A stretch of 64,000 nucleotides of DNA, from positions 186,001 to 250,000 of the forward strand of contig NW_026570319.1 of NCBI RefSeq assembly GCF_019649055.1, in the 5' to 3' direction. Below, piece after piece: positions 1-64,000 of the stretch (within the stretch, counting starts at the first letter, position 1; the number at the start of each line of letters is the position of its first letter). This stretch comes from Paramacrobiotus metropolitanus. Its lineage: Eukaryota; Tardigrada; Eutardigrada; Parachela; Macrobiotidae. The position numbers were made by a program, and so were the translations under genes. The notes below the pieces were generated by a model. It was given only the letters and a program-made list of their open reading frames with translations. It had not been told where the DNA came from and ran no database searches.

Positions 1-2000
1 AAATTGTGTGATGTCAGCGTATTTTTTTACGAAAGCAAATTCTTTAATTTTTTATGAATGAATATAATTTACAAAAAAAGAATTTTTTGAAATTTGCAAT
101 TCGTCAGCAGTGGTACGGGCCACACACCTGACCATGAGCTTGAGACTCGTCACTCGTGTACATGCACGAAAACTTACACTTTCGCGCACTCCCAAACGCA
201 TTTTTGATTCGGTTATAATATTCTGTAGCCAGAAGATTTGTATACGCTGGCGTGGAAACCGTTTGTGCGCGCAACATCCGGCGTGGCCATAACACCGTCG
301 CCTCGTTTGCAGAGGATGGTTTTTTGTGATTTTCGATGTATCTGTCCAATTAACTAACAGCATAATTTGCGCAAAAAAAGATTTCAGAATACGAACTAAA
401 AAGAATTGAAAATACGAAATGCATATTACGAGTATCTAGTTAAGTAAATTAGTGTTTATTGCTTGATAATTATGAAGTAACTGATTTCTTAACAGTAGAA
501 AATTAGTACACCGATAACCATAATTTACGTTTTTCGGCAACTACGTATTTACTGTGAGTCTGTGTTACTGTACATAACTGCGGTCAGTTTAAAACTCATG
601 AGTGTTTGGAAAAATTATCGGAAAGATGAAATTTCTGTACGCTGTTATAGTATTATCAAAGGCATTCAAAGTGGACCTATTTATATGAGGCAGCATTGAT
701 GCCTAACAATAAAATTTGTTGCATGGATAACATTTATAATAAGGATACAATTTAAATATACAATTTGCTAGAAGATGGGATGGATGCTGTTGCCAGCAGT
801 GCAACTGAAGGCACCGGCAGCATTTAGACCAGAATCACCAGATGTATAGAACAATATTATGATACTGTATTGTGCACAATTTACAGTGAACTGCACATGT
901 ATTGGCTGTAAACATATAGTTCGGACAGTACAAATTTAATACGAATTAAAATGTCGCATTAATTGTAAGAATAAGGTATATTCTAGAATTTGGTGGTTAA
1001 TTCGCGCAGAAATAGCCTATAAAAGATTTTCCATAAATCACGTAAGCAAGGTAAGTAATTTACTGTACTTAGTTAATTTCTTTCGTGCAGTTTGCGCGGG
1101 GTTTACTAGTCAGAAAACAATACTAGAAGAGCACACGTGTCACTTCGCTGCAGAACTTACATGGGTTACTGTTAACGGTAAGTAACGGTTATTTTGCCAC
1201 TTTCTTAAAAGGCGTTTCCTAGCCTCCTGTGCTTGTACATCCAGCCACTGCTCCAGTCAATATCGCGCGATGCGCTGTTACATATTTCAGAGTTCATGCA
1301 GTTTTTGAATTATTGTTTTTTTTTATGGACAAGACCAGGGAGAGACCAGGGCTTGTATGTTGTAAAATTTTATTATTAAAAATTTTGTTGTGTAAACTTT
1401 TATTGACGACAACCATTAATGCATTAAAGGTGCAAAACTTTAAAAAAAAACTTCAGTTTAAATCTGGCTGGAAGTGCGCTTTCGGTCGATTTGGCGTCAA
1501 GTTGCGCACACTAGTCCCAGTCCCAAATGGTCACAGTCCCAATCGCTCCCAGGCCCAGTCCGGCACAGTCACAGACGGTCACAGTCACAGAAGGTCCCAG
1601 TCACATAAACTCCCACTCCCACCCAGTCCCACCCAGTCACAGTCACAGACTTTAGCAATACCCCGCCTTAGGATAGGTGCCTGCCTGCCATGTAGTGTTT
1701 TGTAAGAAAGGATTGCTCCACCACCTATATTGTGGTTTGCGAGTGCTGTACTATAACTATGCTCGTACAAGTATTCCTAGTTGGTATAGTACAAAACGTT
1801 AGCACACCAAAAGAGTACGATATACAATCGCTATTATCGGAGGGATATTACGAAGTTCGGCAAGAAAAAGGGTTCATAATCACTTTCCTCCTCATTTTTG
1901 GTATCTAGCTTTTTTCCTAAAATTCTAAAAAGTGACAATTTTTCCCGGTCGGAAAGCAAAGGGATACACGAGTAGCGCTAGTATCATGATCATTCTACAA
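1..2000. other. No gene recognised
   Basis: AT-rich DNA with only short open frames in several phases and no recognisable protein motif. At about 1515-1650 there is a low-complexity stretch of short CAGTCC/CAGTCA-type units, which alone keeps both strands open there. Confidence 0.6.
1515..1650. repeat. CAGTCC/CAGTCA simple repeat
   Basis: Imperfect tandem hexamers of the form CAGTCC, CAGTCA and CACAGT. The open frames on both strands here follow from the repeat and do not look like real coding sequence. Confidence 0.75.
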
Positions 2001-2004
2001 GATC

Positions 2005-2110
2005 TACCGGTTCGACTTGATTTGGTTCAGCGGATGGGCTTTGGCTGCATTATTTGTATAAACGCAGAAATGTCGTAAGCATGTCCACCGCATGTAATAC
2101 ATTCGACAGC
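2005..2110 (+). repeat. Upstream block shared by genes A, B and C
   Basis: This segment has a 'GGTTCGACTT..GGTTCAGCGGATG' core followed by 'CAGCCAATGC'. The same order recurs at about 11181-11285 (upstream of gene B) and 18161-18262 (upstream of gene C). It marks the 5' part of the duplicated unit and may contain promoter sequence, but I see no decisive TATA box. Confidence 0.6.
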
Positions 2111-2490
2111 AGCCAATGCGTACTGCTATACAGACATTTATGCGCCTGTACAAGGACATTCAGATGGGCGTTGCTGGTGTGACGCGTTGTGGATACAAGC
2201 TGACCGATAAACTACGCATTTGCTTGCCGATCGAGATTCGAGACCACGTTAACAGCGTAACGCAATTCCCTTCCGAATATGCACACCCTGGCACAGCCAT
2301 GCTTTGCACGCAGCACGCCAGTTTCTTGACAATCGAGGTCGATTCCGTGTCTGGGCATTATTAGAAGATCTTCATTCCCTGTTCGGTTGTAATTAGAATA
2401 CGGAAGAGAAGTACGACGTGTACATTGAATTTAAATACTCGTACAACGAATAATGCTGTCGCTCCGCTTTAGCTTTACCACTTAAAACAG

Positions 2491-2666
2491 TTCCATGTTT
2501 TACCACTGAGCGTGCTGAGAGTGTCACGTGTTGACTGCAAGGAAAACACGACATTCTTGACATTCGACTGCCATGACGCTTCGCTGGATGGTGATAATAC
2601 GACTAACGTCTGGTTGTCCTCATTGAGGGTCCCGGGGTCAACTGCTGTCCAACCCGCGTACCCAGA
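2491..2666 (+). other. Possible divergent upstream exon of gene A
   Basis: The segment is preceded by an acceptor-like AAAACAG, followed by a donor-like GTGAGC, and open on the plus strand. Its end reads VWLSS...LRV...AY, which loosely resembles the end of the Ig exon in gene C (VWIKS...LRVGPAY). It ends in phase 0, however, while every other junction in the family is phase 1, so splicing to the next exon at 2905 would shift frame. The minus strand is also open. It may be a degenerate Ig exon, an unrelated exon or chance. Confidence 0.2.
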
Positions 2667-2876
2667 AGTGAGCATCGTTATTCATTTGATTAATCAAAAC
2701 GGCTCAATCCACCATACAAATTTGTTATTAATTTCTCCGCTGGCCGCTCTGCATGCCAAATTAATTTTCAAATTATGTATCAAAATATTTGTATATAAAT
2801 TTATATTAAAGCAGTAATTTTCGCAAAATACCCACTTGACCTCGTCTGACGCGCGTTGGCCTCAGTGCGCTGTAAC

Positions 2877-5458
2877 ATGGAGTGCGTACTTTTTCTTGGT
2901 GCAGAGACTTCAGTGCCAGATATTCCTCGAGATACCACCAGCGCCTCGCCGACCAGCCAAGCCGAAACGCCCGTATCGTCGGCTAGCGTTATCACGCCGC
3001 TGGTCAAGTTGCGGCCCGTCCAGTGGTTCAGTACGGTTTCCACGAACGGCGCGCAGCGGAAAGAGCACGCTACCAGCGCCATTCAAACGACAGGTAATCA
3101 AGCTACATGTTTTGCTGAAATTTAAAATTTTTTTTCTCCATTCAAAGCGTTTGAACCGACACTTGTTCCACGCAGCTATAAGCAGCAGCTTGACCAATAC
3201 GACCGCTCAAAGCACGACATTTCAATCTTTCCCTTCAGGTGAATACTAAACGGCTGGTAACTAGGAGAACAGAAATACAAGGATAGCATTATTAAACTTG
3301 TGTTGTGTTTTGTGTTTTCAGTAAGAGATTTTTCAACTTTCTTATTTTAATTTTTAATTGTCATTTTTTAAAACAAAACGATTTTAGTGGAAACCAGCGC
3401 CATGTCCTGGCCAGTGGCACTACCAGACTCGGAAACTTTATACGACTATTCTGAAGGTAAATATTCGGATATCGTTGGCGAAATATGTAATATCTGTAGT
3501 TCACCCGGCGGGTAATAAGCATGACAGCATTGGCAGCGAAATTATATTATTCGCGCCATTTGGTTATTCATCTTTCTTTTTTATAGTGGAAATTGTGGCT
3601 CCCACTGTAGCCAAAAGAGCACCGCGAGTTGGTAATAAAACAGGTATATATATATAACACGGTAGCTCTAGCCACCACTTCATTTATAATCGTAGTACTA
3701 GCGCAGCGTTATGTGCACGCTACTAGCTCTGTCCATACAGAGTACGACAGATTATTTAGACTTTCGAACGGCAAAAACTTAATGTTTTTCTCTCCAAACG
3801 CATAATATTTTTCTCACCACACTCCAAACGATATTATATTCTTAACGCTGCGATCGACAACCGCTCACAACACGGCATTTCAAACTGTCCCTAGAAGTGC
3901 GTTAACGGCTAAGAAATTACGAGAACTGAAGTAACAAGAGCATTTAACACTCTGTTTACAGTTAGAACATTTAAAACTTTTTGGTTGCAGTGTTTAATTG
4001 TCAATAATTTTAAAAATAATTTTAGTAGTATCCAGCACAGTGTCTTCGTCAGTCGCAGTTCCAGCAGTCTCGCAGTCCGACATAGTCGATTACCATGCCG
4101 AAGAAGATTTTTCGGACATCGTTGGTGAAATATGTAGGTACACTTAACTCCCTGTGCTTGGTAGTAAGCAAAGAGTACTGCATGATCAATCAGGCGATCT
4201 AGTTACTCACTTTCGCTGCTTACAGTTGAATTGGTCGCGACTACCACGACAGCCACCAGCTCATCGCCTGTTGGTAATGAAATATAAAATTTTTTTGCAC
4301 TTTTCGCAACCGGCAGTCAAAAATTGTTCCGATCCGATTTTTGCAGACACCAAACCGTCATCGATTGCGGGAACGGCTTTCCAAGCCTATAGATCGCTGC
4401 CTACGTCGATTTCCTCGACTTTCACGCCATCCAGCGTGTCAAAGGTCACGGAAGCAACAACGTCGACGTCCGATAAGGCACCTTCGGAGTTCACACGTCC
4501 CACAAATAGTTCGCCGTTGGAAATGGATGCGCTCAGCGCTGCTCACATGACAGGTGAGCAATGCCGGCTAATCTTAAATTTTTCTACAATCGCTTTGATC
4601 ATTTTATTAATAAAATATTACTACAATTATGTAAGTAAACCATGTCACGTTACGGTAAAAATATGAATTTGTTGAAAGAATGGATATTTGTTTTTGTCCT
4701 TTTTTATTAGTTTTTTGTTGCTAGCATGCCACCATGCTTGCCTAACTTATCGAAATCTTGTAAAAAACTACGATCACACAGAGAACAACAGTGCGCCAGT
4801 GACAAATTCAGTGGAAAATGTGAGATCAAACAGAGGTATAGGGTCCCCTTCCGCCGGCCATACAGTAATTATTATACAGTCATTTCATAATTCCGATTTT
4901 TATCATCATTTTCAGACTTGATCGTAGAACCTGAATTGATGAACTTTATTATTAACATCTATCGTTAAAATATATAATTGGTGTCATTGCCATATTTACA
5001 TGGTATCACTATGATATTTACGTATACTACTGTATGAAAAATATTTTGTAATTTAATATGTTTGATTAACGACCCATAAGTTTTTATTTAAGTTACACTT
5101 ACCTGGTAAGTAGCTGTATTTAACGTAATTAAATTTGAGCTTTAAACTTTATACGATGTTTTCCAAACGGATTTCCTGATTGTTTTGTGTAGACGTCGCT
5201 GACGCCGAAGGCACATGGGTGACAGAAGCGGAAGGCTTCAAAAACGGCTACCCGCCGACGCCCATGTCCAGCACGACCGTTGTGGGAGAAGATCAAGAAA
5301 CGGTCTCGACCGCGGGCGTGAATGATACGGAGTACGACGCTGATTACGATCATGCGCCGGGAGATCAGCGCCGCGCGAGCAGTTTCCCACCCGAATGCCC
5401 GCCCTGCACCGGCAACTGTCCCTGTCCACTCTTCAAGCGCAAGCGGAAACATCTTTAA
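2877..5458 (+). CDS. Family gene A: stalk and Cys-rich tail, no recognisable signal or Ig exon
   Basis: Function unknown; homologous to genes B and C downstream. Proposed exons are 2905-3093, 3176-3238, 3388-3486, 3587-3631, 4026-4133, 4226-4273, 4347-4553, 4782-4835 and 5193-5458 (TAA). All have AG/GT borders and all junctions are phase 1. The first exon carries VPDIP, PVSSASVITP and VQWFST, as in B. The last encodes a DTEYDADYD acidic run, then PPECPPCTGNCPCP and a final KRKRKHL. Exons 3388-3486/3587-3631 and 4026-4133/4226-4273 are two copies of one exon pair. Signal-peptide and Ig exons like those of B and C are not visible upstream. If the first exon is instead read from the in-frame ATG at 2877, the product is about 368 aa with no convincing secretion signal. 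Gene A may be 5'-truncated, use divergent first exons, or be a pseudogene with an intact frame. Confidence 0.6.
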
Positions 5459-6120
5459 ACAATACCTTTCGCCCAGCTTTTTTAATGTTACACTGATATT
5501 CAATCAGTGTACTGTAGTGACACAGGTTTAAGGAACGTAGGGGAGGCGTGGTCAGCGCACCCGGACCGTCGGTCTCTTTGATCTTGAAACGGGCCGACGA
5601 CTCGTGTCTGCTGCTGTGTCATTACAGTACTTTGTGTTGCAAATTGCATTTTTTGTATAGTTTAATTATTCTGACCTTTGTGTGTCAGACGAAATATTCA
5701 GGAACAATTTTTGTACAACCACGCCGGTCTTATTTTGTTAATCGCGTGGCTATTCGGCTAATCATTGGTCTAAGGCACAGCGCGCGATTTATTTGCGGTA
5801 GATAATTTACTCTAGTAGATAAATTTTTTGACCAAAAGGACCTGGAAGCACATGATATTTAGTAAAGAATTTACTAAATGATCGTCCTGCACTCTTCATT
5901 CGGGCGTGTCCATATCTAAATGCACCCTTCAAAAATTTACAACATTTTCCTTTCGAGTAGTCAATACAGCAACGTCATCACATGTTTTAATAACAGGCTT
6001 ATTCGTATGACAAATTCGCTGCTGCATTTCTCATATTCCCAGTTTGCTGCGTTCATCATACAATTGCCTGCTCAGAGTAGGCCTGACAGATAACCCTTTG
6101 TCGCTAAAATGACAATTAAC
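5459..6120 (+). other. 3' flank of gene A, duplicated behind gene B
   Basis: No gene. Blocks at about 5650-5800 and 5935-6100, including a TGCCTGCTCAGAGTAGGCC motif, recur at about 16675-16810 and 16910-17090 behind gene B. The tandem duplication therefore includes several hundred bases beyond the stop codon. Similarity ends near 6110, where the GC-rich spacer begins. Confidence 0.7.
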
Positions 6121-6830
6121 GAGTTAATTGATGTTAATGTTAGCTGGAGGACATGCGCTCCCGCTCTTTCTCCTTTCGCCGTGTGTGGCGAGTTACGTGA
6201 GTCTGTTGGTGGCGCTGCGCGTCGCCGTGGCGCTTAGATCAAAGCGACCGCCGTCATGCACGGGCATGCCGTTTGCACTTGGCACTGTTCGTACGCTCGC
6301 ATTGCATCTTTCTGCAGTTCTCATTGCTGTCTGTTTTGCTCATTCGATCGTGTGCGCGCGAGTGATCTGTTCTTTTTTCAAGACAGATCTTCATCTTCTT
6401 GGATCTGCAGCTTGGATGTAGGACTTCGAGATGTCCGCACGCCAGCTTTGTTGGCTGTTCATGTGTGAGCGCAGCTATCTAGCTGATCACGCGCTAGTTT
6501 CTACCTAGCTGCTGTCTTTGCGACCGCTCAGCGTTTCATTCAACGCTGGCTAGCTTTGTTACCATCGACGCTGGCTAAGTTCACACCTGATTTCATATTA
6601 GCGCATTCTTTGTCATCTAAATCCCACTATCCGAAAAAGAGCCAACGGAACAGCTCCCGCTCGTGGCAGCTCTTGAACGCCACCGTTCGTTATGCACCCC
6701 TGGAGAACCATCATTACGAGGCGAACAGCGGGCAAGATGAACAACCACTCAGCGCAATAAAACGATCAACGGGAAATTCGCCATCCGTTACCCGTTGCAA
6801 ACGGAAAAACAGGGTGCCATGGACCGCTAC
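6121..6830. other. GC-rich spacer leading into tandem array
   Basis: Base composition changes abruptly from the AT-rich gene flank. Open frames at 6128-6421 and 6556-6888 match nothing I recognise. The matching position in the B-C spacer lacks this sequence, so about 4.4 kb (roughly 6113-10550) looks inserted between genes A and B. I found no LTR or terminal inverted repeat around it. Confidence 0.5.
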
Positions 6831-9760
6831 ACCTACCTCTGCCGCGGGACAAGCCACCAACGACGGCTGCACTGTCATAAGACGGTAAGTAGGCCCCTAC
6901 TACGGCTGCACCTACTTCGGACGGCAAGGGCAGGCAACCAGCGTCAACTGCACCTCCTTCGCGCAGTAAAGCGGTTTACCCAACTACGGCTCCAGCGAGC
7001 CAGGTCTCTAGCCACGGCCGCACCCACCATCACCGCAGGAAAGCCTGCGGGAGAGGACTGTGGTAACCTCCAACGGCAGTAGGACCATCAGTTACGATTA
7101 GACCTCCCTCCGCCGGCAGACAGGCCTCTAATCAACGGCGGCGCCTCCTCCGACGGCAAGTAAGCCACCGGCAATGGCCGCACCTTCCTCGGACGGCAGA
7201 CAGGCCCCCTACCAACGGCGGCGCCCTCCTCCGACGGCAAGCAGGCCACCAAAGACGGCTGCACCTTCCTCACACGGCAAGGTAGGCCTTCAACAATGGC
7301 CGCACCTTCCTCGGACGGCAGACAGGCCCCCACCAACGGCGGCGCCCTCCTCCGACGGCAAGCAGGCCACCAAAGACGGCTGCACCTTCCTCGCACGGCA
7401 AGGTAGGCCTTCAACCATGGCCTTCCTCGGACGGCAGACAGGCCCACACCAACGGCGGCGCCCTCCTCCGACGGCAAGCAGGCCACCAAAGACGGCTGCA
7501 CCTTCCTCGCACGGCAAGGTAGGCCTTCAACCATGGCCTTCCTCGGACGGCAGACAGGCCCACACCAACGGCGGCGCCCTCCTCCGACGGCAAGCAGGCC
7601 ACCAAAGACGGCTGCACCTTCCTCGCACGGCAAGGTAGGCCTTCAACCATGGCCACACCTTCCTCGGACGGCAGACAGGCCCCCACCAACGGTGGCGCCC
7701 TCCTCCGACGGCAAGCAGGCCACCAAAGACGGCTGCACCTTCCTCGCACGGCAAGGTAGGCCTTCAACCATGGCCACACCTTCCTCGGACGGCAGACAGG
7801 CCCCCACCAACGGTGGCGCCCTCCTCCGACGGCAAGCAGGCCACCAAAGACGGCTGCACCTTCCTCGCACGGCAAGGTAGGCCTTCAACCATGGCCACAC
7901 CTTCCTCGGACGGCAGACAGGCCCACACCAACGGCGGCGCCCTCCTCCGACGGCAAGCAGGCCACCAAAGACGGCTGCACCTTCCTCGCACGGCAAGGTA
8001 GGCCTTCAACCATGGCCACACCTTCCTCGGACGGCAGACAGGCCCCCACCAACGGCGGCGCCATCCTCCGACGGCAAGCAGGCCACCAAAGACGGCTGCA
8101 CCTTCCTCGCACGGCGAGGTAGTCCTTCAACAATGGCCGCACCTTCCTCGGACGGCAGACAGGCCCCCACCAACGGCGGCGCCCTCCTCCGACGGCAAGC
8201 AGGCCACCAAAGACGGCTGCACCTTCCTCGCACGGCAAGGTAGGACTTCAACCATGGCCACACCTTCCTCGGACGGCAGACAGGCCCCCACCAACGGCGG
8301 CGCCCTCCTCCGACGGCAAGCAGGCCACTAAAGACGGCTGCACCTTCCTCGCACGGCAAGGTAGTCCTTCAACAATGGCCGCACCTTCCTCGGACGGCAG
8401 ACAGGCCCCCACCAACGGTGGCGCCCTCCTCCGACGGCAAGCAGGCCACCAAAGACGGCTGCACCTTCCTCGCACGGCAAGGTAGGCCTTCAACCATGGC
8501 CACACCTTCCTCGGACGGCAGACAGGCCCACACCAACGGCGGCGCCCTCCTCCGACAGCAAGCAGGCCACCAAAGACGGCTGCACCTTCCTCGCACGGCA
8601 AGGTAGGCCTTCAACAATGGCCGTACCTTCCTCGGACGGCAGACAGGCCCCCACCAACGGCGGCACCCTCCTCCGACGGCAAGCAGGCCACCAGAGACGG
8701 CTGCACCTCCCTCGCACAGCAGACAGGCCCCTCCAACCGCAACATTGTCTTTGGACCGCAAGCAGGTGCACCAACAACGGCCGCGCCTTGCTCGTACAGA
8801 AAGGCAAGCCACCAATCATGGCCGCACCTAACTCTGGCAGACAGCAAGCTAGCAGCGACCGCTGAACCCACTTCTGACGGCAAAGCAGGCCTCCAGCTAC
8901 GGCTGCACCTTTCTCGGACGGAAGTCAGACATCTAACAACGGCGGCGCCCTCCTCCGACGGCAGCAGGCCCACCAACGTCGGCCGTTCCTTCCTCGGACG
9001 GAAGTCAGACCACTAATAACGCGGCGTCCTCCTTCGACGGCACGCAGGCCCACCAAGGAAGGCTTGGAATTCAATCTGGCCTCCTAGCAAGGGCGGCACC
9101 CTCCGCCGTTGATAAACACGCATACCAGCGACGGCTGTACCTTCCTCGAACGGAAAGGCAAGCCACCAATTATGGCCGCATCTAACTCTGGCACACAGCA
9201 AGCCAGCAGCTACGGCTGCACCCAGTTCTGACGGTAAAGCAGGCCTCCAGCTACGGTTTCCCCTCCCAAACGATGGCTTGTAAGCTAACTTGACGGCTGC
9301 ACCACTTCGGACGGCAGGGCAGGTATAACTATGGCCGCACTCACCTGCGACGGAAAGTCAAGCCGTCTGCGACGACTGCCCTGCTCGGACTGTAAGGCTG
9401 ATACAACTAAGGCCGCACCACCTCCGACTGCAAGGCAAGCCAACAGCGGGGGCTGCACCTACTGCGGAAGGAAAAGGAGGCCTCTAGCTACGGCTGTGCC
9501 CACGTCAGAGGGCAAGGCAGGCCTCGAACCACGGCCACCTCCGACGGCCAGACGCTACCTGCCATTACGGCCGCTTTGTATCCAACTGTAAGGTAGGCCT
9601 TCAACGACAACCACCTATCTTTCGCGACACGGCGTTCCCCCAGCTACGCTCGCACCTACTTCCAACGGCAAGGCCAGCCAACAGCGACGGCCGCACTTAT
9701 CTCGGGCGGCAGGTTATCACCTATAGCCACACCGACAAAAAATACGGGTCTCTAACGACA
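6830..9760. repeat. 121-bp higher-order tandem array (three ~40-bp subunits)
   Basis: The core, about 7150-8720, holds roughly 13 units of 121 bp, a few shortened to 116 bp by loss of ACACC-like bases. Each unit is three diverged ~40-bp subunits that start GGCAAGGTAGGCC, GGCAGACAGGCC and GGCAAGCAGGCC and end in a CTCCGAC/CTCGGAC/CTCGCAC box. Single diverged ~40-bp monomers flank the core on both sides (6830-7150 and 8720-9760), the usual picture of a simple array whose centre was amplified as a trimer. Because 121 is not a multiple of 3, the reading frame rotates between units. Many overlapping frames are open on both strands, so I do not treat any of them as a gene. Confidence 0.9.
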
Positions 9761-10386
9761 ACTGCACCATGTCTGACGGCAAGCAGGACCGGTTCCGATC
9801 TCTGGCACCTACAGCTAACCTCCGTCCTGGACGGTGTTATTGCCAACGCGAAGTTTGCTCTCCTACTCTTGGGAACTACAACGACGAACCAATTCGGGAC
9901 GGTTACCGGATTACACTGCGCTAGCGATGCATACCTAACCTGCATAACAGCGAATTTCACCATTGAAAGACTACATTGTGCTGCCATACCGCGACAGGAT
10001 CAGCACACACTGCTTCCGCAACGGCGACGCAACGACGCCTGCCCTGGCGAGATACACATAGCCGAATTTCGCGCTCTCCCAATGGAATTCAGACTCTGCA
10101 CCAAATACCTCCGTGGAACCATGCCAACTGCTGCATCAGTCCTTATACTATCAATCCCTATACTGGGTTGTTTGGGGTTTTGTTTGGGGCCTTCGGTTGC
10201 GCAGGGCACTGGTCGCTTTCTTCCGCCGACCCGGTCGGCCGGCTTCTCGCTGACCCACGGTCACCGCACGCAGCCGATCACCGAGAGCACCAGCCTCCCA
10301 GCAGCCGGGGCTCCAGCGCCCCCCAGTGGATTCCGGAAGCGGTAACATTAACGGTAGAATGCACTACTCGTACAGCTTTGGACAAA
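9761..10386. other. GC-rich unique segment after the array
   Basis: Contains a plus-strand open frame (9869-10345, 158 codons) with a hydrophobic stretch near SVLILSIPILGCLGF. It has no family signature and no clear start context. It may belong to whatever element brought in the tandem array. I see no firm gene. Confidence 0.4.
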
Positions 10387-10528
10387 ATGGTCGCATACCC
10401 AACATCTCCACATTCGGTACGAATGCAGCGCAGTGCACTGTACGACTGAGTTCAAAATATCCGTTTCGTACAAGTGCGCTGCACCGCTTGCGTACAGAAT
10501 GCTGGGTATGGGGCTGTGCGACCATTAA
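10387..10528. mobile_element. MITE-like palindromic element, copy 1
   Basis: About 140 bp, beginning AATGGTCGCATACCCA and ending near its inverted complement, TGGGTATGGGGC..GCGACCATT. Inner sequences also pair (GTACGAATGCAGCGCAG against CTGCACCGCTTGCGTAC). A second copy with about 95 percent identity by eye lies at 51390-51531. It has no coding capacity. Confidence 0.7.
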
Positions 10529-13046
10529 ATTTTTGTCCTACATTGTACACCATTGTACACCTGCACAACTGGTTAGGAAGAAAGTCGCATGGCGCAACGG
10601 AATAGCTGGTGTGGACTGCAAGCTGACCGGCGTAAATCGAGTAAAGAAGAGCGGGGCAAATGGTGCTTCATTGACCCCCAAATTAAATTGGAAGCCATAC
10701 TGGACTATTGAACGGGTTTGGAATCGTGAAGGGCGCGGCAGTCGGCTAGAGCGTCGCTAGAAGCGGTCAGAAGAATGTAGATGAATAAACATTTGTTGGT
10801 TTTCTTTATACACAGATTTGCGGAAGGCCGTTGCTATTATTTTGTTGTTTTATTGCTTGATGCACAGGGTTTAAAATATCAGATAAGTATACGTACAAAT
10901 CTATTTCTTCTACGATGTATTAAATCATGAATTATGTATACGTTTGCGTTGTGAGAGGACAACATTTATCTGGTGGCATTGGGAAGGAACGGAATTCGAG
11001 TTTCGAACAAGAACAATAAACTGGCGCTGGATACGAGGCTTGTATGCGATGTGAAAGCCTCGTGCCAAAGCATAACACTACACTATAGTCTATATATATA
11101 TTTTGCCATGCTCGTGCTGGCCGGTGCCTGGATGGCACTGAGCAGCGATCGAACGCATTTTAAGATACGATGTCAAAATAGCCAGTTCGACTGAGCTGTT
11201 CAGCGGATGCACTCTATAAAGTCTCTAACACAGAAATGTTTTACGGGAATGCTACTTTTGGTTCTGCCACAGCCAATGCAATGATCGAAAAAAGTATTGT
11301 CGTACAGGTGTACTTCCGTACAACCGTCAATCGTACAGTGTTAAGGCCTTTTTACAGTAGAATTTAAATTGTACGTCATAGACTCTTGTTAGATGAGTCG
11401 TGTACAGATCTGTACATGTGGCAGTCTACGCATTGCCAGACTAAAGAGAGTACTGGTATAAACGGTCGTTCCAGTACCAGTATACACAGAGCTATATTAC
11501 AGTCTATGGGACGCGCCGGTTAAACTTTCCGCGTATATAATTTCCAGGTGTACGTATTTACCGGTGTATGTAAAAACAGGTTTCATTGTATTCTTTTCTT
11601 CAGTAATAAAACTTCGATAAGTTTTTGTACTGTAATTAAACTACAGTAATCATTTTCAGTGTACACTTACCTCGATAATTACAGTTTAAAAAAGTCGCGA
11701 CGTACTATGTACATTGTAGGACGTTGAATTACGCATTTTGTGAGAGTACTGTATGTACCAGTACCACGCGCGCTGCGTGCGTGTTCTCGGCATCCACACA
11801 ATTTGGCAAAGTGGATCGTTTCAAATATTAGCGATGCAGCGTTGCAATTTTAGTTATCCCGGTTTCCTTGCTTTTAATAGAGGTAGAGTAGAATAGCTAC
11901 GAGTAGAGTGGAAGACTCAATACAAACAGTCGCCTCCGCACTGTTATATCATGCATGATACGAAGTAATTCTACTGCGGATATATTCAAAACATGTCTCG
12001 AAACTAGGAAAATGCGCCAGTGGATGCATTGTAAGACCGAAGCGCAGTGCTCAGCAGAAATCTTTTCCGAGTTTAGGAAGTTTTAAAAAGTTATAGTTTT
12101 TGGCTACTTATTGTTAGTATGCAGTTCAAAAAGGTTTCGTATGCACTGTTTAACGAACATGCAAAACAAAAATTAATTGACTACTCAAGACCAAAGATCA
12201 TTAGGCACAGCCTTTTTGCCATGGTTCCAGTACATGTGTTTGAAATATATGCATTTTCTGTAATCATGGTAAAAAGGCTGTATCAGAACCATCGAGAGAC
12301 TTATCCCACTCAAAAAAGACACTGATCCCAGTCGAGAAAAGAGAATTAAATCGAGTGGCACGATCGTCACCGATCTGCTCACGTGGCCAACTCGGTTAAA
12401 GCCTTATTTATTCTACCGAATTGTTCTTTAAGATGTCGTATCTGTACAATTCCACAGAACATTTCTGCTGCAGGCTGCAGCCAATGCCAGATTGACGACA
12501 GTACTGTCGTACGTGATACCGGTGTTGATGCACCTGTACGGACGTCTTTCAAGGTGCATTTCGATGCTGTATTGTTGGGAGTGTCATGTACGGGTGCAGG
12601 CTCATCCGCACTGCGCTTTCCCATGCCAAACTGCCAATTGAAACTATGTATTTAAATAGCTTGGTGCTGGTTACCAGCGTTCGACTCACGTCCTGCCACA
12701 TTTCGCTTTTTCACACACGACACGGCGATCGCTACAACAGTGGAGTTCGATTGATTTCCTTTTTGCATGATTCAAAAGGTCTTTCACGCTGCCATCCTCA
12801 CAAATATTCTGCCATCCTCACAAATATTCTGATAGCATCGAAGCATAAATTATATTCTGCTTTGGTACTCAGTTTTGTACTAGCATTGTGATACTTATTA
12901 AAGGTCTAGTACAGTCTGATTTTTGGTGCCGAAAGCCTGCATAGTAATAATAAATATAGTTTCCAACGGTGTTAACTTTAAGAGCTTGATTATTTTATTG
13001 ATGGGGAGATAGAGTACCAGTTGGAAATAACTGCACATCATCGGCC
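10529..13046. other. 5' flank of gene B
   Basis: Non-coding. Segments at about 10580-10665 and 10975-11285 are shared with the flank of gene C (about 17692-17780 and 18000-18262). A 22-bp tandem duplication (CTGCCATCCTCACAAATATT, twice) lies at about 12789-12832. An imperfect inverted repeat sits near 12205-12293. The conserved upstream block is about 1.8 kb before the start codon here but only about 0.5 kb before it in gene C. Confidence 0.55.
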
Positions 13047-16000
13047 ATGGTACAGCAGAAGTGGACGGCGCTGCTGGTCTGTCTGACCGTGATCTTGGGA
13101 TGTCCCCGGGCCCACTCTTGCCCAGTGCAGAAACCCACACCGCCCTGGGAAATGGAGCCCTATAAGGACCGGATCAACGAGTGTTTAATGTGGCACTATG
13201 TGGAGCAACGACCGGCGCCGAATTATTACAACCAATACATGCTCACATTCTGGAAGAAAAGCCCGCGCTACCCCGTTCAACTGCTGTGCTTGGTCAACGC
13301 CTTGACCGATGGTAGGCTCATGTCATACAGACGCTACAGGTAGCAGGGCTGCCACATTATGCTAACGCTTTTCATTGACTGTCCAAGACGAACGCTACCG
13401 CGGCCGATGTATTTCCTAGTATTCTTTTATTCTGTACTTATAAAAATAATGGTGGGGTAAACTTTAAAACAGTGTCGGATAGTAAATATGGTGAAGGCAG
13501 AACACAATTTTCTCTGTGCTGCTCCAATCATTTCAATGGATTATGCTTAGCGTTGCCCACACGGCTGCATTTTATAAGTGTAGGTTGTAGAGTGTATACA
13601 CTATGAGCAGCCATAATGGAAAACTCCAGACGGATGGCTAGAGAAGTACAGGAAAGGTGTGTTGGGACGTTTGGTTTATACATGGCGCTCATGTGCCGAG
13701 CCGGACTTAGCCCTATATTCAGCCGCAACCTTCTACTCCAGCCAAGGACAGCAGCAAGTCCTGTGATTATTTACCTTAAAGTTAAAAAAACTCAGTACTT
13801 TTCTGTTTAATTTAAAAATTCAAAAATACTCTTTAATTTAAATTTAATTTAATTTAAAATTTAAAATTTGAAATTTAAAATTTATTACCACGCTCAGGTG
13901 TACGAGTACTATGGATAAAACTTATCAGCAAAATGAAAATGTACTCGTAAAATTATCAGCAGTGATGTACCTCTATAAGTTTACTTATACTATCAATAAA
14001 ATAGTAAACGCTTTAAGTAAACAATAAATTTATTGCGTTGAGGGTTTTTGGACAAAATGGCGGCTTCACCGAAATATGGCTCTACTTAGTCTACTGTAAT
14101 ATGTTGCTTTATCGTTTTCCCATCTCTACATGTAGATCGCTTGCCTTCGTCTAAAGTGGAAATGTATGTAGCGGAAGGCGATCCTGTGCACTTGCCCTGC
14201 CGCCCGTTGGAAAATGTCCAACGGAGCATTCCCATCGACTCCGACTACTATAGCCTTGGCCCAAAAGGTCTGTACTACTGGACGAAAGACGGGCGACATT
14301 TTTGCGAAAGATGGGGGTGGGCCGATCGGAGTTATAAGTGTCACGGTGCCGCTGAGCACAGCTCGCCGGAGGGTGAACTGTGGATCAAGTCCTTCACGAC
14401 AGCGGACGCGGGGGTTTACGCTTGTGCCTTTCTCCACAAAGGTAGCAGTGGCAATTTGCTGAGGGTTGGACAAGCCTACCTCCTCCGTGATGCGCGCACG
14501 AGTAAGTATAAACCGGTCAGTAAATCTAAATTCGAAATTAATACTTACTTAAGTTACTTTTATCAGTTATTACTAACCTTTAAAGTACAAAAGTAATACA
14601 AATATTACTGAAATATTACTGAAATGATAAAAATATATTACTGAATTAGTATTGTATTACTGAAATTATTGTTTAAAACGAAATGCATGTGCATATCAAA
14701 TTTTGATTTAAATATTAGTATCATAAAAATTTAAGAAAATATCGATGAACACGTATTTGAATGCTTTATATTATCACTTTATAAACAAATCTAATTACAA
14801 ATATGTCGGCAGCAAAACGCCATTAACTGCTTTACTGGCAATCTGTTAAATGAAATCTTCTGTTATCGAAAATTAACGGTCTTCAATTTTTTCTGGATGG
14901 CAGCCATTGTTGTGATACCTACTTGATCAGCATTCTCAGTGCCCTATGCCATGATGAGTCGTTTATTAACAGAGGTAACAGTGCCAGACATTCCGGCCCC
15001 TGCCATCATTGCCGCGCCAGAATCCATCCCGCCGCCCAGTCACGCAGAAGTTCCGTCTGTGTCGTCGGCTAACGTCATCACGCCGCCGACCGCTTTACTG
15101 CCCACCCAGTGGTTCGCTACTGTTCTGACGAATGCCGCCCCGGAGGGACTGCAAGGTAACGATCAAACGACAGGTGAGCGTGTCGCTTGGTTTTCTCGTG
15201 AATTATGCGTCCTGTATGGGACTTCTTTCCGAAAAGCGGTTAGCAGTCTGATCGCTCAGAGCACCGAAATTGCCTTTGGCTTATATCAAGATTATGATTT
15301 AACTGTACTTTGTTTTTTTACCAATGTAGCAAAAGCCAGTGCAATGATCTCGTCTGCGGCGTTGTCAAACGCCTCGTCGGAAATATTCGCTGAGCTTGAC
15401 GAAAACGATTACTCGGATGTCACTGACGAAATTCGTAAGTCCTTACTAATTTACATGGTTCTTATGGTTGATAAGGATGCGCGCTGCAAAAACATTCAAG
15501 CGATTAGCTTAACGTATTGCCTTTTATAGTGGAACTATCCCCGTCCAGCGCGGCAGTGGTCAACAGACGAACGACACCGACGCCTGCAGTACTAGTTACG
15601 GGCTTGAGTGCACTTCCCACAAATAGTTCGCCATGGGAAATGGAAGCGGTCAGCATTGCTCACACGACAGGTAAGCATTGCCGGTTATCTTAAATTTCTC
15701 AGCAATCGATGAAGTAATTTTAATAATAAAATATTACTCCAATTAAATACACATTATTACGCTATAAATATTTGTTAAAAGGAAGATTATTTGTTTTTGT
15801 CATTTTTACTAGTTTTTTTGTGATAGCATGCCACCATGCTTGGCTAACTGATCGAATTCTTATGAATGAATAAAAAACTGCGCTTACACAGAGAACATAA
15901 GTGCGACCCTGACAATTTCAGTGATTCAGTGGAAAACCTGATGTCAAATCGCAGTATAGTGTCCCCTTCCGCGCCATACGACAATCATCACAAACTGGTT

Positions 16001-16583
16001 TTCATAATTCAAATATTATCAATTTATTAATCGTAGTACCTGAACTGATTAGTGTTATTAATAATATTTAGTATTAAATTTATAACCATGGTATCATTAT
16101 CGTATTTATGTGGTATCGCTATTATAATGTGCAGTTACGTAAGTCATGAGAATTATTTATTGTAATTATAATTTTGATTAAATATCAGTAAATTACTTAT
16201 TTATTTAATACTTATCTGGTAACTTACAGCTGTAGGTATTTGACGTAATTAATTTGAGGTTCAGATCTTACAAGATATTTTTTAAACGGATTTTCTGATT
16301 GTTTTGTGCAGACGTCGCTTACGCCGAAAGCACATCGCTGGCTGAAGCGGAAGCTAACACAAACGGTTTACCGCCGTACACCGCGCCGCCGCCCGATTCA
16401 AGCACGCAAGTCGTGGAGGAAGAAAAGGTGTCGACCGCGGACGTGAATGATACGGAGTACGACGCTGATTACGATCATGCGCCGGGAGATCAGCGCCGCG
16501 CCAGCAGCTTCCCGCCCGAATGCCCGCCCTGCACCGGCAACTGTCCCTGTCCCCTCTTCAAGCGCAAGCGCAAACATTTGTAA
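13047..16583 (+). CDS. Family gene B: secreted Ig-domain protein with Cys-rich tail
   Basis: Unrecognised family. Proposed exons are 13047-13311, 14136-14501, 14973-15173, 15330-15434, 15530-15670 and 16312-16583; all junctions are phase 1, giving 449 aa. Residues 1-24 look like a signal peptide (basic start, LLVCLTVILGC core, cleavage after AHS). Residues 25-88 form a small module with a CPVQ start, WEMEPYKDRI, and a LLCLVNALTD end. Residues 89-210 form a V-like Ig domain, with Cys110 and Cys185 (DAGVYAC) as the expected disulfide, Trp137 in LYYWTKDG, and an extra pair, Cys145/Cys157. A Ser/Thr/Pro-rich stalk follows, then an acidic DTEYDADYD run, PPECPPCTGNCPCP, and terminal KRKRKHL. No transmembrane segment or GPI signal is seen. 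An equivalent of exon 4 of A and C survives at 15237-15290 but its donor GT is now AT. The start ATG has a favourable GGCCATGG context. Binding partner unknown. Confidence 0.75.
13805..13885. repeat. AT-rich simple repeat in intron 1 of gene B
   Basis: Repeated TTTAATTTAA and AAATTTAAAA units. It enlarges this intron (824 bp) relative to the equivalent intron of gene C (343 bp). Confidence 0.8.
15237..15290 (+). pseudogene. Disabled exon 4 of gene B
   Basis: Aligns with exon 3176-3238 of gene A and 20301-20360 of gene C through the shared IAQST..AF core. Its acceptor side (AAAAG) and phase are plausible, but the donor position reads CAAG|AT instead of CAG|GT. The frame is open through the whole interval 15174-15329, so skipping, or retention of all 156 bases, would both keep the frame. 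Confidence 0.6.
15898..15954 (+). pseudogene. Disabled microexon (equivalent of gene A 4782-4835)
   Basis: Matches the gene A microexon (ENNSAPVTNSVEN...) at its ACACAG|AGAAC start. It carries a small duplication that shifts frame into TGA and lacks the GAG|GTATAG donor (now GCAG|TATAGT). It is therefore probably skipped. Gene C keeps the start (near 20953) without a consensus donor. Confidence 0.55.
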
Positions 16584-16588
16584 ATAAT

Positions 16589-16594
16589 AATAAA
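16589..16594 (+). promoter_or_regulatory. Poly(A) signal of gene B
   Basis: AATAAA begins six bases after the TAA stop codon of gene B. It is the nearest canonical signal and would imply a very short 3' UTR; the surrounding AT-rich sequence makes this uncertain. Confidence 0.35.
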
Positions 16595-18663
16595 ATTTAT
16601 TGATATGGTTTAGCTTTTTCCATGGTACGCTGATATCCAATCAGCATATGTGCCTGAAATTGCCGCGTTGTTGTATTGTTTAATTATTCTGACCTTTGCG
16701 TGCTAGGTAAAATATTTATGAACGATTTTTATACAACCGCACCGGCTATAATTTATTAGTCGCGTAGCCATTTGGCTTAATTAATTGTCTAAGGCTCATA
16801 GCCAGATTTACTTCCGTTCGATATTGCAACAGGTTTAATTCTTGGTAATCAACCAATAAAAAACTGCCCTCTTACCTATGAATTAATCGGTTGTGTCTGT
16901 ATCTAATTGGCCTTTCGAGCATTTATAACATTTTCCTTTCGAGTAGCCAGTACAGCAGTGTCATCACACGTTCAACATGACTATCCGGATGAAAACGTTG
17001 ATGCAGCATTTTTTCGGTTGCCAGTTTGCAGCGCACCTCATACGATTGCCTGCTCAGAGTAGGCCTGACAGATAACCCTTCGTCGCTGTACAGTGGAGTG
17101 CAATACTAGTACAGTAAAATCTGCGTGCTTTGATCACCTACGGTTCCTTCAAAACCGTTCAGTGTAGGAGAGTGTTCAATATTCGCAGTAGCTGCCCCTG
17201 GGGGGCAACTTGGGGTGCTCCAGGGGCAGCAAGATGGATCCCCGGGGATATCTAGCGGGGGTCGCCTCTTACTTCTGGATAGTCTTTTCAAGGGCTCTTG
17301 ACATTTTTGACGCCATTTTGATACGAAACTTTGTAGATCAACGAAAACACAGTATAAAGCTGCATAGAAAACAGACTATAAGTTGTGTAAAAACAAGTGC
17401 ACAGTGCGCATATAAAACGGTGTTGCGAAAAGTTATTCTCTCACTGCCGTCTTTCTCACATCTCGGAGCCGGATTTTAGGCCTATGTTCATAGTCATTTT
17501 ATTAGTACGGTTCCCAGAATAGCGTTCAATGTTCACTTTATACAGATGTTCAATATTCGCGGTGGCCCCCTGTGTTATAGTCTACGAGACGCGCCAGTTC
17601 CTGTACGTATACGGGCGTTTAATATTCGCAGTTGTTCAATTTTCGCAGTTGTTAAATCTCACTGAGTTTACTGTACATCTGCAAAACCGGTTAGGAAGAA
17701 AGTCTCATGGCGCAACCGAATAGCTGATGCGGACTGCACGTTAACCGGCGAAAATTTATTAAAGAAGAGCGAGGCAAAACGTCCAGGAAACAAACATGCA
17801 ACCAATAAATCTTGAATGAATCTTAAGACAAATAATACGAAGCAATTTTTATTAAGACCAGTAATACGAGGCTTTAGTTCAGGTCCAACTTCATCAAGCG
17901 TCAGATTAAAGTGTAAAGTTTACGTGCAAATTTGTTTGCTCTACAGTGTACTGTGTAATGTGTATTGTGTATACGTATCACGCGTGAAAAGACAGCAATT
18001 AGCTGCTGGCATGGAGACGGATCGGAATTCGCTTTTCGAACCCGAACAATAGACTGAAACTGGACGAGAGTCTCGTATGCGATTCGAAAGCATCGTTCTA
18101 GCCGGAGCGTGGATGGCACTCAGCCGCGATTGAACGCACTTTCAGATTTGTGCCAGAACTACCAGTTCGATTGAGCCGTTCAGCGGATGCACTCCTAACA
18201 CAAGAATGTTGTAAGCATTTTACAGGAAGCTCTTACTGCTTCTGCCACAGCCAATGCCGGGTCGAGAAAAGTCAGGGGTGCTTCCGTACAACCGTCCATC
18301 GTATAATGCTAAGGTGCGTTTAAAATTTAAATACATGTACATGTGTACATTTGGCACTAAGCATTTCCGAGCTAACAAGAATATAAACCGTCGTTCCCAG
18401 CATTCACCCACTCCTCGCTACATTCCATTCTTTACATACGGCACGGCGATGGCTTGACAGCGAGTTCGGTTCTCGTGTAACACTGTATGGTCAAAGTCTT
18501 TTTCGTCCAAGAATTGTGATTATTAATGATTAACGGATTTGTATCATACAGCTTTCACTGTGAATTCCTGTTGTGTAGACCGTATATTTCTGTATTGCAT
18601 TTTTACTTACGTGTCATTTCTTGCCGCGCCGGTAATTGAGTTAAAAAGACAGCATCGTCAGTA
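16595..18663. other. Spacer between genes B and C
   Basis: Non-coding. The first ~500 bp match the 3' flank of gene A. At 17190-17231 is a hairpin (GCTGCCCCTGGGG.../...CCAGGGGCAGC). A TGTTCAATATTCGC motif recurs at about 17173, 17549 and, as variants, 17620-17650. From about 17692 the sequence resembles the upstream flank of gene B, so this is the junction between two duplicated units. Confidence 0.6.
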
Positions 18664-21459
18664 ATGGCGCCCGGGTGGAAGCTGCCGCTGCAAACCATTC
18701 TGGCCGTCGTCGTGAACTGTCCTACGGTGACCCGCGGCTGTCCCCGAACGCCCTGTATTCCTTCGTGGGAAGAAGAGCCCTATAAAAGCCGGATTCTGCA
18801 CTGTGAGAGACAGCATTATGTGCCACCGCGGACTCCGCCTGCATTTCACAGATTCAGCGGACACCTTGCGAGAGAACATTACTTATCGAGGAGCGCTCGC
18901 GATCCAGACCACCTACTGTGCTTGATCAACACATTAACCGATGGTAGGTCACGGCTAATAATCATATAATATTTTTACAATGTCAGCTGATGCAGTGGAG
19001 CCACAGTGCCTACTTATTCACTGTGCACGTCGATTGGTTATTGGTATGTGTACTCGTATTTTTGTGCAGAATATTTTTTTTACGAGGAAAAACTTAGTCG
19101 CATCAGTTGCGCGCTATTTAGACAGTTTATTTAAGCAAATTTTGAGCATCAGCGGTTGGGTTTTAAAGTAACCGTGGTCCCACTGCCCAATGCCCATCCG
19201 ACTGATTACAGTAATAATCATATTGATTCATGCCTTTTACTTCGCATCACATTGCTTCGTCGTTCTAAATTTTTTGCAATACGTAGATCGCTCGCCATCG
19301 TTCCAACATGCCCTCTATGTAGAAGAAGGCCATCCTGTGGAATTAGACTGTTATCCGCTAGAAAGCGTCCCACGGGGCATCCACATCAGGCGCGCATATT
19401 TCCCCGGCTTCCAAGATCACGCTACCGGTCTCTACTACTGGACTAAGGACGCGCGCCAATTTTGTCATAAATGGGGGGGGATCTATCCAGACCAGCAATG
19501 CGGCGCGCCCGTTGAACTGGATCATAGCGCGCCGGATGAACAAGTGTGGATCAAGTCGTTTACAACGGCCCATGCGGGCTTATACGCCTGTGTGTACATC
19601 GAAAACTGTAACAACTGGTGCTCGCTGCGCGTTGGACCAGCCTACCGCCTCCATGTGGCGTCCAAGAGTGAGCAAAATCCATATTTAATTAAACATGTAT
19701 TATATGATTGTGTCAAGACATATATTGTTTAAATTATTTCTGTAAAATAATTTACTAAATTTACTAAATGAAGTAATTACCCAGCGTGCAGCTTTGCCGT
19801 TAAATGAATTCAAGGAAATTATTTGCTTTGGGTACAAAATATCTTTGATTTTCTCAAAGGTAAAACGTAATCACTTAGTTACATATCAACATTTTGTATA
19901 ATATCCAGGATTTCTGTCCTGGTATATGTCTGGTAAATTTTGCAAAATACTCGTTTTACTAACTGCTTTAAGTGCGCAGTGCATCTGATTTTTGGCAGAA
20001 GAGGTTGCAACCTTAGATGCTGCGCAACAAGTGACCAGTGACGCGACAAAATCTTTTCCGCCAGTCAAACACACAGAAATGGATCCGCCCATGTCGTCGG
20101 CTGGTGTTGTCACGCTGCCCGCCGTTTTGCTGCATACGCAATGGTTCAGTACGGCTCCCGCGAATGGCGTGCTGCAGGAAACTAACACTGCTAGCTACGA
20201 CGCTCAGGGGAAAGGTAAATCCAAAATGCTCTGATCGCTGGCTTGTATTTGAATGCTTCTTTTTAATGGCTGTGACTGAACCGGGCTTCTTATCATGCAG
20301 CCAGCAAGATTTCTACAAATACATCCGCTCAAAGCATCGCGTTTCAGTCTGTTCCTTCAGGTGAATTGACTTATGTGTAATTCAGAACAGTGAGAGCAGA
20401 AGTGCAACGATGGTAGTCAGCACTTTGCCGTAATGATATTATTTACGACTATCTGCTTGTGATGTTTATTCCACATTATAAAAAGTCATATTAATTTTCA
20501 TCTTCACAGATGTCCCACGTCCATCCGCCACGTATACGGAGATCTTCCACTCCGGGACACCGCTGTCCACATCCATCCCCTCGCCTTCTCCGTCGGTCAG
20601 CGCGGCAATGGACAACGAAGCCATAACGCCGACAACTAGAGCACTGTCTACGGGCTTCAAGCAGTCGGCAGCATTTGTAAACCCTTCGCTATGGAAAATG
20701 GATGCGGTCAGCGCTGCTCACACGAGAGGTTAGCAATACCTGCTATGGAATATTTATCTGTAATCGTCCACATACTAACAAGAGTAGAATATGTACGATC
20801 AAATTCGATCAATAAACGAAGTTATTTTCATAAGTATGTAATAAATAAGTGAATATATTTTGTCGGATAATTTTTAATACATAATTTTTGTTGCTCGGCT
20901 TGCAACTTTGGCCCGATTGGTCGAATTCTGTTGGCTCACATACACAAAGTTGCTTAAACAGAGAACAACAGTTCGACCGTGATAACTTTAGTGGATTTGT
21001 TAAGCTGCGCTCGTGTTCACGAGATTGTTTATAATAGGATTTAGGTTAATTTATTAAGATCGTATCAGAACATGGCATCGCCGTTGCATGGTTAGACGTC
21101 CTGCATGAAGTCCAGTTAAAATAGAAAATTAATACTAATAGGTCTTTTTGTGGTTTTCTACATGTGGCTTCCGTTGTTCGTTTTGTTCTATAAATACAGA
21201 CGTCGCAGACGCCGAAGACTTATCGGTCACGGCAATGGAAACCATCAACAGTACACCGCTGTCCATTGCGCTGCCCAACGCGAGCATCATTGATGAAGAA
21301 ACTGTTACGGTGGATGGCGGGAACGAGACCGAGTCCGCCCCCGAATTCGACTGGGTGCCGTCGGATCAGCGCCGTCACACCAGGTTCCCGCCCGAGTGCC
21401 CGGCCTGCTCCGGCAACTGCCCCTGTCCACCATCTAAGCGCAAACGCAAGCATTTATAA
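18664..21459 (+). CDS. Family gene C: secreted Ig-domain protein with Cys-rich tail
   Basis: Proposed exons are 18664-18943, 19287-19667, 19999-20214, 20301-20360, 20510-20728 and 21200-21459 (TAA). All junctions are phase 1 with GT/AG borders, giving 471 aa with no stop. The N-terminus has a hydrophobic LQTILAVVV signal-like segment, then CPRTPC and a module ending LLCLINTLTD as in B. The Ig V-like exon starts at residue 94: VELDC (Cys115) pairs with the Cys of AGLYAC, LYYWTKD holds the core Trp, an extra pair lies in FCHKWG/QQCG, and a third pair is possible in ENCNNWC. The stalk exons are Ser/Thr/Pro-rich (MSSAG, TQWFST, AQSIAF, SIPSPSPS). The tail is DQRR..FPPECPACSGNCPCP followed by KRKRKHL. 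Likely secreted or matrix-bound; function unknown. It is the best-preserved gene model of the cluster. Confidence 0.8.
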
Positions 21460-22960
21460 ATATGGCTGCATGTTGCTGTATATCTGTACACTGTGCTGTT
21501 GCCTGCACATTCAATTTAACAAAGTTGTATAGCAAACATTTCTTCCGTTGACGCATTTTATGTTAGTTTGTTGTGCATTTTGTGTGCCAGGCCAGATAAA
21601 TATAAATGCGATCTAATGCGGTGAGACAAAAATCTAAAAAAACTTCTTCAAGCAGTCGGCACATCACATTTTTATTCGCACTTTTCTTTAATAAATGGTG
21701 TCCTGAGCTTTTGCTTAAGTTTGTTCTATTTTCCTACACTTTTTAATTTTCAATCATTCATCTATCCATCGAATATGTTTAATAATTTCAAAGAGTATGC
21801 CACTGCCCGAATACCTACCATACAGAACAAGTAATCGTTACTGTAGTTGAATTTCCGTACTAGCGCGCGTCGATCCGATACCGTCGATTCGATTGAACAC
21901 GGTTGAATCCGCGACGTGTAGCTCTATCTGTTGGCGGCTGCAGAGGGCCCTTTGCAGCCGAGCAGATGTAAAAGAAGACCCTGGACATTCTGGACAGTTC
22001 CAGCTCTGTTTGGGTTATATTACAGATCTGCGTTTTTTCATGGCTTAACAGTGACGGCAAAGCAGTAGCGTCATCTGGCGGAACAAAACCGGTGCATCGT
22101 GACGATTATAAAGTGATCCAATTCTTTTTAAGCATTGCAGTACTTCGCGAACGTATGATGGCTTCACGTTATTTTAATAATATTGCCGCTTTTTTATGTA
22201 GGATATTTAATAGTAGACTAATATCTACAAAGCGCCTCGGTATTTGGGTTCATGGGTGCCGGTAATACAGCTAGCACAGCGGATCGGCTTCTACAGATAC
22301 ATCATATTCTACAGATACAGCAATGCAAAACTTTTGCGGGGTTAAACAAGTAATCGGGGAGCAGATTAGATTAGAAAGCTTGTATATCACGGCTTTGCAA
22401 AATTCGTCTCCGAACGGTTCTGTTTAGCATGTACATATCATATATGCGTTCATGTCTGCTCATATTCTCGTATGTATCTGTATGTTGTACAAGCTTGTCC
22501 GGTAATTTCCTACGTAAAGGTGCAGCTAGCGCGAAGTTTGCGCTTATAACGATGGCCACTTCACTACGTTTATCAAATTTCCTACATGCGCTCCGCAGAC
22601 AGATTGTCGCTTACTGCACCGGCCATTTCTAGCCACCTTCCGCCAGACAGTTACTATTATCCTCGTACAACTGTATGGCGTGTACTACGCCACCAGCCAG
22701 TTAAATGCAAGTTACGTGTTTAAACAGTGTGGAGTGGCGCGCCGTACTGTGAAGTTTGGCGTAACACGCAAACCTGTGTAAATAGCTGTACAGATTCGTC
22801 AGAAATTACCGGACAAGCTTGTACATACTATACATAATTACGCCTGCTCAGTATCATGCACAGTACAGTCAGTACTTATCCTATGAAAATGCAAGCATGC
22901 CTCACGCACGCTATACTCGAAATTAACATTGCAAAAAACTATATTTAAATAACTCAACCA
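21460..22960. other. No gene recognised
   Basis: Non-coding DNA after gene C. One perfect-looking hairpin lies near 21928-21968 (CTGTTGGCGGCTGCAG...CTGCAGCCGAGCAG type). Short open frames here carry no motif. Confidence 0.55.
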
Positions 22961-25480
22961 GCCTACCAGATCGATCGGTAGGTATCCGTACTGAGTGTAC
23001 GTACTTGTTTGCGTCTTCTCGGACTGAGCAATTTAGCAACACGAATTTGCTGAAGCAGCAGAAGTTTATCGAAAATGGGAATTTGCGCACATGGCGCTTT
23101 CTTTCTGTTCAAGTCGATGTGTGATATATCCCGAGCATCCTGGACGTTGTCAGTATGTTCTGGATATATCATACATACGCCCGGTCTTCAAAGCTAAAAT
23201 TGCATACTCGTAGTCCAGTTATATGGCTGCACAATACCAGCGTAACAGTAGAATACTAAATTTTAGAATTATTTTCTAGTCAGCACACTGTAGTACTGTG
23301 TAGTAATGATAAAGTTATCGAGTAAAGAGGCCAAATGCAGTACGGCGATTGTAATGCATCAAACCTGGTTCTTCGATATATTTATGAGAATGATCAGTAG
23401 AGCGTTTCTTTACTGCGAAATATCTCGATTCTTGTTTATGAGTACCGTAGTGTCTGTAAAAGCATGCAACCAACCGGCTCTGTAACACCATTTCAGAACA
23501 GTGAACCGTGAGCAGCAGATAAATTTGCGGTTCTTGAAAACTTTTCTGGTTATATGAGTCTTTCCGTAATCGGAGCGCTGATAAGATTAGAGTGCTTGTT
23601 TACCGTATAGCCTTGCAAAGACTTGTGGTTGGGTATGAACGCTGCCGTTTAGCATAATTATGTATACTCTATATAAATATTCTTGCTGGCTACTTAGGTT
23701 AGGACTCGTATGTATAGCGGGCAAGAATGTTCACACGTTCGCGCTGTGGCCATTTTTAAAGAGCAAAAGCAAGCTCATAGAAGGACGTACAGATACACAG
23801 TACTTCCGTGTGCCACTGCAGTTTTCATTCGCTATTCATTCCATCGTATAACACGAACTGATGCACTCCACTAAAATTACTATAATTTTTGTGTTTCCTT
23901 TTTCTTAAAGGTGCCGCGCATGAGACTCATGGAACATCTTTTAACTTGTGCTTTACGATTAGCTTATTCCACTAGCTTTACAGAGAATGGCTAGATTTAT
24001 GCATTTAGCAATTTATTTATCGGATGGCAGATACAGACGGTTCAGTTTTAACGGCACTTGAACTGGATTCGCCTGCGTTTCGACATTCCCCAGCCGGAAA
24101 TTTTGCAGTCGACTGACTGCAATTTCCGGATGGGGTATGAAGAAACTGCGGATAACGGAATACGACCGGGCACGCTCCCGGATTGTAACGAAGGGTTCTG
24201 ATTCCTTTCTCCATGGAAGAATTTCTGTTTGTCCATTCAGTTTTTTGGAGGCGTTTTCATATGAGTATGTCTGGGCGTTTTCACTAACAATTGGGAAACA
24301 GACAGGCGGAGGCTGGCTTGATTCATTTCTGCCAGACAAAGTCAATAAAGTGAAATAACTTTAATTGCTGTATTTAGGCCCGTGCAACTGCTGGTTTCTT
24401 GCACATCATGCGTCGCTGTATACATGTTTAGCCATTACAGAAATTTTTGGTTGCAGTTTATCGAAGTAACTGTGACTTTCAACAACTGTCAACATTACAG
24501 TCATTAATTTAACATTCTTCATTGGCGACTACAATTGTTTTGCTGCTTTCTATCGTGCGGCTGCTGTATACTGCTTTCTGTACGCTTAAACATATCTTTA
24601 ATCGCAGTTTCATACATTACCCTCGAATCCTTGACCGTATCACTGCATTTTATCGCATAGCGACACATAAGTGTCTCCAGAAAATTATTTTCGTTCTATA
24701 TGCGAATAGTGGGCACAACACATCTCTTGCTACTGTAACCATACACATTGCACATTATCCGATAAAAAGCAATAACGCCTCAAGGAAAAATAAATTTAGG
24801 TAAGTTGTCCCACCCTCCACAGAGGGAACGCTAATTATCCGTACGTGTTCGCGTCGGTATCGTATTGAACCTATTAATTAACAACAGAAATGCGGAATCG
24901 GTGGTGAACACTGGGACTCGCGCATGGCGCTTTCTTTCTGGTAAAGCCGATGTATTATGTATCCAGATCAAACTGAACGATGTCAGCTTGCTCTGGATAC
25001 ATCACACATACAGCATCCGGTGTGCGAAGCTATAGTTTATGAGTGTCTGGATAATATTCTAAGTGCACCAAAACTAAACTGGCTTCTTACTCTGTATAAT
25101 ACTGATCGGTATACCGTGTACGGCACAGAAAATTACGGTGCGTGAAACCGTGTTTGTTTTTAAGAATATTTTCGCAATCGGAGCGCTGATAAGATTAGAA
25201 AGCTTGTTTACTGCAGCTTTGCAAATAGGTAGTTGTGCTTGTCTCGGAACAATGCCGTTCAGCATGTGATTGTATACTCTGTTCGTACAGACCGAGTACT
25301 GGAACAGCACGAAAAGAATTAAGAGATAGGCACTAGAAGTGGACGGTGTCACTACAAGTACTTGCTCTGTATAATAAAATTAATTTATCACACTGTCTTC
25401 TACGTCTTTGATTGTTTTTTTCTATCATGTGCAAAGTGCTCTCCGTTAAGTGAATGGAACGCTTCTTAAAAGAAGTGACG
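22960..25480 (+). repeat. Large dispersed repeat, copy 1
   Basis: About 2.5 kb of non-coding sequence that aligns in order with 37440-41172 (same orientation) and, for its first ~2 kb, with about 58720-55790 (inverted). Landmarks are GATCGATCGGTAGGTA, GGGATATATCACACATCG-like sequence, AATCGGAGCGCTGAT, and the palindromic CCCCAG/CTGGGG hairpin at 24088-24135. No conserved protein frame spans it. The 3' part (25025-25420) is much more similar to 40722-41110 than the rest is to its counterpart. Confidence 0.75.
24088..24135. repeat. Hairpin-core repeat, copy 1
   Basis: A 48-bp imperfect palindrome running CCCCAGCCGGAAAT...ATTTCCGGATGGGG, with flanks CGCCTGCGTTTCG on the left and TATGAAGAAACTGCGG on the right. 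Related copies lie at 28364-28413, 29351-29397, 38550-38597, 44644-44691 and 56622-56669. Confidence 0.8.
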
Positions 25481-27020
25481 CGGTACATAGTACCAAATTT
25501 GTGCATGCGCATCGTAACAGTATCGGCACAACTCCCTTAATAAAATGTTGAGTCGGCAATAACGAGCCATAAAGAAACCTGTTACTGAACACATCAAGGT
25601 GCATACAAAACATTCGCACGGGAATTCAACATGTGTTGCGAACAGCCACGGTGGTATGCATACAATGTATTCAGTAATAATACCGTAAATGTCGAATTTG
25701 CACCTCTCCCCATAATAAGGCCCCTCTAAGTAATAAGCCCCCCTCCCACAACCCGTTTGAAAACTATCGCCTCCCCCCGAATTTACCGTCCAGGGGGCGT
25801 TATTACATGTAAAGCGCCACAAAATGATATATATACCGCAAATTGCTTCATAATATGTAATTATTACGATAGAATGAATAAACAGTCAACAGCCACAAAA
25901 ATAATGTGGTGCGATGCTTCAGAATGCTGCTCGTAAGGTTGTAAAACTGCAATATAACGGTATCCATTGCGTTTAGGATCAATAGAACAGGATGCACATT
26001 TGTGTGGAAAAATAACGGGCCCGTTCAAAAAATGCTTTTTGGCTTTCGGTTTGAGGATGGCGAAATGCAGACCAATACGTGCTAATATTCTCTCTCAACA
26101 AACTTAATGACCCAGTACATAAGTACACATTGAGTACATAGTTATGCGTGGTAATGCTATGAGCGTATTGTGCACAGTCCCTTCACACGTTAATTGGGAC
26201 AAATTCTTCAATTGATCATTTTTGTTGATTGAAGCTCTCTCAGTTTTATTGGTCTAATCGAACACAAGGCCTAATGCATCGAAACATAATAGAGTAATAC
26301 AAGAATGAGTTACAACAAGTAAATCTCATTTAATTTATCCGCATCACCAACGGTCCCGAGTACAGATGCCGCATTTCCTCTTTGAATTTCAAGCGACAGT
26401 CGTTGTCGCAGAAATTCGTGTGAGCGAGACTCCCCGGTATGTAGCTGCAGTCTTTTGCCTAATTCTTTGACAATGGCAATAGCAGAGGGAGACATAAAAT
26501 TTAACAGTACATAATTATATTCAAATAAGTATTATTAGCCCAAGCTACATGTTATATAGTTTCCAGGAAAAACAACGAAAAAATAAATAAGATTTTTTTG
26601 ATAACCTCGATGTATGCAAGCAACCGCTGCCACTTGGGGCAAGTAAAAATGCACGAAAAGGATCAAAGACTATAACTTCCCATCCACGGCCTAGTACAAC
26701 CGGCAAACGGATATACCGGCAAGTTGGCAACAACTCACCACTGCACAGATCAGGAAACCAATGTTGCCTGCCCAAAGCGATGAAATACCTACAGAAATAG
26801 GAAATTTCTTGCGTTTGTTAGAAAAGACCCGCAGGAGTTTTTTCCTATTTTTTAATAAGAATTAATAATGCTGGAGGTGCTACGAATTCGATAAACAATA
26901 ATGCTTAATAATTCGATAATTATTAACACTGCCACAGATTCGATAATTACTGTAAACTGAATGTCATCGTTATGTTCCGGTAGAGCGCTGGAAAGTATTC
27001 CATCATCCGCAGTTTCTTCA
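25481..27020. other. Mostly unannotated; one short open frame
   Basis: No gene is firmly supported. A minus-strand 61-codon frame at 26310-26495 contains TGESRSHEFLRQRLSLEIQRGNAASVLGT, split here by description only as TGESRS / FLRQRLSLEIQRGNA / SVLGT. It looks protein-like and could be the end of a retroelement polyprotein, but I cannot confirm this. Upstream of it the frame closes. Confidence 0.3.
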
Positions 27021-27022
27021 TA

Positions 27023-28361
27023 CAAAGGCGATTCCAAAAGTTTCTTTCCCTATTTCATATCTTTTGAACCGCGCAACATTTCCTTGGTCTTACATTTTAT
27101 TTATTCAAAGTGATCACCTTTGTATTTATTGCACATTTTACACCGGTGCAACCAATCATCAAAAACATGAGAAATTCCATCTACTGAAAGACTTCGCAGA
27201 ACACCTCTCACGGCAGCTTCCGCTTCCGTCGCATTTTTATAGTGTTTTCCTCTGAGCAGATCCTTCATCTTCCAAAACAGGAAAAAATCACACGGGCTTA
27301 GGTCTGGAGAATAGGGTGGGTGCGGGAGTAATCTAACTTTCCGTGACTTCAGAAAATTTTTTGTCAGGGAGGCCGTGTGAGCACGCGCGTTGTCGTGGTG
27401 CAGGTGCTGGTGGCGCATTTGCTTCTTTCCAACATCTTTCTGCAGCTTAGCCAGGGTCTTGCGCAAACATTTACGAATGTAGAATTGAGCCGTCACTGTT
27501 CTTCCTTCGGGTACACGCGTCACACTTATTACGCCTCTGGCATTGAAGAAAACTGAGAACATAGTCTTCTCAGTGTAGCGATCGCGGCGTACCTGCACTG
27601 GTCCCTTCTTCCCTCTTTCCGTCCATTCCCTTGATTGTCGCTTCGTAAGCGGATCCCAATGGTAAACCCAGGTCTCGTCTCCAGTGAAGATGTTTGATAA
27701 ATAACGTTGAGGATGATTCCGACAGCGCTTGAGCAGATCCCGACAAAAATCAACACGAGCCCGTTTCTGACTTTCCGTGAGCAGATGAGGCACAAATTTC
27801 GACACAATTTTCCGCAAATTCAGGTGATCGTGCTGGATGGTCGCCACCGCTTGTGCTCCAATCCCCAGATCGTACATTATCTGCGAAACTGTCACTCGTG
27901 GATTTTGGTGCACGATTTCGCGAACACGAGCAATGTTTGCGCTGTTGACCGCTGTCCGCGGTCTTCCTAATCTTCGACCATCTTCCGCAATTTGCTGCCC
28001 GTTCCGGAATTTCCTGTACCAAGTCCTAACTGTCTGGATCGAAGGACAATACTGTCCGAAAACCCCACTAATTTTTTCAAAACAAACTCTTCAGTCGTTA
28101 CCGAGACAAAATTCAGAAAAGATAACAGTGCGAATATGCTCCTTGGTAAACGGCATGTCGAAATACAGGCGCGTGCGAGGCTTTGCCACACTGACTGGCA
28201 AAAATTAAATGCGATAAATAGCCAGTGGTTAACTGGCCTGCCGGATGTGTATGAGTCATTGCACCACTGACCATTCTCGACAGTGGTGTACCTAACTTAC
28301 GTCCAGCTGCTTCTGCTCAGAAGATATGAAATAGGGAAAGAAACTTTTGGAATCGCCTTTG
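27023..28361 (-). mobile_element. Full-length mariner element
   Basis: A 1339-bp element bounded by TA dinucleotides (27021-27022 and 28362-28363). Inverted repeats of about 43 bp begin ACAAAGGCGATTCCAAAAG on the left, with the complement ending CTTTTGGAATCGCCTTTGT on the right. It carries one transposase gene on the minus strand. The two flanks join into one copy of the hairpin-core repeat found elsewhere in the window, so the insertion is younger than that repeat. Confidence 0.95.
27101..28156 (-). pseudogene. Mariner transposase with one in-frame stop
   Basis: DNA-cutting and joining enzyme of the Tc1/mariner superfamily, acting at the element's own inverted repeats. The reading frame runs from ATG at 28156 down to a stop at 27101, about 351 codons, the usual mariner length. 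The N-terminal helix-turn-helix region (MPFTKEHIRTVIF, FRNGQQIAEDGR, RLGRPRT) and catalytic motifs are readable: GDETWVYHWDP with the first Asp, HHDNARAHTA with the second, and YSPDLSPCDFFLF with the third, fitting the D,D34D class. Codon 22 (28091-28093) is TGA, directly after GND, and is the only break I find. Translation from a later start would lose most of the DNA-binding domain, so the copy is probably inactive unless the stop is read through. Confidence 0.93.
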
Positions 28362-28363
28362 TA

Positions 28364-28413
28364 CCTCATCCGTACCAGCTGCACTCAGTCGAGTGCCATT
28401 GGCAACGGGTGTG
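28364..28413. repeat. Hairpin-core repeat split by mariner, copy 2
   Basis: CTCATCC...GGTGTGG right part of the palindromic repeat. Its left flank (CATCCGCAGTTTCTTCA) lies on the other side of the mariner, ending at 27020. Removing the mariner and one TA restores the repeat order seen at 29330-29400. Confidence 0.7.
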
Positions 28414-29350
28414 GAATTGCGAAACGCCGGCAAATTTGGACCAATGTGCATCGTCATCAAGAACATCGTATTTGTCTTAATATTGTATGCATTAAACGCT
28501 CCGGTAACCCATAAATGGTTACACGGAATTTATTCGCTGAAAAGACACGGGCTTGTCATTCTTAACGGGATGGAAATCAGTACCACAATTATTTTTATCG
28601 CCGAATAATTTTAGATTAACAAGGTCCAAAAAATCAGCGGTAATATATTGCGCGTGTAGATGTGCAGAAATGTAATACAGTGTTTACAGGGAATCAGCGC
28701 AGTTGCACCGAATGTATTGTCTGCAATTTGTACTTTTGTCCCGAATATAAACTGTTCGCGTAAGATGATGAAAAGAGCCGCTTCCGGTGCGCCAATCGGT
28801 CAGTCATCGCACAGTTAAGTTTCTGTAAAAATTTTATTAACTTAAAGCTAGCCAGGCTTTCTTCTATGTACTCGGCGCATGATACTTCCCAGCATATTAA
28901 CACTCGGTGAAAAAATATTCCGCGATTATTTGGATATAATCCCCGAGTGCGAAACAATTTCTAGAATACCCATCCGCCTCATACTTCTAAACAGTTCTCA
29001 ATTAATTGTGAACATACATATGCCTGTACAGTACATATACAATACATATGGCTAAATCTGGCGTGGGACTTAAGCACCGTGTATAGCAACAACGTCAAAC
29101 TTCAGTCGGCTGACGGCAGCAAGTACAGTACAGGGATCATTTATGTGCGGTACTGACATCCCCTCATATACACACCTAGTCTAATGGATAAGTTCATCTG
29201 CACGACAGCATACGCATACATATGCTGCTGTCTAAGCATATTAATCCCGCAGAAAAAGTCGGAACCGGGAATAATTTGGAAGCCATCGTTACATTCCGGT
29301 GAAGAGCGATCGGATTTCAAAAGTATGCCACCATCCGCAGTTTCTTCATA

Positions 29351-29397
29351 CCCCATCCCGAAGACGCAGTCCGACGACTGCATTTTAGCCGGATGGG
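29351..29397. repeat. Hairpin-core repeat, copy 3
   Basis: CCCCATCCCGAAGACGCAGT..ACTGC..CCGGATGGGG with the conserved TTTCTTCATA left flank and AATGGCGAAATGCAGG right flank. The stem is less perfect than in copies 1 and 4. Confidence 0.7.
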
Positions 29398-31889
29398 GAA
29401 TGGCGAAATGCAGGAGAATCTGGTCGATGTGCGTCCAACACGAAAAGCGCTCCTTTCCTGAGTAATTCACCATGCACGATGCGCTCCGTTAATAAAAATA
29501 ATAATATGGTAGTGCCAAAATCCGTATGGCGCGGCCAGTCGAAGTATGTATAAAGGATTGTGTTCGTATCAGGACGAGTGTTGAAATGAGTAACACCATT
29601 ATTACGCTCATCGCATAATATTATATTAACTAAGTTGGACGGTTACATGGTGCGCTTCATTATTGTATAGTGTCCACTTTCCAGTAATGCAACACACTGT
29701 ATGCAAGAAATCAACGCAGTAGCACTGATCGTAGCATCTGTACGGTACTACCCTGTATGTCTGTATTCTGTAAGTCTTATACTCGTACATGTACGTTTGC
29801 TTGTAAAGCTTTTTTTGGCCAAGTTGAAAGCGTTCTCAGCTTAATTTTTCGCATGGGTTACGGTGCGCCAATCGGTCAACCAGCGGTTTGAGCAACTTCT
29901 AGAGCGATTTCCGCTAACCTGGAGCTAAGGCCGCCGTCTGCCATGCACTCTGCGAATACTGTTTCCCAGCTTTAATTCTCTGTAAGAGCACATTAAACGA
30001 ATGACGGGACACAGTCTAGGGTAGATGAAAATATGTTTTTTAGAGAAAAAGCAGTAAACTTTGTATCGTCGTACTTTATACCTGCATGTCTGAGCAGCAG
30101 TAACTGCAGCTAGAAAACTAAATTGAACTAATTGTATATTATTTAGGTAACTGCTTCAAGAAATCGGCCACTGCAGTGACGGCACCATCAAAAAGAATTT
30201 AGGCCGCTGAATGGAAAACCGTTCTTACGAATATTAAACTGTATTAATCTTTGATCACCCCCTGTAATAAGCGCATCTTCTTTTTCAGGTTAAAAAGTGG
30301 TTTTAGCTGTCATAACCTCTCAATTTGGTCTTTTTTGTGCGACCGATATTAAGAATCACCAACACTTGAATGCGATGGCTGTCTTCAACGTGAAGGTGAA
30401 TTTAATTAACGAGACCATGCAGTGTTACTTCTGAGTGTTGATTTCTGGCACGCAGGGTCACTTGAATCACTTCATTATGCATAGACCGTAGAGTAGTAAA
30501 AATATTCTTATGATTTGTGTAAGTATTACTGTCGTAAATACCTTATGTTGTCCTTTTATCATCGATGCCGAGCAGGCGGTGTATGTTATTATTTTACGAA
30601 ACTGTAGTTGTTGTTATTCGGCTCCTGACTGCATGGTTCACGGATGGGGTAATAAAAGATGCGGTTGATGAACATCACCTAGCCACACTCACCGCGCTGC
30701 GAAATGCAGGAGACGAATGTACAAAGTTCGCTGCTCTTAATTTAAAAAATAATTTATCTAGACTGTGTACCGTCATTCGCTTAACGCGAGGTTTCCCGCG
30801 ATTTGGTCATTTTAGCGGCAACTCGTATGACGCGGTCAGAACATGATTTTGAGTTATGTGAATGTAAAGATGTATCAGAAAAAAATGATTATATTGCACT
30901 ACTACGTTGGTAAAAAAATTATTTTACTTTCACCTATAAGGTTTTCAAGTCAAAAATTTTAGGCATAAATCCACTAAGCGCTGTTTGGTGAAAAAATAAT
31001 CTGGAAACGCCTTCTTGTCCAGAAACACTGCAAAAGCTTATCACACACAGGAAATTCGAATACCGTTTGATTTAAAAGTTTAAAATATTCAGAACTTACT
31101 CTGGGGCGTTGGGGCGGTACCACGATTGTCCTAATGAGCGCTAGCCGCTTTCTCTCTGTTGATTAACTCTTTCTCCTTCAACAACCCTGACGGAAGGCAC
31201 AATATTCCGTCAGGCAGTCTCCTAGAATGCCAAACAAAATACTTTGCCCTCTCGTAGACTACATCCGTATCCGAATAAAGCGCGGAATATTTATTGCACA
31301 GAAGTGTTAATATGCTTGGAAAAATTAAGCGCTGGGACCTTGACAGAAAGCGACACTAGCTTCGAGTCAGTGAAATTGTTACAGAAATTTATCAGTTTGA
31401 TGGTTGACCGATTGACGGCGAATTGGCACAACCGTAACGGCGCATTTTATTACCCCACGGACAACAATTCGGGACAAAAGTACAAACTGCAGACAAAACT
31501 TTCGCGCAGATGATACAATCGGTGCAATGTACTGCGCTTTTTTCTCACAGACAGTGTGTTTCATTTCTGGACATCTGGACGCGCAACATATTACCGCTGA
31601 TTTCGAACTTGCTAATGTAATATCATTCGACGATGAAAACACTTGTGGGACTGATTTCCGTACTTTCTGATAGCCGTCAAACCTGTGTTTTGTCTCGATA
31701 GAATCCCGTGTTGCCGGCTTTAATTACCGGAGCGTTTTATGCATGTATTATTCAGACAAAAACGATGTACTCGTTGGACGGGATATCAGACCAGATTCGC
31801 GGGCGTTTCGCCATTCCACATCCATCCAGAGAAGTTTTTCAAAAACCATTGTGCCATTCTGCTTCCTATGAATCACGTTTATCACCACA

Positions 31890-32070
31890 CAAAAAATTTC
31901 CTTCCTTTTTTGACCATCGAAATTTCCTCCCTCTTCTTGACTACAAAAATTTCCTTCCTTTAAAAATTCCTTCCTCTTTTCGACATCAAAAATCTCCTTC
32001 ATTTAGAAATTCCTTCCTCTTTTTGACCAAAAAAATTTCCTTCCCTTATTTATTCCTCCTCTTTCGACAG
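31890..32070. repeat. Tandem AAATTTCCTTCC repeat
   Basis: About five imperfect units of roughly 30-40 bp, built from TTTTTGACC, AAAAATTTCCTTCC and TCTTTTCGAC words. The plus-strand open frames through it are repeat artefacts. Confidence 0.75.
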
Positions 32071-32862
32071 AAACAACTACGGAAACAAGCAGCCAGAATC
32101 CGCAGGTGCGTGTGAGAGACTGAACTGTGACCAGCACTTTTCACGTTAATAATAATTCACGTTAAACGGTAAGGGTCAGTACTATGCCTAGTACGCTTTG
32201 GTGCTTGCCAAATAGCCCGCTCGATGCAAATATGCGATACATCAATGGCGTGCAACTATGTACATGAGTATTTGGTATCTCACGAAGTTGAAAGTTCAGT
32301 TTTTTTCTGCCTGTCTCACAGATGCAGTCTGTATATGGGTTTATCTTTTAATGATTTTTACATGTTTCAGCATGAGCCGAACTATTGTGAATAGGGAATG
32401 GCCGTATCAAGCACATCATTATATCTGCATCGAGCGAACTATTCGGAAAGCGTTAAAGGTTACTACTGCTCTTTACCGTTTAATCGTTAAACTTTGAAGT
32501 GCAGTCGGTACATCTTCAAATTATTGTGAGTTATTAGCGTGAAAAGTTACCGGTCCCAGTTCAGTCCATCGTACGAGTATTTACTAAGCTTACAGCTAAT
32601 TTTAATTTATTAAATACACCGTTCGCCAGTTAACTAGCTAAATGTTGACACTAATTAATTAATTATATTAGGTTACTAGTAATAATTTTTATAGCAATCT
32701 CGTGACGCATCATGCATGGTAGCAGAAAAAAAAAGTTCACTTGGTCATAAACCTCATTCTCATGCAACTGCTACAAAACGCTACGACCACCATATTACTG
32801 AGCAATCATAATTATAGCAATTATTTTAACTGCTTGCGTGGAAGTACTATAACGCGGGGCCG

Positions 32863-33510
32863 TATGGGCGGCTAGGTAGTTACCTAATACTCATAATCGT
32901 CCTCATACTCATAATCCTACTCATAATCAGTAGGTTATACTCATAATGTATATCATAATCATATTCATACTCCGCTCCTACCGGTCATCGTATTTCTGCT
33001 CATAATCATAACGCATACCCGTACCGATCCTCATACGATGGTTGAACTTTCAAACGTTTCAAATTTCTTTCTTCGAGGTAAATCATTTCAGAATTAAACA
33101 CGGGCTTCTAGCATCTGAATCCGTTCGAAATGAAAAAAATCTCTTTATCATTTACAATTCTGTTATATTTAATCGTAAATTTTTGAAAGTCACAACGTCT
33201 TCTCCCACTTCTGTTCAAGGGAGAACATGGAAAGCAGGAAAACGAAAAGGTAGTGAACGGAAAGAATGGTACGAAGTACATAAGTTATAGACGGCTAGGT
33301 AGTTACCTAATACTCATAATCGTCCTCATACTCATAATCCTACTCATATTAGTAAGTTATACTCATAATGCATATCATAATCATATTCATACTTCGCTCC
33401 TACCGGTCATCATAATAATACTCATAATGCATATCATAATCATATTCATACTTCGCTCCTACCGGTCATCATAATATTTCTGCTCGTAATCATAACTCAT
33501 ACCCGTACCA
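32863..33510. mobile_element. TCATAA-rich foldback-type arms (two direct copies)
   Basis: Two copies in the same orientation, at 32863-33040 and 33289-33510. Each begins GGCTAGGTAGTTACCTAATACTC, continues with repeated CTCATAATC words, and includes CTCCTACCGGTCATC. These are the arms of the element at 39773-40605, where they are inverted. The second copy contains an internal ~57-bp tandem duplication (33361-33417 against 33418-33474). The 250 bp between them looks unrelated. Confidence 0.65.
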
Positions 33511-33524
33511 CTAGTCAATATACC

Positions 33525-34808
33525 TGTAGTGTAGTGGCTACGCGCCATATTAGCGCGTAGCAACCCGCATGGCTGTGTTGACCTGTAGAGGACGCATTTT
33601 ATGTGGTACTACGAGTATTTCATGATTCAGTATCTATCCGGCCAGAGTGGCACAATAAACATCTGTGCTAAGACGTGACAATTGGCGTAAAGTGTAGTAT
33701 TCTCTGAACTCTGAAGCGGGAAAGGAGAAGAGGAAAGCGAGCGCTATATAATAAGAGATCGAAAATGACGACCACAACCGATCAACTGACCAAGTTCAAT
33801 CCGGAAACCATGGACTGGAAGGCGTGGAAGTTTTTGTATGATAATTATACTGTGCTGACCGACCTTCATACGGACAAGCACCGTGCCTTGCTAATAAACA
33901 GTCTGGACACGAAGGCCCTGCAGCTTTTAGTTTCGATGTGCAAACCCAAGATGCCGTCCGACTTCACACTGGGTGAACTGGTCACGAAGCTGGAAACGGC
34001 CTACGCCCCGTACACGAACCAAATAACCGAGTGGGCGCTGTTCTTCAGTCTTCGGCAGGACGAAAAAGAAAGCCTGGTGGACTTCGCGACGCGTTTACGT
34101 GACAAAACGATCCTATGCGACTTTCCGGCAACAGTGCTGGAGAAGAATTTAAGTGCTGTGCTCGTGGCAGGCGTCAAAAGCGACGCAACAAGACGCTACC
34201 TAATGCTGCAAGAGCTGAAGACGTTCGACGCCGCCCTCCAAATTGCTATCAAATATGAAACAAGCGTGAAAGAGGCGAGAAAAACTAACGTGGAAGAGAA
34301 TGTGGTGAACAGTATTAAGAAGCGAGAAACAAGAGTGAAGAAAGAGGATAAGAGCAGGAGAGAGAAGAGACAAGAAGAGAATGAAGAAGAAAGTGGAAGT
34401 GACGAAGAGATGCCGTCCCGGCGGAAGTGGATCCTGGCGGCATACGCCCGAGGAATGCTGGTATAAAAACACCAGGTGCAATGCTTGCGGCATGAAAGGC
34501 CACATAGAGAGGGCATGCCAGCAGAAGGACAACAAGAAGAAGGAAAAGGTCGATACCGTCTACAATGTCGAAGAAGACTATTTCGACATTTTGCCATAAT
34601 GTTCATTTTGCCATAATGTTCTGCTTTTTCACTTCATTTTAAGGGTGAAGGTGTAGTGTAGTGGCTACGCGCCATATTAGCGCGTAGCAACCCGCATGGC
34701 TGTGTTGACCTGTAGAGGACGCATTTTATGTGGTACTACGAGTATTTCATGATTCAGTATCTATCCGGCCAGAGTGGCACAATAAACATCTGTGCCAAGA
34801 CGTGACAA
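33525..34808 (+). mobile_element. Short gag-only LTR retrotransposon 1
   Basis: Direct 157-bp LTRs (33525-33681 and 34652-34808) begin TGTAGTGTAGTGG and end GTGACAA. They differ at only one or two positions by eye. Target duplication is TACC (33521-33524 and 34809-34812). A primer-binding-site-like TTGGCGTAA follows the left LTR, and a purine run (AAGGGTGAAGG) precedes the right LTR. Total length is only 1284 bp, with gag but no protease, reverse transcriptase or integrase, so it must be non-autonomous. Confidence 0.93.
33765..34599 (+). pseudogene. Gag protein of LTR element 1 (one frameshift)
   Basis: Retrotransposon capsid/nucleocapsid. The first frame starts ATG 33765 (MTTTTDQLTKFNPETMDWKA) and runs 233 codons to 34466. 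It includes the helical capsid-like region (ITEWALFFSLRQDEKESLVDF, ATRLRDKT) and a long charged stretch. The nucleocapsid part continues in the +1 frame to a stop at 34599, with a zinc knuckle CNACGMKGHIERAC and a damaged preceding knuckle (C...HTPEECWYKNTRC). A one-base change near 34400-34420 would account for the shift. A related Gag lies at 46979-47572. Both end in a similar DIL/DILP motif just before the 3' LTR. Confidence 0.88.
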
Positions 34809-34812
34809 TACC

Positions 34813-35926
34813 AGGGCTTAGTGTTTTCAGCGCGACTTTTCGCAGACATAAATTCATGCCGCAATAACATGTTACAAGCTGAGGGCGAATAAATATTGGG
34901 CAGACTCAGTCTGGATGACAAGAAGCCGGCTCTGGAATCGCCGCACAGTGTCGGTCCCAGTGCGGACAGTGCCAATCAAAAGGTATCCTACAATCTACTA
35001 TTCTTTTACGAACTGCGAATTGAAAACCAAGTCCCAGTCTCCTCTTGTGCCAAAAAAGTTTTGGCCGATGTGCCGGAACTGCATGATATATTTATCTAAC
35101 CGTCATCGCCGGCACGGATGTCGGCCGCTTCACCGTTGCCGGTGAAGCCCAGTAGTCCAGCGCGGATGCTGAATGGACATGCTTCGCGACCGCAGTCCAT
35201 ACATGACGGACGCAGAACGGAGAGTATTACTACTTTCAGAGATACCTTTATTGGGGAAAAACCCGCCCCACTTTAATGAATTTTCAGCATTTGCTTTTCT
35301 TGTTGTCGAACTGCTGTTTAACGGTCAGCTCATCGAAATCATCGTTCTACCACGACCGCGAGATATTTAATAGAGAATTTAGAAGGTGACTTTTCACTGC
35401 CTTGCACCTACGCGCTATAAACTGCACGATCTGTTTCCCATATTCGCACAATAACAATTGATAAAGGAAGAATTTCTCTTGGTAAGAAATCAGCAAGAAA
35501 TGCAATTATTCGCATGATGGTCAAATGCCAAGAACTATTTAGTTTGACATGCCCGATTCGGTTATTGCTCGGTGGTTGAACGCCGGAATATCGTAGGCAA
35601 AGTGCAGGAAAGTGCTGTCGTACACATTCATTACTGCTCACCTGTACAAGTGCGTACTTCAAGGGGCTGTCGTAGGTGAGCAGGTGATTACCTATTAAAT
35701 TTAAATTCGCAACAAAACCAGGCAGCAACGCTTTCGTAACAACCTCCCGTAACGATCTTCTGCAACGGACAGAAATCAGCGAAAGCATTAGTCTTGAATA
35801 TAGAGGCTCTTCGCTACGCTCCGGTCGATTACGCAACCCACAAGCATCCAGGTACAGTCATTTCTGCAAAAATATTCGCTAGAATAACCGGTTTCAACCT
35901 TCAGTGCGAAATCTCTTGATCAACAG
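34813..35926. other. No gene recognised
   Basis: Non-coding between the LTR element and the family relic. Open frames at 34896-35099, 35173-35370 and (minus) 35408-35836 have no motif I recognise and no convincing splice structure. Confidence 0.5.
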
Positions 35927-36830
35927 AGGCGTTAGATATTGCGTCACATGTCTCTACGGCTGCGACAAAACCCTTTCCACCAATCAGATACGCAAAATTT
36001 ATTCCGCCCGTGTCGTCGGCTGGTGATATTACACCGTCGACCGCTTTCAATCCCAAGCAATGATACGGTGCGCTTAGTACAGTTTCCATTGATGAGAAAT
36101 GCACGCATCCAGCCACGCCGGACAAACGACAGGTGACCAGGGCACATAGGCAGGCTCAAAATACAGCAGCCTGATTTTTTTACAACTTTAGAACAATTGC
36201 TACCATAGTGTGCTCAAAAACCTTTTTTTTCTGCAAAGTTCATTAGGGCGCGCCGGCGCGGTCAAGCAAGGATTAAATAGATCCATAGTACTACCACATG
36301 TCCTTGTGCTGCAGTATTCACGTGGTTATGATTGTTTCCTGTCGGTCAGATTCCTGAACTGTCGCAGTGGGCACCAGCTGATTGCCAGATGGTAATATTG
36401 TGCAGAAATTCGTACCGACCTTCACACACGCCAAGCGCCCATGGGCTACTGAGATGGAAGTCTTAGAATGTGGTACACCACTGCCCATACCAGTCTCCAA
36501 GGGTTGTTTGTCGGCCAGTCCGACAATGATGAACGAAACGACTACTTCGACGCCTCAGTCACTTTATTCGGAGTTCAGTGCACCTTCTAAGAATATTCCG
36601 TCGTGAAAAATGCCTGCCGTGGCGTCAGTACGAATTTGTACAGACACAGACACTAACGGCTCATCGGTGACGGAGATGGTAGCCATCGCACTCGGTACAC
36701 GCTGTGCACGGCGTCAGTGTCCGCGAGTCAGTCGTTGAAGAAGAAGCTATGTCGACAGAAGGTGTTAATGGCACAGAGTCTGACGCCGGATACGAGCCTC
36801 ACTAATGCCACCGGATACTAGAGCCCTGCA
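35927..36830 (+). pseudogene. Family gene D: decayed fourth copy
   Basis: Three blocks match exons of genes A-C in order. Block 35927-36132 equals the VPDIP/VSSA exon (LDIAS, KPFPP, PPVSSAGDITP), closest to gene C, with TGA at 36061 where C has the TGG of TQWF. Block 36412-36615 equals the large stalk exon of C, with the acceptor AG lost (CACAC) and TGG changed to TGA at 36604. Block 36643-36830 equals the last exon through the acidic region (EEEAMSTEGVNGTESDAGYE), then diverges before the Cys-rich tail. No signal or Ig exons are seen. It lies about 14.5 kb downstream of gene C, separated by repeats and a mariner. Confidence 0.8.
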
Positions 36831-37440
36831 ACGGACTGGGAAATCCGATCCGCTCCGAACCCACTCCGATTTTCGAATCGGATTGGACGGATTTCAATCT
36901 GGAAAATTCGGAGTCGGAGTGGTTTCGGAGTTTATGTGCATCTGATCGGATCGGGTTCGGATGCAATCAAGACTCCGAATAATCCGTAATTAAATAAATA
37001 TTATTAAATAATTTTTATTGAATTTCGTCTGCCTACAAAACAAAAAACTTCGTCAGCCTCGCGCTTCGCGCGAGGCTTCCATTTGCATTAAATTAGTTTA
37101 CACCGGAGTATCTGCTTTTGTTTAGTTGACTGTTGTTAATTCTCTTTTCATTTTCTTTTATTAATTCTCCTGACACTTGTTAATATTTAGAGTGTTTTAT
37201 GATTGTTATGATGTCGTTATTTGTTATCGTCATATCGAAAAATTTTAGTATAACTACTTCGGTTAAACGGACTGCATGTGTTGTGCGGCTCAGTCAGTTT
37301 CACTAGGCACCGGCTTCCCATTTTTCCCACAGTATGTCTCCATAAAAAATGCAAACACGCCATTACGCACAGGGCACACTACAGATACTGGATCTGTATA
37401 TTGGAGACTTATTCGTGCATTAAGAAAAAAAGATTCAAGT
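36831..37440. other. TCCGA-rich simple sequence and unannotated DNA
   Basis: From 36831 to about 36990 there are many TCCGATCC/GGATCGGA words on both strands, forming imperfect inverted repeats. The left border (TAGAGCCCTGCAACGG) resembles the terminus of some hAT-type MITEs, but I cannot find a matching right end. The rest shows no gene. Confidence 0.4.
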
Positions 37441-38549
37441 ACATAATTTAACCAGTCGTCCAGATTGATCGGTAGGTACCCGTACTGACCGTACATACTT
37501 GTTCGTGTCTTCTCGGGTTGACGTAGTTTATCAACAGGAATTTGCGCATGCATCTGGAATTTATCGGGCATGGGAATGTGCAAATGGCGCTTTCTTTTTA
37601 TTCGAGCTGATGTATAATATATCCCGAGCAGCCTGGACGTCGTCAGTTTGTTCTGGATACATCATACATACGCCCGGTTTTCAGTGCTAAAACGGCATAT
37701 TCGTACTAGGATTACATAGCAAAACTGTAGAATTATTTATTAGATGTTACGTAGTAGTAGTAGACTAGTAGTAGTACTTCGTACTGCCCAATATTGATAA
37801 TTTATCGAGAAAAGAGGCTAAATGCAGTACCGCGACTGTAATGCATTAAGCCTGTTTCTTCGATACATTTATGAAAATTATTAAAGCGTTTCATAATTGC
37901 AAAATATCTCGATACTTGTCCATGCGTGTCTGTAAAAGATTTGCGTTCAACAAACGGGTTTCAACGATACAATTTTAGAACGGTGTACCCTGTGCTGCAC
38001 ATAAATGTTCTATTCTTGAGAAGCTGTTTGGTTATATGAATTTGTCCGTAATCGGAGCGCTGATTAGATTAGAGAGCTTGTTTAGTATAGCTTTACAAAG
38101 ACTTGTGGGTGGCTCTGCAGTCTGCACACTGCCGTCTAAATGAGCGTACCCTAATCGTATACTTCATAAATGTTCTTGCTGGCTAGTTTGTAGCCGGCAA
38201 GAATGTTCACAACTTCACACGTTCACGCCGTGAGAGAAGGATGTATACGTGCAGTACTTCCGTGTGCCACTGCAGTTTTTATTCGCTGTGTTATTCCATC
38301 GTATTGCTTTGCACATGAGCTCCGACACCTCCCGTAAAATAAAAATAATCTTTGTTCTTCCCATTTATTAACGGTGCCGCGCACCAGCTGCATGGAACAT
38401 CTTCTAGCTTGTGCTTAATGATTAGTTTATTCGGCTAGCTTTATAGAGAAGGGTTAGATTTATCCATTTGGCAATTTATTTATCGGATATCGGAGATAGA
38501 AGATCCAGTTTCAACAATACGTGGCCGGATTCGCCTGCGTTTCGGCATT

Positions 38550-38597
38550 CCCCAGCCGGAGATCTTGCAGTCGAATGACTGCAATCTCCGGATGGGG
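38550..38597. repeat. Hairpin-core repeat, copy 4
   Basis: CCCCAGCCGGAGAT...ATCTCCGGATGGGG. Compared with copy 1, both arms carry matched changes (GAAAT to GAGAT and ATTTC to ATCTC), which keep the stem paired. Confidence 0.8.
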
Positions 38598-39772
38598 TAT
38601 GTAGAAATTGTGGTTGACGGATTATGTCCGGGTGCGCTCCCGGAATAATACGAAGGGTTCCGATTTATTTCTTCTTGGAACGTATTGTATTCGTCAGTTC
38701 AGTTTTTCGGAGGCGTCCACACTGAAGACACTAGCAATTGGGAAATAGATTGGTGGCGTCTGGCTTGATTAATTTCTGCCAGACAACGTAATAAAACAGA
38801 ATAATTTAAATATTTAGGCCAGTATAACTGCTGATTTCCTGCCCACCATGTGTTGCTCTCTAGATGTCTAACCATTACAAAAATTTTCGGTTGCAGTTTG
38901 ACGAGGTGACTGTGAATTTTGGAATGTCTGCATGACTGTGCAGTTTGGAATGCTTATGCCATAATACCACGGCAACCGTTAAACATTACAGTAATAAATT
39001 AAACATTCTGCATTGGCAACTACGGTATATATACTGTGTGGCTGCTTTCCATCGTGCGGCTGTTGTAGGGTGCTTTTTCAGGAGGCCGCACGATACACTT
39101 AACAAAATCTTTAATAACTGCAATTTCATACATTACCCATGACTGTATCACCGCATTTTACTACATACTGTACCAACACATATGCGTTGATATGCAGTGT
39201 CGATCCCCAGAAAATCATTAGCATTTCATTTGCAAATAGTGGGCACAACAGACTGATTTAAAGATTTTTGTGTCTTTACGTACTTAATTGTTGACTTCAT
39301 CGCTCTGTTGCAAGCTTGCAGTCTGCAACACTGTCGCCTGCTGCTTTTATCATGAACAGTATCCAATAAAACGCAACCCCGCCTCACGCACGGAAAAAAA
39401 GACTCAGGTATTTTATCCCACCCTGCACAGAGGGAACGGTTATTATCCGTACGTGTTCGCGTCGGTATACTGTTGATTCTATTAATTAACAACACAAATG
39501 CGGAATCGGTGGTGAAAACTGGGATTCGCGCATGGCGCTTTCATTCTGGTAAAGCCAATGCATCATGTATCCAGATCAAACTGGACGATGTCACGCTTGA
39601 TCAGGACACATAATACATACAGCATCCGGTGTGCGAAGCTAGAGCAGTAATACAGCAAATTTATATGACGGAACAACGCCAAGCGTAATAGTGCAAAATG
39701 ATTTAAGATTATCCAATTATTTATTAAACAGTCGTACTGTGTACTATTGCTAAATTTATGGATAAAGAGGCT

Positions 39773-40605
39773 AGGTATGTACCTAATACTCATAACGGTC
39801 CTCATACTCATAATCCTACTCCTAATTCAAAATTCATATTCATAATGGCTCTCATAATCATAATCATACTTTGCTCCTACCGGTCATCATATTTTTGTTC
39901 ATAATCAAACTCATACTTTAACCATTAACCATTATTCGTACGAGTATGTCAAAAAATGGAATAAAGTATGCAATTAAGACCACGTTAGTATACTCAACGG
40001 CCCACTATCGTCCACTCGTCAAATTATTTCATGTGAACTGGAAGAGAAAAATATTTATCAGAAAATTACCTCACTAAAAAATGACTTCAGTAAACTTAAA
40101 CTGAGTAATGAAAGTTAAGTACATAATAAAATCTGCGTGTAAGGACTACTCTGTAAGTAAGAAATCTACCATTGGCCACTTGCGTCTATTACTATCTACA
40201 TCTATCTATATCTACTACATCTACCACTACCATCCACCACTTCCAAAAAAAGTGGAACTGTAATAACGCAATTAGTTTGATCCCTGTTAGCAACGGCACC
40301 ATCAGATATTAAACCAAGATTTAAATTTTCCGAAGCACGCTTAACACGGACGATTACTATTAATAACACGATATCTAATAAATAATACAGATATAATGCA
40401 TTTGCTAATAACATTAGTTGTAAGCGGAGGGGCGCACTGGTACGAATACCGGCAACGGTATGAATTATGATTATGAACAAAAATATGATGACCGGTAGGA
40501 GAAAGGTACGATTATGATTATGAGAGCCATTATGAGTATGAATTCTGAATTAAGAGTAGGATTATGAGTAGGAGGTCCGTTATGAGTATTAGGTACATAC
40601 CTAGC
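39773..40605. mobile_element. Foldback element with long TCATAA-rich inverted repeats
   Basis: The left arm (39773-39940) begins TAGGTATGTACCTAATACTC. The right arm (about 40440-40605) is its inverse, ending GAGTATTAGGTACATACCTA. Arms are about 170 bp and share CTCCTACCGGTCATC. The flanks share ATAAAGAGG (39763-39772 and 40608-40618), and the uninterrupted repeat copy at 23320 has a single AGTAAAGAGGCC, so a duplication of about 9 bp was made on insertion. That suggests a Mutator-like element; there is no transposase inside. Confidence 0.75.
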
Positions 40606-41177
40606 CGGATAAAGAGGCCAAATGCAGCACTGCGACAGTACTGCATCTAGCCTGTTATTTCGATACATTTCTGGAAAATTTTCACCAAAGCGTTTAAAAA
40701 CTACACAATGTCTCTTTGCTTTAGTTTATGAGTGTCTGGATAATATTCTAAGTGCACCAAAACTAAACCGGCTTCTTCCTCTGTATAATACTGATCGGTA
40801 TACCGTGTACGGCACAGAAAATTTCGGTGCGTGAAACCGTGTTTGTTTTTAAGAATATTTTCGTAATCGGAGCGCTGATAAGATTAGAAAGCTTGTTTAC
40901 TGCAGCTTTGCAAATAGGTAGTTGTGCTTGTCTCGGAACAATGCCGTTCAGCATGTGATTGTATACTCTGTTCGTCCAGACCGAGTACTGGAACAGCACG
41001 AAAAGAATTAAGAGATAGGCAGTAGAAGTGGTCGGTGTCACTACAAGTACTTGCTCTTTATAATAAAATTAATTTATAACACTGTCTTCAACGTCCTTGA
41101 TTGTTTTTATATCATGTGCAAAGTGCACTCCGTTAAGTAAATGGAACGCTTCTTTAAAGAAGTGACGCGGTGCATAA

Positions 41178-41396
41178 CTACGGTCAAACGTCGAGGACAA
41201 ACGGAAACCGATGTTGTACAAAGAGCATGGGATATTTATTTGGGCGCGGTGTTGTGCACCGGATGTTCAGCTCATGATCTATGCATGTACAGCAGACGGC
41301 AACAATTTTCGCAAGAACAACAACATCTTGACCTAAACACACAAAGTCTGCCAACATGAACAACTTCGTTTTATTTGACGGGTTTTACATGCCCAA
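41178..41396. repeat. Split direct repeat, distal copy
   Basis: Nearly identical to 41638-41862. It begins CTACGGTCAAACGTCGAGG and ends GGGTTTTACATGCCCAAG. It directly abuts host repeat sequence on its left. Confidence 0.85.
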
Positions 41397-41637
41397 GGAA
41401 ACGAAAGGGAAACAAAGAAAACAAAGCGGCGGGAGGGGTGGGAGAAGCCGAACAGGCAAAAGTTTAAAACTAACTGAAAACAGGTTGGTGCGTGGTCGCT
41501 GCTATATATAGGCTTGAGTGCAGATAGGTCTGGATCCGCTTTAGGTCCGGAATCCGCTTTCGATCCATTCATAACAGCAAAGGGTCAGCCGTTTTGACCT
41601 CGTTATACTCAGATTCTCCAGCAAGAATCTTTTTCAT

Positions 41638-41862
41638 AACTACGGTCAAACGTCGAGGACAAACGGAAACCGATGTTGTACAAAGAGCATGGGATATTTA
41701 TTTGGGCGCGGTGTTGTGCACCGGATGTTCAGCTCATGATCTATGCATGTACAGCAGACGGCAACAATTTTCGCAAGAACAACAACATCTTGACCTAAAC
41801 ACACAAAGTCTGCCAACATGAACAACTTCGTTTTATTTGACGGGTTTTACATGCCCAAGCAA
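41638..41862. repeat. Split direct repeat, proximal copy
   Basis: Overlaps the last ten codons of the recombinase gene on the minus strand. The overlap of coding end and terminal repeat is also seen in known PAT-like elements. Confidence 0.85.
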
Positions 41863-42879
41863 CCCAGAAGAAACACCACCAGACACCTTCATAACGAAGC
41901 GTTTTTGCAGCGCTGCGTCACGTTCCACATATTTTTCAAAACATGCACTGCGCCAACCACCTTGAGCTTTTAGCTCTTCTGCCGTTGAACCACTAGACAT
42001 ACCGAATGTCGCCCCGCCTCTCCGGAAAGAGTGGGGAGAAAATAAACCATACGGCAGATTTACAAACTTCAAAATAGTTCGTAGATACTCAGTAAATTTT
42101 TGCGCCGTCAGTGGAACTATGTGACCTTTCAGATTTTTGTACGATAAAAGCGGGTCTGACGGTGATAAAGTTATCCTGGCGTTCATCGCCAGGAGTGCTT
42201 TCACTGGACACAACACAGAATTTGGGACACTTTTCACAGGAACAGTTATTGTTTGCCCCATAAACCTCGCCGTTTTCAAAACGGGCACAGTAACCATCAA
42301 TATTGTACCTGATAACTTCACGGACTGAGCGCGCAAAAACGATTTATTATCTTTGGACCAAAACAAATTACTTCGCCGCAACAGGGTGTAAAAGGCGAAA
42401 AGACAAGCGCACCAAAAGGTTTCTTTACAATGCGCTGGAACAAGGTTCAAATTAGAATAAATCAATAACAAATGTTCAACACTCACACCTGCTTTCCGTT
42501 TCGGGTGTTCTTCCCGTAACCGCTTTAAACCGGCTAAGGCTTGCTGTATAGAGTAGTGTTGCAAGTCCGGTGCGGGGTGGTCAGAATTATGGTGTAAACT
42601 TGCAATCGCGGCGAGATAATTTACAACCGAAGAGTATTCCATCGTTTTCGACAAATACGCGACATACAAAGCAAGCGTCCGTGGCTCTGCTGGGACCGCG
42701 ATCAGACGGAACTTGGCGCAAAACGTTTCATATTTTTCCCACTGTACTTTCCGCGTTTTCAGCGACTTTGGTGCATAAGCTGAAAGCTGTAATCTCTTCA
42801 AAGTTTTTTGAAGTGAGAACGTTCGGATACCTGTAAAAACACTCTTTATACACGCCGACATGACTATGTGGCGCGCCAT
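41833..42879 (-). CDS. Tyrosine recombinase of DIRS/PAT-like element
   Basis: Site-specific recombinase thought to insert the circular DNA copy of the element. The frame is 348 codons and uninterrupted. An N-terminal SAM-like core-binding region (TLALYVAYLSKTMEYSSV) is followed by the catalytic domain: Arg in TLLRRSNLF, His-x-x-Arg in SPHSFRRGGAT, a Trp in GGWRS, and the Tyr nucleophile in FEKYVERD, about 35 residues before the end. It overlaps the end of the RNase H frame by about 150 bases in another phase, as usual for this class. The protein is intact, but no promoter or 5' end of the element is present here. Confidence 0.92.
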   Translation of the reverse strand: MARHIVMSACIKSVFTGIRTFSLQKTLKRLQLSAYAPKSLKTRKVQWEKYETFCAKFRLIAVPAEPRTLALYVAYLSKTMEYSSVVNYLAAIASLHHNSDHPAPDLQHYSIQQALAGLKRLREEHPKRKAGVSVEHLLLIYSNLNLVPAHCKETFWCACLFAFYTLLRRSNLFWSKDNKSFLRAQSVKLSGTILMVTVPVLKTARFMGQTITVPVKSVPNSVLCPVKALLAMNARITLSPSDPLLSYKNLKGHIVPLTAQKFTEYLRTILKFVNLPYGLFSPHSFRRGGATFGMSSGSTAEELKAQGGWRSACFEKYVERDAALQKRFVMKVSGGVSSGLLGHVKPVK

Positions 42880-44150
42880 AAATTGACAGGAACCGTGCTA
42901 ACTGTGTTTCGCCCTCCGACAATCTGCTGAGCGCATCAGCAATATCGTTATCAACACCTGCGACATGCCTTGCGGTAACAACAAAGTCGTAGTCACACGA
43001 GGCATAAAATAACAACTTTAACCATTTGAGGGCATGAATGTTTGCAGTCGTTCCACGGTTTATAAAACTTACCGTTGATGCATTGTCACTGACAATGACC
43101 ACTTCGCATCCACGGAATACCTGACACCACACCAACACTGCTGCACAGGCTGCAATCAGCTCTAGAAAATTGATGTTATTTTTTAAACTGTTGTGCACAT
43201 GGGGGGCTAACAACCAGCATCGTTTTATTAACATATCTGCAGGAACAAAACTATCGTCCCAGGCCCCAGCTACCCAACTATTTCCCATAACAGCGCCGAA
43301 CCCACCCAATGATGCATCAGTATTGACAAACACACGGCGACGTTCCTTCCCGAATTTGGAAGAGAAAATACCATTAAGCATTGGCGCTACCTTAATCCAC
43401 CACAACAACTCATGTCTTACGGGTGCTGTTATTCTTGCTCGGTGGTGACTTTCCTTAAAGTATTCATAAAGTCAATAAACAAACGAGAAAAGGTGCGAGC
43501 GCCACGAACGGCGCGAGACGCAAAACACAAGTGACCAACTAGTTGCTGCAGCTCTTTTTTCGTGACCTTCTCAAACAAAAGTATAGACTCGCATTGTTTC
43601 ACAATTTTAACAATTTTTTCATAAGGGAGCTCAATTATCTCAGCGTTAGAGTCCAAAATCAAACCGAGAAATTGCACCCGTTGAGTTGGTGGGACAACTT
43701 TCTTCCAGTTAACTGGAAAACCGAGAGCAATCAATAATTCAATCAACTTATTTTGTGCAGTTACGCAAAGATACCAGGTAAGCGCAATAATTAAAAAATC
43801 ATCCAGGTAAGGAACAATAATTATGCTCATCAATCTCGCAATACGGGCAATTGCGCATGAAATGCGATGGAAAATTGCGGGGCCACATGCTAAGCCAAAA
43901 CACAAACAGTTATCGATAAAGTATGATGTGACCCCGTCAAGTTCCCATCTAAATCCCTGAAATTGCCGGTGGGCAGGAAAAACCGGTACCTGCCTGTATG
44001 CATTTTTTATGTCCACAATACCGTAATAACAACCGGCTGCACTTTGCGCAATGGCATCGTCGATACTTGCAAAGGAAAACTGATCCGGGTTCATGTAGGA
44101 GTTCAGTGAGTCACAATGTGGCCTGCTGCAATCGGTAAATGTAAACTGGC
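42728..44150 (-). pseudogene. Reverse transcriptase and RNase H of DIRS/PAT-like element
   Basis: The RT part (about 44145-43429) starts abruptly at DCSRPHCDSLNS, shows DIKNAYRQVPV and FGLACGPAIFHRI, and has the catalytic box VPYLDDFLI. It lacks the fingers region and any Gag. RNase H (43408-42728) shows VFVNTDASLGGFGAV, INFLELIAAC, VSDNASTVSFIN and DIADALSR. The two are one polyprotein split by a single frameshift near 43440-43460: after TLRKVTTEQE the other phase continues HHRARITAPVRHELLWW. The open frame extends upstream to 44373, but that part has no RT similarity and is probably flanking DNA. Confidence 0.9.
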
Positions 44151-44643
44151 AGGCAAACACATGATTCAAAAAGTAAAGTTGCAAGTATACGATACTTCCG
44201 GTTGGATGATGCGATTTATGCCAGGGCAAGCATTTGTACTGCTTCGCACATGAACTTGTTTGCCTACCGTAAATACTCGTATGTTGTGCCTCCATTCTAT
44301 CGGTGCCGAAAAGGCGATGCATGTACGTAGTTATTTTCCGAAATTGTAGTTGCTTCCGCGTAACACGGCACACGGAGTGTTTGTGTTGTTGCTTTTCTGC
44401 ACGTTACATTTCCGCTTTAATCCGCACTATATTACCGTCAAAGTTATTTCTTGATAATAATATTACACGCTGAAAATAAAATAACTTTCCGACGGAATTC
44501 CATCGTGCAAATACGCAACCGAACTGTACCCTTCCACAAACAGACCATAAACGGACACGAACATGCGTGCCATGTTAGGAAAATAAGCGCTGTGCATACT
44601 GGACCGGACATGAGCCCAATTAATTCGCCTGCATTTCGGCATT

Positions 44644-44691
44644 CCCCAGCCGGAAATGGTACAGTCGACTGGCTGCCATTTACGGGTGGGG
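44644..44691. repeat. Hairpin-core repeat, copy 5
   Basis: CCCCAGCCGGAAATGG...CCATTTACGGGTGGGG. The TGG/CCA pair differs from copy 1 in both arms, again keeping pairing. Flanks CGCCTGCATTTCGG and TATGAAGAAATTGCGG match copies 1 and 4. Confidence 0.8.
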
Positions 44692-45199
44692 TATGAAGAA
44701 ATTGCGGATGATGGATTATCTCGGAGCGCCGTACCGGAATATTACGCTGGACACCAGATTTTTCCTTCTTCCGAGTTTTTCAATGGACTTCAAGTTCGTA
44801 AATGGTAACATATGGGTGTGAATGCTTTTAAAAGGTGAAGGTTAGATTAATTAATCAGACCAATGTCCCTGCTGATTCTGGCCGACAGTGTGTTACTAGT
44901 GCCCAAATATACAACTCTGAGTAATTTCTGGCCAGTATAAAAATCGGCGCCATTTGCGTAATGAGTTGATTAACAATTCTGTGCTCCGTAGTCCGTACTT
45001 CGACGTTTTACGCATTCCGGACGCTTTTACGATATGGAGTTCGGAAAAAAAACGACTTTTTTGGAACAAAGAAATTTTGTGTGGTACGTAATGAAAAGGT
45101 GACAAAAATTTTGATTCAAAGAATTTTTGAAGTCCAAAAAATGTGAGTTCGCAAAAATTTCGCATGCTGATTGGATCAGAAAGCTTACTTATTATGAAT

Positions 45200-45486
45200 A
45201 CATACATACATACATATATACAAACATATATACATACATCTATACATACATATATAGGGGGGAAAACCATGTCAGTCGAACCAATTCACGGCACCGCTGC
45301 CGTCACCCGCCTGGAGTGTGACGTTACGGCAGTACATGCGGCTAAATCAGGCGCGGTACAATGTACATAAGCACCATGTTTAGCCACAACGTAAAACTCC
45401 AGCCGGCTGACGGTAGCAGTACAGGGCAATGGTTCGGCTAGACTGCTTTTTCCCCCTATATACATACATATATATACATATATGTG
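45200..45486. mobile_element. MITE-like inverted repeat flanked by TATACATA
   Basis: Arms of about 100 bp: GGGGGGAAAACC..GTCGAACCAATT..CCGTCACCCGCCTGGAGT against the inverted right arm ending GTTCGGCTAGACTGCTTTTTCCCCC. The TATATACATACA-rich flanks are also mirrored. One half is repeated at 29040-29165 (AAGCACCGTGTATAGCAAC). Confidence 0.7.
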
Positions 45487-46254
45487 CATGTTTTTCTTGC
45501 TCTAAAGTCTGAACCAAACTTGCAAGAGCTCATGAAAGACTCCTTGCCCCAGGAATTCAAGGGAGTAACCTTTTTTGCCGTGAGTGCACTTGTTCGCACG
45601 AATTCGCGGGAACACTTATGCTCTTGTATCCGGATGGGCTTTTTTTATGCGGTTGGTGTGTTGCATTGTAGCTTGCCATACATCCTGCATAATTTGTATT
45701 GTGATCGTCCTTTCCTTACTCTTAACCACTATAATCTCTGCTTTAATTATTTTTTTTCTAGGAAAATACCAAAAAAAAGATTCATGTGTAAAGTAGAGGA
45801 GGCAAGCGGTCTTTTACCTTATTGCAGTTTCCGTTGCACAAGTTTTGTTTACAAAACTTTTCAAAAAAGAATAGGTTATGCGTGCCTTTTCCCCTAATTT
45901 GTAATAGGGGTTTTTTGCCGCATAACAGCAAATGGAACTCAATAAAGGTTGTTATATATATAAAGAGATGGGACTATAAGTATACCTTTTATACAGATGG
46001 TGCTGTCGCTGTTTGGCATTACACGAAGGGCTGTTATCTTTCATTTAAATGCGTGACAAATGCAGCGGTGGTACGTAAAGAAAATGCAAGTAGGACGCTT
46101 CGGCAATATTATCAAAATTATGATTTCACAAAACAAGATCCGTACAGTTCGACTTTCGGGCAGAGATTAACGTTACGGGTTGATTTACGTCCGTTCGCGA
46201 CGTACGGCGCCGTAACCCAACGTCGTTGGCTGACGCGTAAAAACTGGTAGCACG

Positions 46255-46485
46255 ACAACACTATGACCTTCATTTCGCTGACCGACAATTTGATGACCGA
46301 CTTGTTGCTGACTACCCCAACTTGCTGACCGACAAATCGCGGACCGACAGTTCGCTTTTCTACAAACTGGCTGACCGACATCTTGCTGAAACTAATTTGC
46401 TGAACGACAGCTTACTTGTCGGTCAGCGAAATGTCGGTAATCGACAACTCGCAGGCCGACAATTTGCTGACCAGTTCAACGCATA
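46255..46485. repeat. CTGACCGACAA tandem array (left)
   Basis: About ten irregular units built on TTGCTGACCGACAA, including variants CGGACCGACAGTTCGC and CTTGTCGGTCAGC. The inverse orientation (TTGTCGGTCAGCAA) makes up the array at 48235-48530. Confidence 0.75.
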
Positions 46486-46684
46486 TCAGGGATATTTACG
46501 CGAAAACTGGAATCTTCTTTCGTTTCATATAAAGGAAGAAATACTGTGACAGTTAAAACTTATAATTGAAATATAAATTTCTGCTATTAATTACACCATA
46601 TTAAGTTATTGAGTATGTTCTAGTCTGAGTCCATATTAATTATTTATTAATACCTGTTAACTGTTATAATTACACCGGTTTATT

Positions 46685-46763
46685 AGGGTTCTTAGGTTTC
46701 TTAGGTTCTTAGTTTTCTTAGGTTTCTTAGGTTCATGCTTTCTCCGATTTCTCAGGTTTCTGT
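46685..46763. repeat. TTAGGTTTC simple array (left part)
   Basis: Units of TTAGGTTTC/TTAGGTTC adjoin the left LTR. The same array resumes at about 47865-48140 beyond the right LTR, so LTR element 2 appears to sit inside one array. Confidence 0.75.
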
Positions 46764-47846
46764 TGTGATGTACTGTAACCTTGCGGTTGGCAACGGTATG
46801 GTTGCCAACCTAGATGTACGTACGCAGGTCACTGTTTGACCATCAGTTGACTGCCGGCGATGATGAAGTAAAGTTGTATTTTTACGAATACATGACATTG
46901 GCGTGAAGGCCTCAGATCTTTTAAAAAGGCCACTATGTCTTTCTTCTGGATGCCCTGAGTCCGGAGCCACTCGAACTTTTGGCAAAGATGTGCAAGCCGC
47001 AGGAACCGATGGATCTACCGATCGCCGACTTATACGCACGCCTGGATTCTGCTTACACGGCACCGACAATGTGGATCGCCCAGTGGGTGAAATTCTTCAG
47101 TACAAAGCAGAAGCCGGAAGCGACCTTGATCCAGTTTTCGGGTGACCTTCGGGCGAAGGCGGAGACATGTAACTTTCCGGACGACGTAAGGGAGAAGAAT
47201 ATGATTGCAGCATTCGTCATGGGGCTGAAAGATGAAGTGGCGACGAAGAAACTCTGTACAAAGTCGCTGGCAACACTTCAGGACGCCTTGAATGCCGCCA
47301 TTGAAATAGAAATGACCAGAAAAGAGTTGCAAATGGACGATGTGAAAACTGAAGTTAACAAGATTTCCCAGAAAGGAAGGAAGAACAGTCAGGGTGCCGG
47401 GAAAGAGTGTTACCGGTGTGGCCGCCGCAACCATTCCCCGGGCAGCTGTTACTTCCGCGACAAGCGGTGCAACACGTGTGACGAAAAAGGGCATTCGTCC
47501 CGGAAGTGTCCCGAGCGAACGAGTAACAAGTACATTTCCGCCGAGGAGCGAAGGCCATACGACATCCTGTAACTTTGAGCTCCAGTCGGGATGAACGCAT
47601 GGAAAGCGCCGGCGAGTAAATTTTACCAGGTTGATGTATTAATTTTTACGTTTTGTACGAGTAAGGTCATAACCTTTTTTTTCTTTTTTTTATAAGAAAG
47701 AAAGGTGTGATGTACTGAAACCTTGCGGTTGGCAACGGTATGGTTGCCAACCTAGATGTACGTACGCAGGTCACTGTTTGACCATCAGTTGACTTGACTG
47801 CCGGCGATGATGAAGTAAAGTTGTATTTTTATGAATACATGACATT
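46764..47846 (+). mobile_element. Short gag-only LTR retrotransposon 2
   Basis: Direct repeats of about 135-140 bp (46764-46898 and 47706-47846) begin TGTGATGTACTG and end CATGACAT. The right copy has an extra TTGAC duplication and a few changes. TGGCGTGA, PBS-like, follows the left LTR, as in element 1. Length is about 1.08 kb with only a gag gene. A target duplication cannot be defined because both flanks are low-complexity. Confidence 0.85.
46918..47572 (+). pseudogene. Gag protein of LTR element 2
   Basis: The main frame 46979-47572 (197 codons) starts inside the capsid-like region (MCKPQEPMDLPIADL) and matches Gag 1 (MCKPKMPSDFTLGEL). Upstream coding similarity begins near 46918 in another phase, so the N-terminus is damaged or missing. 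The C-terminus has two zinc knuckles, CYRCGRRNHSPGSC and CNTCDEKGHSSRKC, then RPYDIL and a stop. No Pol follows. Gag 1 has lost the first knuckle that this copy keeps. Confidence 0.85.
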
Positions 47847-47864
47847 TATATGAATACATGGTTA

Positions 47865-48140
47865 TTCTTAGGTTAGTCTTAGGTTTCGTAGGTTTTGTAG
47901 GTTTCTCAGGTTTCTCAGTTTTCTTAGGTTTGTTAGGTTTCTTAGGTTTCTTAGGTTTCTTAGGTTTCTTAAGTTTCTCAGGTTATTCTTAGTTTTCTTA
48001 TGTTATTTTTTGGTTATTCTTAGGCTTCGTATGTTTCTTAGGTTTCTTAGGTTCTTAGGTTTCTTTGGTTTCTCAGGTTTTCTTAGTTTTCTTAAGTTCT
48101 TCAGTTTTTAGGTTCTTGGGTTTCATAGTTTTCGCAGATT
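47865..48140. repeat. TTAGGTTTC simple array (right part)
   Basis: About 25 imperfect TTAGGTTTC, TCAGGTTTC and TTAGTTTTC units. The motif contains TTAGG, but the units are irregular and internal, so I do not read it as a telomere. Confidence 0.8.
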
Positions 48141-48234
48141 ACCGCAAAAGCCTACTGCTGTTAATAGCTGGAGAAGTGGTTGTGGTATCCGATCATAATC
48201 CCCCAAATTGAGTTTTACAATGATTTGATGGGCC

Positions 48235-48540
48235 ACAGAATAAATTTGTGGTCAGCAAGTTGTCGGTGTTTCCACGAAACGTCGGTCAGTAAGATGTCTG
48301 TCAACAATTTAGTGTGTAAGCGTATTGTCTGGTAAACATTTCGGTTGTCAGCGAATAGTCGTCAGCAAATCGTCGGTGTCAGCAAACCAACTTTCAACAA
48401 AATGTCGTTCAGCTATTCGTTGTTTCAAGTTTCAACAAATTGTCGGTAAACCATTTTTTTTCGGTCAGCAAATAGTCGTCAGCAAGTTGTCGGTCAGCAA
48501 GATGTCCGTCAGCGAGTTGCCGGTGTGCCGTAAAAACTAT
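48235..48540. repeat. TTGTCGGTCAGCAA tandem array (right, inverted)
   Basis: Irregular units of GTCGGTCAGCAA(G/A) spaced by 15-30 bases, the reverse complement of the units at 46255-46485. The two arrays look like inverted sub-terminal repeats of one larger element. Confidence 0.75.
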
Positions 48541-49520
48541 CTGTTTCAAGTGTTCAACGGCTTATGGTTGAACGATAAGCCAGCGCATGTTGCCTGTTGA
48601 TCTTTTGTTTGTGATCTAACCACCTCCCCGAGAGCATGTTGGTCACGCTCTCTTCACTCTCGATTCCATTAGTTTTATTTTTCAGCTGTACGTCGCTGCA
48701 AGTGTGCATCCGTACTGAAGCATTTTAAACGATTTGCAGTCTGATAATGTACTGTTTATTTGACGCCGTGGTTTGCAGTGTACGGAGCCTAAACCATGTG
48801 AAATTCCCTATTCAATACAACATTGAAGCATGCGGCCAAGAAAATGTTATTTCTATATTTCTATCGCATTATTTAATCAAGATCCAATACTGCATCTCCT
48901 GCTTCCTTAATTTGTTCTTGGGCTTCTTTGAAAGACTGAGCACCAATTGTTGCTTGAGCGAAAGCTTCGATTACTTGTGCTGAAGTTGACGGAGGCCTTT
49001 TATAAAGCTTCAACTTATATGCATTTTGTGGCTTCTACAAGAAAGTTTCATGAAGACGGTTAATACGGATTTATAATTTGACCAAGGTAGCAGTTTTTGC
49101 ATTTGGCGGGAACGGCTAATTTAATGTGTCTCCATAACTCGTAAGCGTATAACGGGTTTGGCAAATAGAGTCATGGTCGTGAATAACGTTTAGGTTTTGA
49201 TTGCTTTGGCAAATTATAGTAACGCTGTTGCTAATGGACAATGGAGTAATGGTTACTTTGACTATTTTGAGCTTTCAAAAACCTCTTTTACTAGTCTTTC
49301 CTTACTCGCTGTAAGTCGATAACCTTTGGAATGCTGTGCAACCGTCTACCTCCAACACATCACCTGGCCAAGGTCAAAACGCCGCAGGGAACGATGACGT
49401 TATTGTTGTATTGGAGTTCACAATCAATGTCGGAAACCTAGATGTAACCGTGAGTGTCTGACTGCACTGCGGTTCGTTGATCGAGTACTCAAGTTGGGTG
49501 TAATAGTTGATCCACTCTGT
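48541..49520. other. No gene recognised
   Basis: Non-coding downstream of the astacin gene's stop codon. I see no motif-bearing frame and no inverted repeat. Confidence 0.5.
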
Positions 49521-49523
49521 GCT

Positions 49524-50933
49524 TTAAAGAGGAAACGGATCAGCACGACAGTTGATGGGATGAAACACATCTTCTTTGCAAAATTCATCATTACTGAGCA
49601 GGTCAAAGGTAGGTCCATCGAAAGAGTACAGTTCCTCCTTCAGTACTTTTAGACGTAAGTGCTTGTTGCTCCGCCACCATGATCGATACCAGGAAAATTC
49701 ACAACCGCAGTGCAAACGGCGCAAAAATTCTCGATAGGGCACTTCGAAATTGTAATTTTTCTGGCTGTCCGACAATGCTTCCAAGGAAAGTCTCCGCAAT
49801 TCTGGTAAATCTGTAAATGTCCCCGGCTGCAGAGTACTGACGGTAGTGTTGTGAAAGGTAATTATTCGCAACTGCTGGAACATGGTAAAGTCCGTCTTCT
49901 TGATAATCAGATGGTGACAGTGATGAAGTTCGAAGTGTAGTAAATGGACGAAATTCAGCTGCTTAAGCCTCAGGGTCACGCGAATGTTGGTGCAATTGTG
50001 TAGCTGCAGCTTCACGATTTGGGTTCGAATCGGTTCGAAGGAATAATTGGCACTGAGTCGTTCTACGACAGTTATGAATATCGGTCGCTTGGTCTCATTG
50101 GCCATAACAACCGCCATACTTTCTAGATCCGACACCGGAGTCTCCGACCGGCAACGAATATGAAAATAATTTCGGCTCCTACAGTTCTCTTGGGTGATTT
50201 TATCGGGCACACAGTAATCGTTAAACTGCACTTGACACGTATCTGCCTCTATCGGATCCAGCGAGAAATTTGGAAAATTCTCGCTGTCACGGACCGTTTT
50301 ACTGGCGGGATGTATGGCTAAAGGGCAGTTATAGGCCAAGACTATCTTTGCAACATCGCTCGGGGTCATGCGCAGTTGTTGACCCATACGGACCACCAGA
50401 CCTTTTTTGGGGATTAGTACAGGACTGTTCTTTGAAGCGCTGAAAGCGAAGGCTTCGTAATGCATAACGGAGTGGTAATCGTACTTAAGTCCAAAAGTGT
50501 TGATCGAGGATATTATATCGAAATTTGTAGGGTAATTTGCCGCTATTGCGTTGTGACTGCGTACGTCGACATGCTGGTCGCGATCGGGGCGTTGTTGCTC
50601 GTGACGAAAGCCCAAAGCGTGCATCACCTCGTGCTGGATCCTGCCCGTGTTTACACAAGATGTTGAGGAATAGCGTGTCGGCCGGGCCAGATTAACAAAC
50701 TGTCTCCCGCCCACTTTGCCCACTTTCGAGTCACATCTGGTAAAGACACATTAAATTGTCAGTTCCGTCGTTTTTGGTTAAAGATACAAGGGCCTAAACT
50801 CACTGGTCCTGAAAGTTTCCGTAGAAATAGATGTAATCATCTTCGTCGCTCATAGGCTTGAACAAAATGCATCCTCTTGTTTTCATCTCCATGATGCGGA
50901 GTGCCTTAAGAATCGCTTGCTGTTCGGATGCGC
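49524..50933 (-). CDS. Astacin metalloprotease fused to leucine-rich repeats (5' end not found)
   Basis: Zinc endopeptidase of the astacin family (M12A), probably secreted. Two exons are visible on the minus strand: 50933-50804 and 50736-49524, joined CA|A TGT so that the protein reads YGNFQDQ-CDSKVGKVGG. The zinc site is HEVMHALGFRHE (first His codon at about 50633), followed by QRPDRD and the Met-turn YDYHSVMHY. After a Cys-rich linker (CQVQFNDYC, ENCRSRNYFHIRC) come leucine-rich repeats (IVKLQLHNC, LLHFELHHC, LRIITFHNTTVSTLQPGTF, LPELRRLSLE) and a Cys-capped end (LHCGCEFSWYRSWW...C...C). Several NxT/S sites fit secretion. Signal peptide and propeptide exons are not visible upstream, so the model is partial or the gene is truncated. 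An astacin-LRR fusion is unusual. Confidence 0.85.
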
Positions 50934-52246
50934 CTGAATCATGAATTTACTGCATGACAATCTTTTGTACATGGTTTGATATTGTAACTCAACAGCAGTC
51001 ATCTAAAAACGAATGTCAACTCATCCATAATATCGAATAGCGATAATAAAATAAAAAGGTGAAAGCTCCGCATACCATCTATTTACCAATTACCACCGTA
51101 GGCTCCTAGTACTACCTTTTGCAGACCGCTTTTGACTTTTTTTAAAATTGAGTGATACCGCTTCGCATACCACCATTCAATTTTAAAAAATTTCAAGCAG
51201 AGGTGGAACCAATACCTAGTCAGTGACTGGAAAAACAGTTCGAACACACACCCGAAGTGCTTTTCTGGATGCAACTTACAATGTCAACGTTGCAAACATC
51301 GTACACTTAACGCGAAGTGGCTAGCAGTTCAGCCCTTTTGCGAAAACGGGAATACCGCCGACGCATTACACTTTTACAGCTTAGGACGAAATGGTCGCAT
51401 ACCCAACATCTCCCCATTCAGTACGAATGCAGCGCAGTGTACTGTACGACTGAGTTCAAAATATCCGTTTCGTACAAGTGCACTGCACCGCTTGCGTACA
51501 GAATGCTGGGTATGGGGCTACGCGACCATTCAGTCCTACATTGTAGACACCATAGCATATACCACATGACGAAATGATTTTTGTACTTTAAAACGGGATC
51601 AATGGTGGTAACGCATTCGTTGTTACTGAGATATTACAGCCCTGCTACGCCAAGTTCGGACACTTTTGAAAATAAATTATAAAATATTCGTTTTTCCGGT
51701 TTTGTGTAGCTCTTTCATTTTTTCTAGTATAACTTTTCATGTAGCTTTTAAAGTGAAAAATTTGAAGTCGATTTTTACAGAGTACAGATTTGAAAAAAAA
51801 TATTTTGAAACGGCCATTTAAATGATTGAAGTATTAGAAGCTTATAGAAGCAGATTTGCGGTTATGGCGTCTTTTGTTTCTGTTTCTTGTCAACAAGCTC
51901 AACAAAACTGGATCGGGCAATGGCAGATTCTGATCGCACCTGATTGTGATTACTTCAGTGCCAACGACTGATGTCGGTGGCGATTGAAGGAATATGGCAT
52001 CACTCACAATAAGTGCGGCGCAACCAATTATGTTGCTGTTAACCTTATGTGCCCCCCTCTACCAGCTGCACAACTTTAATTTTTTGCGTGTTAACGAAAA
52101 AACATTCGTGACAATTCCTCCGTAGAGGAATTGAATATACGGAGGAATTGAATACGTAGGCGGTGGCAATATCATTATTACATAATAAAAATATGCAGTG
52201 AAAAATTTGAAAAAAAACTAAATTTTACCGTCTCACCGACTTCCTT
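50934..52246. other. No host gene; MITE and an element end
   Basis: The expected signal/propeptide exons of the astacin gene are not recognisable here. It contains MITE copy 2 (51390-51531) and, from about 51637, a sequence matching the left end of the element at 53951 (ACAGCCCTGCTACGCCAAG), without a partner end. Confidence 0.5.
51390..51531. mobile_element. MITE-like palindromic element, copy 2
   Basis: Same ~140-bp palindrome as at 10387-10528, with AATGGTCGCATACCCA and GCGACCATT ends. A few substitutions separate the two copies. Confidence 0.7.
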
Positions 52247-52415
52247 TTGCACGACTGCAGTGTTTTACAAAGGAAGCCTTCATAGATCGAAAAACTGCAC
52301 CCATACCACCGGACCATCGCTTCCAGTGTTCCCTTTCATTATGGCTACACCGGTGACGTGGGTGCAGTTTTTCGATCTAATTAATCTTCCTTTGTAAAAC
52401 ACTGCAGTCGTGCAA
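52247..52415. mobile_element. Hairpin MITE
   Basis: Arms of about 65 bp: TTGCACGACTGCAGTGTTTTACAAAGGAAG..AGATCGAAAAACTGCACCCA (shown in parts) against the exact inverse ending at 52415. The loop is about 35 bp. No coding capacity. Confidence 0.8.
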
Positions 52416-53950
52416 TTCGTCGTGCAAGAAATTCGTTGTGGATACTGGATACTGATGGGGAAAATACACATTTCACTGATGCCAGTTAAATCGGAACCAT
52501 GAGTTCATCTGCGTACGAGTTGTCGATCTTCTAGGGTAGAATTTCGGAATGCCTGAACTATTCTGAGGTATAGCAATACGTTATTTTGACATGCACTGTT
52601 CATCCTGGACACAGCATTCTTGTCCTGGGAAACGAGCAGTTAAGTGTTCCAGTTCAATAATTTTTTTCTGAGCGCAGATAGTATGGAGAGTGAGTTGAGT
52701 CATCCGCTAATACTGTCGTCAGACAATATGAATGCAAGCCTGCTGCCCTACGATTTTATGATTGCTGTTGGAATACCGACCGTCTAGCTTGGCGATACAT
52801 GTACTGATGTACAGCATCTCTTCAATACCCGAAAGGGAATCCGGCAGAGAATCGGCAACTGAACAGGCAGGATTGAGGATAACCTTTAGTGTCCTTTATT
52901 TTTGCATCTTTTCCCCGTTAGGGGATAGACAGACGCAAAAGCTCAGAACAGACAGAATCATCCTGACCTTTCAGTTACACGTTGGATCCTATACTAATAT
53001 AATACATATATAGACAGACTACGTCTGCCATATGTTATATTAGGCTTGCCCGTTTTAACCGTGCAGCGCCTACGTAAAAGATATACTCATTACAATTATC
53101 GTGTTATGTAGTATAAAAACGCTCTGTAAGATGAGCCATGGTAATTTTCGGAAATTATTTTGAAAATTCGTTAGCCACTTCGCGTTAACGAGGTATCTGA
53201 AAACATAATATCATATTGGAGCGTTTTAAAAAGAAAGAAATCCTACCCCTTAAAACTAGACCAGCCTGAAAAATTGAAATCAGGATTTGATTCTGTACTC
53301 TTTTATGCAGCATTATATGAAGCGGAGCGCGTCGATTTAAAAACAGGCAGACCACTCCGATGTCGAAGATTGTGGAATCAAAAATGGTTTACAAAAGGTG
53401 GTATTAGGAGCCAAAGGTGGCAAAAGATGGCATGAGGAGCCTTCACCAAATTAAAATTAGTTATTAGACTGTCAGACTATGTATGTAAAGACTCTGTAGC
53501 TTACTAAAACCATTAAAACTTATTTGGATGCTCACTAAACACTTCGCTGATCACGTAAGGGATGGCGGTGCGATTCGGCCACAGCTTGATATTTGAATCG
53601 TCCATAAAGTTGATCATAATAGGCGTTTGAAAAAGATCTGCAAAACACGCAATGGTTAATTTGCTTTATAATAATTTTTTTATCTTTGCAGTAATTGGAT
53701 TTCAAATGATATTAATTATTAAATATTAAATAAGTTTTTATGTTTTATGTAATGTTATTCTCTGTTTTTGCGTTTATATTATCACGATTATTTTCGCTTT
53801 AATTCTACGGATTATTAGTGCGTGACCGACGTGGCAAAAAGTCCAGTTTTCTAGAACATAGAGGACCTTCGCCCTCTTAGTCGACTAATCTATTTGATCG
53901 GTTTTCTGAGACTGATGAGCAATGCTGTTTTTCTATATTGATTACATATA
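52416..53950. other. No gene recognised
   Basis: AT-rich DNA with short frames only. I see no conserved motif, inverted repeat or splice structure. Confidence 0.5.
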
Positions 53951-55070
53951 CAGCCCTGCTCAGCCAAGTTGGGGCAGTTGTGTTAAATAAATTACAAAAT
54001 AATTTAACGCGTAACATTGTTTTTCTTTTTGCACTTTTCTAACATAACTTTTTATTGCGAATTTAGAAATATTAACACCACAATCTTTTAAAGAACCAGC
54101 AGGGAGCCGAGCACTTATTCAGGGGATGGGGTAGTGATTATTTTTTGTATGCATATAAGTGACTCTACAAAATATTCCCCAACCCATATTTTTTGGGGAA
54201 CTTTTTTAAGAACCGTTGAGGACCACAAAAGGTGTTCGCTGCCGGTTAGCAAAAAAATCTTAAGCGATCAGGGTTTGAGCTGACGCCCAGAGAAGTGCAC
54301 CTCCCATAGACTTGTACGTTAAAAATGGCCCGTCGAAGAATATGGTTGCCTAGCTGACGGATGTAGGTGCCCTTGAGCTAATATTTTTTGTAAACAAGAC
54401 TTGAGTCTTGTTAGTCAGTTTTGATGTGCTGACAAATATCCAGCGCACCGGTGGGGAAACGGAAGTGCCGAGACGACTGCAGGTAACTCCACCGAAGCAG
54501 ATCGCAAAAAAAGGTTGTGGGTGCTGTTTTATTTCGTTGCAGTGAACTATTTTAGCTTTTTTAATGAACAGAACATTTAAAGTTGACGCTTAGTACGTGG
54601 TTAAAAAGACCTTTTCAAGAATGGGTACCTGCGGCATTCCGCGACTGTACAGTGGGCTCGAAGAGGAGGTCCCCCTCCGCTTTGACAGTGCTCGCAGTCC
54701 AACTGAAAAGGTCACGCTGGCTTGATTGAAACTCATGCATGTTGGACATGATTCGCAAGAGGTTTGGATGACAAACAATGTAGACTTATCACCTATAGAC
54801 TGCAGCCTCAAATAAAAGGTAAAAACAATTTCGAAGGGGAGGAAGGCTACCACTGTCCACGGGTTGAGCAGTATTTTTATGCATGCCAGCTCTTGATTTG
54901 GCCTCACTGGAACTCGAAACACGCCTCAGCATAGAAAGCTTTAGTGTAAATTGTAAAAGATGCTGGAGGTATCGGGTAACTATGTAAAAATTAAATAATT
55001 ATTTATTTCTTAATGGCTGGCGTGTGGTAATTTTTTGAGAAAACTGCCCCAACTTGGCTGAGCAGGGCTG
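53951..55070. mobile_element. Non-autonomous TA-flanked TIR element
   Basis: 1120 bp with 28-bp inverted repeats beginning CAGCCCTGCTCAGCCAAGTT, bounded by TA on both sides (53949-53950 and 55071-55072), as in Tc1/mariner-type insertion. The internal minus-strand frame 54590-54922 (110 codons) shows no transposase motif. A lone related end lies at about 51638-51780. Confidence 0.85.
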
Positions 55071-55072
55071 TA

Positions 55073-55789
55073 TTAACGGGAAAGCAGATATTCTATTCCT
55101 ACCTTTTGTTATTATAACGTTTTCCTCCTTGTCCGAGAGTGCCATAGCGTTGTTTAAGCAAATGAACGGAATTATCAAATAAGGTAGTGAGTATAGTTTT
55201 CTAGCCATATCTGTCGAATAAGGGCTTCGAAATTCTCCTGCACTCTCTTCGTGCGTGTTCTCGTTTCAAAAATCACGGATAGTCTTAAACGTATCAACTT
55301 GAAAAAGAAGAGAGCCTGTTAGCACTGCGCAAATAAACAAAAGAATAAAGTCTTACTCCCTATTGAAACAATTTTGAAGGCCAAAAAACAGTTTATCACA
55401 AACGCAGTTCACCAATTAATATGTGCATGGACGTGTTTCGGAGTTTTAAGGAGATGCATGCATGTAAAATTTATTACCACTACATCATGTCCTCGTATAT
55501 TGCAGCAGATGATATGTAAAAATGCTGTATTAAACGATGCCGGTTGCCGGTAGCAAAATAAACGCCAACTTTGCGGTCACTCCCCGATCAGTGGTGAGTA
55601 AGATACATTGAAACATTTATGATATACCTTGAAACATTTATGATTCATTTGCTGTTAAAAACAGCGGTACACCACAACACCACATTGAGTCCCGTTTTAA
55701 GTTTCTTATTTATCAAGTTTTCGATCAAGCACTTTGTAATTTGCACTAGTATACTGGTTTTCACAAAGTTTTTCGGGAACTAACTTTTA
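55073..55789. other. No gene recognised
   Basis: Short AT-rich spacer between the TIR element and the inverted large repeat. No supported feature. Confidence 0.5.
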
Positions 55790-56621
55790 CTATGCAGTCT
55801 TGTCACAGAAATGTTTCGAGTAACTTCTCTGAACGTAGAGGCGGGGTTGCGTTTTATTGGATAATGTCCATGATAATAGCAGCAGGCGACTGTGATGCGA
55901 ACTGCAAGCTCGCAACAGAGCAAGGAAGTCAACAAAAACGTAAAGGCACAAAAATCTTTAACTCAGTCTGTTGTGCCCACTATTCGCACATAAAATGCCA
56001 ATAATTTTCTGGGGATCGACACTGCATATCAACGCATAATTATGTGTTGGTACAGTATGTAGTAAAATGCGGTGATGCAGTCATGGGTAATGTATGAAAT
56101 TGCAATTATTAAAGATTTTGTTAAGTGTATCGTGCGGCCTCTTGAAAAAGCAGCCTACAACAGCCGCACGATGGAAAGCAGCCACACAGTAGTTATACCG
56201 TTGCCAATGCAGAATGTTAAATTTATTACAGTAATGTTTAACGGTTGCCGTGGTATTACGGCATATGCATTCCAAACTTCACAGTCATGTAGACATTCCA
56301 AAATTCACAGTCACCTCGTCAAACTGCAACCGAAAATTTTTTTATTGGTTAGACATCTAGAGAGCAACACATGGTGTGCAGGAAATTAGCAGTTATACTG
56401 TCCTAAACATTTAAATTATTCTGTTTTATTACGCTGTCTGGCAGAAATTAATCAAGCCAGACTCCACCAATCTATTTCCCAGTTGCTAGTGTCTTCAGTG
56501 TAGACGCCTCCGAAAAACTGAACTGACGAATAAATATGTTCCATGAAGAAATAAACCGGAACCCTTCGTCTTATTCCGGGAGCGCACCCGGACATAATCC
56601 GTCATCCACAATTTCTACATA

Positions 56622-56669
56622 CCCCATCCGGAGATTGCAGTCATTCGACTGCAAGATCTCCGGCTGTGG
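56622..56669. repeat. Hairpin-core repeat, copy 6
   Basis: CCCCATCCGGAGATTGCAGT...GATCTCCGGCTGTGG, the inverse of copy 4 within the inverted large repeat. It keeps the same GAGAT/ATCTC pair as copy 4. Confidence 0.8.
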
Positions 56670-57710
56670 AATGCCGAAACGCAGGCGAATCCGGCTACGT
56701 ATTGTTGAAACTGGACCTTCTATCTCCGATATCCGATAAATAAATTGCCAAATGGATAAATCTAACCATTCTCTATAAAGCTAGCCGAATAAACTAATCG
56801 TTAAGCACAAGTTAGAGGATGTTCCATGCAGCTGGTGCGCGGCACCGTTAATAAATGGAAAGAACAAAAATTATAATAATTTTACGGGAAGTGTAGGAGC
56901 TCATGTGCAAAGCAATACGATGGAATAACACATCGAATAAAAACTGCAGTGGCACACGGAAGTACTGTACGTATACATCCTTCTCTGACGGCGTGAAACG
57001 TGTGAACATTCATGCCGGCCACAAACTAGCCAGCAAGAACGTTTATAAAGTATACGATTAGGGTACGCTCATTTAGACGGCAGTGTGCAGACTGCAGAGC
57101 CACCCACAAGTCTTTGTAAATCCATATAAACAAGCTCTCTAATCTAATCAGCGCTCCGATTACGGACAGATTCATCTAACCAGACAGCTTCTCAAGAACC
57201 GAACATTTATGTTCAGCACAGGGTAAAACTGCTCTAATCGTTGAAACCCGTTTGTTGAACGCGAAACCTTTACCAGACACGCATGGACAAGTATCGAGAT
57301 ATTTTGCAATTATGAAACGCTTTACTATGTATTTTACATAAATGTATCGACGAAAGAGGCTTAATGCATTACAGTCGCGGTACTGCATTTAGCCTCTTTT
57401 CTCGATAAATTATCAATATTGGGCAGTACGAAGTACTACTACTAGTCTACTGCTACTACGTAACATCTAATAAATAATTCTACAGTTTTATTTTGCTACT
57501 ATTACGCTGGTATTGTTCCGCTATGTAATCCTAGTACGCATATGCCTTTTTTGCACTGAAAACCGGGCGGACGTATGATGTATCCGGAACAAACTGACGA
57601 CGTCCAGGCTGCTCGGGATATAATATACATCAGCTCTAATATAACGAAAGCGCGATTTGCAAATTCCCATGCCCGATAAATTCCAGATGCATGCGCAAAT
57701 TCACACCTGT

Positions 57711-58529
57711 GGAACGTTTCGTACCAAAGAAAAAAACTGAATCGTTTTTTCGCTCCTTGTAGTCACAGTAGACATCTGTATACATACTGTAGACACCCTG
57801 TAGACCTATCGGTAGTCACCTGGTTTCTTAGGATGTATACCGCGTGTCTACAACGGTGTCTACAGGTAGTCTACGGATGTCTACGCTGTATACAGGTAGC
57901 CCTTCTTAGGTTCAGCTCGATACTCTGCCTGTATACACCGGTAGTCATCTGTAGACAGCCCGTAGACACCGCTGTAGACACTGTAGTCACCTGGTTTCTT
58001 AGGCTTTTATGGATGTTTACAGGGTGTCTACAGGTTGTCTACAGGGTGTCTACAGATGTCTACCGGTGTATACAGGCAGGCCTTCCTAGGTTCAGCTGGA
58101 TGTTCTGCTGTATACATCTGTAGACGCACTGTAGACAGCGCGTAAACACCCCTGTAGACATACTGTAGTCACCTGGTTTCTTAGGTTTCTTAGGTTATCT
58201 TAGGTTTTCTTAGGATATATACAGCTTGTCTACAGGCTGTCCACAGGATGTCTACAGGATATCTACAGGATGTCTACATGTCTACCGCTGTATACAGGTA
58301 GCCCTTTTTAGCATCAGCTCGATACTCCGCCTGTATACACCGGTAGTCACTTGTAGACAGCCCGTAGACACTACTGTAGACATACTGTAGTCACCTGGTT
58401 TCTTAGGTTTTCTTAGGGTGTATACAGGTTGTCTACAGGGAGTCTACAGGTTGTCTACGGATGACTACAGTGACTACAAGAAGGAAAAAAACGTTCCAGT
58501 TTTTTTCTTTGGTACGAAACGTTCCATAT
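57711..58529. mobile_element. TIR element with internal GTAGACA/TGTCTAC arrays
   Basis: Inverted ends of about 55 bp begin GGAACGTTTCGTACCAAAG. The body consists of three to four units of roughly 180-220 bp, each ending CACCTGGTTTCTTAGG (about 57817, 57990, 58171, 58393). In each unit TGTAGACA words on one side face TGTCTACA words on the other, so the units are themselves inverted repeats. AAATT occurs on both outer flanks and may be the target duplication. No coding capacity. Confidence 0.8.
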
Positions 58530-58720
58530 ATAAAATTCCTGTTGATAAACTACTTCAACCCGAGAAGACACGAACAAGTATGTACGGTCAGTACGGGTAC
58601 CAACCGATCAATCTGGCCGGCTGGTTAAATTATGTGCTTCAATCATTTTTTTTAGTGCACGAGAATAAGTTTCCAATATACAGATCCAATATCTGTAATG
58701 TAATTAACCAGTGCATCTTA

Positions 58721-59163
58721 TTCGGGTTCTAATTCGGTGAAATCTCATTTCTATTAGAAAGTTATTTATTACCTTAGTATGCGTAAATATCAATCTCATC
58801 GATACAGGTCAATAAGTTTAGCAAAATGTAGCTGAAAAAGACTGTTGTATATCAAGGAAAAGAGCTAAATTACAACGGAAAACCCCGTACGATCCTGCTA
58901 GAAATAACCACAAAACAAAACGAAAACCGCTAATGCCATTCGACTGGGCATGTCTGGAAACTGTGTCACATGCATTTTGATTTCAAAAAAATTCTTCCGG
59001 TATCGAAACCGGCATCCGTACAACAGGAAATTCAAGGTGACCTTGGACAAAACCATTAAAAAATGCAAGTTGCTTAGAACTACAAAGAAAATAATAACAA
59101 ACCTAATATCAATTTTCAAGTTCACACAGCTTTGCCGGTTTTTGGTACCAAAACGTTAATAAA
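58721..59163. other. Probable 5' region of the Helitron
   Basis: No conserved frame. It may hold the Helitron 5' terminus and promoter, but the TC-type 5' end cannot be fixed without other copies. Confidence 0.3.
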
Positions 59164-62100
59164 ATGCCGAAAAGGAAAAACCTTTTCAGTAAAGAAACAT
59201 TCTTACGCGGAAGAAAGCGGAATACCATCAAGGCAGCCGAGTATAGGCAGATTTTTGTGAAGATGTCAGACCAAACGCTAAAGCTCGCCACAAAACTGGA
59301 AGCGGAAATGAGGCCACAAATTTCCGCAACAAAAATACTCAGTTCTTACGGAAAATCAATACTAACCTACACTTTTAAATCCTGCGACCGCTGTTCTGCT
59401 GATTGTCTAACCATAGAAAAAAATGTATCATTATGCTGCAATAAGTATGGAAAACATCCAGAAAAGGTAATAGATCTTCCGGAAATACCGAGCCGCTACC
59501 CCAAATTCGCACAGAAGTCAATTGATTTTCAAAAGCACTGTCGGAAGTACAACAACTACTTCGCCCTATCGGAAACCGGATATACCGGACAGTTCAAACC
59601 GGTCATGCAAGGATTGTCAAGCCTCATCTTGATGAACGGAAAATTTTATCGCCGAATGCTTAGTGGTAAATTAAATATAAATTACAATTACTAATTACAA
59701 ATCTTTAAATTAAAATAAATTATGTGAAATAACCTAAGTTAATAAGTGTACTATTAATTGTAATTTAAATTATTATTAAAGGAAAAATTATTATTTAGTA
59801 AATTATTAAGAATTACTGGAAACGACAAACGTGGTCCTTTACGTTTTTTTGTCCACGATCAAAGTTTCCTGCAAGAAGACATGAAACAGTTTTAACTATC
59901 CAAAACGACTATCGAAATTATAAAGAAAATTTTGAACGATCGTAATTCAGTCTGGAAGCAGTTTAAGCGGTTGTCCGATCACTGTTCCGAAGAAGCAAGA
60001 CTGGAACTACATGAAACGCCATCCAATGAAATAGCTGCAATAATTGTTGCCGATAAAACCCAACCACTGCAAGAACGAGCAATTGTGTGCTGGAAAAAAA
60101 ACAGAGCTTGCACCAAGATTTATCCGTTCCACTTCGAATTTATATTTACCTTCACAGTACGTGTTGGTCTGTCCCTACGGTGAACCAGGATCGTCGGTCA
60201 ACTATAAAGCCATGTACAATCTGACCCAATTGACCTTTTTTCGGCAGTTTATTCTGCGTCACAAAATACTGCAGTACCTTTGAGCACTACTAAATGAGCT
60301 CTTAGTTGATGGACACAGTTCCGTAGAGGAAGAAAGGCTGGACTTTATTAGAAGAAATCAATTACGCTATATTAACGAACAAGATCTGTTGTTCGATGAG
60401 ACCATTCAAGCGGACGGCCCCAGCGACTCCAGTGGGACATACCTTCCAGAGAGCTTTCTTGGTTCAAAGCGGTCAAAACGTAAACGTATAGCCGAAGCTC
60501 TCGCTATTACATCACGCTATGGTAACCCTACGTTTTTCATCACAATGAGAGCCAATCCGAAATGGCCGGAGATTGTGGAAAAGCTGCATTCGAAACAAAC
60601 AGCCACAGATCGGCCGGAAGTTACATTACAAGTGTTCCACGCAAAAAAATCGCAAATAACACGATCTGCCCATTTAATCCTTAACGGGAAAACTAAAATC
60701 TACTGCATCGAGGTAACTGAATTTCAGAAGCGGGGCCTTCCTCATGCCCATATAGCTTTGAAAGTCGAAAATGAACCTCACGACAATGAGCGGCATTGAC
60801 CTTTTAACCTCTGCAGAGCTACCAATGCCGGAAGATGGAGATTCATACAATTTGGTCTCCACTTACATGATGCATCACCATACGCAGCGCTGCTACAAGA
60901 CTGATTTCAAATCAAGCACAAAATGTAAGACTGTACTTGGTGGAAATACGTGTTACGTATCGTACATCTTTAAAATAATAAAAAATAATACTAAACATAC
61001 TTTGATATTTTTTAGATGCCGGCATTAGTATCCTAAACCTGTGAACCCTTTTACCTATATGGATCACCGAGGAAATATACATTACCGGCGGCGATCTGAA
61101 AGGGACCAGTTCGTCGTACCTTATAATCCAAAGCTGTTACGGATATTTTGCTGCCACATTAATGTCGAAATCTCAAGTTCGTACCATATAATCATTTATT
61201 TATACAAGTACTTCTACCAATGTCCAGACTACACTAAGGGCAAAATTCTACTGAACGAAATAGAACAGTACATCAATGCGCGATACCTGTCAGCAATAGA
61301 AGCCGCTTATCGCATGTTTGAATTTCCACTAACTAAAAGATATCCGTCTGTCCGTTCCTGCCCTGTCCCTGTCCCGGGCAAGAAGTACATAGTTTACGAA
61401 AGGAACAGCAGGAGCGCAGCTCACGATTCAGTCTCATTGTTAGAACGCTACATGCAGCGACCAAAAGATGAATGCTTCGAGCAATTAACATATTTGCAGT
61501 ACTACGAGAATTACAGTACCTGTACCTCCAAAACACGCCCGAAAGGACACTGCTGGAAAGATGAAGTTCTTTCACCACACAGTCACTACGTGACTAAACG
61601 AACTTCGGACCATTTCGCACGGATGGATATTAACCCGTTGACGGGCATTGGTGTCTGGAAACGACGTCCCGCTGCCGGTGAACGTCCCGCTGCTGGTGAA
61701 GTGTACTACCTTCGACTTTTGCTGTTGCACAAACCAGCCCGTTCCTTCTCAGAACTGCTGAAGGTGGATGGAACTGACACATGCTGAAGGTGGATGGAAC
61801 ACGACACATTTCCCGGTGCGGCAGTTGCGCTCGGTTTAACCGACCAAGATGATGAGTACAAGCCGGTCCGGAGTTAGAGCACGATAGAGAACAGCGAACA
61901 ATGTAAATTAATGAGTTGCGCCAACTGTAGTGCAGTGGCTATCGACTAAGCTAACATCGCGCTTATTATGTGTTAGCTGTTCTTTATCGTGCTCTAACTC
62001 CGGACGGGCTTGTACATACTTTGTATAGAAGATGCTGTAAAGGCTTACCGTGATCCATATGAGCTAAGAACTTTGTTTGTTTTGCTAATCACCGAAGGAG

Positions 62101-62440
62101 CGCCAGCTCGTACAATCGATTCAAGGAAGAAATGCACCGCAATTTCCGAATTTTCGGCCAATTACAGACAGATCGAACTGAGCAAAAGTTATTGCAAGAA
62201 ATCGGATTAAGACTTGACCATACTTCAAAGATATTAATGGATTTCGGACTTCCTGATGTATCTTATGACTCATCCAAGGCCTACAACATCGGAGTACAAA
62301 AGGAACGATCAGCACAGCAACAGGTCACCTTTAATAGCCAGCAACGTGTCACATTTAACACAATAATCGACTACGCTGTTAACGGAATACCTGGGTGCTT
62401 TTGTGTTGACGGTAGCGCTGGAGAAGTACGGGCACAAGTG
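59164..62440 (+). pseudogene. Decayed Helitron Rep/helicase gene, 3'-truncated
   Basis: Rolling-circle transposon protein: a Rep nuclease that nicks DNA plus a Pif1-type helicase. Readable in order: the N-terminal region from ATG 59164 (MPKRKNLFSKETFLRGRKRN); a cysteine-containing segment (CDRCSADCLTIEKNVSLCC); QYVLVCPYGEPG (about 60150-60185) in a shifted frame; the Rep core YGNPTFFITMRANPKWPEI (60515-60575) and the two-His motif FQKRGLPHAHIAL (60721-60762); CHINVEISSS and YLYKYFYQCPDY; and the tyrosine region EIEQYINARYLSAIEAAYRMFEFP (about 61257-61325). The helicase starts (DPYELRTLFVLLI, DFGLPDVSYD, FNSQQRVTFNTI) and stops inside the Walker A box, CFCVDGSAG then E in place of TGKT. Stops at about 59895 and 61026, at least one frameshift near 60140 and a MITE insertion make it inactive. 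Confidence 0.88.
61856..62015. mobile_element. MITE inside the Helitron
   Basis: 160 bp with ~37-bp inverted arms (GTACAAGCCGGTCCGGAGTT left, inverse AACTCCGGACGGGCTTGTAC right). It lies between the Rep and helicase parts, so it inserted after the Helitron arrived. Confidence 0.8.
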
Positions 62441-62826
62441 TGCAAGTACGGGTTAAGAATTGGTACGAGTAAACGTACGAGTAGTCAAATAGGACTGCAT
62501 TTTATTATTTTTATTGGTACCTAAGCAACAAACTGATACGGTGTACTACCTAATACTTTAAACTATTGCTCTGCAATAACTGCAGCTTTCAAGACTCCAA
62601 GAAATTCTACGCTGAATTTAAGTCCACGTACAACATGTAATAGTCGTGTACGTAAACGATACATTTATTGCAACGTAAACTAAATGATAGCGCTCCGTAT
62701 ACTACACTATCATACAACTTTTGTTTAATCACATAACATAAAAGATATTATACCGCAAAATATTGAGAACAAACCCAAACGCAACTTTTTCCCTTAAAAC
62801 CAGTCCTTAAAGGTCATCACACAAGC
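62441..62826. other. No gene recognised
   Basis: Sequence after the Helitron truncation. AT-rich, no motif. Confidence 0.45.
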
Positions 62827-63423
62827 ATGGACTTCGGTATTTTCTCCTCTAATCCCAACAGCAAACCGGAATTCCAGAACTGTACTGTCCAGATAAAAGT
62901 AAGAAAACAGTTAATTTAATTCGGAAGTAATTCAATTAAAAGTACAGGAGACAGTTTTCGTTTAAACCTTTCTAACAATTACATTCCTATAAACAAAGTG
63001 TTTCGTTTTTGTAGGCCTGCGACGTCAAGGCCAATTACATGCTTATAACGCTGTGGGAGGGAGCAACTACCTTTCCAGCCAGGCTTACTGAAGAGAATAA
63101 TCTTTCTCCTAAAGACCTAGTATACGCTCAAGTTCAGTTCGCCAGTGTTATACACTTATCGTAAGTGTACTGAAACATGAAGTTCCTCATTGCATTCAAA
63201 TAAAAACGTTAAGATTACTTCCAGAGATCGCACAGTTGTGAAGAACAAGACAATTGCAAGAACTCCAGCTCAGTCTCAGTGTGCCTTAATTCCGTTACCA
63301 GATGACTTTGTGCATAAGATCCATCCTGTGCCTCCAACCGATACGATCCATGACTTTACTACTATTCAATCTGCAACATCTGATGATTACAGGAACACAC
63401 ACTGTAGGAGTACGCATAAATAA
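62827..63423 (+). CDS. Possible three-exon gene, 138 aa, unknown function
   Basis: Exons 62827-62898 (ATG...ATAAAA|GTAAGA), 63015-63160 (TTTTGTAG|GCC...TTATC|GTAAGT) and 63225-63423 (CTTCCAG|A...TAA) join in phase 0 then phase 2 and stay open for 138 codons. The middle exon (VKANYMLITLWEGATTFPARL, then DLVYAQVQFAS) looks protein-like and could be part of a small beta-barrel. The last exon is Thr/Pro-rich. I do not recognise the family. It follows a dead Helitron, and some Helitrons carry ssDNA-binding ORFs, but a host gene is equally possible. Confidence 0.4.
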
Positions 63424-63518
63424 CCTTACAAAGTTCAGATGAAATTATTCTTTTCCGTACAAAACAGGTTTATCTAAGCGCTGTTAATAGGAAAATTATA
63501 CGTATCATATAATTTTAG

Positions 63519-63994
63519 TGTGATCCAACTGATCCTTATATCAATTAAGAAGCCCTACACCGCTTCAAATGGAAAGCAAATAGTTAACATTGTAGTCGGT
63601 GACCGGACAGGCACTATTAATGGTGCAGTATCGATAATGCCATCACCCAGCTTCATATTGCAAAGTACCAACCTGGCGACGTATGCGTTTCTGCCTATCA
63701 TTTATATTGTAACACTAATTATACATTAGTACTTATTATATTATTGTCATTGTTTTTAGTTACTTCAATTCCGCAATGTATCCATCCGACCCAATCAAAA
63801 ACAACACCAGCGCTGGGCGACATCGCAGCTCCAAATTAAATTCAACAACAACTCACGATCGCCAAAGTGAAAGGACAATTGCTACTACCGCCTCTTGCAG
63901 AGCTGGAAAGCTACTTAAAACGCCCAGCTCTAGCAAAAAGTCACAATTTTATTTGCCTAGAAATTTTCAAAGAGCTACTATAATATCCCATTAG
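63519..63994 (+). CDS. Possible OB-fold exons (RPA/SOSS-B-like), partial
   Basis: After an acceptor-like AATTTTAG, the frame reads VIQLILISIKKPYT, ASNGKQIVNIVVGDRTGTIN, GA, with a possible donor GTATCG at about 63629. The order hydrophobic strand, NGKQ turn, strand, then GDRTGTI resembles the first strands of single-stranded-DNA-binding OB folds such as SOSS-B or RPA. A further frame at 63776-63950 is Ser/Thr/Lys-rich, like the disordered tails of such proteins. Exon joins are unproven, and the gene runs toward the window end. It may be part of the gene at 62827. Confidence 0.3.
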
Positions 63995-64000
63995 GTTTCA

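Follow-up and report, generated by a model that had tools for sequence, protein, structure and literature searches.

The window, a stretch of 64,000 nucleotides from the tardigrade Paramacrobiotus metropolitanus, contains on its forward strand genes A, B and C of a family that combines an immunoglobulin (Ig) exon of V type with a Ser/Thr/Pro-rich stalk and a Cys-rich, polybasic tail. Searches of the animal's own genome place them in a five-gene tandem array on contig C99, in the order Z1, Z2, A, B, C, with Z1 and Z2 as two further copies upstream of gene A. One Ig exon was found in each of the five genes. Together with a decayed sixth copy in the window, the array bears out the proposal of an earlier note on this DNA that a tandem gene family is present here.

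Gene structure and copy number

Complete six-exon models, with AG/GT intron borders and phase 1 throughout the internal exons, were obtained for genes B and C. Gene B (13047-16583, 449 aa) consists of a first exon with the hydrophobic start and a small Cys module (13047-13311), the V-type Ig exon (14136-14501), a first stalk exon (14973-15173), an acidic stalk exon (15330-15434), a last stalk exon (15530-15670) and a tail exon with the stop codon (16312-16583). Gene C (18664-21459, 471 aa) has a first exon with the hydrophobic start and Cys module (18664-18943), the V-type Ig exon (19287-19667), a first, a second and a last stalk exon (19999-20214, 20301-20360 and 20510-20728) and a tail exon with the stop (21200-21459). 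Both proteins begin with the hydrophobic N-terminus and small Cys module, continue with the V-type Ig domain and a stalk rich in Ser, Thr and Pro, and end in a tail that is acidic, Cys-rich and polybasic, the order that the earlier note had proposed. After the hydrophobic N-terminus neither protein has a strong hydrophobic segment, and both are probably secreted, the signal peptide being predicted from hydrophobicity. Membrane-type relatives of the Cys and Ig unit seem to exist, in that the members C1 and C241a have two strong hydrophobic segments each.

Every module is also present in gene A, the exons of which were read separately rather than as one joined model. The gene does not start at 2877, since its first exon (near C99:182792) and its Ig exon (near C99:184984) lie before window position 1, and only its stalk and tail exons fall within the window (2905-5458). 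The first stalk exon (2905-3093, phase 1, AG/GT borders) resembles Z2 in DNA and both B and Z2 in profile comparison; the second (3176-3238, phase 1) shares its peptide pattern with the exon of gene C at 20301-20360 and with Z2. Two further phase-1 exons are candidates: a small one (3587-3643) similar to a Z2 peptide, and an acidic one (4026-4133) that ends in EEDFSDIVGEI, the counterparts being ELDENDYSDVTDEI in B and EEDYSDNVGEI in Z2. In the last stalk exon (4347-4553, phase 1), a DNA match to gene B (15611 onward) starts at 4494, and a tail exon with the stop follows (5193-5458). DNA comparison shows the 3' halves of A and B to be more alike, and some gene conversion or unequal exchange may have occurred there, because the introns and flank are included in this likeness.

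The genome-wide count that the earlier note had called for gives related Ig exons at no fewer than 18 places and 12 strong tail matches. The decayed copy (35920-36810) consists of pieces that resemble the first stalk exon and the tail, and shares with gene C a 64-base DNA match (80%, E 1.6e-8). Its profile matches lie at 35920-36060 (7.9e-10), found with a stalk-1 profile that included a Z1 row misjoined from two reading frames, and at 36683-36802 (1.1e-4), the other profiles being unaffected by that row. The Ig tree is poorly resolved for the most part and does not unite the five C99 heads in one clade, and these may have a single origin. Interrupted copies (this 36-kb copy, C99:302k, two places on C136, one of C155, and C138) would be expected if the family were mostly decaying and little used and the array a relic. 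The first, Ig and tail exons are open in all five array copies, however, and in the first two of these exon types dN/dS stays below 1, which makes a relic highly unlikely.

The Ig domain, the Cys module and the tail

The Ig domain is the sole part that appears to resemble known families, and it does so weakly. The Pfam V-set family matched 12 of the 12 members scanned at E<=1 (best 2e-7), in agreement with the V-like domain that had been read from gene B and C; gene B alone, at 21.2, falls under the curated cut-off of 26. In an alignment of 12 members W49, G93, Y95 and C97 are invariant and C22 and D91 nearly so. In nine of the twelve the FG loop is flanked by a pair of cysteines, both absent from B, C241c and C14b, and the loop measures 14 residues in Z1, 15 in Z2, 20 in A and 11 in both B and C. 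A search of PDB sequences with the gene B Ig exon alone reached a best E of 0.014, and a 12-row Ig profile found 228 sequences at E<=0.01, the best 60 of which were varied Ig-superfamily proteins; hemolin and Dscam were among the general matches. An AlphaFold model of the gene C Ig exon, built from a two-row alignment, has low confidence (pLDDT 50). With this model a fold search of the PDB returned nothing at E<=0.001 and placed SIRP V domains first, at about 15-20% identity. SIRP/CD47-type domains are thus the best fold neighbours of this low-confidence model, but they belong to vertebrate membrane receptors, and at E >0.001 only a common V fold is implied.

Outside the Ig domain, the earlier note's statement that the family cannot be assigned to a known one holds: Pfam gave no match for the Cys modules tested and no family for tail exons at E<=10 (Z1, C155) or E<=1 (B, C), NCBIfam nothing at E<=1 for the Z1 Cys module and tail, and a tail profile no better than E 0.84 against the PDB. 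The Cys module has cysteines at 25, 46 and 81 in B and at 26, 31, 47 and 86 in C, and no CXXC motif in either. Helices are predicted in a low-confidence model of it (two-row alignment, pLDDT 53, pTM 0.31), and the four PDB matches of its fold search all lie at E 4.7 or above.

A helical module ahead of an Ig domain recalls gamete proteins. IZUMO, SPACA6 and TMEM95 have an N-terminal four-helix bundle with CXXC pairs, and in the IZUMO1 type this helical domain is followed by one Ig domain. Gamete or mating recognition, comparable to that of Ig-bearing sperm proteins in other animals, would fit this order as seen in the low-confidence model, the rank of IZUMO1 (23) in the Ig-exon fold search and a weak Pfam match of the gene B Ig domain to Sp38 (E 0.15). 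Such a role is nonetheless quite improbable: the IZUMO1 and Sp38 similarities are at noise level, and the Cys module of B and C is without a CXXC pair. B and C also differ from IZUMO1 in the much smaller size of this module and in having no visible membrane anchor. The species does have male-biased genome bins, 325 on 29 scaffolds in the available text of PMC11191345, a genome-wide figure rather than one for the array locus.

The tail comprises an acidic run with N-glycosylation sequons (predicted sites), a QRR triplet, a Pro/Cys motif (CPxCTGNCxCP) and a basic RKR cluster. QRR and RKR are invariant in eight of eight aligned tails, and the residues past the basic cluster vary. Of the KRKRKHL ending once proposed for the family, the basic cluster is kept and the final residues are not universal, since copies end in KHL, KHAV, QQLLKAMTFDT or AL. 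A C-terminal sorting signal of the KDEL or PDZ kind is unlikely because of these differences.

Selection on head and tail

Pairwise dN/dS among the five array copies is 0.22-0.49 in the Ig exons, which indicates that their similarity is more than chance, and 0.31-0.73 in the first exons. The last 32 residues of the tail are under strong purifying selection, with 10 synonymous and no nonsynonymous differences in both Z2-A (Fisher p 6e-8) and Z2-B (3e-8). In the rest of the tail exon, before this conserved end, dN is near dS (p about 0.8 in both pairs tested), with dN/dS about 1 for A-B and Z2-B. Z1 and the distant copy C241c are identical at 31 of 32 tail positions and at 30 of 115 Ig positions, and the tail dS of 0.51 points to constraint rather than a fresh copy. 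The earlier description of copies that diverge in the N-terminal and stalk parts while keeping the tail is thereby supported, the tail end being the part that is kept. Gene conversion as the cause of this likeness was rejected in view of the 6-10 synonymous changes among A, B and Z2, and selection therefore explains the conserved end.

A four-cysteine block about 20 residues long, lying between QRR and the basic cluster, is identical in A, B and Z2 and is the most constrained part measured. Its boundaries would suit the precursor of a small Cys-rich peptide, freed by cleavage at invariant basic sites beyond which the sequence varies, with the remainder of the protein as carrier. We give this possibility little credence: an Ig domain under purifying selection would be an odd pro-region, and the arginine that a full furin site has at P4 is missing from QRR.

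Within the Ig domain, pooled pN/pS of the five array copies is 0.06 in the C strand, 0.21 in E-F and 0.53-0.62 in the BC, C'-D and FG loops. It exceeds 1 in no Ig region and thus gives no direct sign that selection has diversified the domain. Two parts that are not classical binding loops vary no less: FR1 (0.55) matches the loops in variability and the G strand (0.71) surpasses them.

That the Ig regions lack such a sign, and that the first exon and the tail exon before its conserved end evolve fast, is also what would be seen in structural proteins of the extracellular matrix, cuticle or eggshell. In such proteins the stalk and the Cys/polybasic tail would cross-link, the Ig domain would serve as an adhesion module and head and stalk would diverge under relaxed constraint; a Ser/Thr/Pro stalk and a basic tail could well suit matrix binding. 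We consider this somewhat unlikely. One V domain in which the core is conserved and loop length varies suits ligand binding, the stalk measures no more than about 200 aa, and the exons tested contain no Pfam matrix or cuticle domain.

Possible roles and known systems

The interpretation we prefer, tentatively and short of even confidence, is that of a secreted family in which each protein joins one V-type Ig head through a flexible Ser/Thr/Pro stalk to a tail shared by all, and serves in recognition, immune or of another kind, as a soluble molecule and not as matrix. The diverged heads would probably bind different partners, with the C and E-F strands conserved and the BC, C'-D and FG loops varying in sequence, FG in length too. 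The tail would carry out one shared job in all copies: its four cysteines, predicted to form disulfides, would most likely serve covalent oligomerisation, much like an antibody hinge, and its basic cluster could attach the protein to anionic surfaces. For an immune system the repertoire would be small, a handful of genes, which counts against recognition molecules, and the variability of FR1 and the G strand and the absence of pN/pS >1 would speak against binding heads. That the family amounts to a humoral recognition system antibody-like in outline, with germline-encoded single V heads, most of them apparently with a cysteine-bracketed CDR3-like loop, a mucin-like stalk and a constant disulfide-forming tail, is rather unlikely.

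According to the available text of Mapalo et al. 2020 (PMC7056985), components of the NF-kappaB pathway are missing in tardigrades, which would leave room for other defence molecules, as are homologs of most insect immune genes examined. PGRP-SA/SD and GNBP1/3 are found there in none of the samples, onychophorans included, and their absence is therefore not special to tardigrades. Among the matches listed from the open-licence literature, no title or abstract deals with a secreted V-type Ig family in tardigrades. If the array encodes soluble recognition molecules, its genes are concrete, testable candidates for microbe or gamete recognition in these animals and add to the cases in which a divergent head is joined to a constant tail. 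Should the array be structural instead, its tail still represents a cysteine motif under strong constraint with no Pfam family match.

Likeness to known systems is partial. Variable-region chitin-binding proteins (VCBPs), which join V domains to a chitin-binding domain according to the available text of PMC4757023, share with the array proteins, themselves probably secreted, the secreted V-type heads, the common C-terminal part and the small gene family. They differ in having V domains in tandem, against one Ig exon per array gene, and a C-terminal chitin-binding domain, against tails without a Pfam family at the thresholds given above. The FREPs of snails, a multigene family of secreted fibrinogen-related proteins with an N-terminal Ig part and a fibrinogen domain, are similar in N-terminal Ig part, multigene organisation and the secretion that is predicted here, but Pfam showed no fibrinogen-like match in genes B and C, where the scan covered first, Ig and tail exons, nor in one stalk stretch each of B and A. 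Hemolin and the secreted Dscam of insects, for which immune roles in ecdysozoans have been proposed, are likewise members of the Ig superfamily, but they carry at least four Ig domains in series, whereas each array gene has a single one, accompanied by a stalk and a Cys/basic tail.

Gene models, array layout and protein anatomy

Genes B and C each join into a six-exon model without internal stops, encoding 449 and 471 aa respectively, and these models bear out the order of modules that an earlier note had proposed for them. In gene B, on the forward strand, a hydrophobic start and Cys module (exon 1, 13047-13311) are followed by a V-type Ig domain (exon 2, 14136-14501), three stalk exons (14973-15173, 15330-15434 and 15530-15670) and the tail exon (16312-16583). 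Gene C repeats this plan on the same strand, with exon 1 at 18664-18943, the Ig exon at 19287-19667, the stalk at 19999-20214, 20301-20360 and 20510-20728, and the tail at 21200-21459. All introns of both genes begin with GT and end with AG, and all internal exons are in phase 1, so that gain or loss of a module would leave the reading frame intact. The stalk exons were picked from a list of phase-1 candidates, guided by similar exons in other copies, and, being sequence-based, are modelled with less certainty than the first, Ig and tail exons. Gene A was expected to share the module order in part; its stalk and tail lie in the window at 2905-5458, and its first exon (about C99:182792, on the same contig) and Ig exon (C99:184984-185295) lie upstream, outside it, the window spanning C99:186001-250000. 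Further upstream, Z1 (about C99:173468 to 176830) and Z2 (about C99:178562 to 181665) bring the array to five copies, and a decayed one occupies window positions 35920-36810. Between genes A and B lies a minisatellite (7174-8721; 121-base unit, 12.9 copies, 96% match), which degenerate repeats extend to about 9.1 kb.

The hydrophobic start reaches a best 12-residue Kyte-Doolittle mean of 2.8 in B and 1.9 in C, and past the first 30 residues neither protein has a strong hydrophobic segment (best 19-residue means 1.02 and 1.04). The Cys module spans about 65 residues, closes with LLC(L/M)(I/V)N.L and had no Pfam match at E<=10 (Z1, A) or E<=1 (B, C), and a PDB fold search with its predicted structure gave no useful neighbour. 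The Ig domain carries the B- and F-strand cysteines, the C-strand Trp and DxGxYxC. All five array copies have a second cysteine pair between C' and D. Cysteines also flank the FG loop as a pair in 9 of the 12 members aligned; B lacks both of these, as do C241c and C14b, members on other contigs. Both extra pairs may form disulfides. The stalks of B and C, about 200 residues long, are 33-35% Ser/Thr/Pro and free of cysteine.

Relatives within and beyond the genome

Copies were counted genome-wide by searching with four Ig-exon queries and by scanning the retrieved loci with local profiles; the figures are lower bounds. Seven contigs together carry at least 18 separate places with related Ig exons: six on C99, including a fragment at about 304 kb, three each on C14 and C241, two each on C155 and C138, and one each on C136 and C1. 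The two places on C138, and C14:1588929 with its weak match (E 0.0035), entered the count on the search match alone; the 12 members that read open through the domain form the Ig alignment, and interrupted or partial places are among the rest. A tail search gave at least 16 matches at E<=10. At least 12 of them reached E<=4e-7: six on C99, two each on C241 and C136, and one each on C321 and C155; the 12 include at least three interrupted copies. The tail need not be present in every relative: the flanks retrieved downstream of the relatives C1, C14a and C241a showed none. In C1 (L016:2284-2931, +) and C241a (L013:1484-2011, -) two strong hydrophobic segments come before the Cys module, and membrane-bound forms of the Cys and Ig unit may therefore exist. 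Two distantly related Ig exons on C14 (L017:5039-5485, -, and 8313-8741, +) lie some 3 kb from each other, on different strands.

The claim of a V-like Ig domain was upheld, as Pfam V-set and Ig_3 match all 12 members at E<=1. A PDB profile search reached contactins, Robo, DSCAM and other general Ig proteins among the best 60 of 228 matches; in a fold search that started from a low-confidence predicted model, the top rank went to SIRP V domains (E 0.0076); and in the Ig tree C1 with C241a was the sole well-supported group, most other branching being poorly supported. These results together place the genes in the Ig superfamily, as V-like, and in no named family, in agreement with the earlier view that none could be assigned. 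No title or abstract on a tardigrade secreted V-type Ig family was found among the open-licence literature matches listed.

Selection and proposed function

The five array copies were compared for selection by Nei-Gojobori counting. Pairwise dN/dS (10 pairs) was 0.22-0.49 for the Ig exon and 0.31-0.73 for the first exon. Pooled pN/pS within the Ig domain was 0.06 in the C strand, 0.21 in E-F, 0.55 in FR1, 0.71 in the G strand and 0.53-0.62 in three loops; FG loop length varied (Z1 14, Z2 15, A 20, B 11, C 11). Because no Ig region exceeded 1 and dS is high, diversifying selection on the domain is neither shown nor excluded.

The tail runs from an acidic stretch, which in B and C bears N-glycosylation sequons, through QRR and a Pro/Cys motif to RKR, and Q, R, R, E, C, P, C, N, C, C, P, R, K and R are fixed in 8 of 8 aligned tails. 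The tail's cysteine motif can be compared with CPPC, the antibody hinge motif; matches of the tail to antibody heavy chains were sub-threshold (E 0.84 and 2.9) and carry no evidential weight. Over the last 32 codons, synonymous and nonsynonymous differences numbered 10 and 0 for Z2-A (Fisher p 6e-8), 10 and 0 for Z2-B (3e-8), 7 and 4 for Z1-C (0.002) and 6 and 1 for A-B (0.0004), the four pairs tested, whereas just before them in the same exon the two pairs tested, A-B (6.7 and 21.3) and Z2-B (7 and 27), gave p about 0.8 with dN about equal to dS, and other pairs dN/dS of about 0.5-1. With such a contrast inside one exon, neither mutation rate nor copying is a likely cause of the conservation. 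That heads diverge while the tail end is kept, as first noticed in the array, extends to the distant copy C241c, which matches Z1 at 31 of 32 tail residues (tail dS 0.51) but at 30 of 115 aligned Ig residues.

Each molecule would present one Ig head on a mucin-like spacer, and the cysteines and basic cluster of the common tail would join or anchor molecules; we tentatively favour soluble binding proteins of this kind, at rather less than even confidence. Matrix proteins are a rather unlikely alternative, and gamete recognition proteins or precursors of a small peptide improbable ones. Recognition by such soluble binding proteins becomes somewhat more plausible because tardigrades are reported to lack NF-kappaB components (PMC7056985); the authors of that paper warn that absence from transcriptomes is no proof, and neither PGRP-SA/SD nor GNBP1/3, which are circulating proteins, turned up in any of their samples, tardigrade or not.

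Other features of the window

An astacin metalloprotease match (1e-33) shares the frame at 49524-50747 (-) with a weak match to a leucine-rich repeat (5.7e-4), which falls short of the curated score; such a pairing, if real, would be uncommon. A mariner-type transposase frame lies at 27101-28087 (-; Pfam Transposase_1, DDE_3, HTH_48). Within 41833-44400 (-), a reverse transcriptase frame (RVT_1, 2e-13) adjoins a 353-aa frame with no Pfam match, by appearance a candidate tyrosine recombinase; the whole is possibly a DIRS/Ngaro-like element, of which Pfam supports the reverse transcriptase part only. Candidate gag-like retroelement frames occur at 33708-34463, with no Pfam match, and 46925-47569 (both +), where a CCHC knuckle was matched, and a Helitron N-terminal domain at 60284-60796 (+; Helitron_like_N, 1e-32).
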